Below, one piece after another: positions 1-64,000 of a stretch of DNA of 64,000 nt (position 1 is its first letter; each line of letters opens with the position of its first letter). The notes beneath the pieces were generated by a model. That model was not told the DNA's origin, did no database searches, and saw nothing but the letters and a program-made list of their open reading frames with translations. A program made the position numbers and the translations under genes. Source of the DNA: Nymphaea colorata (Eukaryota > Streptophyta > Magnoliopsida > Nymphaeales > Nymphaeaceae); the NCBI RefSeq assembly GCF_008831285.2, contig NC_045146.1:23763703-23827702 (forward strand), in the 5' to 3' direction.

Positions 1-757
1 GAAAGTAAAACAAAGCAATATCATAAATTCTGGTGATATAAGGCCGATGAATATATAGATCACTTGTCTTGTCCCACATAGATGGTCAGTTCCCACTTCA
101 AATGTTCAATGGCTGCATTTTATTTCCAAGGCATTCTTCAGCAATGCGAGGAAAGGGTTGACGCCTTAACTTTAGCACAAACAGATGTAATCAAGATTAG
201 AAAATAAAACAGCATGTACCTGAACGCCGATTTTATCGTCTTCTCTAATATCACTACATATTGCACTACGATTTATGCTTTTTCTCTCTAGTTGGTCTAT
301 TCTTTTGAGTTAGTTTCTTAAGACACCTTCTTTTGTATTGGAAGCACTCGGATTTTTTAAACGGACCCAATGCCTTTTATGTATTTAAACAAGCTGCATT
401 ATCACTAAAGTTGAATAGATTATATATGTTGATACATTTGCTGGATTTCCGCACAGGTAGGGAACCAGGTTTTAGTTGTATTGCCTTCCAACACGAATGG
501 GATCTACGGGCACGCAATTCAAATTTATAAGATTGTATAAGTATCAGTTACTGGAAAGAATATTGAATTTAATTGCTTGTAACTTTTGTGACGTAGAAGT
601 TTAAGCGACACAGAAATTTTTTCCGTGAAATAAATGATGATAATTTATAAGAAACTTGTGAACATGCTAACATAGCAGTAGGTTCCCTCGCAATCCTTTG
701 GAATGCAGGTGCCAAGGATAAAGTTTGAGCATATCGGCACTTTTTCTGGCTCAACAC
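1..757. other. Intergenic, no gene recognised
   Basis: AT-rich sequence. The open frames here are short and resemble no family I know. Its right-hand end (about 660-757) resembles the 3' flank of the DUF241 copies (a shared 'caaggataaagtttgagca' type stretch), so it is probably the 3' untranslated region of the decayed copy that follows on the minus strand. Confidence 0.5.
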
Positions 758-1490
758 TCACGATGTTGGGACACTGGCTTGGTCCATAGACTCCATACAT
801 AACATTCTCCAAATCTGCCTCTCTTTCCTCGAGCTGATATCTAATGCTTCCTTTTGCCTTTCTGCAACTCGTGCGTCATCCTTCCTTACTGACTTGGCTG
901 AATGACCGTGCAGTCCGAATGTAGCCACAACTGCCCTCTCTTTTCCACTACAAAGACAATCTTCATCACCTTCTCCATCAAGGTTCTTGGAGCTCAATGA
1001 TCTTGAGAAGATGAACCGTTCTGCATTTCGCCTAGAGATGATCGGGCTAAGAGGTGTGCAGATTTAAAGAGCCCTGACATCATTGAATACTTGATCGATG
1101 ACCATGTCAAGATTGTCATTTGATGAATATGCATGCTCTTCTTGATCCTCTTCCTGCTGCCCTTGTAGGCACACACGTCAGCTCAGCTTCCAAACCAAAG
1201 GGATTGACCTGTTTCCCTCATGTAACACTGGTGACTGCTGTATCATTACCACAGGCAGTCATTATGCATACAAGGACATCCATCGACTCTCATCCCATGC
1301 TATTAAGGTGTCCAATTAATCCATTGACCAATTGTGCCTTCCTTGAGGGAGAGAATTCCCAACCATTAACCAAATCAAGGCACTCTTGGATTGGAACTAC
1401 GATTGAAGAAAGCTGGCGGAACAAATGTGGAAAGATTTTGCAAAAGTTCCTAGCTGCTGTTCCTGTTCTTTCTGTTGTAAGCAAAACCCA
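758..1490 (-). pseudogene. Decayed DUF241 (BPS1-like) gene copy
   Basis: Pieces of a DUF241 protein can be read on the minus strand in different frames: an N-terminal part (IQECLDLVNGWEFSPSRKAQ, about 1330-1400), a middle part (CAYKGSRKRIKK, about 1130-1175) and a C-terminal part (AVVATFGLHGHSAKSVRKDDARVAER, about 860-940). They follow the same order as in the neighbour at 4324-5166. The start codon equivalent, near 1458, is not ATG. The segment for the central conserved block (LMDDFLCLMDACG in the neighbour) is largely missing, and the frame changes between the blocks. The 5' flank (about 1500-1790) and the 3' flank also match the neighbours, so this is a tandem duplicate that has died rather than a retrocopy. 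Disruption is clear; the exact limits are approximate. Confidence 0.8.
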
Positions 1491-1499
1491 GTAAGCAAC

Positions 1500-1800
1500 A
1501 TGACGACACAGAACTCCTTTCCCTGATCTTGCTCATATACCTTTCACTGCGAAGCAACTAGAATCTTTTGGTGAAACATATTGCTAGATGAGCATGTGGC
1601 CGGTCTGTCATGCCTACGATTCGTCGCCATCAAACTATGAAAATTAATCATTTCAATTTGTTTAGAGAAGGAAATGAGGTGGACCATATGGGTTTGTCTC
1701 CTGTACCGACCTTCAATCCGTGTTCCTGAGCCCCTAAAAGCCCACGAGTGCATTGTCTTTGGCCTACCCAACATGCATTGCTACAAACAAAACATGACAA
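1500..1800 (-). promoter_or_regulatory. Former promoter region of DUF241 pseudogene
   Basis: About 300 bp line up by eye with the 5' flanks at 5220-5530 and 7980-8300. The shared pieces, in order, are 'gatgagcatgtggc', 'cgtcgccatcaa', 'tttgtttagagaag', 'catatggg' and 'cccacgagtgcattgtctttggcc'. The flank is better preserved than much of the coding part of the copy it served. Confidence 0.65.
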
Positions 1801-4323
1801 CTCAGACGATTCTTCTGAAGAGATAAAGAAATTAAAGGATGGATTATTGATGTTGTGAAGAACCCCGCATTTAACAAAAGGCCTCCTGTATCTGATAAAC
1901 CCTCCTCTGTTTTAACATGTCAGGTAATGGTGAAATTAAATTGTTTGCCTATTTTTTCTACTTTTCTGTTGCTCAGATGTCGTTTATCCTCATTTGTTGG
2001 TAATCCAAGAAGCCTCATGCACGTGTTTTCAACTTTCAACGGAAAAAGTAGTGAGAGTTTGATATGTTGCTGTCCGCGTTCACCTGGTCCATGTGACTGT
2101 TCTGTACCTATGATGTCCTTTGTCAGACCAAGGATCGGTAGACACCTAAATTGCACGACATTCAGGAAACATCAAGCCTTTTCTTTTCTTTCTCTTTCTT
2201 ATGACTGAGAAGGAACTTTCCAGGCTCAGATCACTTAATGAGTTTGCTCGTTCAAAAGAAAGACAAGATGTCAAGATCCAATTACCATGGCTTTTGAGGA
2301 CAGTATTGTAAGAAAGCTTTGATGCATGCAAGCAATTAACATACCTAAGGCAGTGTAGCAGATCATGCACATGTCTGTGCATGTGCTTACGTGTATATGT
2401 CTATTTATTTTAGTATACAACGATCTTCCATCTATCAATTTGACCCACATGCTAGTTCAGAGTTAGCTGCTAGAACACTAATTTCCAGGAAACTAACATA
2501 TCTAATTCGTTGCCAAACACATGACTTTGTGATTCTGTTAATATGGCTTTTCTGATGAATGTGTGCAACATAAGGGAGGCTGGCTGAACATGTATAACAA
2601 GAGCTTCCATTAGAAACTGGCCATCTTTCTACTGCGTTTAAGGTGTTGTTAAAGACTGAACTGAGAGATTTGATTTTCTCTCTTCTTCTTTAAGATGTTG
2701 GAGAGCAAATGGAATCTTAGTCGGTGTCAGTTGTGAGCAATTTTGTGATACATGAAGTATGTTGCCTGGTTATGTCTGCAATTTGTTTAGCATTGCAAGT
2801 ATTTTATTGTGCTGTTACATTGAGCAGATGGTGGCCGAAAGAACACCAACAACAATGTAGTCAGCCATCTCACAGGTGGCTTGTGGTTACCCGACATGTA
2901 CTTTGATAATTGATGTGTTTACTCAGCAATGGAAAACCCTGAGAGTATTTGGATTTTTTGTCATCAATGAACAGAAAGAAAATGCATGGATGATGTCACA
3001 AGAAGCAACGCTGCACTTTCCCTGATTGATTCATTGCTTTTCGGTACAGGTACTGTAGGATAGGAAAGAGGTACTTCTTAGGCCTTATTGATTACTGTAA
3101 TAGAATAAAATGCTCTCAGAGATTCCATTCTGTGCAAGAAAATAAATGTTGATAGGAAAGAGGTACTTCTTAGGCCTTGCTGTTAAGTTCGATATTTATC
3201 ATTGGTAGCATTATAACTCCTAATGGTGGCTGCTGTCTGTATTTGGTGGAAGCACACACTTCATGAAAAAAACTCAGAAATTTAATGGTCTAACAGCAAT
3301 GCAACATGAATATTGAATTAATATAGGTAACGTTCATCTCCAAAACTTTTTTGATCTGAAAGAATATAGATAATTAATCAATTGTAATACAAAAAAATTA
3401 ATAGACATATTATATGATACAATAACCTTGAACACTAAATCCAGTTCACTAACAACTTAACCAAGTTAAGCTGCTAACAATCTAAAATTACCAGAACAAT
3501 GGGTATCACTTCAGGCCTTCAGGGTGCCAATCTCAAGGATGGACTTGTGAATTGCATTTATGTGGCAGTGGGTTTGTGAATTGCATTTATGCAGAGACTG
3601 ATGTATCAATTGCGTTAAACTAGGGAAGATATGATTTCAAATATAAATTTACGTAAGGCTTCTGCTTATGCAGCTAAGCACCTGCCACGCATTTCAGCTG
3701 TTCAGAATCTCTCTGCCATGCATAGTTGGTGTCAAAGTCCAGATTTTCAGCTTATCCTTTTTTCAACTTTCACTGGTTTCACGTTGAACTTTGTTCCTAA
3801 GGATAGCGTTTGTGCTAGATTATATCATCCATGATAATAAGAAACTGCTCCATCTGGAGCTACCACATTCCTTCACTATGTTTCGTGATGAATCTGAAAG
3901 AATCAACTGCTACCTACTATGCTCACCTCTTGTCCTGCTGGTTCTCTTTCATGTTTACTCTCACAATGAACAGATTATCCTGGTGAACTAGCTGATGGAG
4001 GAGTGTGAAGCCCTATCCCAATTTCGTAGGCTTCCCTGTATCTCATGGAACCAACTTGACGGTAATCATTTGTGATTTTGCAGTTCAGGGGTATTAGTAT
4101 AATTTTCTGTGTGATTATTGCAATAATTTGAATCCAGAACCGTGTAATTTTCGTATATAAAAGAACAGATCAAGCAAAAATAGATAGACACAGAAATTTC
4201 TTCCCAAAATTGGGGTTCCATTTATATACTTTTGAATATACAAAATGGACCACTGTTCCTTAGTTATCCTCTAAAATGCGGATTCCAAGGATCAAGTTTG
4301 AGCATGTTGGCAATATGAAAGAC
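1800..4323. other. Intergenic, with a 28-bp direct repeat
   Basis: No gene is recognised. A perfect 28-bp direct repeat (gataggaaagaggtacttct plus 8 further bases) lies at 3059-3086 and 3151-3178. A shorter repeat, 'gtgaattgcatttatg', occurs twice at about 3545-3595. The segment 4265-4323 is the 3' flank of the DUF241 gene that follows and is shared with the other early copies. Confidence 0.5.
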
Positions 4324-5166
4324 TCAACACCCAGTAACGATGTTGAGGAGTGAGACTTTAGCTTGGATCATACATCTGAAGACATCCTCCAACTCCAATT
4401 CTACTTCGCTCAAGCTGACGTCCAATTCTTCCATCAGTTTTTGTGCCTCTCGGGCATCTTCCTGCCTCACTGTCTTCAAGGCAGTGCCATGGAGTCTAAA
4501 TATGGCCGCATCCGCCTTCTCTATTTCACTAATTCCATCTTCATCACTTCTTGTGCTCATGGAACTCACCAATCTTGAGAAGATGGACTGTGTTCCCTTT
4601 CTCCCAGAGATCACAGAACTAAGAGTGTTAAAGGTAGACACTGTAACGGCCCTGACATCGTTGAAAACTTGATCGACCATGTCAAGGTTGTCATTAGATG
4701 AAGAAACGTGTTTCTCCATGTTTCTCAGCAATCTCAGGCACTTGGCCATGTCCTTCTTCATCCTCTTCCTGCTGCACTGATAGGCACAGATGCCGGATTC
4801 CAAACCAGAGACGCCTCTCCGAAGCATTGATTGAAGGGTTTGGTGTTCCTCCCTCATGTGCGCCAACGAGTCCTTCACCAAACCGCAGGCGTCCATTAAG
4901 CAGAGGAAGTCATCCATCAACTCCCTCACCAGCCTCTCTTTGCCACAAAGAGCCTGTTGAGTGAGAGGGAGTTGCAGGAAGGCATTCATAGAAGCGTACA
5001 GGTCCTTGAGGTGTCCAAGCTTGGTCACAACCTGTGCCTTCCTTGATGGGCAGGCTTCGCAAGCCTTAACCAAGTGAAGGCATTCTTGGACGCCGGCTAA
5101 GTTTGGGTGGGACTCCGATGGAAAGCTGGTGGAGCGAGTGTGGAAAGATCTGGCTGAGGCTGCCAT
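4324..5166 (-). CDS. DUF241 (PF03087) BPS1-like protein, copy 2
   Basis: A single open frame encodes 280 residues, the usual size for this plant-only family, with no intron. The basic Ser/Thr-rich N-terminus (MAASARSFHTRSTSFPSESH) is followed by the family's helical body. Landmarks are LVRELMDDFLCLMDACGLVKDSL at about 80-102 (given here only as a family landmark), LQSMLRRGVSGLE, the basic block CSRKRMKKDMAKCLRLL, an acidic helix with DVRAVTVSTFNTLSSVIS, and the ending DVFRCMIQAKVSLLNIVTGC. The ATG at 5166 matches the start context of the paralogues, and a TATA-like CCATATAAGG lies about 85 bp upstream (5248-5257). DUF241 proteins have no established biochemical activity; the BPS1-like name is by database association only. 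It is most similar to the copy at 7129-7914 and looks functional. Confidence 0.9.
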   Translation of the reverse strand: MAASARSFHTRSTSFPSESHPNLAGVQECLHLVKACEACPSRKAQVVTKLGHLKDLYASMNAFLQLPLTQQALCGKERLVRELMDDFLCLMDACGLVKDSLAHMREEHQTLQSMLRRGVSGLESGICAYQCSRKRMKKDMAKCLRLLRNMEKHVSSSNDNLDMVDQVFNDVRAVTVSTFNTLSSVISGRKGTQSIFSRLVSSMSTRSDEDGISEIEKADAAIFRLHGTALKTVRQEDAREAQKLMEELDVSLSEVELELEDVFRCMIQAKVSLLNIVTGC

Positions 5167-5239
5167 CCTCGGTTTCTGCTCTTCTGGTTGTGAAGGCAGA
5201 GAAAATGACCAAGACGATGATGATGACGAACTCCTTTCC

Positions 5240-5540
5240 TTGATCTTCCTTATATGGCTTGTTACCTAGAGCAAAGAGAATCTCTATTCTTGAATCATGA
5301 AGGTAGATGAGCATGTGGCTGAGAAGTCATGTCTACCGTTGGTCGCCATCAATCTATGAAAGTCAATGATTTGTTAATGATTTGCATTTGTTTAGAGAAG
5401 AAACTTAGTTGGAGCATATGGGGTCACCTAGCACTTTGTCTGCTGCCGACTCTTCTCCCTGATTAGAATTGAAAGCCCACGAGTGCCTTGTCTTTGGCCT
5501 AACCAGCATAAACTGCTACATATAAAAACATGACAACTCA
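5240..5540 (-). promoter_or_regulatory. Promoter and 5' flank of DUF241 copy 2
   Basis: A TATA-like sequence (CCATATAAGG on the minus strand) lies at 5248-5257. Further upstream the block 'cccacgagtgccttgtcttt' followed by 'ggcctaaccagcata' (about 5477-5511) recurs in the flanks of the neighbouring copies at 1745-1772 and 8220-8254. The recurrence of both position and sequence is seen directly; a regulatory role is inferred. Confidence 0.55.
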
Positions 5541-7010
5541 AGCGATTCCTGGAGAACTAAACAAACGAATGCATCTTTTGCTGTTATGGCCCTTGCTATA
5601 TTTAATATGAAGCTCTCCAGATCATCCACTGCTTGCACGAGGGGAGAGACTGGCTAAGTATTAAATATTCATGGAAGGTGTCTTTCTTTTTTTCGTAGAA
5701 ATTTCTAACGACATCCTGGACCAATAAACAGGCGTTGAAAATTTTTCCAAGGCAGGTGAACTTTAAGATTTCGGCACCATTGGTGTTGTATTATGACTAG
5801 GGTGCCAACAGACTGCTGGTGTGGGACTAGTACCCCACCTTCCCTGCATGCCCCCTCTATCCCTCAAGGTTTAGATCTTGTTTGAGGACTAATATGGTCC
5901 AGGAGAATAATCTCTCAAGGGAGATGGTGACCACATGAGTCGACACAGCGACCTCCTTTATGTGAACCACACCCACTGCTACCCGCCGCTCAGTTGCGCT
6001 ACATCCTTGGCTTTATCACGTGGCAATTCAATTGCCATGGAAGACATCAATTTCTAAGAACTGAAGAATTCCAAGCACTTAATTTGTGTGCTAGGTTTTT
6101 CTTGTTACATACAAATATATAATAACAAGTGAAAAATAAAGAGAGAATCCTTTTCTTTGGTATTACTGTTGTTTTCATTTATACATGTGAATGTAAATAG
6201 TTCGATTGAATTCCTCATCAAACTTTTAAAATGCAGATGCTAGGGGCAAACAACGAGAAACATCTTTTTTCTTGCAAGAGGTCCGTGCCAAAAACATTTT
6301 GGCGATGTCTCATCCTTAGTGAATCGTTAACGCGCTCGTCAGGGGTGCTGAATGGAGATTGGTTTCAAAAAAAGCTATAGCGGTGATGACATTCACGGCA
6401 ATAGATGAACGACGGATCACCGCTATAGATATAACCATTAATATCTTGCACCGCTATAAGCCTTGTTCTTTGATGTCAGGATGACAGTGAATCTGCCGAG
6501 CATTGTTATCCACGTACGATCGGAAAATTTTTGCACTTATTTATTAACACTATTCATGACAGGTCGTGGATTAGATGCACCTTCAAGAGGAAATTTTGGT
6601 TAATAGAATCATTTGCTGAACTGAGTAACTTTCATTGTAGCAAGATCATCACCTTGTAGCTTCATTCGACAACCTGAAAATTTTCACCAGCACCATTTTA
6701 CCCTATATGATTTTATAGATTCAAAAGAAATCCCATTGCATGAGCAACATTTTAGTCAACATTTGTCTTCATATTTCATCCACAAGGCAATTCAAAGCCG
6801 TGAAGAACATCAATTCCCAGGAAACTGTAAGGTCTGATTCATTTCCAAGCACGTATACAATTTGCATGTTGGCTATTCTCATATGTAATAACAAGTAAAA
6901 TATAGAGAATTTTCTTCTTTTGTATTGCTGTTGTTCCATTAATTATACTTGAGAATGTACAAAATCGACAATTGGAATCCTCAGCGATCTTCTAAAAAAC
7001 AGATGCCAAG
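5541..7010 (-). repeat. Duplicated DUF241 3' flank (orphan plus current)
   Basis: The segment at about 6029-6255 matches the segment at about 6783-7010, which is the 3' flank of the copy at 7129-7914. Shared pieces, in order, are 'ggcaattcaa', 'aacatcaattcc/acatcaatttc', 'ccaagcac', 'taataacaagt', 'gtattactgttgtt/gtattgctgttgtt', 'gaatgta' and 'cagatgc'. The first copy has no coding body next to it. Between them, at 6373-6431, lies a small inverted repeat: ctatagcggtgat paired with atcaccgctatag. No other gene is seen in this stretch. Confidence 0.6.
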
Positions 7011-7100
7011 GACAAAGTTTGAGCAACTGAGCAATTTGTAACTCAACACTCGGTAACAATGTTGAGGAGAGAGACTTTGGCTTGGATCATACATCTAATG

Positions 7101-7188
7101 ACGTCCTCCAACTGTAACTCCGTCTCCTTCAAGCTAATACCCAAACGTCCTCCAACTGTAACTCCGTCTCCTTCAAGCTAATACCCAA
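7101..7188 (-). repeat. Perfect 44-bp tandem duplication in a DUF241 gene
   Basis: The unit 7101-7144 is repeated without change at 7145-7188. Each copy starts 'acgtcctccaactgtaactc' and ends 'aatacccaa'. Forty-four is not a multiple of three, so the duplication alters the reading frame near the end of the gene. Perfect identity suggests a recent event. Confidence 0.95.
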
Positions 7189-7914
7189 TGCTTCCGTCTG
7201 CCTTTGTACAGCTCGAGCATCATCTTCCTTTACCCTATTGGACGAACGGCCATAGAGTCTAAATATAGCCACATCTGCCTTCTCTATTTCACTAGCACCA
7301 CGGTTCTTGGAACTCAATAATCTTGAGAAGATGGACTGTGTTGTTTTAGAGCCAGAGAGGATCGAACTAAGAAGGCTAATGGTTGCGACTGTAACAGCCC
7401 TCACTTCAATGAAGACGTGATCAACCATGTCATTGTTGTCTTTAGATGAAGACACATGTTTCTCCACACTTGTCAACAACCTTTGGCACTTGACCATGTC
7501 CTTTTTCATCCTCTTCCTGCTGCACTGGTAGGCACTGATTGCAGTTTCCAGGCCAGAATCCGATCTACGAAGAATGGAATGGAGAGACTGGTGTTGCTCC
7601 CTGATGTGCTGCAGAGACTCCTTCACCATCCCGCAGGCATCCATCAAGCAGAGGAAGTCATCCATCAACTCTCTCACCATGCACTCTTTGCCACAAAGAG
7701 CTTGTTGAGTGAGAGGGAGTTGGAGGAAAGCACTGATGGAAGTGTACAGGTCTTTGAGGCGGCCAATTCCAGCGGCTGATTGTGCCTTCCTTGATGGGCA
7801 GGCTTCCCAAGCCTTAACCAAATTGAGGCACTCTTGGACTCCGGCCAAGCTTGGGTGGGAGTTTGATGGAAAACTAGTGGAACGAACATGGAATGATTTT
7901 GTGGAGGCTGCCAT
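7129..7914 (-). CDS. DUF241 BPS1-like protein, copy 3, altered C-terminus
   Basis: An open frame of 261 residues from the ATG at 7914, chosen because MAASTKSFHVRSTSFPS aligns with the N-termini of the paralogues; an in-frame ATG at 7950 would only add 12 residues. The body keeps the family landmarks (ELMDDFLCLMDACGMVKESL, LHSILRRSDSGLE, CSRKRMKKDMVKCQRLL, EVRAVTVATISLLSSILS). The end is abnormal. After ELQLEDV it reads WVLA and stops, whereas paralogues continue with about 18 residues ending in LLNIVT-type sequence. The cause is a perfect 44-bp tandem duplication at 7101-7188, which shifts the frame. The lost ending is still encoded just downstream (about 7045-7100). The protein may be functional, or it may be a young pseudogene. 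Confidence 0.8.
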   Translation of the reverse strand: MAASTKSFHVRSTSFPSNSHPSLAGVQECLNLVKAWEACPSRKAQSAAGIGRLKDLYTSISAFLQLPLTQQALCGKECMVRELMDDFLCLMDACGMVKESLQHIREQHQSLHSILRRSDSGLETAISAYQCSRKRMKKDMVKCQRLLTSVEKHVSSSKDNNDMVDHVFIEVRAVTVATISLLSSILSGSKTTQSIFSRLLSSKNRGASEIEKADVAIFRLYGRSSNRVKEDDARAVQRQTEALGISLKETELQLEDVWVLA

Positions 7915-7996
7915 CTCCTGTTTCTGCTCTTCTTGTGAACGCAGAAACAATGAACAAGGTGAAGATGGTGATGCTGAACTCCTTTCCTTGATCTTC

Positions 7997-8300
7997 CTTT
8001 ATAGCTTCTTTCAAAGAGTAAACCGAATCTATATTTTTGAATCATGTACGAAGATGAGCATGTGGCCGAGAAGTCATGTCTACCTTCGGTCGCCATCAAT
8101 CTATGGACGTTAACGAGTTGTTAATTATTTGCATTTGTTTAGAGAAGAAACTGAGGTGGAGCATATGGGGTCACCTGGCTCTGTCTCTTCCTGACTCTTC
8201 TCCCTGATCAGAATTGAATGCCCACGAGTGCCTTGTCTTTGGCCCAACCAGCATACATTGCTGCACATAAAAACACGACAACTCAAATGATTCCCAATGA
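7997..8300 (-). promoter_or_regulatory. Promoter and 5' flank of DUF241 copy 3
   Basis: The minus strand reads GCTATAAAGG at 7997-8006, about 85 bp before the ATG at 7914. Upstream, the conserved block 'cccacgagtgccttgtcttt' plus 'ggcccaaccagcata' (about 8220-8254) matches the flank of copy 2. The strong similarity over about 300 bp indicates that the duplicated unit carried its promoter. Confidence 0.55.
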
Positions 8301-9927
8301 ACTAAACAAATGGATGCATCATTTTGCTGTTCTGGTCCATGCTATATTTAATGTGATGCCCTCGAGATCCACGATTCCTTTTTAGTTTATTCCGTGCACG
8401 AGGGGATGACGTATGAATTCATGGAAGTGCAACCCTTTTTTTTTTTTGTCCCCATCCCTTCGAACTTCTATTGTAATTTTGAAGAGTAGATTTATACTCT
8501 CTTACCCGATGTTATGGAATCGTTTGTGATTACTTTCGTTGGTGAATTTATGGTTTAAATAGAAGTTTTTCTTAACAATACTGTACGCTTGAAAAAACCT
8601 GATAAAATACAAAAAAAAAGATGGTAAATTTTTATGAAAAATTTTAAAAATTAGGAATAAAAATAAAATAAGTGAGAAACTATTGACATAAACATGAAAA
8701 AATAAGTTAATAAAGTAAAAATTAGAAAATGAAAACCAGCAGTTTGGCATTAATGTTAAAAAAATCTGTAAAATTAAAAGGAAAAAAAAACATAGAAAAA
8801 CGTGTTTTTTTCGTTTAAAACAAACGGCTTTTCTTTTTAAGTTTTAAGCGACTAACTATTTATAGCTTTTTATACACGTTTTTCTCCAACAAAAAACGTT
8901 TTTTTTTTTTTGTGTCTTTGTTGTTTGGAGTGCTGTGATAATAGGTATACACTTTGGTCGTCGTCGTCCTTCCATCCACCGGATGTTAAATAGTACCAGC
9001 AGCACCTACTGGAGGTTGAAGAGCACCAACGGCATCTGCTGAACAGGTTGAAGAGTTGTTCTTTGTTCTTATTTTAGATTAATTAAAAAAGGTTAGGCGT
9101 TGTTCATGAATAAGAAAAATTAGGTCATAGTGTGGAGAGAGGTGGAATATTACAAATTCTTTGTATGAGAAATACGATGTTATTTATTATGGATGGCCTT
9201 TGATTGAATAGACAAAGTATATTTGTTCGGTAGTAGTTGGATATTGATTTGAGTTAGAATTTCTTTTCTTATAAACATTGAAAGAGATAATTTTCCTTTT
9301 CAAAAACAATCAAGCACGAAAAAAATAATTTACTTTTTATTTTTCCTTTCATTGTCTGCAAAAGTTTTGCCTATGAATCGAACAGGGCCTCAGGATCAGC
9401 GTTTGAGCTTCCTCTGATCGCGTGCAATTATGAAATCAGAATTCGTGAAATATAAGTATATATAAGAAAACATTTTACGAAAATATGCGTAGTTTCTGGG
9501 TGTAGAGCAAAAGCATGTTCAAGTTTAAATTGGGAGCTCTGATTCTTTTTAGGATCAGAAAAATATTAAACTCATGATAAATTAGGCATCGATTTCTTCG
9601 AAAGTTCATCGGGAAGCTGGTTCTCTTTTTCTATGGATTGCTGGACAAAGACTTCAGTTTCTTTTAAAAATTGACAGCCTGAATCTAAGCTGAATCCTAC
9701 TAGACTACGTACTGAAACTTCCATTGTTATCTGAAATTCCGTCCGCACAGTGAAAAATGAAGTGGCTTGAAAAGGGAAACATAGAGAAAATTAGATGAAG
9801 GAGAATTTAATCTCCATATTTTAAACTATTCTTGATGCGTATATGTATCAATTTTACAAGAAATGATTTCCATGGGAAGGTTTTGTACATTGTCAATACC
9901 GAGTGATTCCACTAAGCCAGTGGCCAT
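8301..9927. other. AT-rich intergenic DNA with a small foldback
   Basis: No gene is recognised. The stretch 8450-8920 is very AT-rich with homopolymer runs. The sequence agaaaaacgtgt near 8795 has its inverted partner acacgtttttct near 8875, a possible decayed MITE. The interval ends at the stop codon of the next DUF241 gene. Confidence 0.4.
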
Positions 9928-10800
9928 CTAGCACGCTGTCAAAGCGTTGAGAAGGAAGACCCTGGCCTTAATGAGACACCTGAACATTGTATCTAGCTCT
10001 GCTTCCGTTTCCCTCAAGCAAAGCTCCAAATCTACCATCCGTCTCTCTGCAATTTGAACTTCATTTTTCCTTTCACCTTCTGATGATGTGCAGGCATAAA
10101 GAGCGCGAAGAGCCTCATCCACTCTCTCGATTTCATTTTCTCCCACTTCATCCTCATTCTTCTCACATCTTCTAGAGCCAATGGATCTTAATTTTGAAAG
10201 AACAGATGCTGATCTCTTGTGCCCAGAGATCATCTGAACAAGTAGCTCAAATGTCGAAACTGTGCTGTCCTTTACGTCACATAGGATGCTGCCCACCACT
10301 TCATGATCATCGCCACGCACAGCACTTGTTTGAGATCTCATGCTCTTCAGCAAAGAAAGGCATTTGGTCATATCCTTCTTCATCCTTCTCCTGATGCCCC
10401 TGTAGAAAGCAATGCTCTCATGGAAGCTAGATTCTCTTCTGCGGAACAGGGAGCTAAGTCCCTGCAATTGCTCCCTCATCTGCACCAACGAGTCCTTAAC
10501 CATCCCACAAACATCCAGCAGGATCAGGAAATCATCCATCACTTGGCTGACATGGCTCTCCTTCTGTTGCAAGAATTGTTGAGAAAGAGGCATTTGAAGG
10601 AACTCATCCATGCAAAGGAACAGTTCTATGAGGTTTCTGAATCCACTGCAGAAGGAGCCACATGTGGTGCTTCGAGGTGAGGCCACTTCCCAACTTTTAA
10701 CCAAATGGAGGTAATCCTCCACTTTGCCCAATGTGGGGTGAGACGAGGAAGGCAAACTGGATGTACGTGTGTGAGAAGAGTTTACTTTGGGAACGGCCAT
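9928..10800 (-). CDS. DUF241 (PF03087) BPS1-like protein, copy 4
   Basis: An intronless 290-residue frame with the family layout: N-terminal MAVPKVNSSHTRTSSLPSSS; the block VMDDFLILLDVCGMVKDSLV at about 90-110; LSSLFRRRESSFHES; the basic block RGIRRRMKKDMTKCLSLLKS; DVKDSTVSTFELLVQMISG; an acidic insert (EKNEDEVGENEIERVDEAL); and the ending MFRCLIKARVFLLNALTAC. It is about ten residues longer than its neighbours because of the acidic insert, and it is clearly more divergent than copies 2 and 3 are from each other, so it belongs to an older branch of the array. A TATA-like TTTATAAG lies on the minus strand at about 10876-10883. The biochemical role is unknown. Confidence 0.9.
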   Translation of the reverse strand: MAVPKVNSSHTRTSSLPSSSHPTLGKVEDYLHLVKSWEVASPRSTTCGSFCSGFRNLIELFLCMDEFLQMPLSQQFLQQKESHVSQVMDDFLILLDVCGMVKDSLVQMREQLQGLSSLFRRRESSFHESIAFYRGIRRRMKKDMTKCLSLLKSMRSQTSAVRGDDHEVVGSILCDVKDSTVSTFELLVQMISGHKRSASVLSKLRSIGSRRCEKNEDEVGENEIERVDEALRALYACTSSEGERKNEVQIAERRMVDLELCLRETEAELDTMFRCLIKARVFLLNALTAC

Positions 10801-10875
10801 CCTTTCTCTCCCTTTCTCTTTGATGTTTGCACTTTGCAGTCAAAGATTGAATTGGGAAACGTTGTTTGCTCTCTT

Positions 10876-11250
10876 CTTATAAAGATGGTTGGAAGCAAAT
10901 GGAATCTCATCAAAGTTGGCGACGAATAATTAATATGATTGCCAGATGTGCGTGTTGCATATGAATTGATCCTCATGGTTGATGACTCCAGAATACATCT
11001 ATAACAGGGGAAGTCCTATAGATGGGATTGTCATTAAAGGATTCCTGTCTACACCAATGACGCTGTCATCATCTATGTCAGAGCTGCCATGCCTCTTAGC
11101 TACCCAACATCTGCTCTTAACTATTCAAGCCTGTTATACAACAGCATCTAACAGCATCAGTAGAAAAAGGGCGAGAAAATGGTGTGTTTCATTTGTACAA
11201 CAAAGGTGCCCTAAGTTGATGACATTACAGTCAGCAATTGAGTACTGAAG
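10876..11250 (-). promoter_or_regulatory. 5' flank of DUF241 copy 4
   Basis: The TATA-like TTTATAAG lies about 80 bp before the ATG. At about 11085-11120 the stretch 'gcctcttagctacccaacat' resembles the array's recurring motif at 14851-14870 and 14897-14918. The segment 11131-11250 is repeated, diverged, at 12069-12190 on the far side of the copia fossil. Confidence 0.45.
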
Positions 11251-11309
11251 AAAAGAAGCATAGTACAGAGCTATGGCAAACTAAACTTGCGAACTGACTT
11301 GGCTCAAGG

Positions 11310-11970
11310 CAATAATAACAGAGATGGGGTTTAACGTATCCTTTCCCATGAAACTACATTGTGACAATCAAGCTGCAATACATATAGCTGCAAACTCAAT
11401 GTTTCATGAATGGACAAAACACATTGAAATTGATTGTCATTTCATTCGTGAAAAAGTCCAAAATGAAAGTATTATTACACCGTTTGTTAGAAGTGAAGAT
11501 CAATATGTAGATATATTTACCAAACCCGTCACCAAAAACAAGTTAACCAACACCATGGCCAAGTTGGGAATTGTTAATCTTCACTCTTCCCAACTTGAGG
11601 GGGAGTGTTGAGCGGTTAACAAAAGGAGACTCTATAATGGGAAACCCAATTCATGATTGAAGATGACTGTTGATTCCTTAGAGACGTTTTCGTGGTTGCC
11701 ATCTCTATTGATTTCCTTCCCTCGTTATTACTTACCAAAGATTCAGTAACGGTATCTACACTCTCTATAAATTGATGCTCTACCATGTAACGAGTGTAGC
11801 AGGAAATATTCTCTTCTCATTCAATAAGAGCTCCTCCTTCCCATGGACGTAGGCAATTGAATGCCGAACCACTTATATGGTTGTCTCTAGTATTTTCACT
11901 AGATCTCGAGACAACTTTTTGCTTCTTACTTTTCCATGAAACTAGATTTCCTCCAATGGTTACACAATAG
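11310..11970 (+). mobile_element. Ty1/copia fossil, 3' end only
   Basis: The frame at 11324-11611 carries the RNase H-like end of a Ty1/copia polyprotein (landmarks CDNQAAIHIA, KHIEIDCHFIREK, YVDIFTKP). A purine-rich tract (gagggggag) follows, and then a probable 3' LTR beginning TGTTGAG at 11606. The far end of the LTR, taken as near 11970, is not certain. The 5' LTR, gag, integrase and most of the reverse transcriptase are absent, so the element is broken and truncated. I cannot date it because only one LTR is visible. Confidence 0.8.
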
Positions 11971-12068
11971 CTAGTGGTAGATCTTCTATCTTACTTACTG
12001 CCAGCCCATGTTTACCCACATTTGTTATTGATATGTTGTATATGTTTACCCACAGCTGTTATTGATAT

Positions 12069-12190
12069 GTTATACAACAGCATCTAACAACATCAATAGA
12101 AAAGGACGAGAAAAATGGTGTGTTTCATTCAGAAATAACAGGGCCTTTAGTGGATCACTTTACAATAAGCACAATTAATTACCGTATGGA
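12069..12190. repeat. Second copy of the DUF241 copy-4 upstream segment
   Basis: Diverged direct repeat of 11131-11250. Both contain 'tgttatacaacagcatctaa' followed by 'atcaatagaaaa/atcagtagaaaa' and 'aatggtgtgtttcatt'. The copia fossil lies between the two copies. This is a local segment duplication of the array's flanking DNA, not the target-site repeat of the transposon, because it is far too long. Confidence 0.65.
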
Positions 12191-12341
12191 ATCTTGGTCC
12201 TAAGTTTTGACATCTCTGCGTGGTTAGGACAGGAAGAGAGGTCCTTCTTGGTTCTTATTGATGTCTAGAGCACACTGCTCGTGGACGTGCAGCACCCTCT
12301 CTCTCCCAGTAAAATGCAATACGTCTTTTGCAGTGTCTGTT

Positions 12342-12720
12342 GCCACCATTTCCTTCTTTTCTTGTGATTTTGAATTTGAAAACGCAAGAAGATGATAGAT
12401 GGAACTGATAGCACCCCCTCTTTTATAAGTTAGGCTTATTACAGAAGACAAAAGTGCATGTGGTACATGACAGATTTTGCTTAATATGGCTACCATAGTT
12501 GGTGACAGAAAATGATATATCTCTTCTTTCTTTTTCCTCTCCGTCAGATATGGCGCTAAGATTCTTGTCTACACCATAACCGGTACTTGTCAAGCACCTA
12601 ACGAGTGGCTTGCCCCTCGGCCAACCAACATAGGAAGTAACTCTTGGTACCAATACGAATAGCGATTTCCCGTACATAAAGAAATTGCTTTCTCGATAAG
12701 CGAATGCGGGTGTGGCAGTA
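12342..12720 (-). pseudogene. DUF241 promoter and leader without a body
   Basis: On the minus strand this stretch has the same parts as the 5' end of the pseudogene at 13301-14172: a TATA-like TTATAAAAG (about 12420-12430), a leader with 'cgcaagaagatgatagatgg' (compare 'cacaagaagacgatgaagag' at 14233-14252), an ATG-type start near 12350, and upstream the motif 'acgagtggcttgcccctcgg' plus 'ccaaccaacat' (12600-12632). Downstream of the start no DUF241 residues can be read. I interpret it as the surviving 5' end of a lost gene copy; it could instead be a promoter duplicated on its own. Confidence 0.5.
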
Positions 12721-13300
12721 TATGCCTCCTAGAAATGGGTGGCTGCACATGTTATTCACACTGTATCCATGGTGAATTACAGAATAATATACCAGAAAGT
12801 GCATAATCTGCTTCAAGGGTGGAACCTATTTTGTTAGTATCCCACGTTCATTGATGCTTGCTCCATCATTAAATGATCAGCCATGAAATGGCATCAATCG
12901 CTATGCCTCCTCTTCGTCTGCAAGTTTAATACCGCTCCACGTGCAACCATGGAATGCTGGAAACTGTCCAATTGATTTTTGCTGTTTAATTGCATATGCC
13001 ACATAAATTGCTAGTAACTGAGTAACCACTCTTCACTTACAAAGGATTCTTAATCCTACAACTAATACGCAACAAGTGAGCAGTCGTAATAGCCATGTGA
13101 CCATGTCTCAGGCGCTCGGTAGTAAATAAGAAACAATTAAAATAGAATCAAAGCAATGGAAGAGAGCGCGAAAAAAATTGGAAGTAGACGTAATTTGATT
13201 TCTTTCATCAAAATTGGTGTATATATTTGTTGTACAAAAAAGTCTTGTGTATATATTCTACAGAATTTATTTTTTGCCCATGGGAACAATTACTAAAAGC

Positions 13301-14172
13301 CTAACTGCCCTTCAATATGTCCAGAAGGGATGCTCTAGGATTGATTAAGAACCTAGACAAACCCTCTACCCCTGCTTCAGTTTCTACGGAGATCCAAAGC
13401 CAACATCTGTCTTCGGGCCACTTGAATGACATCTTCTCTTGATTCATTCATCAGTGAAGGGCCATGAACAGCCTAAAGAGCCCCATCAAGCCTTTCAATC
13501 TCGCTCAAGCTGTGTCATCATCATTCTTGTCACATCTTTTGGAACCAAAAAAACTCAACCTTAAGAAAGCCGACTGTGGCGCCTTTTGCCTGAACATCAT
13601 TGGAATGAGTAGCGCAAACCCTCAAACATGCCGATCGTGTTCGCTATGACATCAACCAAGGTGCCACCAACCACACCATCTTCTACAACAGTTAACAGAC
13701 CTGTTTATTCTCATGTTTTTCAATGACTTCAAGCATTTGATCATGTCCCTTCTCATTCTCTTTCTGAAACTCTGATGAAGGCCAATGCTCTGATGGAGGC
13801 TAGAATGTCTCCTGCGTACCAAGGAATTGAGGATTTCAAGTTTCTCCCTCAATTGCGAGAAAGAACCCTCACCATATCCAAAATATCCAGAAGACCTACA
13901 AAGACTTCCAGCAATTCACTCACCAGAATCTCTTCTCCCCGCAGAAACTGTTGAGGGAGAGGGAGTTGTAGGAAGTCAATAGTTGAAAGGTGCAAGTCCT
14001 TAAGGTGGTTGATCCGATTCTTGACCGAGCTGCAGTCCTCCTCTTCAAAATTGATGCTTCTGCCGAACCTTTGAACAAATGAAGGCATTCCTCCACTTAG
14101 GGATACTGGAATGAGATGTGGAAAGCAAGCTAGCAGAGCGAAGATGGAAGGAGTTTGAGGAAGACGTTGCCA
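13301..14172 (-). pseudogene. Decayed DUF241 gene copy
   Basis: Starts MATSSSNSFHLRSASLLS at 14172, exactly like the intact copies at 18452 and 22193. It continues in pieces in more than one frame: HLKDLHLSTIDFLQLPLPQQ and VSELLEVFVGLLDILDMV (about 13865-14000), then LNSLVRRRHSSLHQSIGLHQ with RKRMRRDMIKCLKSLKNM (about 13700-13830), and ending FLINPRASLLDILKGS with a stop at 13301-13303. The order matches the family from start to finish, but several frameshifts separate the blocks, so it cannot make a normal protein. It is an older casualty of the same array. Confidence 0.85.
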
Positions 14173-14264
14173 TCTTCTTTTTCCTTTTCTTCTTTTTTTT
14201 TTTTTTCCCCTTGCGATGGCAAATTTGAAACCACAAGAAGACGATGAAGAGATCTGGCTAGTAA

Positions 14265-14500
14265 CCCCTCCTATAAGGTGGAAACTTAGGAGACATGTGG
14301 AATGTTTATTAGGATGGAAATCAGTAACGTACCAATAAATTGAAAATCTGCATGTGGTGGGTTTTGCTTGGTGGTGTCTACTAAAGACTGTGGCTTCAGA
14401 TCGCATTGAAAGATTCTTTGTCTAGACGACTACCAAAACTGTCCACCTCCACACGAGGGGCTTGCTCGTCGGCCAATCAGCATAAGTGGTGACCCATCAA
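14265..14500 (-). promoter_or_regulatory. 5' flank of DUF241 pseudogene
   Basis: A TATAGG-type sequence lies at about 14268-14275 (minus strand), roughly 100 bp before the former ATG. The array's upstream motif is at about 14452-14486: 'cacgaggggcttgctcgtcg' followed by 'gccaatcagcat'. It matches the flank of the relic at 12600-12632 in both sequence and spacing. Confidence 0.5.
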
Positions 14501-14825
14501 GTCCGAAAACATGACTGGGATTTTCACACAAACAAAGTCTCTGCACCCCAAAAATCTGATAGTTCATGAGTTTGCATGCAATTTGCTGGTGCGCAAAATT
14601 GAACAGGAAAAGTTAGATGGACAGACAATCAATACGTGCCATGCTTCAGAGTTGAGGCAAATTTAATCCGGGAAATCATGGCAACATTATCCTAAGCAAA
14701 CTTAATTCATAGCAGGACAGCATCCATAGTGGCGCGGACTGTGCTTGGAGCAGATCTGCTCTTTTGGTAGATGCAGCAAAAAAATTGTTGCTGCTTCAAT
14801 CAGGGAGTTGCTGTTCTGGCATTAG

Positions 14826-14917
14826 AGATAGTCAATTATCGCACGAGTGGCCTGCTCTTTATCTACCCAACAGATAGTCAATTATCGCACGAGTGGCCTG
14901 CTCTTTATCTACCCAAC
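14826..14917. repeat. Perfect 46-bp tandem repeat of the upstream motif
   Basis: The unit 14826-14871 is repeated exactly at 14872-14917. Each unit contains 'cacgagtggcctgctcttta' followed by 'tctacccaac', a variant of the motif seen upstream of DUF241 copies. No DUF241 body lies next to it on the minus strand side beyond the pseudogene about 650 bp away. Confidence 0.9.
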
Positions 14918-14919
14918 AT

Positions 14920-17900
14920 CTTGTTGATGCATGGTTGTATGGGCAGCTAATTTCCTTATAAATATAGATTTCTTTAGTACCAATTGGGTCGTTCCAGGGT
15001 TGAACTTGATGGACGCATAATTAATATAATGCATACTTACCATCGTTGAGGGTTAAAGAACAGATGAACGTGATCATTGCACCTGTTGACTGTAGTCTTT
15101 AAAGTTCTTTTCCTGAACATAAGTTGATAAAATATTGCTTTACACATGCGTTGTTGGTTGCCTCAGCTGTAAGGTCGGCCACGAAAGGAACTCAACCCTG
15201 CTCTTCCCCTGCTTCTGCTCAACACATGCACTACATAGAATCAGTCAAAATTAGATTGTTGCTCTTCACACGCATGCATATTCTAATGTTTCCTCTGCCT
15301 AATTCTTGAACCTGTCATGGAATGGGATTGTATAGGAGCCTAACAACCAACTTCTGACAACGAAAAGGACAATGAATGACCAAGAAGGGTCAATTGGTGC
15401 CGTTTTAAGTTGCCAACAACTGAAATGGAATTTGTGGTAGTAAACTTGTTTGACCCTTCCTAAATAATACTTTGATCTTGCTGACCTCCACAAACGGTAG
15501 TCTCATGGAGCAATTCTTAGATAGCAAGCACTAGCTCCCGGTGCTACTTCATAAAAAGCAAGAAAAGATAAGAGAGAATAGAATGAAACGCACGCTGTGA
15601 TAATTATAACGGTTCCTGCACCTAGAAAACGTCCGAAAGCACCTGCTACGGAACTGCCGAACAGGGGAATGCAAGTCTACTAGCACGTGATAAGTGAAGA
15701 AAAGAGCAAACAGAATTGGCGAGAATGTAAAACTCGTCTCAATGTGTTGAAGACGAGAAATGTGTTGATAAATTTGAGATGATAAGCAAGTGACAACAGA
15801 TATAGCGGGTCATATACAATATAGAAACAACACTAAATTGAAGAGAACTTTTTTTATGTATAAATCGAAATTTTGCAGGAGTACGAGTTGGACGGGTCCT
15901 TGATTGAACAATTATTCAACCACTGAATAAGGGTTACTGCAAATCCCGTGCATCTCTATGGATCATGGTTGCTGTGCATGCTGTCGCTAGCATATGAAGC
16001 TAAGTTTTGTTAACTCATAGATGATAAAAAGCAGCGAGTCTGATGCTCTGCTTCTATAAACTGAATTATCTTTATCTTCTTGCACACAGATGCACCGCAA
16101 AACGCTTGCAAAGGAGAGCCAACTGCATGATTAGAAGTCACACTTAGATTATTTTTTTTATGGTACTTACTGCTGTCAGCTTATGCCTAATAATTTTCAT
16201 TTTTTGAACTTATTGTGAGTAAAATCGAATATGAAAAATGCAGAGTCCCATGTATACAATATTCAGTTATTCAAAAAGCAAACTTCAGTGCGGAATACAA
16301 TTGTTGCCTGAGTTTGACTTATTCATCCATGAACTGCACACGCTTAGCCATTTGCTTTACGTTTCCTGTATTTACTTAGGAGTAACATTTATAACCAGAT
16401 GAATCTTACTTCATTGCAGTGTAGAAAAGTATGATGAAAAGAAACTTATAAATTTATTCCTTCTCCGTCAGTCATTGTAGCAGCCATGTCATTTCTGCAC
16501 AGACCAACTGCTGTTGCCTCCCATGTGTGTAAACTCTTTGTCTAGAAAATGAACACATCACTTCATTCATGTTCCTTGTCGACAAAATGCAATAGAGCTC
16601 ATTTCCAGCTGATGAAATGCATTTCATATACCTGCTCTGTGGGCAGAATTTTGCTATATTCAGAAGTCTTAGTATTTTCTAAGGTCATAGGACCAGTCTC
16701 TAGTAAACACTTTTGGTACGTTTGCGGTTCCTGTAGTACTGTTTCATTAGGCTGTGTTCCGGCCTAGAAGAAAGCTCCTTCTAAAGATAGAATTTGCTTT
16801 TTCGCAGGATCGTTAAAGCTCAAGCTGGTTTTTAAGAATCTTGCTGTTTGACCCCGATCTGTCTTTAAGCAAGCAAGACTACCTTGATGAAGAACTTATC
16901 CCGCATTCTCTACTGTAGGCATGTCAAATGCACTGTCCTTAAGCTGCGAATTTATCTGATTCTTGAGCTTATGGGCTCTTTCAATTGAAAAAGTTTCATT
17001 GACGAACATGTGGATTTTGTTGGATCTTTCTAGAGAGGAGATTATGCCGGAACCTTCTAGAGAGGAGATTACGGTAGAGAAATTGGAAGAGTTACCGTAA
17101 TCTCCTCTCTAGAAGGTTCCAGCATAATCTCCTCTCTAGAAAGATCCAACAGATTTTGGTGTCTCGATAGTTCTTTTCTGCAATAGTTTCATCTTATTTT
17201 GAAGGTCGAATTACGGGGGAGATATACAAGCAGCAGTTACAATTGTCTTTTCTTCACTTTGGTCAGACGGTGACCAAATGCTGCTACTGGTCATAGTAAT
17301 ACAGCTCCAATCACGAGCATTGCAACTCAAGTGGGTTTCTATTGTTATGTGAGAATGGAAAATTGATCTCTTGCAGGTTGAAGTTTCATGTACTACATGA
17401 CCGCATGTTTGGTTAAAAAATAGACTAAGCGTCCATTATTCGCATTTTGGGTCATGCTGTTGTCTATTATCAACAATATGATTGAGGCTTTACTAAGAAT
17501 ATTGTTCGGTCATGCTTTTTGTTTCTCATGGGATGAAGCATCCGTAGCATGCAACTGCGCAAGTCTTCATGTTGTTGCTGAAGTAAAAAATCCAGACAAC
17601 ATAGTAGTAAACTACACAAACTAGATTTAGTCCTTTTCTGATAGAGAAACTTATATTGAACCTGCAGGTTGGCTAAGTTTCGAATCGATGCCCAATTGCA
17701 CCGTTGGTGGCTTCTTTTGTTATCACTCCATACATGTACAGCCTTTCGCTTTTCTGATTCCTGGCCTATCAGATCCAAAATGGCCTAGCACAAAAAAATA
17801 TATTTCAGAGTAAGCTTACAATATCCAAACTATTGCAGAAGCTGGATAAGATTCTAACCATATCAGACTAATTGGCAGGGGCTGGTCCTGAATCCTCGAG

Positions 17901-18451
17901 TCTTTATCAGGCTCAACCTGCCAGAGGAATTGCTGAAATGAGAACTTGCCCAGACAACCTGAACCTTATTGTCCATGTCTGCTGTTGCATTTCAACGGCT
18001 TGATATCGAACTGTCGTGACTGCTTGATTAACAGTTACTTCTTCTACCATAGATAAATTGCAGTGGATCTTAACAAATATCAAGATTTTTCCAATAAATA
18101 TCTAAGATACTTCACTGTCAAAATTTTGGAGATAAATGGAGATAATGCCTTTTTATTTCTTTTCTTTTTTGACATCGTTCAAGATATAAAAGTTGAGAAA
18201 GCCTATCATGAAGAAATGACCGAAAGTGTCCGCTTAACCAAACCAACAAATCAAATAAAAAGAACAGAACTCCAATGCCATGATGCATGAAATCTTAGAG
18301 AGAGAGTCATAAACAGCAATCTTCGAGTAAGATAGATCTTTTTACTAATTTACAAATTTTATGTTGTACGGATATGTACATGAAGACAATTTCAACATTC
18401 GATACATCCTTCAAAATGGTGACCCTTGAGGGACTCAAAATGAGATTTATC
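14920..18451. other. Intergenic, no gene recognised
   Basis: Apart from the foldback at 17018-17151 I see no gene. The open frames (for example 15124-15309, 16549-16767 and 17470-17778) are short, have no recognisable domains and show no splice pattern I could support. The segment 18300-18451 is the 3' flank of the next DUF241 gene. Confidence 0.45.
17018..17151. repeat. Near-perfect 59-bp foldback (hairpin)
   Basis: The left arm 17018-17076 and the right arm 17093-17151 are reverse complements with a single mismatch that I can find (C at the left arm against T in the reverse-complemented right arm, a G:U-type difference). The loop is the 16 nt at 17077-17092. Within each arm the block 'tctagagaggagatta' occurs twice. 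It could be a MITE, a truncated inverted LTR pair, or a small-RNA-producing hairpin; sequence alone does not decide. Confidence 0.9.
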
Positions 18452-19291
18452 CTAACAGCATGTTAAGAAGTTGAGGAGGGCGGCTCTTGCAGTGATCAAG
18501 CTCCTAAACACTCCCTCCAACTCATCTTCGACCCCCGTCAAGCACGACTCCAAATTTTCCATTAGCCTTTTCACGTATTGAACGCTGTCCTCTGCTAATT
18601 CTTTGTTCGGATGGCCACACAGAGCAAACATAATCACATCCAACCTCTCAATTTCGTTGGTCTTCCCTTCAGCACCGCCACCATCATGTTTCTTTGAACA
18701 TCTTAACTTCGAGAAGATCGACCCTAGGGAGTTGCGAGCAGAGATTATTGATGCAAGCTGCTCGAACGTGGCTACTGTATTAGCTCGGACATCTCTCAGG
18801 ATTTTTTCAACCTTGCTATCATTTGTGGACGACCCATCAGCTTCCATGGTTTTCAACAGCTGCAGGCATTTGATCATGTCCTTCCTCATGCTCTTCCTCA
18901 TGCATTGGTATCTACCGATGCCGACATCAAGATTCTGATCCCTTCTGCGGAACATCGACTGAAGGGCTTGCTGCTCCTCTCTCATACGCTGCACTGAATC
19001 CTTCACCATCCCACACACATCAAGCAATCTCAGAAAGTCATCCATCAGTTGGGTAACAAAGGTGTCCTTTCTACAGAGAGCTTGCTGTGTGTGAGCCATT
19101 TGCAGGAAGCCATCAATGCAGCAGAAGAGGTCCTTAAGGTGGCCAAGTCCGGTGCTTGTCAAGCTGTGTGGCTTGGCCTGCCATTCTTTTGCAGCCTCAA
19201 GGCATTCTTCCACTCGGCGCAAGATGGGGTTTGAACTTGTGGGCAAGCTGATGGACCTTGCGTGGAAAGAGTTTGAGGATGATGTTGCCAT
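18452..19291 (-). CDS. DUF241 (PF03087) BPS1-like protein, copy 6
   Basis: An intact intronless frame of 279 residues. MATSSSNSFHARSISLPTSS is followed by FVTQLMDDFLRLLDVCGM (about 78-95), the conserved LQSMFRRRDQNLDVGIGRYQ, the basic RKSMRKDMIKCLQLLKTM, LRDVRANTVATFEQLASIIS, and the ending LEGVFRSLITARAALLNFLT with a final CC. A TATA box (TATATAAG, minus strand, 19363-19370) lies about 75 bp before the ATG. It is closest to the copy at 22193-23029, with matching motifs throughout and a related 5' flank, so these two form a second, younger pair in the array. The biochemical function of the family is not established. Confidence 0.92.
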   Translation of the reverse strand: MATSSSNSFHARSISLPTSSNPILRRVEECLEAAKEWQAKPHSLTSTGLGHLKDLFCCIDGFLQMAHTQQALCRKDTFVTQLMDDFLRLLDVCGMVKDSVQRMREEQQALQSMFRRRDQNLDVGIGRYQCMRKSMRKDMIKCLQLLKTMEADGSSTNDSKVEKILRDVRANTVATFEQLASIISARNSLGSIFSKLRCSKKHDGGGAEGKTNEIERLDVIMFALCGHPNKELAEDSVQYVKRLMENLESCLTGVEDELEGVFRSLITARAALLNFLTCC

Positions 19292-19362
19292 TTCTCACTG
19301 TCTTTCTTGCCTTGCAGAAATGAAATGTCGTGGTTTTGATGATGAACATCCCCGCGGCTTCT

Positions 19363-19370
19363 CTTATATA
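19363..19370 (-). promoter_or_regulatory. TATA box of DUF241 copy 6
   Basis: TATATAAG on the minus strand, 72 bp or so before the ATG at 19291. The same spacing is seen for the other intact copies. Confidence 0.6.
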
Positions 19371-19415
19371 AAGACTGGCTAAGAGACAAGTGGAATCTTG
19401 CCCTGTTGGTAGCAT

Positions 19416-22192
19416 TTAGTGAGCATGTGGGAGATGTATATGCGCCATTGGCTTTCTCATTCGTATTGAATTTGTATTCTGTTTATATGAGAAAAACAGG
19501 TGTACGTGGGGACAATGAAGAATCAAAGGGCCGTGAGGATTAATTGATAATCTTTTGTTGGGATCGATTTCTTAAGAAAGCTGTGTCGTTAGGTGCGTAA
19601 CATTAGTGGGTAGAAACCTGCAGGATGAGCTGATGGTTGATTGCGTCATACATTGTCTTTGATCTGACGTCTCTAGTGATTTTATATGAACCTCATTGTA
19701 TATATTATTCTTGCTAGCATTGCTTGCTTCACCTAATTTGGAGTTCCAATCAAGATTGTAACATCTTGTTTAGAACAACTGGGAATCGTTTGAATGTTGG
19801 TAATTATGAAAAAGAATGATGGCTACGTCTACTGAATTGATTGAGTTATCAAGTCTTTCTGGGCCACCAACCGGCAGTAGTCTATAGCCATCAGGCGAAT
19901 ACTACAGGAGCTACATTCAGATGATCATGTATTCTTAAGAAGATAGATTACTGCCCCAGGTGTAAAAAATAGTTTAGAAATAGTCAGCATTGAAAGTTCT
20001 CAAGAATGTTTTCAACCCTTGTGGCATACCCCCGAAATGCCATTGAAAGTATTTGGATACACAGCCCTTCCATGTACCGATAAGATCTAAATCCACTGAA
20101 GAAATCGATAAAAGGCTACCAAATTGGCCCGCCTATACTGATTGAACTAATTTGAAATGAAATAGAGAAATTTGTTCATTCAAATTCAGAATCCCTTTGT
20201 AGATACCACCTGTTCATTCACTCTGACTAAGCTTTTAACCTTAAGGCGCAAAAACAACGATCGGCCTCGAATCTCTATGGTTGTTAACAAAAGGAAAGAC
20301 GACTTCTGTACAAGGAGATTTTCAAAACAGGAGACTTGGATTGTAACAGAAAAGGTGCTGCCCAAATGAAAATTCTTACCTCCAATTTATGAGTTAGGTA
20401 TGGGCTTCACCAAAGACTTCGAATTATTAATTCCACGCACACCGACAGGCAGCCAGATCACACGCATAACGTAAGCACATACCTTTCATTAAGAATGTGG
20501 GCCTGACCATCGAGAACCTTCCAGTTATTAGTATCGGCCCCCCGTGCACGCCATCCATGCAATATCCAACTGACAGCGACAGAACACATGTGTCCTTCCC
20601 GCTTGACGCACCACGTGGCACAACTAGTTTCAGGTCCAGGGTGCCTTGGATTGGAAGATTGCATTGTACAGCTTCCTTTTTAAAGAAGAAGGCCCCTCTG
20701 ATCGTGCCATCATCATAAATTTAATGACAGAACAACTGTTGGCGATGGGCTGGCGTCTTCCAGTTGCCATCAGTGGGGCTCGTTTTTAGCATTATTGAAC
20801 TGTTCTTGTTACCTAGAGAAGGTGTGGTAAAGAGTACTCATTGAGTTAAAAGATCAAGTTTCATCAAGTTTGAACTTTTTCATAGTTTTGTGCTCGTAAT
20901 TGGAAGTTTGGGAGGTCAAACAAGGATTTGCTCATTGGGGAGTTCTTTGTCATCAAACGAACAAAAGTTACTTTTAATTATTGCATAGATTTGGGACAAA
21001 AGTCTGCCCAAGGCTGCCTGGCAGCCACTCCGTTCATGGTGATGAGAAAATATTTTGCCAAAACAATTCTATCCTCTTGTTAATGAAGCTCAAAAGAAAT
21101 GTTAACGGACCGACTTCGTTAAAATGTGTATCGCAGTAGCACAAAGGTAATGCAGACAAGTATTCAGGGCAGCATACCCTTTACCTCATATGAACCGTCA
21201 TCAACAAGCTTCTCACGTGTAGAGTTAGGTTCGAGTTAGAGCTATCTTGATTGACGCATAAGCTATGGTCACAACTGCGCAATGGTGGCATCAAGCTGAA
21301 TGGTGAGAGAAAGTTCAGCATTCAGTGTAAGGCAATGATCAATCCGTTTGATTGTAAGACATTTAGCAACCAGCTAGCTGGGAACTTTCTGTCAGTGCAG
21401 TCTTTCTTAAATAATGTAGTTAGTGCAATGACATTCAGAAAAATGACATGCTCTGGTAGAGTCTTACTTGTTACAATTCCTGTCGTTCGTAGTCAGTGAT
21501 TTGCCAAGTCCCGAGGAGCCCTCTTCTTCTAAACTATTTAAAGACAAATCTTCTGTTATGTTAAGAAGACTATACGGTGGTCGAACGCTAGGAAGAACTC
21601 TTCGTGCTGCGTTGGGCAAAAGCTTGGCTCGTAACGGTTGCCACCTTGCAAAAGTTGACCCCCTATAAGCACATTATGTACCAAACACCGTTTATTATAG
21701 TGCATCCTCAGCTTTTTCATGTCCTTTTTTGTAAAATGTGGTAGTCAAGGCTCGGTCAGGTTTTCTCTTCAAGGAGCAGGTTCATTGTTCTTACATTTGG
21801 AAATATTTTTGTCACAAAAAAAAAAAAAACAAACAAAATTTTTGTTGTGCATAAATAGTTGGTTTAAATGGGTTAGAGGCAAGATCATGGTGCTAAAGTT
21901 TAATCTTGTCAAATCACCCACCCATGAGTCCATCTTGTCATTGTCGTGTCATAAATACACCGACAAATTGATAAGACCTTTAATGGGACCTGGCATTCTA
22001 CACAAAAATAATGGAGATAGAAGAGAGAGACGGAAGGAGACCTCAATTGAGAAAGAGAAACAGAGAATCACAAGCAGAAATTTTGGAGAAAGATAAATCG
22101 TTACTATACACAAAAAATTTACACATGAACAAAATTTACATCTATTAAAGTTCGGATGCTAAGGTGAAGCTCTGGAGAATGAAACGGTCATC
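19416..22192. other. Intergenic, no gene recognised
   Basis: The first 150 bp share short blocks with the 5' flank of the next copy (23130-23280), such as 'gggacaatgaagaatcaaag' against 'gggataatcaggaaccaaag'. The rest shows only short, featureless open frames. The segment 22080-22192 is the 3' flank of the next gene. Confidence 0.45.
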
Positions 22193-23029
22193 TTAACTGC
22201 ATGTTAAGATGTTGAGAAGGGTGACTCTTGCATTGATCAAGCACCTAAACACGCCTTCCAACTCATCTTCAACCCCCCTCAAGCACCGATCCAAATTTTC
22301 CATTAGCCTCTGCGCAGATTGAACACTATCTTCTGCCAATTCCTTGTTCAATTGGCCACACGCAGCAAACAGAGCCGCATCCAGCCTCTCTATTTCATTG
22401 ATGTTCTCTTCGTCGGGGCTATTTTGTCTCTTTGAACTCAACAATCTTGAGAAGACAGACCAGGAGGGGTTGCGTGCGGAGATGATCGATGCCAGAAGCT
22501 CAAACACATACACTGTATTGGTTTTCACGTCTCTTAGAATGGCCTCGACCTTACAATCATCAGAGGGAAATGCAAGAACTTCCATGGTTTTCATCATTTG
22601 CTGGCATTTGATCATCTCTTTTCTCATTCTCTTCCTCGTGGACTGATATCGGCTGATACCAACATGTAGATTTTGATCCCTTCTACGGAACATTGACTGA
22701 AGTGCTTCCTGCTGCTCTCGCATCTGCTGCACTGAATCTTTCACCATCCCACACACGTCCAACAGTCTCAGGAAGTCATCCATCAATTGGTTGACAAACT
22801 TCTCCTTCCTGCGGAGAGCTTGCTGACTATAAGCCATTTGCAGGAAGTTGCCAGTGCAGAAAAAGAGATCCTTGAGGTGGGCAAGGCCATTGCTTGTCAA
22901 GCTATGTGGCTGGGCTTGCCAACCCTTAGCGACCGCAAGACATTCTTCCACTCGGTGCAAGATTGGGTTGGTTTTTGTGGGCAAGCTGATAGATCTGTGG
23001 CTGAAAGAGTTTGAGGAACAAGTTTCCAT
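22193..23029 (-). CDS. DUF241 (PF03087) BPS1-like protein, copy 7
   Basis: An intact intronless gene of 278 residues from the ATG at 23029 (METCSSNSFSHRSISLPTKT), chosen because it aligns with the starts of its paralogues. The frame stays open upstream to an ATG at 23101, which would add 24 unconserved residues. Landmarks: FVNQLMDDFLRLLDVCGM, LQSMFRRRDQNLHVGISRYQ, RKRMRKEMIKCQQMMKTM, LRDVKTNTVYVFELLASIIS and the ending LEGVFRCLINARVTLLNILT. A TATA box (TATATAAC, minus strand, 23109-23116) lies about 80 bp upstream. It is the sister of the copy at 18452-19291 and the last recognisable member of the array in this window. Confidence 0.92.
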   Translation of the reverse strand: METCSSNSFSHRSISLPTKTNPILHRVEECLAVAKGWQAQPHSLTSNGLAHLKDLFFCTGNFLQMAYSQQALRRKEKFVNQLMDDFLRLLDVCGMVKDSVQQMREQQEALQSMFRRRDQNLHVGISRYQSTRKRMRKEMIKCQQMMKTMEVLAFPSDDCKVEAILRDVKTNTVYVFELLASIISARNPSWSVFSRLLSSKRQNSPDEENINEIERLDAALFAACGQLNKELAEDSVQSAQRLMENLDRCLRGVEDELEGVFRCLINARVTLLNILTCS

Positions 23030-23108
23030 TTCTCTCTTCATTCTTTGCGTATCGGCGAGAAGAAAGTTTTGGTTTTTGAACCTTGAAGATGAAGGAGGCA
23101 CGGCGCTT

Positions 23109-23116
23109 GTTATATA
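23109..23116 (-). promoter_or_regulatory. TATA box of DUF241 copy 7
   Basis: TATATAAC on the minus strand, about 80 bp before the ATG at 23029. This supports the inner ATG rather than the one at 23101, which would leave almost no leader. Confidence 0.55.
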
Positions 23117-23129
23117 CAGACTAGTTGGG

Positions 23130-25400
23130 AGACAGGAGGAATCTTTCCCCGTCGGAAACTACTATTATGCATGTGATCTTTGCCCATTTGCCACTGATTT
23201 TCTGATTGATACTAATCTTTAATTTTGTTTAATAGGAATGTAAGGCGGAGATGGGGATAATCAGGAACCAAAGGAGTTATAAATCACTTTGTTGGCCTCA
23301 TTTTTCAAAAAGCTTATTCCGTTCAATCCCCAACAAAACTTTCACGAAAGTCTCATTTATGATTCTTACGTAAACAGGATCCATTTACGAACAATAAATG
23401 GTACAACCTCCGACTTTTATCCTGATTTAGTTTCGATGTACATAGTCCAAGGATTTTACAAACAGTGAAAGCAATTATTGCAGTCAAATATTCGACAGTC
23501 ATGCCCCAGGAGCCTGGCTTAGTGACGTTAACGCAAACTATGGACGTCGACATTTTGCATTATTTGGACGAACTAAGTATATTGGAAAGGATTCAATCTA
23601 ATCGGAAAACGCAAAAAAATCCAAAATAAATCAAGACCCAAGGCCATATCCTAACCATTTATATCTCTGACACATGCCAGATCAGATCTAGATCCACTTG
23701 GCCCATTCTTTAGATGAATTAGAGGCGGCGATCCTGATCTAAATAGACTTGGATCAGACGGTAATCAACTCCCGGCTTGATGAAATATCGGTTGCTCCCA
23801 ATTTGAAGTACCTAATTAACTTTTTAGTGAGCCACATTTTAAGCATGGGCAGCCTGCGATTATAATACTGAAAATGGACTCCAACCCAGTTGTTTGTTTG
23901 TCCAAGGACTTCATCATCACCATCAGCAGCAGAGCAGCAGCAACTTGGGCTTCTGTCGTTCAATAATATCAGCCTATTAAGAACAGAAACTGAAAGTTAC
24001 AGACGCCAAATTAAGAGTAACTGCAACGGATGTTGACTCATACAGGATAAGGACAGGATATGGAAGTTGTTAGATCCATGAAATAGAACTGGAAGATGGC
24101 AGCCAACAGCAAGGGGGGAAGGAGAAAACCGCTAATCATCTGCTCAGTTGGTTTCAATTATTATGTGTTTAATATGTGTTCGGTGTAGGCTTGACCGATT
24201 GACTTCCAATAATTGCCCCAAGGATACCAAACTGCCTAATAGACAGATAAGCAAACAATTTAGGTACAGACTTGGTCAAAGACTTCCAATTATTGCCCCC
24301 ACGAGGACCAACGATGGGCACCCGTGCGTCTGAGACCTGCATTGAAGTCTAGGAGCCTTAGGTATGGGTTTCTTTGTTTCAGACTTGGCTCACCCCATTT
24401 AATTTATTCTCTCATCTAGACAACAATCAATCAGCACCTGCCATGCAAAGCGTTTCTCTAGTAGGCAAGTTGGCCTTAAGTAATGGAATGCCAGAAGATT
24501 CCCATAGAAGTCTGTTAGGAATTGAACTCTTGCCCTTTTCAACTGTGAAATTTTATATAACAGCAGAGAGCGCTCCTCCCTTAGCTGGGTGGAGCGTTAT
24601 TCATGACGTCCAATCTTTTCAAATTTCATGATTGACAGACTATATGTGTCAGTGCCCATCCAGATACACGACATAATGCATCTCATGGGCAGTCAAAGTT
24701 TCAAACGTTGATGCTGCCACTACCAACAAGCTGTCCCAGCAGAGCTTACAGTAGAACTCCCATCCCTGACATCCCAGTTACAGCAGCATTGCTTGCTGTG
24801 AAGGAAGAAAAATGTCATTTAGTCTGCTCAGTGTTTAACCGTTAAACATGGCTAAATAGTTGAAGATTTAGATTGAAGCCAGCAGCAGCAGTAGACCGAT
24901 TATCTGATGGCTGCCGTTGCAGGGGCACTTGGGTGGGAAACCTTTTCTTTCGTCAAACAAGGTGAGTTACAACTACAGGTGCACAAATGATTTGAACAAC
25001 TCAAGCTCAAATTAAGTCCGATTGATATAGGCCAGCCCAGTCGAGCTTGACTTATATAATAGATGAGTTAAGCTGGACCAAACAGCCCAAGCCCATTCGT
25101 TGTACAAACCAACTTCAAACATCATTTGAGCCCATCTGAACTCGATCGAGCTCATCTAATAAAGAAGCTTCTACCTGCTTCATTCTTTGCGAGATTCTTT
25201 TGCAAATAATCAAAGTGGCATCCTCTATAATTACCAACAGGCAGGTTATGTGTGCAAAGCGTGAAATAGAAACCATTTCCACAAGCTCTACCAACTGACA
25301 GAAGCAATGAGTGGTTTAAGAACCGGTGCCGGTAAAACATTTGAGTTAAGCAGTGCATCTATGCTGCAAAGGTAAACACTGTACAACAGAACCTTTTACT
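23130..25400. other. Intergenic, no gene recognised
   Basis: No coding region can be supported. At 24180-24310 two diverged repeats of a 'gacttccaataattgcccc' block occur. The stretch 24960-25165, rich in 'cgagctcaactcaagc'-type words, resembles a dispersed plant repeat that recurs at about 52640-52810; I cannot place it in a family. Confidence 0.4.
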
Positions 25401-25407
25401 ACCGGAA

Positions 25408-25853
25408 ACTATTATCACTAAACAGGCCCCACAGCAGCCCCGTACTGATTATGGTTCTTGCCTGCATATACTTGACCTATTGGAAGCATGACAGTATCAC
25501 TTAGGGTGCATTCAGTTATCAGTCTTTAAATTCATAAATTTAATGTAGCATATTTTGATGGCCTGACAATGTATGGGCACTCAATTAATGGCTCTCACAC
25601 TAAAGATCTTGGGTCAAACTTCTGATCCACACTATTATCACTAAACGGACCCCACAGCAGCCCCGTACTGATTATGGTTCTTGCCTGCATATACGTGACC
25701 TATTAGAAGCATGACAGAATCACTTAGGGTGCATTCAATTGTCAGTCTTTAAATTCATGAATTTAATGTAGCATATTTTGATGGCCTGACAATGTATGGG
25801 CACTCAATTAATGCTTCTCACACTAAAAATCGTGGGTCAAACTTCTGATCCGC
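25408..25853. repeat. 223-bp tandem duplication (two copies)
   Basis: The unit 25408-25630 is repeated at 25631-25853 with roughly a dozen differences (about 94% by eye). Each unit starts 'actattatcactaaac' and contains 'cttgcctgcatatac' and 'atgtagcatattttgatggc'. No coding potential is visible. Confidence 0.9.
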
Positions 25854-25859
25854 ACTAGA

Positions 25860-28460
25860 GACCCTCATTTTTGCCTTTTACACAGCAATGGTTTAAAAAC
25901 AGAAGAGTATGTCGAACCTTAACTCCATAAATAGATCAGCACTTATTGGCCTCCTCTTAAAAAATTGAACATCTAATTAACCCGTCAAACACAAAAGAAA
26001 TCCACTTACTGTTTTTACAGGTCAAAGAACCGGTCCTGCACTCTCACGAGAGCAACACTAAAACTCCAAAAATCATTTGGACACAAAGTCCTATTACCAG
26101 CTTTAACTGCAAGAAGTGGTGCCTACCAGTAAATTTGGTTGGGAGAAAACTGGTTCTTAAATACTAGCGTCCCTGCGGGCACATGCTACATCAAACAACG
26201 GATAAGGGAGCCAAGAACACAGAAAAAATGCTACTTAGGGGATCCATCTCCCATCATGAAACGGGTGGCAGAAAACACTGTCCAAGACGACGTCTGTTAA
26301 GCAACCAGACGACCTCCTAAGGGGTCGTTTGGCAATGAGAATACTAACGCACTATTCCATAAATTTACCCTGAACTGTTCCATGAATCTGTTTAAAGAAT
26401 TAGGGTAGATTCTTCCATGAATAGTTTGTTACTGTTTCCATTGCTGATCATCCCCAAAGGAATCAAAGTATAAGTCTAGTTAAGATTTCATCAGAAGCAA
26501 AGAAAAGAACAGTTCAGGCTGCTATTCTACTCATTTAGGCACACAAAGTCGAGCTTTAGTCAGACGCTCATGATCACCAGTTCAGCATAGCAAGCAGGTG
26601 CCTAGGAAACAAAGTTTGAGTAACCAAACTGCTCGGCCATGTGTTCCGAAGTCCTTTGCGATAATATATATACCAAGATAATAAATAATTGACAACACTT
26701 GTCGAGAAATGCTTATATGGACCATTTGCTTGGATTATTCTCTGCAAAAAAAAATGTATGCAAGAATAATAAATAATTAATAGCTTTTAGCTTGGGATAT
26801 TCAAATTAATTATTCCCTCGGACGATTTTACAAAAGAGAAAATGGGAAGGAATTCCACAGGGGATTTAATAGTCGCAGGAGTTGCTGGACAGATGGTTTG
26901 AATGGCTTGGTGTGCACGAAGACGCACTCAGCGAATCTTTTATTACTTGACGTACATGCCAAGCACGGGCCATATTAGTAGGATAGCCCAACGCCAATGC
27001 AAACAAGACAATTGGCACATTGCAGGCTAACTTAACGCAAGGTCACAAATTTCTCAGCCAATAGAAAATTACTAGATAAGCAAAAGCACAAGAAACGATA
27101 AATTCATTATACATGGGCAAACAAAAGGCAGTAAACTGCACGGTTTGATTTACTTTCTTGCCTCACAACACCACTTTGCTTCCATTAGCAGCGTCTGTGA
27201 AACGTTAGATATTTGACTGACTGGGGAAGCAGCAGCACAGAGAAACGTTAACGCCAGCGTAAATGAGGTCAAAAAAAGGGCTGTAAACTGCACATAACTA
27301 CGTGGGTTTGATTTACTTTTTGTCTCATACTACCACGACGGTCAGGCACGAGAATAATGCTTAGCAGTTAAGCACAGCTAACTAAGCCTGTGCATCGGGC
27401 CGGCCTGGTCCAACACTTGAAACCCGAGTCCGGCTAAGGCTCAGCTCGATTAAATTAAAAACATATATTTTTAATATAAAATAATATATAAATATAATTA
27501 ATTATAATAAAATTATATATATATACTATGTATTAAAAAAAAATTATCGGGCCAAATCAAGCTCAGTAGAACCCACCCAACCGGCGGTCCCTTTTTTTTT
27601 TTTTGGCCGAGTATCCATCGGGTGCCCGACCTGGTGCCCAGCCTTCGGGTAACAAAAAGATCTCATGCAACTAAACAACATACCAGATCAATCCATTAAG
27701 ACCAATTTGGCAAATGTAACAGTTTGTATTTCATGAATCTACCCCAATCATTGGATCATATTTATGAACCGAAACATATTAGTTTGTTCGCCAAACAGGC
27801 CCTTAGAGTCTTCATCATCCGTGATTAACAAAATTATTGGCATCTCAGCATACATCAACCCAACATTTTGTGTTACACCAGACTGTTAGCAAGCTTCACG
27901 ATAGAAAACAACAAAGTAAAACGATGTCCGAGATAGCTTTGGTCCTTTGCAAATTCCATTAATCCAAAAATAAAGATCTAGAGAAAAAAGATTGTAGCAT
28001 ATCAAGCAATCCATGCTGTATACAAGAAAATGATAAAACAAAGAACATCTGCTTCTTGCTTTTTTTTATTATCGTCAGACATGAGACGGAAAACACAGCT
28101 GTTCAAATTTCAGCAATTTTATAGTTTTCAATGAGATCCCTGCAAGCCCAACAACAAATTTGTTAATCTCTTCAGATATCTCATATCTAGACCAAACAGA
28201 ATAAAAACATTCATGAACTGTCCAAGTAGACCATTCAAGTAATCATAAAAAACAAACACGAAGAAACCTTATCTGAGGCACGTCCTATGTGCAAAGCCAT
28301 CCAACCACTCAATACACAACATCCTTCAATCAATGCTTAATATCCTAATAAAACTGGAACACACCAAAAGTTTGAGAATGTTGAAAAGGATAGACTTTCC
28401 TTTTTTTATTTCAGGATGAAATATCAACGTAACTTCTGGTGTTCCCTGAAAACATATTCA
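25860..28460. other. Intergenic, with MITE-like repeats
   Basis: Two foldback elements of one family are visible at about 26318-26460 and 27695-27805 (shared words 'gtttggcaa', 'aacaaactatt', 'catgaatctaccc'). The stretch 27385-27655 starts 'gcctgtgcatcgggccggcc' and ends with a similar 'catcgggtgcccgacctgg', with a very AT-rich centre; it is a dispersed repeat of unknown class. No gene is recognised. Confidence 0.4.
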
Positions 28461-29412
28461 AACAGTGACACTTTTCGATAACTGGACACTGCATTGTGAT
28501 AGCAGAGGCAGAAGTTTCTCCCTCTGCAGGATCCTGCGGTTGTCCACAGACATGTCCTCCTCATCATCATTGTCATCCTCAATCTCTACACTCCCCCTTG
28601 AGCCCTCCTCCCTGTTATCGTTCACCCTCTCCCCTCTCCACCACTCGTTGCAGCTCAATCCATCCGTCTTCCAATACCTGACGCATCCTGCTGCCTATTC
28701 CTACAAATTGGACACACCTCTGTGCATCAAAAGAGACAAGCAAACTTTAATGGAAGAGGAACCTACCCCAAAACTCTATCAAGTTGATATATAGTCGGAA
28801 GAGTATGCAAACTCCCAAAGAACAATCCTTCCCCTACCAGGAAACTCTCTCATCACGCTACCGATTTGTTGTCAGCTGCACCCTCCTAACCTCTCTGTTT
28901 CTGTCCACAGCTCCAGTGACCTCTAGCTGTCTGACATTCACCATCAGACCTCAAGCATAATTTCACTTGAAAAACCTGAAGATATCCTACCCACAAATTG
29001 CTCCCACGATTGTGTTTCCATCCTCCAGTGAGACAGTGGGAAAGGACTGCTCCTCCAACCCACGATCAATATCTAAATTGAAATAAGGAAATCAAAGAGA
29101 ACACGGAACGAAACGAAAATAACTGTAAGAAGGGAGAACTCAAAGAAGATTAGGGTTTCACTAATTCCAGACTAATTACAAATGAGGCTCTAAACAACTT
29201 TATATAGCCTTCATACGAATCCCTGGATCTGGATCCAAAAGATAGAATAAGTAAAAACCTAAAATATTATAACGGGATTCAAATAAAACAAAGTAATAAA
29301 TAAAACCCCAAATTAAGACTGAGTCTTTTAATCCCTGCCCTGCTCCTGCCACATAGCAACTGGAAACTCTCCCTCGTCAGGAGGTGAACACCTCTCCCTC
29401 TCTTTACCTATT
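28461..29412. other. Intergenic, weak open frames
   Basis: Both strands carry a short open frame at 28460-28790. The minus-strand one is acidic (EIEDDNDDEEDMSVDN) but matches no family I know and has no start or splice context that I can support. The stretch 28980-29412 may be an older retroelement remnant into which the palindromic element inserted; this is not shown. Confidence 0.3.
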
Positions 29413-29417
29413 TCAAC

Positions 29418-32377
29418 TGTAAGACCCACGATCTCTTTTTCCTTATCCTTTTGTAATTGTCAAGTTTATCATAAAGGAGGTTATAACTGCAAAGGGTAAA
29501 TGGAAAGGGGGAAAAGAAACTGAAAACAAAACTCGTATGGTAATTTTGAAGGAGTCTTAATAAGGGCCTATTTAACCACGTTTTACAGCAATTAATTTCT
29601 CATTGTGCTGCAGCCCTAAACGAGAGAGTCCAGCAATAGAGAGAGAGGGAGAGAGAGAGAGAAAAAAAGAAGGAGAAGGGTTTACACGAGAGAGTCCAGC
29701 AATAGAGAGAGAGGGAGAGAGAGGGAGAGAGAGAGAGAAAAAGGAGAAGGGTTTACAATTCTGCTCTCTTCGCAGAGGAGATCAAGGAAAGGGGCTGTGG
29801 AAGAGAAACAAGAAGACGGCTGTTGACGGATTTTGATTTTTACAGGTATGGGAAGATTTGGCTATGAGTGAATCATGAAGCCCGTGTAATTTGTGATTGC
29901 TTATAAGTGTATACGCATGGAGATTTATGTGTTTATACTACCAGATATGAATCCATGCGTGAAACGTTGAATAATGAAGATGTTATACAATGTCTCTAGT
30001 TCGAGTTTTCTCTGAGTTTCTATAAGTAAAACAAGCTAAATATAGATGTGTCGTGTGAGGCATGATGATTTTAGTTGAGTTTTGAAACTCTCGGTTTTCT
30101 GTATTATGCTATGTATGTTCATCCGTGAGAAAACAAAGCTACAATCAACCCTAAAACCGAGCATGAATATCTATGTTAATGGCTTTGTTAGAGGATTCGA
30201 TCAAACTAGAAGAAAGAAACTGGTATACCAGAACCCTCACGGAGGGTCTGGCCACAGAGCATGCTACGCACATCTTAGCGGGAAGACTCTGCTGTCATCC
30301 CGAACCTAATATATGATGAAAAAAAAAAAAAAAAAAGCAACTGTCCAAACGTTGTCAACAGAGGGCAGGGGCTGCTCTGCTCAACTTAGGGTAAAACCCA
30401 AATACAGCAAGCAAATAAGAAAAAGGGGAAGGAATGACCTCGTGCTCTATCGACGTGGAGAGCAGTCGCCCGATCGACTGGAAATCAGCCGTTTCCTCAT
30501 GCGGGTAGCAGAGGGGCGACTTGGGTAAGGGAAGAATCCGACCGTGAGTGTACAGATTTCTGCCTGTCACGCCTCTTCATCTGTCGGTTCCTCCCTATCG
30601 CAGTGAGATGGAGACGAAGCAGGACGCCATTGAAGCTCTGGGTTTGGGAGGTCGTCTCCCTCACAGCGGCAGGGTTGAGAGACGACGGCAGAGGATGAGG
30701 CGGCGGCAGCTGGTGGCGTCGGTCGGTAGGTGGGCGTGGCGGCATTGAACCCTAGCCCCAGAACATGCGGGAGGAAGACGATCTCTCCCTCTGGTCTCGT
30801 TTTTCTCTGGCTTGGGTTGCTAAAGAACGGTGGAAGCTCCACCATTGGGCGAAACCAGAAGACGAGGAAGGAGCGCCGATAAGAGAGAGAAAATCAAGCG
30901 AAGAAATGAGAAATTTTAAGGTTCGACAGGTTTTATATTATGTTCAGAATTTTCAAAAGTAGTCCACCTTATTAGTGAAATTCTTGAAAAAGCTGTTATA
31001 ATTTCTAGAAATTCATGTTGTAACGTTTTTGTTGAAAACTTTTTCAGAAAGAGGCTTGCGAAAGTTATTTTCAATAAAAACGAGAGATTTCATTCGAAAT
31101 TGCAATTTGGTACCCTCTGAGTTCTTAAAAATTGCCAAAAATGGGTTTTATAAGATTTGTTTGTAATTTCAGTAGAAAACCGAAATGTTATGCATTATTG
31201 CTCCTTGGTACCATGAGTTTGCTTCAAAATTTCAGAAAAAGGTTCTGAAATTAAATTCGGAATAATAACCACGTTCTGAAAATTTAAATGTAAATTTCTT
31301 GTTCTCAAATGATGATTATAATATCATTATTTGAAGTTCTTGAACGTGATATACTTTGTGTCTATTTGACTTCGCTTTGTGGCCATTAAATTAAAGTTAG
31401 ACATGGCTTATTGCTTCTACTTGGGAAACCGAGCCTGAGTGTGGTTTCTATAAGAAGTAATAGATGAGGTCTAGTAATGATAAACCCTCGCATTTGAAGT
31501 TCATAGGCGAAACGTGGACTATGTATACATTGGTATATGCGAGTGCGAGCTTGTGTTTTGCCCAGTGTTTGGTTTCGTCCTGGGAGGTAGTGGAGCGCCT
31601 GAGGTCAGTGTTGACGCACACTCCTCTGTCTGCACTGGAGGGCCCACAGGGTATTGGACGGCACAAAGGCCCAGGATATTGTTATGTTTCTCCTGAAGAG
31701 CAAGGCGTCTCTTGGTCTCTCACCCCGAGTTCCAAGAGAGACCCTGCTGCTGCTGCAGCGCTCTGGGATATCTCAGGATGTTTCACTGCAGGTTAACCTC
31801 GATCTGTTGGATCGCCTGGTGAAGATATGTTCTGTTTTGCCCATGAGTGCCCACGAGGATTTCTATTGATGCTCGGCACCATGACCATACCCAATGTAAT
31901 GATAGGCCACAGTCGGAAGTCTACGAAATTTTGGAGGTTTTGTATACCTCGTTTCTGTTAATGAATCGTAATTCTAATACGGGCTAAGATTTGGAGTCTT
32001 ATGGTTGTGGTTCCTAAGGCCCTTATATGAATTCGTTTTACAAAATCAAATATTATTTTGTTGGGCCATGTTCCATTCATGGCTCGACTTTTTCATACTC
32101 AAAGGAATTCTGACCCTTTTTTCTATCTCTACAGGTAGTTTTTGATAGTTTATGGATCATGGAATGACGACCTCAGTCTTGTGATGGACGGGCATTCTGA
32201 ACACTGCGTCGGTTTTGGGCTCTGTGTTTTTTTTAGTTGTTTGGGTCCAAGTCTTTTTTATTGTTGAAATCAATAAATACAGTGTATTTGATTTGGTTTT
32301 GGTCATGACTCAATGTTACTTCCGCTATTATTTATATTAAAGAAAAAAAAATTGGAGTCAAAAATTGGGTCGTGACA
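29418..32377 (+). mobile_element. Left LTR of the palindromic gypsy element
   Basis: Starts TGTAAGACCC and ends TTGGGTCGTGACA, about 2.96 kb, which is long for an LTR and fits the Del/Tekay-like or similar gypsy groups. It includes a GA-rich tract (about 29636-29750) that carries a local duplication of roughly 74 bp not present in the right LTR. The primer-binding site follows directly. Open frames inside it are not recognised as genes. Confidence 0.85.
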
Positions 32378-32381
32378 ACTT

Positions 32382-32393
32382 TGGTATCAGAGC
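32382..32393 (+). other. Primer-binding site (initiator tRNA-Met type)
   Basis: TGGTATCAGAGC follows the LTR end after a few bases. This is the common complement of the 3' end of plant initiator tRNA-Met. Its mirror, gctctgatacca, lies at 34390-34401 for the right half. Confidence 0.9.
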
Positions 32394-32578
32394 ACGCTGT
32401 CTAGAGTTCATGTCCAATGCCAAATATCGATCACAAGCAGAGGAAAGGTCATCCAAGTCTGTTAGAGAATGGTGTTTTTGATTTATTGTGAATTTTGAGT
32501 TTTAAAGTAGTCTTAACGGATTGTTTTACTTACAAATACAACTGTTATATTTTGTTTTCCTTTGTGCGGTGTAGTTCA

Positions 32579-33324
32579 ATGGCACGCACTACAGGAGTGA
32601 GTGTTAGTGGAAGACGGAGAACTCCTCGCAACACCAGGAGCCGAAACGTGGAGACTCATCCTATTGGACCTAGGACACCTGTCGGAAACATCCAACAACA
32701 ACAAGCGTTCATTATGAACACCTTGCATATGATTACGGGGTTGGTGCATGGACTGGCGCAGAATGTTCCTTCAGGAGGAACTAGTACGGATACAAAAGGA
32801 ACAATGAATGGTGAAGCAAGGGGCGCAACTCACCAACAGTTTATGAGCTTGCATCTTCTAAAGTTCCATGGGAAAGGCACTGCTGACGATGCATAAGAGT
32901 GGATAAAAGAAACCGAGAAGATTTTTACCGCCCTGGAAGTGCCTGACAACAAGAAGGTTCGGTATGGAACCTTTATGTTAAAGGGAGATGCTGAGGGATG
33001 GTGGCAGACACAACGTGAAGTGAAATTCGCAAATCACGAAGCGACTTGGGAAGAATTCAAGGAAGCCTTCACATATGCTTACATCTCAGCCTTCACACGG
33101 GAGAAACATATGCAAGAATTCTTGGAGCTTCAACAAAGGAGTACGAGTCTACACGAATACGTCGTCAAATTCAGACACTTGGAAAAATATTGCCCCTATG
33201 TGTACACTTCTGATACGAACAGAGCAAATAAGTTCATCAGATGACTTAAAGACGGGTTGCGAAGCAAAGTAATGGGTAATTGCCCACGAGACTTGAACGA
33301 TGCGATTGACATGGCCACACATTT
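32579..33324 (+). pseudogene. Gypsy gag fossil, left half
   Basis: Gag-like coding sequence of the Retrotrans_gag type (PF03732), with the landmark WWQTQREV and a following FREKHMQEF-like helix region characteristic of plant gypsy gag. It begins with an ATG about 200 bp after the primer-binding site. It is broken, with a few breaks, and is cut off on its 3' side where it meets a piece of LTR. No zinc knuckle or pol follows. Confidence 0.85.
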
Positions 33325-33544
33325 TGGGATATCTCAGGAGGCTTCAATGCAGGTTACCCTCGATCTGTTGGATCGCCTGGTGAAAATATGTTTTGTTCTG
33401 CCCGTGAGTGCCCACAAGGATTTCTGTTGTTGCTCGGCACCATGACCATACCCAATGTAATGATAAGCCACGATCGGAAGTCTACGAAATTTTGGAGGTT
33501 TTGTACACATCGTTTCTGTTAATGAATCGTAATTCTAATACGGG
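33325..33544 (+). mobile_element. LTR piece in the palindrome spacer
   Basis: About 220 bp match the left LTR at 31764-31983 in the same orientation, from 'tgggatatctcagga' to 'aattctaatacggg'. It sits between the left gag and the right, inverted gag, so it is neither a complete LTR nor in the place an LTR belongs. It is best read as a junction piece from a rearrangement. Confidence 0.85.
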
Positions 33545-33559
33545 AGCAATACTTTTCCA

Positions 33560-34197
33560 GTATCAGAAGTATACACATGGGAGCAGTACTTTTCCAAGTG
33601 TCTAAATTTGACGACGCATTCGTGCAGACTCATACTCCTTTGTTGAAGCTCCAAGAATTCTTGCATATGTTTCTCCCGTGTGAAGGCTGTGATGTAAGCA
33701 TGTGTGAAGGCTTCCTTGAATTCTTCACAAGTCGCTTCGTGATTTGCCAACTTCACTTCACGTTGTGTCTGCCACCATTCCTCAGCATCTCCCTTTAACA
33801 AAAAGGTTTCATACCGAACCTTCTTGTTGTCAGGCACTTCCAGGGTGGTAAAAATCTTTTCGGTTTCTTTTATCCACTCTTATGCATCGTCAGCAATGTC
33901 TTTCCCATGGAACTTTGGAAGATGCAAGCTCATAAACTGTTGGTGAGTTGCGCCCCTTGCTTCACCATTCATTGTTCTGTTTGTATCCGTACTAGTTCCT
34001 CTTGAAGGAACGTTCTGCGCCAGTCCATGCACCAACCCCGTAATCATGTGCAATGTGTTCATAATGAACGTTTGTTGTTGTTGGATGTTTTCGACAAGTG
34101 TCCTAGGTCCAGTAGGATGAGTCTCCACGTTTCGGCTCCTGGTGTTGCGATGAGTTCTCCCTCTTCCACTAACACTCCCTCCTGTAGTGCGTGCCAT
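33560..34197 (-). pseudogene. Gypsy gag fossil, right half (inverted)
   Basis: Mirror copy of the left gag on the minus strand, with the same Retrotrans_gag landmarks (ATG equivalent at 34197). It is broken and shorter than the left copy. It closely matches the left copy by eye. Confidence 0.85.
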
Positions 34198-34405
34198 TAA
34201 ACTACACCGCATGGAGGAAAACAAAATATAACAGTGGTATTTGTAAGTAAAGCAATCCGTTAAGACTACTATAAAACTTTAAAACTCAAAATTCACAATA
34301 AATCAAAAACATCATTCTCTAACAGGCTTGGATGACCTTTCCTCTGCTTGTGATCGACATTGACATTGGACATGAACTCTAGACACCGTGCTCTGATACC
34401 AAACT

Positions 34406-37310
34406 TGTCATGACCTAATTTTTTACACCAATTTTTTTTCTTTAATATAAATAATAGTGGAAGTAACATTGAGTCGTGATCAAAACCAAATCAAATACAC
34501 TGTATTTATTGATTTCAACAATACAAAACACTTTGACCCACACAACTAAAATAAACCCAGAGCCCAAAACCGACGCAGTGTCCAGAATGCCAATGTCCGT
34601 CCGTCACAAGACTGAGGTCGTCACTCCATGAGCCATAATCTATCAAGAACTACCTGTAGAGATAGAAAGAAGGGTCAAAATTCCTCTGAGTATGGAAAAA
34701 TCCAACCATGAATGGAACATGGCCCAACAAAATAATGTTTGATTTTGTAAAACAAATTCATATAAGGACCTTATGAACCACAACCATAAGACTCCAAATC
34801 TTAGCCCGTATTAGAATTACGATTCATTAACAGAAACGAGGTGTACAAAACCTCCAAAATTTCGTAGAATTCCAACTGTGGCCTATCATTACATTGGATA
34901 TGGTCATGGTGCCAAGCAACAACAGAAATCCCCGTGGGCACTCACGGGCAAAACAGAACATATCTTCACCAGGCGGTCCAACAGATCGAGGGTAACCTGC
35001 AGTGAAACCTCCTGAGATATTCCAGATCGCCGCTGCAGCAGCAGGGTCTCTCTAAGAACCCAGGGTGAGAGACCAAGAGATGTCTTGCTCTCCAACAGAA
35101 ACAAAACAAAATCCCGGGGGTGAGAGACCAGGAGATGTCTTGCTCTCCAACAGAAACAAAACAAAATCCCGGGCCCTTGTACCGCCCAATACCCTGTGGG
35201 CCCTCCAGTGCAGACAAAGGAGTGTGCGTCAACAGTGAGCTCAGGCACTCCACTACTTCTCGGGACGAAACCAAACACTGGGCAAAACACAAGCTTGCAC
35301 TCGCATATACCAATGTATACACAGTCCACGTTTCACCTACGAACCTCAAATGCGAGGGTTTATCATTAGTAGACCTCATCTATTACCTCACACAGAAACC
35401 ACCCACAGACTCGGTTTCCTAAACAGAAGAAATAAATCGTTTCTAACTTTAATTTAATGGCCACAAAGCAAAGTCAAATAGACACAAAGTATATCACGTT
35501 CAAGAACTTCAAATAATGATATTATAATCATCATTTGGGAATAAGAAATTTACATTTAAATTTTCAGAACGTGGCTATTACTCCGAATTTAATTTCAAAA
35601 CCCTTTTCTGAAATTTTGAAGCAAACTCAGGGTACCAAGGAGCAATAGTGCATAACATTTCGGTTTTCTACTGAAATTACAAACAAATCTTATAAAAACC
35701 CCCTTTGGGCAATTTTTAAGAACTCAATACCAAATCGCAATTTCGAATGAAATCTGTCGTTTTTATTGAAATAACTTTCGAAAAGCCTCTTTCTGAAAAA
35801 GTTTTCAACAAAAACGTTACGACATGAATTTCTAGAAATTATAACAGCTTTTTCAAGAATTTCGCTAATAAGGTGGACTACTTTTGAAAATTCTGAACAT
35901 AATATAAAACCTGTCGAACCTTAAAATTTCTCATTTCTTCGTCTGATTTTCTCTCTCTTATCGGCGCTCCTTCCTCGTCTTTTGGTTTCGCCCGACGGTG
36001 GAGCTTCCACCGTTCTTCAACAACCCAAGCCAAAGAAAAACGAGACCAGAGGGAGAGATCGTCTTCCTCCCGCATGTTCCGGGGCTAGGGTTCAACGCCG
36101 CCACGCCCACCGACGCCACCAGTTGCCGCTGCCTCGTCCTCTGCTCTCGTCTCTCAACCCTGCCCCAAACCCAGAGCTTCAATGGTGTTCTGCTTCGTCT
36201 CCATCTCGCTGCGATAGGGAGGAACCGACAGATGAAGAGGCGTGACAGGCAGAAATCTGTACACTCACGGTCAAATTCTTCCCTTACCCAAGTCGCCCCT
36301 CTGCTACCCGCATGAGGAAACGGCTGATTTCCAGTCGATCGGGCGACTGCTCTCCACGTCGATAGAGCACGAGGTCATTCCTTCCCCTTTTTCTTATTTG
36401 CTTGCTGTATTTGGGTTTTACCCTAAGTCGAGCAGAGCAGCCCCTGCCCTCTGTTGACAACGTTTGGACAGTTGCTTTCTTTTTTTTCATCATATATTAG
36501 GTTCGGGATGACAGCAGAGTCTTCCCGCTGAGATGTGCGCAGCATGCTCTGTGGCCAGACCCTCCGTGAGGGTTCTGGTATACCAGTTTCTAGTTTGATC
36601 GAATCCTCTACCAAAGCCATTAACATAGATATTCATGCTCGGTTTTAGGGTTGATTGGAGCTTTGTTTTCTCACGGATGAACATACATAGCATAATACAG
36701 AAAACCGAGAGTTTCAAAACTCAACTAAAATCATCATGTCTCACACGACACATCTATATTTAGCATGTTTTACTTATAGAAACTCAGAGAAAACTCGAAC
36801 TAGAGACATTGTATATCATCTTCATTATTCAACGTTTCACGCATGGATTCATATCTGGTAGTATAAACACAAATCTCCATGCGTATACACCTATAAGCAA
36901 TCACAAATTACACGGGCTTCATGATTCACTCATAGCCAAATCTTTCCATACCTGTAAAAATCAAAATCCGTCAACAGTGGTCCTCTTGTTTCTCTTCCAC
37001 AGCCCCTTTCCTTGATCTCCTCCGCGAAGAGAGCAGAATTGTAAACCCTTCTCCTTCTTTTTCTCTCTCTCTCTCTCTCCCTCTCTCTCTATTGTTGGAC
37101 TCTCTCGTTTAGGGCTGCAGCATAATGAGAAATTATTTGCTGTAAAATGTGGTTAAATAGGCCCTTATTAAGACTCCCCCAAAATTACCATACGAGTTTT
37201 GTTTTCAGTTTCTTTTCCCCCTTTCCATTTACCCTTTGCAGTTATAACTTCCTTTATGATAAACTTGACAATTACAAAAGGATAAGGAAAAAGAGATCGT
37301 GGGTCTTACA
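34406..37310 (-). mobile_element. Right LTR of the palindromic gypsy element (inverted)
   Basis: On the minus strand it runs from TGTAAGACCC at 37310 to a TCATGACA-type end at 34406, about 2.9 kb, with the initiator tRNA-Met primer-binding site beyond. It is a mirror of the left LTR with small differences spread along its length and without the extra GA-region duplication. One segment at about 35040-35170 contains a short direct repeat ('gagatgtcttgctctccaac') that the left LTR lacks. Confidence 0.85.
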
Positions 37311-37315
37311 TCAAC

Positions 37316-38737
37316 ACAAACCTAAAACAGGGTTATCCTCGATCTACCCACCCTTTAGCTGAATTATGTCAAACAAGATATTGCAGATAACTTGTTTGAG
37401 CATGCAATCACACCCTAAGGATGCCAGCCTTTGAATATTTAATTGTTATCGCCTGCACTAACTCTTGAGCATACTCAGAAATGACAGCTTTTAACTTTAC
37501 TATCAGCAAACTATCCACTATCAGCGAATGCATCTGAAAGCAACATGAAGTCACATTTTAAGGGAAAATTTGTTTCCAAAAATTTGCATGGGACATAACA
37601 GAACTGTGTTTACTTAGAAGAATCGTACATTTAGCATTTAGTGCATAAGATTGAGTAATTGTCCACGGAAGTCCCCATGTTTGAATTCAGAAGCCAATAT
37701 TCAAGAATTCTTGAGGTCTAGGAATTTCTGGACACATCCACCGCAGGTGAAGCCTTTTGGTGCCAGAATAGCATTGAGAATTGTAAGGAAAACCAAAAAC
37801 AGCTTCAAAAAAAAAGGAAACCTCCTCCTTCTCCCACTTTTTTAGGCAAGGTGGAGGATAACCACTGGTCAGGAACAAGTAGGGGCAAAGCTAGGCCAAT
37901 GCCGATAACACCCAGTAAGTAGAATATCAATAGAAAACAATAGGTCAGGCATAACATAGCTTTCCAGTAGATGATTTGCTAATATCTAAAGACAAATTGT
38001 CCCCAAACATAGATCGATCGCCATTCTGATACCAAACTTCCTTCAAACTTTAAAGTACCCATCAAGCTAAAATCCTCTGCCATTTTTGACAATCCTCAAG
38101 ATCTGCAACAAGTTTCCATGTCTTTATAACTCTTATTCGTTACAGTGTTGAATGGCCTCCTCAGTGCATGTCTCAGTTCCTTTCCCCTTTTATGCATTAG
38201 TTGAATGACTAGGATTTGTAAAATAAAATCCATCATTTTTAGATGCCATTTTGGCCCTCTTGCCAGTGAGAGGACACAGCTGATCTATCTGATCCTTTTA
38301 ATGATTGTGTGATTCAATTTTTCAAATACACAACTAGTTGAAGGATATTAAATTTACCTTCACATGTCTAATACTATGAATCCTCTAATGATTTTCAAAC
38401 ATCTCCAATATACATTCACTAACCTTAAGGCCATAGAAGCAAAAACTGTTTTTAATTCAAAATATGTCATCTTTATTTTCTATAGTATATTACTCGACAA
38501 GATCATCAATAAATGCAACAAAAATACAAGAAAATCCAATACATTGATCTCCCTAAGACCAGAAATGTGCAAAATGAACTACTTCAGTAAAAACCTAATA
38601 AAAGAAGAAGAAAGACTAAAAGCTTGAAGCATATCAATACAAGGACATTCTTTTCTCTACAAGAAACTTGTTCTAATTCAACAAATTATATAATGATGGA
38701 GAAGGTCATCAAATTATGTAATGCAGCTGAAATTTTA
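37316..38737. other. Intergenic, 3' side of the NDUFB2-like gene
   Basis: No gene is recognised. The part nearest 38738 is expected to hold the 3' untranslated region of the minus-strand complex I gene, and possibly a further small 3' exon if the GT at 38785 is used as a splice donor. Confidence 0.4.
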
Positions 38738-40634
38738 TCAGTAACAGGTTACAAAAAGCATTGTATAGTGTATAACTGTATATACCGAATGTGCATGCTC
38801 ATGATCATCCTCATGGTCTTCATGTCCCTCCCATGGACGACGCCAACCCTGAAACAGAAAGCATATACTAGCAAGTATTTTCAAATGTAGAAGGTTTGAT
38901 GAAAAATAGGATGAGATTTAAGAATTACCAAGAGTACGGGACCATCTTGCTTGGCCCTGTATAGCACCCAAAACCTACAAACAGAGAACAAATTAATATT
39001 ACCCCAAGAAAGGATTATCTTTTCTATTCTATCCAATTGAAGAAAGAAAAACTAAAAAAAAATGTCACAGAGAATTTACAAATGCACTTAGATGCATTCC
39101 TGCAGGAAATCAACATGCAACAATTATAAATTTGCAACCTTCCTTACTTTTCTTTTTTCCAGTAATTATATGCACTCCTGCGGGAAATCATCATGCAACA
39201 ATTATAAATTTGCAACCTTCCTTACTTTTCTGTTTTCCAGTAACCAGACAAGCCTAGCTGGAGAATGTTAGGTAACAACTACGTTGAGTCAACATGCTCC
39301 AATGGCAGGGTGAGGCAACCATTTCCCACATCGAAATTCTTGTGAAGAAAAAATTGACAATCCTCAAGGATAAGGTGGTAGAGAACCAAAACTTCTATAT
39401 AGCATGTCTAGGAAATAAATTTTGCAATCTTAAACAAGAAATATAACTTACAGACTACAATAGCAGAAAATAAGCTAAATTTTCTTCACGTTCTAGCATC
39501 AACTAGAAGCTCCTAATTGCCACCCAGTAAACCCAATTTTATAAAATCTGAATCTTCTACGTCCCAAACAGCTGATTCTGCACAATTGTTTTTAAATAGG
39601 TCATTCCTCAACCAACGATCCCTTTAATTAGCTGTCTATGCTTCGAAAGACAAACCAATAGCAATTGCCCGGCAAAATTTTATAACCCAGTTTCACTCAT
39701 TCTCGCTTTTATACCAATATCTTCAATCACATTGTATTTAACTGACACGTAGGTTCTATTTATGATTTATCGCTTCGCCATCAAGGCTCAAGCATGGAAA
39801 ATTTTTTACAGTAACTGCAGCTCCTTTTCCAGATACTATAAGTATAACTTATAATAACTGGAATACACTTCACCACTTCCCACCCGTTCAACTTTCTTAA
39901 CATTATATGATCACAATATTCTGTCATACCTACTGATCCACAGATTCTCTGGAACGCCTTCATCTTTCCTAGAGAAAAGCTAAACCACCCAGACATGTGG
40001 GTTTGGGACCTTGTAGATACTGCAATGAGAAACCACCTGCATAGTCTACTTCAAGCATATGGAATTCTACGTGCTGCCTGATGCCTCTTTACCAATTCCA
40101 TTTAAATATCCCAAACACTCACCAAAATAAAAAAATAAAAAAAAATCAAATCCCCAACTCGAAGCAAATTCCTTCAACCAAATGTCCTTCACATCAAACA
40201 GTTCACAGTCAGAAACCCCCAATGGGTTTCCCATAAAACGTGACGGGAAGCACTGGCCTGACAAACACTCGGGCGGATTATCGAGGCAAGTCAACCAAGG
40301 AGCGCTTGTCTGAACAAAGTGGGGTTCGTCTAACAGAGGCAACGCGCCTCTCAAACATCAGATCGGAAAAAAAAAACAACAGATCCACCAAAAAGATTAT
40401 TCACTAAGAAGATAATAATCAGGCTCAGTTACTGACAGAACAACTCTCAAACCCTAAATACGGGAGAAGAGGGATGATGGGCATGTTGTAAAAAGGGAAA
40501 GAAACGGAATCAGGGCGCGCGTACCACATGACGGCGCACAGGCCTTTGCCGGTGACCACATGCCATCTCTTGGGCGGATAAAGCGTGAGGCCCTTGTACG
40601 TGACGCCATGGCCATCGCCGTGCCCGCCTCCCAT
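38738..40634 (-). CDS. NDUFB2: Complex I subunit NDUFB2-like (NADH dehydrogenase 1 beta subcomplex 2)
   Basis: A small subunit of the membrane arm of mitochondrial complex I, recognised from the plant protein's pattern. Exon 1 (40634-40525) reads MGGGHGDGHGVTYKGLTLYP and continues with a stretch that includes TGKGLCAVM. Exon 2 (38974-38929) gives FWVLYRAKQDGPVLL, with a W split across the intron. Exon 3 (from 38848) gives GWRRPWEGHEDHEDDHEHAH. Junctions are GT-AG and keep the frame. Plant homologues are about 69 residues and end in a His/Asp-rich tail. Here the tail reaches S73 at 38786, and then the frame runs on for 15 residues to a stop at 38738-38740. Either the tail is longer here, or a GT directly after S73 splices to a tiny last exon. 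Intron 1 holds a 78-bp tandem repeat (39093-39248). Confidence 0.82.
39093..39248. repeat. 78-bp tandem duplication in NDUFB2-like intron 1
   Basis: Units 39093-39170 and 39171-39248 are nearly identical ('aacaattataaatttgcaac' in both), with a handful of differences. There is no coding content. Confidence 0.9.
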
Positions 40635-40639
40635 GTTAG

Positions 40640-42700
40640 TATCCTTTCTCCCGCTTCCCTGTCTCCCCCTCTCTTCTCTCTCTTCCAGAAGCAAAGGCCA
40701 AAGGCCGATCTCGCGAGCCTTCGGTGGGCGATTGTATGGGCCTACTAGTAGCGAGCCAGTCCAAGGATTCGGGCAGAATTGAGTACACCACAAACGAGGC
40801 CAAGAAGATTCACTCCAGTCTTTCCTGTAAAAGCTGGAGCAGCATGTGGCTGGCTCGCCCTTGTCTGCGTATAAATTTATGAGATTAGAAAAAGGCAAAA
40901 AGTAAAATGTGTCGAACAAGTTTTATAAAACGGGTTTATTTAACGCTTTCATATTCATCGAATCATGAAATTCCATCCACATAATAATTTGTGATTTTCT
41001 TCGATTTATAATTTTATTAGATTTTGATTACATTCATACGGTTAATTCAATTGAAAACTAACGCCTAAAATGAGGGACGCATTGAGACGCCATCAAATTC
41101 AGCTTAATTGAATTCCATGTATTTGGACTTAAATCAAGACTTTGTTTTTTTCTTTCTAAAACCAAAATTTAGACACAAGCAGCATAAGATTCAACATTTT
41201 AGGTAACTGGGTCAAATCTACGTTAGATCCCAATTGGATACCAAACTCATATTTGAATTTGGTCGTGAAACGCATTTGGATTCAGAATATGATTCTTATT
41301 TGGATTTTGATTTCTTTAAAGTTGAAGCCATAGTCAGGTATGTTTGATCCATTACGTTCATGTGTGTGATGGCTATGGGGACAGTGGGCATTTGGCAGAG
41401 CCATTGATGACCACAAATAGCGATTATTGCTGCAAGAGCACAGCTATAAGTGGCACTTATAGTTCTCCCACATGTGCTTTATCATGTCTTCATCTTTTCC
41501 ATCTTTTAAATATTTTTAAATTACTTTGGACTAATTATTAAACCATTATTAAAAATTATTTTACATCCTAAGAAACAGTTTTAATCAGTAGGCAAACGTT
41601 AATTGTGAATCTAAATGTTCAAAACAAATCAGTCAGTTGCCCCAATTCTCTTCCCGAGAGGCACCGATGTAGTCGAAAAATGAAAGGGGCTTCGGCTCTC
41701 ATTTGGGTGGTCACAAAATTCTCGGCTCTCATTTGGGTGGTCGCAAAATTCTCTTTCCAATGACCGAAAACCTATTCATTAACGCCCCCACCCTTACTTT
41801 GAAAAAACTTAAATGTTAAACCTCCTATCCGCGAATGTTACCATAGTGACAACACATATTATGAAGAATTCCAGTATGATTTTGAAGCCAAGAAAGCATC
41901 TCCCGCCATTAAAAAAAGCCGAAGCTAGGTCTTCTCCTGTCATCTATCAAATGTGGAGCCTTCCAGCGTGCTGCCAGTTATAATGATTCTTTTGGACTTT
42001 GAAGACAACGGTGTTTGTTCATCTCATTTCTGTATTCGAGGACCCATTAATGGCAGAGCTGTTTGAGAGACATCAATATATAATAAACCAACCCAGGTGA
42101 AGATATCAACATGTTAATAAAAAAAGTTATATGGGTCTGTGTGGACAAATGCCCACACAAACTTACACCTAACTTTGCCAATGGCAGTCCTTGAAGCATT
42201 CCAAATATTTCAAATTTACCATGTTAAACTGTAAAGTTGTGTTTGAGAGCCTAGAATCTTATCGTAGGATATATTAAAAAAAATGTGTTTGGAAGGTCTT
42301 TTAGTTTAAATGACATGGATTTTAAATCCATGCCATGTTAAAAACCATGAATTTAAGAAGGGATGAAAAGTGGTCTGATTTTAAATATATGAATCTCAAA
42401 TCACCACAAACCTTAAATCTACGGTACTGTCGTTTTTGACATACAACTAAAAGACATCATAAAGTTAAATTAAAATGCCGCGGCAGGAGCAGGTGAGGAT
42501 ATGCGTCCACAGACAAAACCAAGTCTCAAACTAAGTCAGCCGGCCTGCTTACGTTAGGTCGGTGCGGAAGTTAACCCAGAGGTGGGCTCGAAGGGCTCAG
42601 TTAACTTTTCAGGAAGCTGACCAAGACCGTTAGCTGGAGTTAACCCCGTCGACCATTTACCGCAACCGTCCTTTTCTATATTAAAAGATTAACCGTCACT
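40640..42700. other. Intergenic, no gene recognised
   Basis: A 30-bp tandem duplication lies at 41693-41752 ('cggctctcatttgggtggtc' in both copies, one mismatch). The remainder has no supported coding region. The right part grades into the dehydrin promoter. Confidence 0.45.
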
Positions 42701-42706
42701 ATTTAC

Positions 42707-43024
42707 ACCGACAGAGGTGGGCTTCAGTCGTCGACGAGAGAATACGAGGCCGCGTCGTGGATCTCGAAGCTCTCAGAGCCGTCCATTTTGCCACGTGGAC
42801 GACCTGGAATGGCGCGTATCTCTAGATTAACATTCCGCCGGGCCCTGGACGGGCCGTCATGAAAGCGGACTTCGACGTGTCCGTTTCTCATTGGTTAGAC
42901 GGTCGTATGGACCCCACTGTGGCCTGTCCACCACGGCCGGACCTTCATCACCTCCATCACTAAGCATGGCATCTCTCACTTTCCTTCCTCGCGTCGACGA
43001 CGCGTTCCCTTTGTCTATAAAAGG
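42707..43024 (+). promoter_or_regulatory. Dehydrin promoter: DRE/CRT, ABRE-like sites, TATA box
   Basis: ACCGAC, the DRE/CRT core bound by CBF/DREB factors, lies at 42707-42712. A CACGTG G-box in the ABRE context CCACGTGGAC is at 42791-42800. A second ACGT site, ACGTGTC, is at 42875-42881. A TATA box (TATAAAAGG) is at 43016-43024, about 115 bp before the ATG. This set is typical of cold-, drought- and ABA-induced genes. The sites are seen in the sequence; inducibility is inferred. Confidence 0.65.
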
Positions 43025-43135
43025 AAGGGCGACTGCACCTTCTTCTCCTCACTGAGTTGGCGTTTTCTTCTCTGTTAAGTGATTCGTGTGTTTCGTGATC
43101 TCACCTGAGACAAGTTTTCTTGATTCTCATCAGAT

Positions 43136-44484
43136 ATGGCTGAGGATCGCCCACCACATACCGGCGAGGAGGTTGTTGTTTCTGAGAGGGGCTTGCTAGG
43201 TGCATTTAGAAAGAAGGAGGACGATGAGCATCACCACGATCACCATCACCATGGTCATGCTCCTCCTCCCGCAGAGTCGGAGGAGGTGCTCGTTGCGGAG
43301 TTCAGCCAAGTGAGCGTGACTGCTGCGGCGGAGCAGGAGAAGAAGGAGACGGAACACCACCATCATGGTTTACTGGAGAAACTTCATCGCTCAGATAGCT
43401 CTAGCTCTGTAAGGATCATCTTCTCTTTTGCTATATCTTTCTATTAATCGCCCTTAAAGATGTCCGGAAAGCGCTTTTTTGGTGTAGCTGTCTTGGTGCT
43501 GCCTCTTCCTCTATGTGACTTTTCTTTTACGATCGTGGTTGTTTTAATCTTGATTCATGATAAGATTGATCGATTTAATGAAGAAGAAAATGGGCTTAGC
43601 CTTATTGATGTTGTAGTTTAACACGCCATACAGTATCGCTCTGCATTCCTGGGGTATACTGTTGAGGAGGGGCGGACATGGTCATAAGCCTCTAAGGTTT
43701 CGAACCCTAGATTTCTCACTTTGCATTCAGGCACTTTTCTCTCGCAACAAAGGAATGGCTTTCCATGTGTTCAATATATCTATATCTTGGTGCTTGTTTT
43801 ATATCAATGATTCATTTACCAATAAAGTTCCTCTGTCTTTCATCTGTTTATGCACCAACAGGCAAATTTTAGCCAACACCAACAACCAATTTTTATGCAT
43901 ACGTAACAGAGATTGATGCGTCCTATAGTTTCCATGTTGGATTGTTTTGACGTTAACTCCATTTTCTGATTGTATTGGTCTTTGTTATTTATGTGAATCC
44001 TTTTTCGCTCTCTCAACTTTTTCAGTCGAGTGATGAAGAAGAAGGCGATTCAGAAGAGAAGAAAAAGAAGAAGAAAGAAAAGAAAAGCCTGAAGGAGAAG
44101 CTCAAGGAGAAGATATGCGGCGACGAGGAGAAGCCTAAAGTTGAAGGCCATGGAGTGGTGGTGGTAGAGGCGGAGAAGGACGAAGTAGTGCAGGTTATAG
44201 AAGTGGAGGAACATCCCCCTGAGAAGAAGGGCTTCCTGGAGAAGATCAAGGAGAAGCTGCCTGGTGGCGGCCACTCTACGGCTGCACCGCCGCCGCCACC
44301 ACCACCACCGCCTCCGCCAGTGGTCGAAGCACCGCCAGTTGATCCCGTGCCACATCATCATCCTGAGGGGCACTGCCATGAAGGTGAAGGGCCTGCCAAG
44401 GAGAAGAAGGGCATACTGGAGAAGATCAAGGAGAAGCTGCCTGGCTACCATCCCAAGAGTGCAGAGGAAAGTGGGAACCATTAG
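43136..44484 (+). CDS. Acidic, His-rich SK2-type dehydrin (COR47/ERD10-like)
   Basis: Two exons, 43136-43408 and 44026-44484, joined at a GT-AG intron in phase 0, give 243 residues. The intron falls inside the serine tract, as in other SK dehydrins. An F-segment-like stretch (SERGLLGAFRKK, 16-27) is followed by His-rich runs (32-41 and 74-77), the S-segment LHRSDSSSS-SSDEEE (84-97), a Lys-rich stretch, and two K-segments: EKKGFLEKIKEKLPG (157-171) and EKKGILEKIKEKLPG (217-231). A run of 11 prolines separates the K-segments, and there is no Y-segment. Dehydrins are disordered, hydrophilic proteins that protect membranes and proteins during drying and freezing. The S-segment is a known phosphorylation region and the histidines can bind metals. 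The gene is whole and its promoter carries stress-type elements. Confidence 0.95.
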
Positions 44485-46190
44485 GAATGTGCCAAGTGCA
44501 TGTGGATTTTGCCTACCCCTACTACACTACTGCTTGTGATGTATTTGTTTGTTTGTGGCCATTTTGGCATGGTTTGATCTCTTCTCTGTCAACACCATGG
44601 GACTGTTGGTTTTGGCTTTTACCCATATAATATAGTGTTTGCTGTTGTTGTCTTTGTTGATAATCTTCTTCTATTTCGTAAATAATGGGCAAGGCAACAT
44701 GATCAATCTATTGACATACCATAGAGACACCCAAGGGAATCTCCTTTGGTACAATTTTGGCATGTGAAAGTCTCATGACTCGTTGAATTTTTGTTTCTTT
44801 GGAAAAAGAACTTGAAAAAACAATGCATATAGAATACGAAAAATACACTAAAATCTAAGCAATATTTATCGATATCAAGTTAATGTTATGACAATGACAG
44901 CATTGGACTCCAAAGTTCAGTTTTTTCTCAACTCATTCCTGACTTTCAACGTAAAGTAAAATGGCATACATACAGGTATTTCTCAAATGTCGTAAACTCA
45001 TTTTGGTTAAGTGCATCATTATGGTAAGCTGCTAAGAATGGAAAGCTGTTTTCTTCTTCGAGATGTGTCAGATCCGTATAACAAGTGGTGGGCTCATCGT
45101 TCATAAGACTTATACAATCAAACCAGATCCAAACCCACCTCCAACCAGTAGCACAGTAACTCACATGCACATAAGAAATGCACCTGGGGATGAAAGTGGA
45201 TCAAACATATCTGATTACCCATCTGATGTTGAATATGTTTAGTTGGACCTTGTAAGAAATTTGAATCCGATTATCAACATTATTCCGAGTCAATATGTAG
45301 TTTCATACTAAATCTCAACCTAAGTCCAATAACCAAGATTCGACCATCCATTATATGTAAATGCTAGACCTTTGTTAGTTGGATCCGAATTATACGGCTT
45401 TAAAAGTTATTGGGTCTAAGTCCAAATCTAAAACGAAAAAATCCAATTTAAATGAATTTGGTGAAGAATGGAACCGGCCCAAATCCAAGGACATTACTTC
45501 CCTACATGTACCCGATCATGTGAATATGTCCCAGCCATGTGCTCCCGTGCTCGCTTTCATAACCTTTAACGTCTTCCTGGTGGACAAATTAATTTGGCTA
45601 AACAAGTGCTCAGTTCACGAGGCCAATTTTTTCTTATTGATAAGGGCAATGTCCACGATCATGATCATGCACTCAACCTGTAGAGCCCATTAATCTAGGG
45701 GAGGATCTTCGGCTGCAAACAGTTTGGACATGGATCAACGAATGCATTGAGAAAAATGGCAAAATCCCATGTGATCTGTTCGCTATTCTAAGCATAATCG
45801 ATCCAAACTTTGGACTAAATCAAACTTTTTTTGGTGATAGAAGAAAAGTTTTCAATTGGGAAGCTTTAAAGGTACAGTTTAATCTATCACGCCTACCTGT
45901 AGAGCTCCAAGGTGCGAGATCCTTAATCAGGCTGTCAAACTTTAATCTTTATCTAGGAAAAATAGTAATAAACTCACAAGGAAACCAAAATTTTCTTATA
46001 AGATCATGACATTTCACGCAACTTGGTTATAACTTATAAGCAACTTATACACATAAAGAAAATTGAAATCCCGTTGCTGAATATTGTCAGGATCACAATA
46101 TAACAACAATTTATGGTGCTTTTAATGAACTGATTGTGGTACATTTAGCCATGGACTTTAAATATTTATCTATCCCACGTCTAACATATT
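44485..46190. other. Intergenic, dehydrin 3' side
   Basis: The first 250 bp are probably the 3' untranslated region of the dehydrin gene. The stretch 45190-45480 has the wording of a dispersed plant repeat ('ggatccgaattatacgg', 'gggtctaagtccaaatc'). No coding region can be supported; an open frame at 45379-45693 matches nothing I know. Confidence 0.4.
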
Positions 46191-46191
46191 T

Positions 46192-46193
<2 letters not shown>

Positions 46194-46285
<92 letters not shown>
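46194..46285. repeat. (TA)n-(GA)n compound microsatellite
   Basis: An uninterrupted TA tract at about 46194-46240 runs directly into an uninterrupted GA tract at 46241-46285. Confidence 0.97.
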
Positions 46286-46288
<3 letters not shown>

Positions 46289-46299
46289 GTGTGGGGGGC

Positions 46300-49200
46300 T
46301 GCACTCTTTGAATATGTCTTGCCTAAAAGCCTAGTCAGATGATAGGATAAGGCTTGGACTTTACCGCTTGATTTATGTCATTTGCTTTGTTAGTTAACTT
46401 TCCAAAATAGCATTTTCAACCACTTATTTCTTAAGCGATTCGATATTCTCTTCTCTACTTTCTTGTTCTTTGGGTCACAATTGGGGCAAAAGAATAAGTT
46501 TTGAGGGTAAAAGCGACGCAGAGAGTCTTTAAACAATCAATCCTTGGAAAAGTAGGTATTTTTTCACAAAGTAGGTGCATATATGAAATCCTTGAAATGT
46601 AAGAGGGGTTAAAGATGAAATTATCACAAGTTGGGAACCTCGATTATTTCAAAATTTAAATTTTTAACTGATTTAGAGCACCTTTTCTCCTTTTCCCATT
46701 AAAGTCGAATACATGATGATCTTTGCGTGGTATATGGTTACACAAACTAATCTGGAACGATGGTCCACTTTCCTTTTAAGTCTTAAGGCACAATGACAAA
46801 GAAAAGTTAGCCCCAGCACTCAATTTTTTAGTTTTTGATGGGTCTCTAACCACCAAGTTTCTGGAATTTACAGTGGTGAGTTATAGCAGTAAAGCTCTCA
46901 ACTTCTTTGTTGCAGGCAAATCAAGCAACCCAATCCCATTTTCCGAATGGGAAATTAAAGGGGAAGATCTAATCCTAGTTCTTCAGAGAAGCAGTGGGAA
47001 AAACTCTACAGGCCTTTCTGCTTATCAAGATTCAATAGTTACAGTCCCCACTTCAGCTTTCGCTCATAAGAACTGAACCTTGACACTGTTCCTCGTGGCA
47101 ATAGCTGGCCGAGCCCTCCAGAACACCTTCTCCACATGGGCCCTTAATGTTCGTTCACCTTTGACAGGACGCCAAACAATAGCTCTTCTCTTTCGTTTTT
47201 GAACATCAGAATTGTACTTTCTGCTTTACTTCAGATCTCTTTTGGTTTCTGTCCTCAAAGTTTAAGAACATCTCTTGAAAGATAGGCGCATCTAGCAAGA
47301 GCAGGTCATATTATATGCCAAAGCACTTTTATCAAAAAAATCTACAGTCACCACCATTTGTTTAGTGAAGGATTCTCTCAATCAAGAGCATTGGCAATGT
47401 GCCCCTTTCGTTCTCTCCGCTATTTGAATTAGAAATAGTTGGACAAAAGACCAACTACAGGGATGTTAGATCCATTTAAACCTGCGCTGTTACCAAGGAC
47501 CAGATATACCTTCAACCCCGAGGGCATTTGTAGAATACGAAAAGAAGGTGGAGTCCAACCACGTTGGGGGCCATCGTGATGCATAATAACATCAACTAGG
47601 GCCATGGCCATGCACAATGATACCAACTAAAGAGACTCACCACTTGTTATCCGCTTTATCAGCTTTTCATCTTTATGGGACATGAATAATTAGATGTACC
47701 TTCCAACAATTTTTCGTTGTCAAGTTGCTTTTTCCCCTCTTACGATCTTTTTTTTCTTGTTACTACCGAGTCTTTTCGTCCAAGCATTGACTGTCCGGAT
47801 TGCTTTCTGGTTGTTTTGACAGACTGCTGGGAACTCAGTCCAAAGACCAGAGAGATCGATGCAGAGAAATCTAAAAGAATAGAGCATGCGTTTCCACTAA
47901 ACGCACCAAACCAGAAGGACGAGCACAACTTGTCTGTAGCCCTTGATTTAGCAACCTGTTCGCTGCACGAATAAGTAAAATTTATTTTGAACCAGTCAAT
48001 CCATAACAGGCAAGATAGATTAGCATTGTTTATTTTGACGAGGATAGACACTCATCGGACATATCTTGCTGCAATAATCAAAATAGACCTGCTCCTAGCA
48101 GGCAAGAACAATCTGAAGAATTTTACCATCTGGAGACCTGCTGTTATGCAGGCAAGAACAATCTGAAGGAAAAAAATATTTTTCATATAGGAGCAGTTGA
48201 ACCAGATGAAAATATAGTGTCATTTCTTGAACCTTGAAGAGATGAAAGCAAGATAGTTGATTGCTGACTCATTCAGCATATCGGAAGTCTTCCCCGAATC
48301 ACCACCACCTTTGACTAGTTTGAAACCATCAAACTCTTTTCTCTACATTGCTTGATCCTCATTGTAAATGATCATGAGAATTCTTACTTGTATGCAAAGT
48401 AGAAGATCAACCAATTTGTGCTGAATGCAAGAAAAATTATTCAGAAGGATCATAGAGACATTTTTTCGTGTCTCTGTCAGATGGGTTCACAAAACAGACC
48501 AATGTAAGGCATCTAATCACATGATACCAGTACAAACAATGCCACCAACGGTGAATACACAGAAAACGGATTACCTTTGTGACGAGAAGAGAATGGCAAG
48601 TGGCAACTTATGCAATTTACCTCAATGATATGTGCCTACACCAGCACATGCATAAAAGGACAAGTGACACGACATTGCTGTTTTCCAATTAAAGCATTTG
48701 GAAGTAATGTACATTTGCACAAAATGAAACTAGGCAGAGGTAATTAATCAGAAAAAATTTGACCTCAGCGAAACTAGTGATCTCTTCAAAAAGGATTTCT
48801 TCACCTACACTAGTTAGGTCTCAAACTCTACATCATCATTACCAGGATGGCACCCATTGTCGAGAGGTTGATAATGCCATATCATTTATTTCATTCGCTA
48901 TGTTGGGCAGTCCTGAAAGTTGAAAAGCTATTGGAAGCAATGGAAACTGTCTGCCTTTCCAAACTTCTCCACTTCCCACAGTAGAAATGTGCTCACCTAT
49001 CATGGTAAACATAGTTAGTAATGACTTCACATAGGTTTATGAATGGACAAAGTGTTAGACACAGGACTCGCAAGCACTAGAGCTCATTACCCCTCAGGGA
49101 GACAGACATGAAGTTTCATTATGCAACATCATTAGAACATGATAGTGTTAACAGATACCTAACAAGTTCTCACACGTTTAACTTATGCAACTTGCAAACA

Positions 49201-51912
49201 GACCATGAATGAAAAAATCCGAGACAAGCTTGGGCCTATAGAAGCACAAATAGCATTGAAAGTAAAGCAGAAATAAGGGTAGTGATGGCATATGCAACTT
49301 TTCATGGCATGGGAAGCAAGTTTGATGGAAAATATGGAAAATATAGAATTATAAAATCATAATTACACTAGGATAGCATGTGGTGAAGCATGTGCATAAA
49401 ATGTATTTGAATTTTGAATTGAGGAAGACAAACCACCAAAAAAAATATATATGCAACTTCATGAGACATACTTAAACCCAGGATCCTTTGAGTTGTGAAT
49501 CATTTAGACAATACCTACCTCAAGGAACATTGCATAAGGTGTGAGGACTGTATATATGTTTTATGGTTTGTGAACATTGTAATCAATAAAATAATTCTAG
49601 ATAGATAAAATGGATAAAATGGTAATATAAAAGAATCCAACTTATGTAGATATATTTATGTTCACCAACATTTCGCCTCTTAACCTGTAGTAGACTATGA
49701 ATGAGACCAAGCTCATCATACAGTTGCTGTCTTTGTGTTGGTCACCCAAGCATTAACTGCTGCTTTCAATTGGTAACAACTGCCAAAACTTGCTTCGTTG
49801 AGGTAAATATTATGCTAACTGACATTGATTGAGAAAAAAAAAAGAGCAGGGCTTGACTTTCTTATTGCACTTTCTTCGATTGGACAACCAATGGATTATT
49901 ATGTACATCATATGCATACCTGCAATTACTTATCGTGATGCATAAATGTTGTAATAACATGGTCCAAAATAGAATTTAGTGCTCCATTTGACAAATCCCA
50001 AGCCACCCATAGTTTTGACTGATTTACATTCAAAAAAGACCATAGCCAAGAACAATTGGTCAAAATATGGAATACAAGTATCAAACTCTTGAATATTTTC
50101 CAAAATCTTATCCTCAAGTTCTTTTGTATAATATAAGAGGTCATGATAAGTTCTCTTTAGTTAACGTTGTTTGGCAACAGTAACAAACTATTAGTGTTTC
50201 ATGAAGCCACATAAAGAACTAGGGCAGCTTCATGGTATATTATAACACAATGTTTCATAAATCTATCTCAATTTTTTGGTTAGATTCATAAAACAATAAT
50301 AGTTTGTTATAAAGGACCTCTTAATCAATATACATCATCATAAGTTTTGTTGATGCCAACTACAATGGCCTAACAAAAAACTAATCCGTCTCATCAAGCC
50401 GATCCCAATTGATCCTAAGCTAGTTTTAGTTCACCAAAACAATAAACTATAAACTAAGATAATTGATAGTATGACAAGAAATGTTCAATATATGACCAGT
50501 GTCAAGTCCTTTTACACACAGAATATTACAAATACAGGGTACCCTTTGTAGTACTTCAAAAGTCCACTCTCTTTTACTCGTCTTACACTGATCATTTCAA
50601 CCTCCTCTTTTTTTTATAGTTTTAGATAACAAAGAGTTATTTGATGTTGATAAACTAATTGTCCCTTTTACTTTTAAAGAAAGAAGGTGCTGCTCAAAGA
50701 AGACAATAGCAAAAATGGGTTCATTCAAGAAGAATCAAACGTATGACAGTTGATATTGATACAGGTACAATGAAGGTACTAATATCATTATCTTTGAATC
50801 TGTTGATATAAATAACCATGCAGGAACCTCCACATTTCAGTAAAGAAGTAACCAGACACCAAAATTCACCTCAATGGTAGAATGTTGCATGTAATCTTTG
50901 TATACCTTAGTTGTTCTAGTTCCTAACCTTTTTTGGGTTGAACTCGAAACTGCTAGGGGGTTGATTATTAAAGTCGTATTACAGTCGGTTCAACACTTAG
51001 ACCTCGGGCCCCACACGCATGGACGTATGTGCCTTAAAGGGAGGTGGATCATAACGCTCCACTTTGAAAAGTTTAGTCTCATATCTAAGTCTGTGAGGAA
51101 GCTTAGGGCACTTATAAAGGGGGTTGATAAGTGCTTGGTTGTCCCGGTCTCTAACATTTTTTAGGTTGGAATCGAAACAGCTAGAGGGTGGGCTGAGATC
51201 CACCAGTTGGGTTGAAAATGACAAGGGTCCCAAGCTATAAATTGTACTGTAGCTTAGTCCTTCCCCTTTTCCTAGATTGACTAGAAACAACTGTGTCCTT
51301 CTCAGCTATTCTATACTACTTGGACACCATCTAGACTAAAGTAACAACTTCACTACTAGAAAATGTGGAAGATGGAAACCATTAGCACGACTTGTATGGC
51401 CTGCACGATATCTATCAAATTTGCAAATGTCAATGGAATGCTAATCCGAATTTCCAAAACTAAGTTTCAGCCTAGACAAAATGCCATGGTGGCCACCTTC
51501 TGAGCGCATTTGAAACCTAAAGCAGAACATAGTTTGATTGAGCTTAAAAAGAGGTACCCAACAGCATTGCGGATGGACTAGAAACCTATATAATAAACTA
51601 AGTTCGAGAAGCTCCCAATAACTATGCACCGTTAACATAAGCGCTTAGAGTAAATAGCAATTCAAGTGAAACGCAATTATAAAATTTCCAAGTACCAATC
51701 ATAGGAATTGCAATTCCTACCAAGATTACTTCAAGTTCACCTCGAACACCATTGCCTTGTTAAGTTTTTAAGAGTCTCCTATTAGTGAAACGATGCATTC
51801 TGGGTGCAAATTTTCGACTGTAAAGCACAAAACAGGAAAAGGAAAAGAAAATAAACACAGCAGACATAAACGAAACCAGATAACGCAAGAAAAATCGGCA
51901 ACAAGAAAGTAC
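46300..51912. other. Gene-poor stretch with a MITE-like foldback
   Basis: No gene can be supported in this 5.6 kb. The short frames at 46873-47076, 47717-47974 and 48839-49030 have no recognisable domain. A foldback at about 50165-50325 belongs to the same family as the elements near 26.4 and 27.7 kb: its arms 'aacaaactattagtgtttca' and 'aataatagtttgtta' pair across about 140 bp. The stretch 50890-51280 looks like another dispersed repeat. Confidence 0.4.
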
Positions 51913-52251
51913 CTAAGAATCAGAGGAAGAGGAAGGAGAAGGTGCGGATTCGTTGAAAATGACGCTCAGCTTGGAGGCGAAGAATCCGGTGGGCTCGAGG
52001 GCGGCCTCCTGGAGAAGCCGCTGCTTGATCGACTCCATCCTCGAGGCAAGGGCGCCGTTCTCCTCCTTGAGGGCGGTGGTGTCGTCCTGGAGGTCCTTGA
52101 TCCTGTACTTCTGGCCCACCGACCTCATGCTCAGCAGCAGCACGCCGGTCATAAGGAAGAGCTGGATGAAGCTGTCCTTCCTCTTCTTCACCTGCGCAAC
52201 GAGCCCCAAGTATTTGGGCGCGGGGGTAGGATTAGGCCTTCTGTCCGCCAT
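51913..52251 (-). CDS. Conserved small plant protein, one TM plus coiled coil
   Basis: An intact single-exon frame of 112 residues: MADRRPNPTPAPKYLGLVAQ, a basic stretch (VKKRKDS), one hydrophobic segment (about 29-45, IQLFLMTGVLLLSMRSV), then a charged heptad-like helix (about 50-80, IKDLQDDTTALKEENGALAS) and a Ser-rich acidic tail. The GC-rich, ordered composition stands out from the AT-rich surroundings, which supports real coding. I recall similar small uncharacterised proteins in other plants but cannot name a function. The layout suggests a membrane-anchored protein with a coiled-coil partner. A longer plus-strand frame over the same bases (51793-52407) is its antisense shadow. Confidence 0.8.
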   Translation of the reverse strand: MADRRPNPTPAPKYLGLVAQVKKRKDSFIQLFLMTGVLLLSMRSVGQKYRIKDLQDDTTALKEENGALASRMESIKQRLLQEAALEPTGFFASKLSVIFNESAPSPSSSSDS

Positions 52252-54329
52252 TTCCGCGTTTTCAGGGTGGAGACGGTGACCGGCGACCTGGCGGCGACCT
52301 CACCTCGCTGGAGCGGGGAGAGAGGGCGCGATCAGACGTTTAAAACGCGAAACATCGGAGAGAAAATGCAAGAAAATATAAGTTTCAGTATTTCACAGGG
52401 TTCCTAATGGGTGGAATCGTTGTTTAAAAACGTCACTAGCAATGCTGATTTAACTTAAACTCGTTCATCCTTCGATTAAAATTAAGTTACATCTAATTCG
52501 GACCTAAAATTCTCAATTTTCCCACACAACGAGCATTAAATATTTAAGGATTTGGATCTCAAATCCCAAAAAGTTTTTGATAACCTCACATCTGAATTAG
52601 TTGAAAGTAACCAGTTAAACGAGTCAAAGAATTACAAAAACAAGACAGGTTAAGTTACAAAAACAAGTTAAATGAGTTAAGTGAATCGAGCTCGAGCTCA
52701 ACACTGTCTAGTCGAGCTGAACTCAAACCTGTTCCATAGAGCTCAACTCAAATTTGAGCCAATGAGAAGCTGGCCCAGCTCGAGATGACTCGTGTGCAGT
52801 CCTAATAGGCTCCAACGTAAAATAAAAAAGAAAGGCTCTCATGGTTAGGCGACTTTTAAAAGTGGTTTGATGGCATTCTGATCCTCTCTTATTTACCTCA
52901 AATCTTTGTTTGATCATGTAACTCTGGACCCAGGCCTTATTTTGATGTTCTTACTAACTTTTGTGATGTCATCTGCTCATTATTTTCTTCGGAAGAGAAA
53001 TGTCAACTCTTAGATTGACTAAAACGCTCTTTGTTTTAGAAGAGAAATTTATCATCATAAAGAGAAAAATGTTGCCGCACTGGTTTTATCTATCATGCCT
53101 AGAGTCGTCTTACCCAACTCCTACCCTTGTTAGCAATATGTGAAACAGCTAAAAAAATTCTTAAGACACCATAAACTTGTTCAACTATGAAACCTAACCA
53201 CCGTGGGGCTTAACAATCAATACAACCGATTCATTCCCTAAACATTTGCTTCTACATATGCAATCATGGTGTTCAGGTTTATGGTTTCAAATTAAAAAGT
53301 CAGTGCAATCCAACAAATTGTATCTGTGGATTTTTTTTTTAGAAGTTTTAATCTTCCTTTTCTTCTTAAAAAGAGGGCCAAAAGCTCACCCTTTTACTAT
53401 TCTCTTAAGTCCAAGGCTGCATCGGTGCACAATCAATTTGATGTCGCGCTCTACCTCCCTAAGGCGAGGCAGCACTCCAAGAAGTTTGATCATTCAAAAA
53501 GATGAAATTTAACGTGTGCAATCAAGCTCACCAGTAACTGCGGGGATACAATCATACAAAGCCATAGCGGGTGGAATTCTGATACCGATCAAGCACTGTG
53601 AGCCGACCTGGGAGGAAACTGGACTGGGTTGCTGCCCATGTCTCGACACGAAGTATACCCATGATCAGTCAACAGCAGGTTGTATCGATCCACTCTAACT
53701 GCACGTGTAATGAAAAAGCGAATTTTTTCTGTCTTTTGAACCATGAAATCTCAGTACATGTCGACCATCATCAAGAACTCGAGATTCATACAACAAATAT
53801 AATGCCTCCTACCAGCAAGCTACACAAAGCACGCCGACAAGAGCTCCATCCACCAGGCTAAGGTAATGCCCTTCAGTACTTTCACAGGTAAAGGCACTTC
53901 AGAATGCAATTATTTCTTGTGATTTTAGGGCGAAACTCTCAAAACCAATCAAACATTTAGAGGAAAAAGAACAGTCCACATCCTAGATGAGGGTGAACCT
54001 TTCTCCCCATAGAAGCCTAGTTTTTTCAATAAGCTTTTCAATTTAAAAATAAGTAATTTTCCTCTGAAAAAAATTCATTCTCCCAGAGTGCATTTCAAGA
54101 AAATGTTCACTATTTACCTAGATGTGGTGGTCAGGTGTATATCCCTTGGACATAATCCGGTAGGGTTTTGCTTAACTCAGCTCAAAAATATAGAATTTAT
54201 CCCATCTATAATCTCAAAAACAATAACGAATATTTTTTTTCTTTTCTATTGGCCTTGTAGCTTCACATAGGAACTACAACCCCATCTGCAGTAGTGGAAT
54301 GCATAACAAATTGATGCACGACTAGACCT
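52252..54329. other. Intergenic between two minus-strand genes
   Basis: The stretch 52620-52810 is rich in 'gagctcgagctcaac'-type words and resembles the repeat at 24960-25165. No coding region is recognised. The part just below 54330 would be the 3' untranslated region of CTU1. Confidence 0.4.
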
Positions 54330-55951
54330 TCAAAAATCCAAAGATCCACATGGTTTACTTTGAAGTCCGTTTTCCGTCTTGTCTGTCTCCAACATTTGTT
54401 CCTTCTCCCTGTGTGAATGGTTAGGACCCCTATTGCGTGCAATGCCCAACTTTGGCAAACCTCGATTGAGGCCATCAAGCAGCACACAAGCTTTGCAGAG
54501 TTTCTGTACAGAGCCAACATAACCACATTAGATCATGCATGCAATAAAATCATTATTTAAATAAACACAAAAGTTAAAACGAAAGGGAAAAAAACTAAAA
54601 CTAACCACATGTTTCACCACCTAGCTACTGCCCTCTCAATTCACTCTAGAAAAGGTTGTAGAAGCATTCGTAATAGTGGTTAACACATTCGCTTTTGCAT
54701 TTCCTTAATATACCAGTTACCACCCATGGTTACATGTAGGAAGCAAAGAAGTCAATGCCAAAAATAAGTGACACATGCCATCTGCATCAGAAGTGACTTC
54801 AATTTATCTATGTAAAGATTGGGTGTACATTGATGGACAACTGAAAGGTAACAAGACACAGGAAGGATTTTTAAGCACGAAGTGGAAGAGGAAATGAACA
54901 CATGTAGTATGTGGCTCACTCGGAATAGTCAATTGGAAGTTGCACAGCCATGTGGCATTATTAAGAGTTGATTCATCTCAGTTTTGATTGGTGCAACAAT
55001 AATTTTCACTCTAACATATGGAAAGAAAGAATCAACATGCAGCACTTTGCGTGCTTTCAAATTAAATATTAACATAAAAAAGAAACTATATGTTCAACAA
55101 AAAATCCAAAACAAGCACTATAAAAGAAGTCCTAGAAACCTAAATTAATTTAATTGAACTGTTATCCAAGTATCAGCCTTACAATGAAAGCAGTAAAGGT
55201 TTCCTCTCATGAGGATTCAAGTGGCTTTAATGGAACATCTCGTGGGATTAGAATTATAAGAACCTTATCAAAAACATTTTCTAAAAGTAAAAACAAAAAT
55301 AAACTGAAATTGGAGGAAATAACATGATAATGGGAAATTAAGAACATGATAGTCAGGTGGTCATCTTACTTACAAGGATATCCTACCATTGAAAAAGAAG
55401 CTTAAACAAAATCAAAATATTGAGGTGTGACCATTATAATTTTAATCAAAAAATTTGCATCAAGATGGACTCAGTCAAAGTTGACTGGGTCCGATTCAGA
55501 TTTACAGAGGAACATAGCCTGGTGTGCACCCAGCTCATGTTAACCTCATCGAACTCTATTGACTCAACTGGTGCACACACAAAGACGGATGACAATAGTT
55601 GGACACAGCTGACCATGCCTACCTCTCTTGACCTTGAAATTTGGCACACCCATGACACACCTGCCCCAGAACCTATGCTTGTCGACTCAGGTGTGGCACT
55701 TGTTGGGTGAGACCATGTGATATACTCACTTCTAGATCTTCCTCACCTTCACCAATTTGCACCAGTAACCCATTTCTAGATCTTCCTCACGTTCACCAAT
55801 TTGCACCACTAACCTTTTCTTTCATTTGTAGAAATTGGATTTTATAATGATGTGAAATGATTGATCATGTTTTTTTACGGAAAAAACAAAACATGCTAAG
55901 CACATCAGGGGATACCATAAGGACTCCCTCTCTCTTTCTCTCTCTCTCTCT

Positions 55952-55988
<37 letters not shown>

Positions 55989-58900
55989 TCAGATCATACT
56001 ATTGAACCCAACCAATGTATGTGACCATTCAAAGTACATGTGGACAATACCATTTCCATTTTTCTGCTCGAAAATCTAATAATGTAAGAGACACGCCAAG
56101 CAAACTATTAGATTAATCATGAATTAAAAGTCACCAAGTTGATTCATAACTCTTAATCATAAGGAAATAAATACAAAAAATATATACCTGACTGGAAATA
56201 TAACCGCAACGCTCACACACTCCTTGCTCAGGCATTCTTGTTGAAGTGGATATCCTGAAATTCTCTCCTGACCTAATAATATCCAATATTGCTCGTGGTC
56301 TGCAACACCAACCAACCCTTACAGCTACTTTTAACACGTAAAAGAATTAACAATGTCAACAAATAAATATGCACAGAATGCTGAAGGGCAACCATAAAAC
56401 AATCAAATATTAAGATTATAAATAAACAGTCAGCTACCTCATGCGTTCCAGGTCCTTAATAAATTCACGAGCAAAACCACGATATGCATTAGGTGAATAT
56501 ATGCCTACAAAGATTAGAATGAGACACGTCCACGTCACGAAACACAACAAGTTAAAAGTTAAAACATCTCACCAGGTAAATAGAACTATCCTATTTGGAA
56601 TATAAAGATTAGAAAGGTAAGAACCTAGAAAAAGGTCAGGCAAATGAGAGAATTACATTCTGTGGAGAAGTAGTCCAGTCTTTTAAAGTATGCATACGTA
56701 GCACTTGGTTAAGGTTCCGAATCCTAGAAGGTAACGGACTTTGTACATGATGGGAATCCTGAAAAGTGATTTTAAATGAAAACTATAAAGTGTAAAGGAT
56801 ATATAACAATCTCCTTCTCATATGAATATTTGAATGGTTTGCACCTAGGAATAGGTCCATCTTCTCCAGTTGTTATCAGTGTACATCTGCTCAATCTACA
56901 CTAGAGACAGTAGAAAAGACATCTTCAAATAACTTGGTGCATTAAGAAGCATAAACAAAGGCAAAGGCATGTACGAAGCAACATATATGCCACCTGGCAA
57001 TGTCCCCACGCAGTATATTCAACAAAACTGTTTCTGCTATATCATCTGCATTATGACCAGTTGCAATTTTGTCTGCTTTCATCAATGCAGCACCTCTATC
57101 AAGAGCCTACAATCATTAGTTCATGTTGCATGTAAGGACCAATCTATAACCTTCTAGAAGTTGCACAAAAGAGAAAATATAAGCATAAAATGGAAGAAAG
57201 CATGCCACAAAGAGTCTCCTGTGAGACACAATCTAAACTCGATAACAATAACAATAATTAGAAATTATTTTATTTATGAAATAGCATGAATTCCTTTATG
57301 GAAAAAGAGAGACCTGTGTGACACGGGTACGCCTGCTTTGCCCAGGTACCCATGTCGGTATGTGGGTATGGCGACACGGGTACGGGTACGGCTGCATTTT
57401 AAAACTTTTAAAATTATATTTTCAAACTTAAGGTTTTCTCTAATTTTTTATTTTTTCCTTTTTTTATACCCTTCCAATAAGATTCTATATCTTCCTCTCA
57501 TTTTTCTTTAATTTTGAGATTTTTTCTAGATTATAAGACTATTAATGTTTTTTTTTCATTTTATCATTTTTGAGACTTTAAAAATTTGCCGCAACCACGT
57601 ACCCATAATTTTCAAAATCGCCGTACCCGTATCGCCATACCCATACCCGTACTGTACCCGCACCCATGTAACATAGAGAGAGACAGAAACAACAAGATAT
57701 GTCTGTCTTGGACCAAACAACCATTGAGACGTACAAATTGCTAATTTGGACCCAAACCTGAAGAGAAGAATGGCAACAATCAGTAACCGAAAAATTGAGT
57801 GCACCTTGGAAGCATGCACACTTCGAACTTGACTACACCACCAGAGGGAGAGCTCCCACTTGGTTTGATAATGGAACAATAGAAAATAAAGTTCATGCTT
57901 GTAAAAGCTTATGACAAAAGCTAGAGCAGTTGCATCTACACCATACACAACCACCGGACATAAACAAGAATCAGGTCCAATCTATGCATTAACAAGTCTA
58001 AACTAATTCGATTCTACATTGTCACTTTGGAGAATAAGGATACAACAGAGTTCTTGAACCAAACAGTAAGCATTAAATCTGAACCAAACAGTAAGCATTA
58101 AATCTGACTTCTAAATGTATAGGATCTGGATTTTAGTTGGATTGGATTTCCACTTAAGACTCTGATTCAGATGCAAAATTTCCTGAGGAACCCAGATCCC
58201 AGGACACTTTCAGGAGTAAAAGCACATCAAGTATAATATTCTTAGCTCACTTATGTACAGAATATAGACAGTAATGTCATTTTTATTACTTATAACTTAT
58301 AAGAACACTTTTATCTTTTTTGTTATTGTAAGGAACTTCAGTCCAATTTGTAAAAGAAATGACCGAATAGATCTCTTTGTCTTCCATTGACATCCTCATC
58401 CTACTACCTGCAGCTCACAAACATAACTGAAATATAGTTTTATGAACATAGGATGAATCTGATACAGAAACTTATAAACCAAAATCATCTACAGAGCAAT
58501 AGAAAAAAATCTGCAGATCTTTGTAATAGTCAAAAACATAAATCTCAGATAAAGGGGAACGTTAACTGTCTGGTTTATAAGGTCAATACCCAGAATTTAT
58601 CATCATAAGTATTCCCATAATGGTAAATGACTAAATTCGACAAAAACATTGTTTAAAACAATAAGCATTTACAAAGGCCTAGCTCTCATATGGCGTCACA
58701 TGACAAAATTAATAAAACGATTTTATTGAACTTCCCTCACCTGGCGACGGAAAACCCCACAAAATGTGCAGTTGTTCTTCAATCCTATCTCCTTAACAAT
58801 CTCATCCATCGTCCAACCATAAAGTGACTTATACGAAAGAACCTTCAGTGGGAGACCGTACTAAAAAAAAAAAAGCAACTTGTGAGGCTCTATCCAAAAT

Positions 58901-60088
58901 AACAGCTGTTTCCAGTTAATCTGATAAAACTCCTATTGTTCAAATGATGGGAGCACAAGAATTAGGCTTGAATTTCAGAAACAATTTGCGATGACAGAAA
59001 ATTATCACTTTACCTGGAAAACTTAATCAGTTCTTATGGTTAGGGATGTTCACTGAAAAACATTATTAAAAATTGAGAAAGAGTTCGTTAGCATGTCACT
59101 TCAGGTAGTGGAATTTATCAATATGAATTTGATGACCTATTAAGCTTCCATTTAAGTTTCATAAACAAATTGTAACAATCAGCTATACAACAGCAATCCA
59201 GGATCAGACAACAGACTGAAATACAAAAGCAGCAAGGAGGGTGTATAAATATGCAAACCTTGATAATGTATTCTGTAACGAAGACGAATTTTGTGTGTGT
59301 ATATATATATGTATATAGAGAGAGACAGAGAGAGAAGGAGGATATTTAATAATTTCACTGACAAAAATATCTACAAGATTGCATTGTTTCATTCTTTACC
59401 CTGCAACTGCTAAATAATGCATGCCACAACTGGAACGAAATGAAGGGCAAAAATACACATATTTGAAAAAGAATGTAGCTAAGACTTTACGAAGACTTTG
59501 TTCCTTGGGTGTAACTGACTCAAGCTAGCAGCATTAGGACATCATAGTACCTGAATCTCATTTCTCTTCACGGTTTCAAGTGAGTCATCTCTATAACCTG
59601 TGATCCCCTCATCAATAGATAACAGAAACAGATCCAGACCATAATTGTGGCGACGGTTCAGAGTTGACAATACATAAGCAAGAACAGTGGAATCTGTGAA
59701 GAAAATAGAAACACTATTTATAATATGACAATTTAACCACAAAGCATACAGCCTGGCACAGACAGCAACATGTCTAGTTACAAATTTGAAGGATCGCCAA
59801 GATAAGAATGGAAGCAAGGAAATTCTCTGACATGAAAATATCTATTATGTAATTTTCAATTTACATGTTCAAACAGTTTCACTTCTAAACATTACATGGA
59901 AAAAAGCTGCAATGTTTTTTGAATTATACCTTTCCCACCAGAAGCTGCAATAGCAACACGTTCCCCGGCCTTAAATAATTGATTGCCCACTATAACATCG
60001 TGGATTTCTTCCTCAAATGCAGAGTAAAAGCACTCCTTACAAATCTTAAGAAATTTGGCAAGGTTCAGTAAATCTACAAGCAATCTGA

Positions 60089-60169
<81 letters not shown>

Positions 60170-61352
60170 GGCTTGTATGGCAATAATAACCGTATCCATG
60201 AATTTGATGTAATATTCAAACTCTGCATTTTTCAAGTTCCACAGACAACTTTAATAAATGAAAATAATCAAGTAGCATGATTCAGAAAACACATAAAACT
60301 CACCCGGCCGGCTGGCCCATTATGCAAGAAGTTTCTGCTTTTCATTTATGATCCATATTGCTTCTAAAACTGAATTGCAAAAAAATTAATTTGATCCTTT
60401 ATGTTTCACTTAATCTCTGAGTTATAGGTCGTGTAATTGCGTTTCAGAATCCTTTTTTGATGACAGATTTGAGGAAGATTTCCATGCATCTTCTCTCCGA
60501 CCATTGTCAATTGCCTCGCAGTCCATGAGATCCTCTTCTCATGGCAACCGACCGCCCTAAAAGCTGGAAATGTTTTACATGGACAACAAACTAAAGCAGT
60601 GCAGAGGATCCGTAACCTGTTCGGCTTTTGGGCTTTCGTGAATTATCAATCGCTGGCCTATAACCAACGTGAAGATAGCAAGAAAGAAAAACCAAATGTC
60701 TCAGAAATTGAAAAAGCAAATGAATTATGCTGAAAATGGTCTAAATGGTCATGTCCCTCATACACCGGCTCGCACAATAATAGTACGGGAATTGTACTCG
60801 GGCGTCTCCTACGTAATACAAGCAAACCTTCCTTAACGGCACAGATTTTAAGCAAATAAATTTGCAAAAAATAACCCACAATGACAGGACCAAGTACTAT
60901 GGATTAAGGAGGCGGCCATGGAAGAAATGCTGCAGAAGGGTTGGAACAACTTTTAACGTTAAAGTTGCGACTAGAAGCATCATTCAGCAAAAATCACTAA
61001 AAAAAAAAATGTGGTGATTATGATGGAAAATCTGTCTAATCGAACCGGGCACCATTTTTCACCACACAATAAATACTCTATTCCATACCAAACTCACTAT
61101 AATCCACCGCCAATTCACGTTTGGAGTCACGTTCAGGTATAATCAAACACCCAAGTCATAGGATGAAAACAGTTGACTGCTAACTATAGCAGTACCGGCA
61201 GAAATGGCAAGATAAAATAAGAGGAGAGCGAGGACCTGTTGCTGCGTCTTAGGGCGTTGCAAGGCAGCCCTTGCGACGTTGCATATATAACAGAGACGGA
61301 CCCCCGCCTTCTTCTTGCTCTTCAACTCCGACTCTGCATTTCTTTCGCCCAT
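54330..61352 (-). CDS. CTU1: Cytoplasmic tRNA 2-thiolation protein 1 (CTU1/NCS6/ROL5)
   Basis: With CTU2 it thiolates uridine 34 of tRNA Lys, Glu and Gln in the cytosol, using sulfur carried by URM1. Ten exons give 364 residues: 61352-61236, 60044-59930, 59693-59551, 58860-58741, 57106-56994, 56895-56803, 56697-56657, 56504-56438, 56299-56188 and 54503-54330. All phases agree. Visible landmarks are the N-terminal zinc pairs C21/C24 and C41/C44, the PP-loop SGGKDS at 74-79 (split by intron 2), [13 protein letters not shown], the catalytic-type CTFC (156-159), [16 protein letters not shown]207, the C-terminal pair CERC (298-301) with CKAC (310-313), and the conserved ending CGSLDF. The length fits plant homologues (about 355). 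Intron 6 (56802-56698) is AT-AC; the other introns are GT-AG. Introns hold a TA microsatellite (intron 1) and a foldback element (intron 4). The gene looks complete and functional. Confidence 0.95.
55730..55817. repeat. 44-bp tandem duplication in CTU1 intron 9
   Basis: Units start at 55730 and 55774, each beginning 'ttctagatcttcctcac' and containing 'ttcaccaatttgcacca', with a few differences. Confidence 0.85.
55921..55987. repeat. (CT)n-(TA)n microsatellite in CTU1 intron 9
   Basis: A CT-rich tract at about 55921-55952 is followed by an uninterrupted TA tract to about 55986. Confidence 0.95.
56698..56802 (-). other. AT-AC (U12-type) intron in CTU1
   Basis: Read on the minus strand the intron starts ATATCCTTTA (56802-56793) and ends GTGCTAC (to 56698). 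The U12 branch-site core CCTTAAC lies at 56714-56708, so the branch adenosine is about 11 nt before the end. These are the textbook U12 AT-AC signals. Splicing here joins GTTAT to GTATGC and gives EIVMYAYFKR, the sequence conserved in the family. No GT-AG choice that I tried gives both the right frame and the conserved residues. Confidence 0.9.
57312..57672. mobile_element. Foldback (MITE-like) element in CTU1 intron 4
   Basis: The left end (about 57312-57405) contains 'ggtatgtgggtatggcgaca' and 'cgggtacgggtacggc'. The right end (about 57612-57672) contains their imperfect reverse complements ('gccgtacccgtatcgccata', 'cccatacccgta'). The centre is AT-rich and non-coding. This fits a non-autonomous DNA element; the superfamily is not assigned. 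Confidence 0.6.
58056..58105. repeat. Perfect 25-bp tandem duplication in CTU1 intron 4
   Basis: Units 58056-58080 and 58081-58105 are identical (gaaccaaacagtaagcatta plus 5 bases). Confidence 0.95.
60090..60168. repeat. Long (AT)n microsatellite in CTU1 intron 1
   Basis: About 78 bp of uninterrupted AT dinucleotides, beginning less than 50 bp upstream of the intron 1 acceptor (60045) on the minus strand. Confidence 0.98.
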
Positions 61353-62761
61353 CGAGCAACTCTCAATCTTTCTCTTAGTCTCTCACTCTCTTTCAATCCG
61401 CTGGGTGAGATCGACAGGATAAGGATTCGCGTTCATCAAAAGCAAACTTACTAGGTTCCGAATTGATCTGAAGTTTTCCCCTCCACGCCGTTACGATCAC
61501 ACACGTTCTCTTATGATGTCGGCCGTTCCATGAGCCAAAAAAAGCTTCAATATACAACGAAAATGGAAGCCCTCGTACCTCCTCCAGCCGGCCGTCACCA
61601 GTCGCCGGCCGGCGATGGAGGTAGATATATATATAGAGAGAGGGAAACCGGGGTGCCCTCTTCGTCCGACGCGCTTGATCGAAGGCACCCCGGGTCCTAG
61701 GATCCGAGAATCTCAAATCCACTACAGATATAAAATCCAAGCAAACAAACACCTGCCTCAGTTCCTGTGTGTCTCGGTTTGGTTTTTGGATCATGCATGC
61801 GATTTGAGCCTTCATTCGATTTGCTGCTTTCACAGCAGTTTAGTTTTAATTCGCCTTTTCTAAATTGTTAGTATTTTTTCTTCTTATTTGGAGGCATATG
61901 TTTTCAGACCATGTTATCTTCCATTTTTTTCAAATATTTATTTTAGAGTTCCACTTTTAGTTAGCTTATGCATTTGTCATGTAAATGGATCTCAATTCTA
62001 CTTTCATTATCAGTTTATAAGAAATACTTTTAAGAAAGAGGCATAAATATGTGTTTTTAATTAAGGTTATCTTCCTTATATTTAATGACTAAGTTTGTTT
62101 ACTTACACCGTTGATGCAATTAATTAATATTTATCACACTAGAAAAACACTGAAATTAGAGAGATAACTTTCACAAAAAACATTACAATACTAACAAGAA
62201 CACACTCAAATTTCAAGTAACTTTGTTTTAGGGTGCTTTTGTGATGCCACCAACAATTTAAAATCTTAGTGTCAAAATTTGATTTATTGGCTCAACGGGA
62301 TTGGGCTTGGCTGAGTCGGTTTAAATTCGTGCTGGATTTGGATCCCATCTTGTAGGAATTGAATAGAACCGACTTGCTTTAAAATCGATAGTGTAAATAA
62401 GTTTTGATCTCAGTGGGGTTTCAGCTTTTGTATGGACTTAGATCCAGATGGGCAATTGGACGCCGACTCAAACCCAATTAGCGCGACCCGGTTTTATTGA
62501 ACCTCGTTTACTGGATTTGGCCCATTTGGGTTCACGAAATAGTTCTAATCCATTGGGCATTATCAGAGTCTCAAATATGGGGCTTTTATGTTTCCCAACC
62601 CACTTGCCAGTTTAGATCCAAACCAGGCAATTTAGGCCCAGGTCCAGGCTTGGCTTGGGTATTGCAACAGAGTCCGACCCGTGAGAGAGCTCCCCTTTTT
62701 TCCTGAGCGTTCACAGTGGCGAGAGAGAAGAGAGGGAGGGAGAGGCGGAGACCGGGAGGAG
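61353..62761. other. Region between CTU1 and the next gene
   Basis: CTU1 reads leftward from 61352, and a possible gene reads rightward from 62762, so this would hold both promoters. The minus-strand frame at 61393-61833 (146 residues) overlaps a small TA/GA tract, has a low-complexity 'LYIYIYL' part and resembles no protein; I do not call it a gene. The stretch 62280-62660 reads like a dispersed repeat. Confidence 0.45.
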
Positions 62762-62872
62762 ATGCATCGAGCTCTGCTTTTCCGCCATTTCAGGGGAAGA
62801 ACTCTCGGGGCTTTGGATGGCGTTGCCCATGGAAGAACCGCCATCAGTCGCCAAATCGAACCAGCGGCTTAT
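62762..62872 (+). CDS. Possible first exon, organelle-targeted protein (partial)
   Basis: MHRALLFRHFRGRTLGALDG and 17 more residues up to EPAAY, then a donor GT at 62873 (gtatgtaa) followed by a CT-rich tract. The Arg-rich N-terminus without acidic residues in its first 19 positions resembles a mitochondrial presequence. An acceptor 'tactgcag' at 63391-63398 would join it in frame to a short exon (63399-63515, INRRMCGNPEFSS and onward) with a stop at 63513, giving about 75 residues. I do not recognise either part, and the true second exon may lie beyond the window. The frame is also open upstream to an ATG at 62681; the inner ATG is preferred for the presequence. Confidence 0.4.
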
Positions 62873-64000
62873 GTATGTAACCATCTCTCTCTCTCTCTCT
62901 CTCTCTTCCTCCTGAATTCTTGCTGATAGACACCTTCCAACGACGCACGTTTTAGATGTTTCGCTGCTGACAAATGCGGGACATGTTGATTTTTACTGCT
63001 TCCTTCTGTTTCTTGTTCCTCTGATACATATACGATCGGCCCCTTATGCAGCTATATATTTATTGACTAGGATATAACTATATTGTCCATTGGACATGAT
63101 TTACATGACGAGCTTGATATGAGGAAAATGAGCTGTTTTCGTGTAATGAAGTGATTTCCTTTTTAAGGGGATTTTTCTTTTCCCTTTTCTCCGGACAAGC
63201 AAGATAGGATGGGAGATGGAAAACCAATCGCATTACTAGGTATCGATTGATGCGGTTCGAATTGTATGGTTTTGACCTTAACCAGTCCACTTGCGACAAC
63301 AAGAAAATGGGGCGTCTGCATGTTGGACAACCAGAGTGCATCATCTTTCTTTCTTGAGTAATTGGATCCCAATGAAAATTTAAAATGTGGTACTGCAGAT
63401 AAACCGAAGGATGTGTGGAAACCCTGAATTTTCATCTGGTTGTTGCTCGAGTGAAGCTCTGGATTGTACTCCCTGGTCATACATTGCATCAATTGTCTCA
63501 CCATTGAATTGGTGATCCTCTTGACCTTACATTTTTGTTCCCCGATTGGTGTGCCCTACCTTTCTAGGGGGACATTTTTATGTCGATTTAGGTTGATCGC
63601 TTGCTTGGTTGATCGATGTCATTTATTTCGGTCTCTCTGAGGAATGCTAATTTGGTGTCGTTTGGATGGAAAAATCTCACATTGAAGACTGTCGCTGTTT
63701 CTCTTGATATTTCGTTTTGTTCTGTAACTTTAAGCGGTATCATCAGCCTGAAACGCCAATGAGCGTGAAGAGTCAAGTTCGTCTAGGTGTCTCCTTTATG
63801 TACTATTGGATTGTATGGCATAAAGGATGTGTTTCCAATAGGCAGACCTCAGAAGAGAAATTTCAAATTATTAAGTTAGCTATGAAGAAGCATGAAATTG
63901 GATGCTTTGAATATGTCTATAACAATTGTACATGCATATCTATTCACATGTGCCAGAGGTGGAACCAGTAACACGAGGAGGGGGGGGTGGGGAGGCACAA
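62873..64000. other. Probable intron and downstream sequence
   Basis: A CT microsatellite follows the donor (about 62883-62908). Beyond the candidate exon at 63399-63515 no further coding block is recognised up to the window edge. Confidence 0.35.

Follow-up and report, generated by a model that had tools for sequence, protein, structure and literature searches.

How does an LTR retrotransposon come to stand in a chromosome with the same LTR end at both of its borders? The question is raised by a 7,893-bp inverted repeat at 29418-37310 of the 64,000-nucleotide stretch analysed here (the window; Nymphaea colorata, GCF_008831285.2, contig NC_045146.1, 23,763,703-23,827,702, forward strand), whose unit is the front half of a Ty3/gypsy chromovirus, comprising an LTR, a primer-binding site (PBS) and part of gag. 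Both outer ends are U3 ends, rather than one U3 and one U5 end, and the insertion is enclosed by a single 5-bp repeat, TCAAC, with unstranded copies at 29413-29417 on the left and 37311-37315 on the right; together with these copies it spans C9:23793115-23801017. The first-pass annotation had described a 7.9-kb palindrome of two 5' halves in inverted arms, with the same LTR end at both outer edges and tcaac on each side, and both descriptions were borne out. Our comparison of sequences indicates that the whole is likely best explained as an integrase product of abnormal cDNA made by joining.

Anatomy of the window insertion

In both arms the LTR begins with TG, ends with CA and has a tRNA PBS behind it, and the two LTRs are inverted instead of forming a direct pair around a coding region. 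The element termini are TGTAAGACCCACGA and its reverse complement. In the left arm (29418-33216), the complete LTR lies on the plus strand (29418-32377) with its U3 end outermost, running from a U3 start to a U5 end with the PBS behind it (32382-32393, plus strand), and the partial gag occupies 32579-33245 (plus strand; Pfam Retrotrans_gag on 32897-33244). The right arm (33560-37310) holds the same parts on the minus strand, namely an inverted LTR with its U3 end outermost (34406-37310), within which a 56-bp tandem duplication is found (35063-35173), a PBS (34390-34401) and a partial gag (33560-34197). Both PBSs read TGGTATCAGAGC, which we take to be of the initiator-Met type. Partial gag is the only coding content of the insertion, and it contains an in-frame TAA common to both arms (32894-32896 and 33880-33882) that was present in 0 of the 16 other gag copies covering that codon.

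More than a plain loop, the centre (33217-33559) is made up of 108 bp of post-gag sequence, a 220-bp stretch from the LTR interior and filler of about 15 bp. The first stretch (33217-33324, plus strand) belongs to the left molecule only, which runs on through gag and beyond, the right molecule stopping about 108 bp earlier. The 220-bp LTR-interior piece (33325-33544, plus strand) is 93% identical to 31764-31983 and 92% identical to 34805-35024, and the junction filler (33545-33559, unstranded) resembles the right-arm stretch from near 33580, as if templated.

Similar insertions elsewhere in the genome

A search for other inverted-arm insertions with 5-bp repeats, which the first-pass annotation had proposed, succeeded in the 408-Mb genome of Nymphaea colorata: three further insertions that end in U3 on both sides and lie between identical 5-mers were found, namely C8 (TGAAA), C3 (GTAGG) and C2 (ACTAT). 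At least two of these, and probably also C2 as the weak third case, are insertions of the same chromovirus family that resemble the window palindrome. The 149 tabulated U3-end sites included five neighbouring convergent pairs less than 15 kb apart, four of which mark the window, C8, C3 and C2, while the fifth, a nested arrangement, lacks matching 5-mers. Two random 5-mers of the window are equal with a chance of 0.0014, and matches at four of five pairs would arise by chance at about 2e-11 (0.0014 per pair, with C2 counted as a match). Exact termini and a 5-bp target repeat were found at all four loci, with the reservation for C2 that its paralogous sites differ by 5 bp. TGGAT stands at both ends of an ordinary insertion (C11:20753291 to about 20770987), the one element on which the 5-bp repeat length in ordinary insertions is based.

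C2 carries three U3 ends, and its ACTAT match was taken at the outer of the two right-hand U3 ends, not at the table neighbour. All 40 listed paralogous matches (40 scored of 187 candidates) cross the junction of its joined flanks, and the 5 bp that these flanks retain after removal of one repeat are missing from all 10 of these 40 sites that were read, which argues against a simple reading of C2. For the window and C3, whose flanks were joined with one repeat copy, no listed match ran across the junction of the empty site (29/29 candidates scored), and the search for C8 gave a single weak paralogous site across the junction (68% over 177 bp).

An inverted pair of front halves could also remain where two ordinary elements had inserted facing each other and a deletion then took away both 3' halves. 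Nested or inverted neighbours of the same family do occur in this genome (L031/L049, L033/L034). However, the outer 5-mers would then stem from different insertions and match with a probability of about 0.0014, yet they match at four loci. Moreover, at the two loci covered by the pair test, the window and C8, each arm has the other arm of its own locus as its nearest relative among the copies read, the two being sisters with support of 98-100 in the pieces tested. Such a history is thus very improbable.

Several other arrangements came to light in the same genome. L032/L044 and L031/L049 were rejected as further palindromes and read as nested insertions, and L035/L036 (C10), a 10.6-kb palindrome with 98.7% identical arms, was rejected as an LTR-end insertion, having its polypurine tracts inside and its PBSs outside. 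L033/L034 are inverted neighbours that have been rearranged. Inspection by eye of 100 listed of 129 U5-end places revealed no opposed pair less than 15 kb apart that would mark a U5-U5 palindrome; the pattern used omits ends with G as the sixth flanking base, also catches some unrelated sequences and gives no full count. A possible U5-U5 candidate (C5, about 26157000-26168754) consists of a partial inverted 5' LTR joined to a piece with the integrase end, polypurine tract and 3' LTR (L024).

Proposed making and insertion of a double-U3 molecule

The centres of the palindromes lie at different element positions, in the first half of the LTR (C2), late in the LTR (C3), in gag (window) and near the end of protease (C8), which indicates separate events. 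Overlaps of 2-6 bp were present at three of the four junctions: 2 bp at the window, together with the LTR patch and the copied filler, about 4 bp of shared sequence at C8, and about 6 bp of low-complexity overlap at C2; C3 is without clear overlap. Such short overlaps and element-derived filler fit alternative end joining or switching by reverse transcriptase, and end joining and polymerase template switching are much alike in the junctions that they predict.

Each of the four loci is most simply, and very probably, explained by a double-U3 cDNA that had formed beforehand and was then inserted by integrase. The left ends of cDNAs without their 3' parts would have been joined tail to tail where they overlapped by a few bases, at times with copied filler added; the most likely agent is host alternative end joining of the Pol theta type acting on cDNA, and the product would be a linear molecule bearing two U3 ends. 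The integrase would then pair the two identical U3 ends and carry out ordinary concerted strand transfer, creating the usual 5-bp repeat, and the site of the window insertion would previously have held TCAAC once, without TCAACTCAAC. PMC12786077 describes, from cited work on fly and mouse elements, alternative end joining as mediating second-strand transfer of LTR cDNA, and states that plants possess an alternative end joining pathway. The first-pass annotation had proposed that an already palindromic cDNA was integrated through its two identical U3 ends; this agrees best with the data, and other such insertions exist in the genome. Its other suggestion, a fusion by autointegration, in which a cDNA end attacks the same or a second cDNA and the inverted form is then integrated, found no support. 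Ty1 is a known case of LTR cDNA autointegration, and the right-hand piece of C3 ends, by eye, just about 15 bp before the U5 end; but this route would place an exact LTR end against an internal site, and no exact U3 or U5 end stands at the centre of the window, C8, C3 or C2, making it highly unlikely.

The window arms are 94.5% identical over 3,622 aligned columns (K2P 0.057), differing by 5.5% with 13 indel events, and the arms of C8 and C3 differ by 5.4% and 9.5%, respectively, with 20 indel events each. Artefactual palindromes would be near-identical, and the 5-10% divergence at these three loci, together with the 56-bp duplication in the right arm of the window, argues against an assembly or library artefact arising from a palindromic read or a misjoined repeat. 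In addition, the right flank of the window insertion matches one genome place only, and the 68 bp adjoining its left edge have no other listed genome match, leaving an artefact barely credible.

The divergence, CpG-free, shared-state and derived-change analyses covered the window, C8 and C3. Divergence was uneven along the arms (permutation p 0.0004, 0.0002 and 0.0002, respectively), also without CpG-type sites; for transversions alone the unevenness held in the window (p 0.01) and C3 (p 0.017) but not in C8 (p 0.16). Derived changes were balanced overall between the two arms (79 vs 95, 86 vs 90 and 21 vs 26, after sites with fewer than three relatives or without a 60% majority were dropped), in line with arms that started out identical when the element inserted. 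From the outer to the inner arm of C8, they changed from 25 left and 49 right to 44 left and 20 right (Fisher p 7e-5, for blocks picked post hoc). In the test for two distinct parent molecules, both arm states were seen among relatives at 25/43 and 100/153 differing sites of the window, 21/39 and 77/169 of C8 and 33/51 of C3, with a rough null of 35-46% and sites with fewer than three relatives dropped.

These data bear on a rival origin of the palindrome at the stage of reverse transcription, by template switching or fold-back: a plus strand that had come as far as gag would jump to another plus strand or fold back and be copied to the U3 end, and the double-U3 product would then be integrated. 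The 220-bp LTR patch and the copied filler resemble successive jumps, the window arms are sisters with a private gag stop in common, and the balance of derived changes agrees with this scheme. However, a simple fold-back would give a hairpin with a single end and require an extra step, and the uneven arm divergence at the three loci speaks against it, although less so for transversions alone; gene conversion could be another cause of this unevenness. Template switching is a tentative possibility, and as the maker of the double-U3 molecule we lean towards end joining instead.

Implications and comparison with known systems

No earlier description of genomic palindromic or double-U3 LTR insertions was found among the titles listed in a search of the open-access literature. 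The loci would provide genomic evidence that a retrotransposon integrase is able, in vivo, to finish an insertion using two identical U3 ends. They suggest that the enzyme of an element can insert even those of its copies that were joined wrongly. As elements, the palindromes should be dead ends because they lack a correctly oriented 3' LTR. Once integrated, they would preserve junctions of abnormal cDNA that are otherwise lost, and their centres, as a record of cDNA joining by host end joining or by reverse transcriptase, open the matter to tests in plants for which repair mutants are known. LTR finders in standard use generally seek direct LTR pairs, and double-U3 insertions will therefore probably be overlooked or classed as broken or nested copies. 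With their inverted arms, the loci are also candidates for producing hairpin RNA directed at the family as a whole. By analogy with the Mu killer locus, which silences Mutator in maize, one might speculate, with considerable doubt, that tail-to-tail cDNA joining is a recurrent side path, that integrase readily inserts double-U3 molecules, and that the resulting loci, whose LTR promoters face inward on an inverted repeat several kilobases long, give rise to hairpin RNA by which the family is silenced in trans.

Among known systems, the window arms correspond to the 5' part of a Ty3/gypsy chromovirus (Metaviridae), as represented in the same genome by a relative (L039) with matches to gag, protease, reverse transcriptase, RNase H and integrase and a Chromo match (E 4.9e-5) that narrowly misses the curated cut-off; the window insertion differs in having no 3' half, no 3' LTR in ordinary orientation and two U3 ends facing outward. 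It shares the possession of gag without pol with TR-GAG and other non-autonomous LTR elements. The genome contains tandem LTR-gag units of this type (L045, L046), in which LTRs about 2.6-2.9 kb long enclose about 1.56 kb of internal sequence. Their LTRs are direct and a polypurine tract is present, whereas the palindromes have inverted LTRs and no polypurine tract. DIRS-type elements likewise have inverted terminal repeats, but they use a tyrosine recombinase, are not known to make a target repeat and encode unrelated proteins. In the inverted-repeat dimers of plant T-DNA, host end joining has linked two copies head-on, leaving short overlaps and filler at the join; unlike the Nymphaea palindromes, T-DNA is not known to have an integrase or to leave a target repeat of fixed length. 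Aberrant cDNA forms, including two-LTR circles, autointegrants and Ty1 circles, are similar as products of end joining or misdirected integrase, as reviewed in PMC12786077. These forms are extrachromosomal, whereas the Nymphaea palindromes are integrated with a target repeat.

Anatomy and origin of the palindromic insertion

The insertion occupies positions 29418-37310 (7,893 bp) of the window and is flanked by one copy of TCAAC on each side (29413-29417 and 37311-37315). Its left arm (29418-33216) comprises a complete LTR (29418-32377), the primer-binding site (PBS) and part of gag; because the right arm (33560-37310) carries the same parts in reverse, the outer terminus at both edges is the U3 end, the start of the LTR (TGTAAGACCC). 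The first-pass annotation, which had described a 7.9-kb palindrome with the same LTR end at both edges and a single 5-bp repeat around it, was borne out. Over 3,622 aligned columns the arms share 94.5% identity, and 13 indel events separate them. Between them lie 108 bp prolonging the left arm, 220 bp from the LTR interior in the left-arm orientation, and a filler of about 15 bp similar to sequence just inside the right arm. Elsewhere in the window, the minus strand carries a tandem cluster of six similar ORFs (4324-23101); five were scanned, including a short one, and each matches Pfam BPS1. A 169-aa ORF at 43975-44484 matches Pfam Dehydrin (E = 8e-15). BPS1 and dehydrin are gene families of plants, and their presence here indicates a plant genome.

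Pieces of a relative of the element (stretch L039, from C11:17694800; C-numbers denote contigs of the same genome) match Retrotrans_gag, RVP_2, RVT_1, RNase H, Integrase_H2C2 and SH3_Tf2-1, with a Chromo match just under the cut-off, and these predicted domains identify the family as a Ty3/gypsy chromovirus. Across the genome (408 Mb, 783 contigs), the best other copies of the first 300 bp reached 84% over about 236 bp (up to 89% over shorter stretches), and the two arms were 96% identical there; gag showed 90% identity to its best other copy versus 95% between the arms. The arms were sisters in trees of gag and U3 (100/99) and of the LTR end (100/98), and both contain an identical in-frame TAA within gag that was present in none of the 16 other gag copies covering that codon. 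This sisterhood and common private stop place both arms in one source lineage whose gag was already defective, barring a later spread of the stop by conversion. With a K2P distance of 0.057 and a rate of 1.3e-8 substitutions per site per year, the insertion would be about 2 million years old if its arms were identical at insertion.

Double-U3 insertions across the genome

U3 ends were located genome-wide with three patterns, allowing at most one mismatch (152 matches, 100 of them listed) or representing the TGTAAGB type (41, all listed) and the TGTAAGA type (104, 100 listed), which yielded at least 149 distinct sites. Among the 149 sites listed, neighbours within 15 kb formed 38 same-direction pairs (two less than 600 bp apart), 3 divergent pairs and 5 convergent pairs. 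Four of these five convergent pairs belong to insertions that have identical 5-mers outside the outer U3 ends: the window locus (TCAAC, 7,893 bp), C8:4972813 (TGAAA, 9,039 bp), C3:14446560 (GTAGG, 6,760 bp) and C2:10563889 (ACTAT, 2,434 bp), the last three being of the kind for which the first-pass annotation had proposed a genome search, and hereafter called C8, C3 and C2. With a chance agreement of 0.0014 for two random window 5-mers, four such matches in five pairs would have a chance probability of about 2e-11. The fifth pair (C11:20753291/20765993) is a nested arrangement; its left-hand U3 terminus shares TGGAT with a U5 terminus (the end of an LTR) at about C11:20770987, the two bounding an ordinary insertion whose target-site repeat is 5 bp long.

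The C2 locus has three U3 ends, and its 5-mer match relies on the outer of the two on the right. It was probably altered after insertion, since its right arm contains an inverted copy of the left end including 5 flanking bases (2031-2305 of stretch L051), as if copied in later. Ten paralogous sites of the repeat that harbours C2 were all missing 5 bases still present in the C2 flanks once one target-site repeat is removed. An empty-site paralogue of C8 was a weak match, and none was found for the window and C3 among the matches listed.

The palindromic insertions are separate events, because the arm ends differ and a palindrome copied as such would retain one centre: the arms stop within the LTR's first half (C2), late in the LTR (C3), in gag (window), and near the protease end, just short of the reverse transcriptase match (C8, by position on L039). 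In the trees, the arms of the window insertion and those of C8 fall into two distinct groups. Divergence between arms was uneven in the window, C8 and C3 (permutation p = 0.0004, 0.0002 and 0.0002, respectively), persistently so without CpG-type sites, and was not significantly uneven for C8 transversions alone (p = 0.16); the unevenness may reflect mosaic parents or later conversion.

Other arrangements were also observed. U3-end triples with near-equal spacing (3.85-4.47 kb) from C11:18671000 (L045) and C1:33717500 (L046) proved on reading to be tandem LTR-gag units, suggestive of joined cDNAs or unequal exchange; further triples, by spacing only, lie at C2:16106305, C3:24955573 and C6:16174264. 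At C10:19524337-19534944 (L035 and L036), two 3' halves form a 10.6-kb palindrome as assembled (98.7% identical), in which the polypurine tracts lie internally and the LTR and PBS externally, representing either a true structure or an assembly artefact. At C5:26165390 (about 2440 in L024), a partial inverted 5' LTR is joined to a piece with the integrase end, polypurine tract and 3' LTR in opposite orientation, possibly a U5-U5 equivalent of the double-U3 insertions.

Central junctions and the probable route of integration

At the centre of C8 the arms meet directly and have about 4 bp in common. The centre of the window insertion has a 2-bp overlap into the LTR patch followed by copied filler, that of C2 has a low-complexity overlap of about 6 bp, and that of C3 is ill-defined, with little overlap, its right-hand piece stopping by eye about 15 bp before the U5 end. 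No exact LTR end was found at these four centres, which speaks against fusion of the cDNA by autointegration, the alternative offered in the first-pass annotation and disfavoured here. Short overlaps and copied filler fit alternative end joining; the main rival is that the junctions were made through template switching by reverse transcriptase. A review describes, citing studies in fly and mouse, a contribution of Pol theta-type end joining to second-strand transfer of LTR cDNA, and the existence of this pathway in plants (PMC12786077).

The anatomy, exact ends and matching 5-mers, seen at several loci, are most likely explained by tail-to-tail joining of cDNAs and integrase-mediated insertion via two U3 ends. 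Truncated left-end cDNAs would be joined first, integrase would then pair the two U3 ends, and the joined molecule would be inserted via ordinary strand transfer. In vitro, integrases can use a pair of identical ends. Among the papers listed by searches of open-access literature, which takes in few subscription papers, none describes genomic palindromes with two U3 ends. The element family and the enzyme reaction are both known; the substrate and product are unrecorded in the papers listed.
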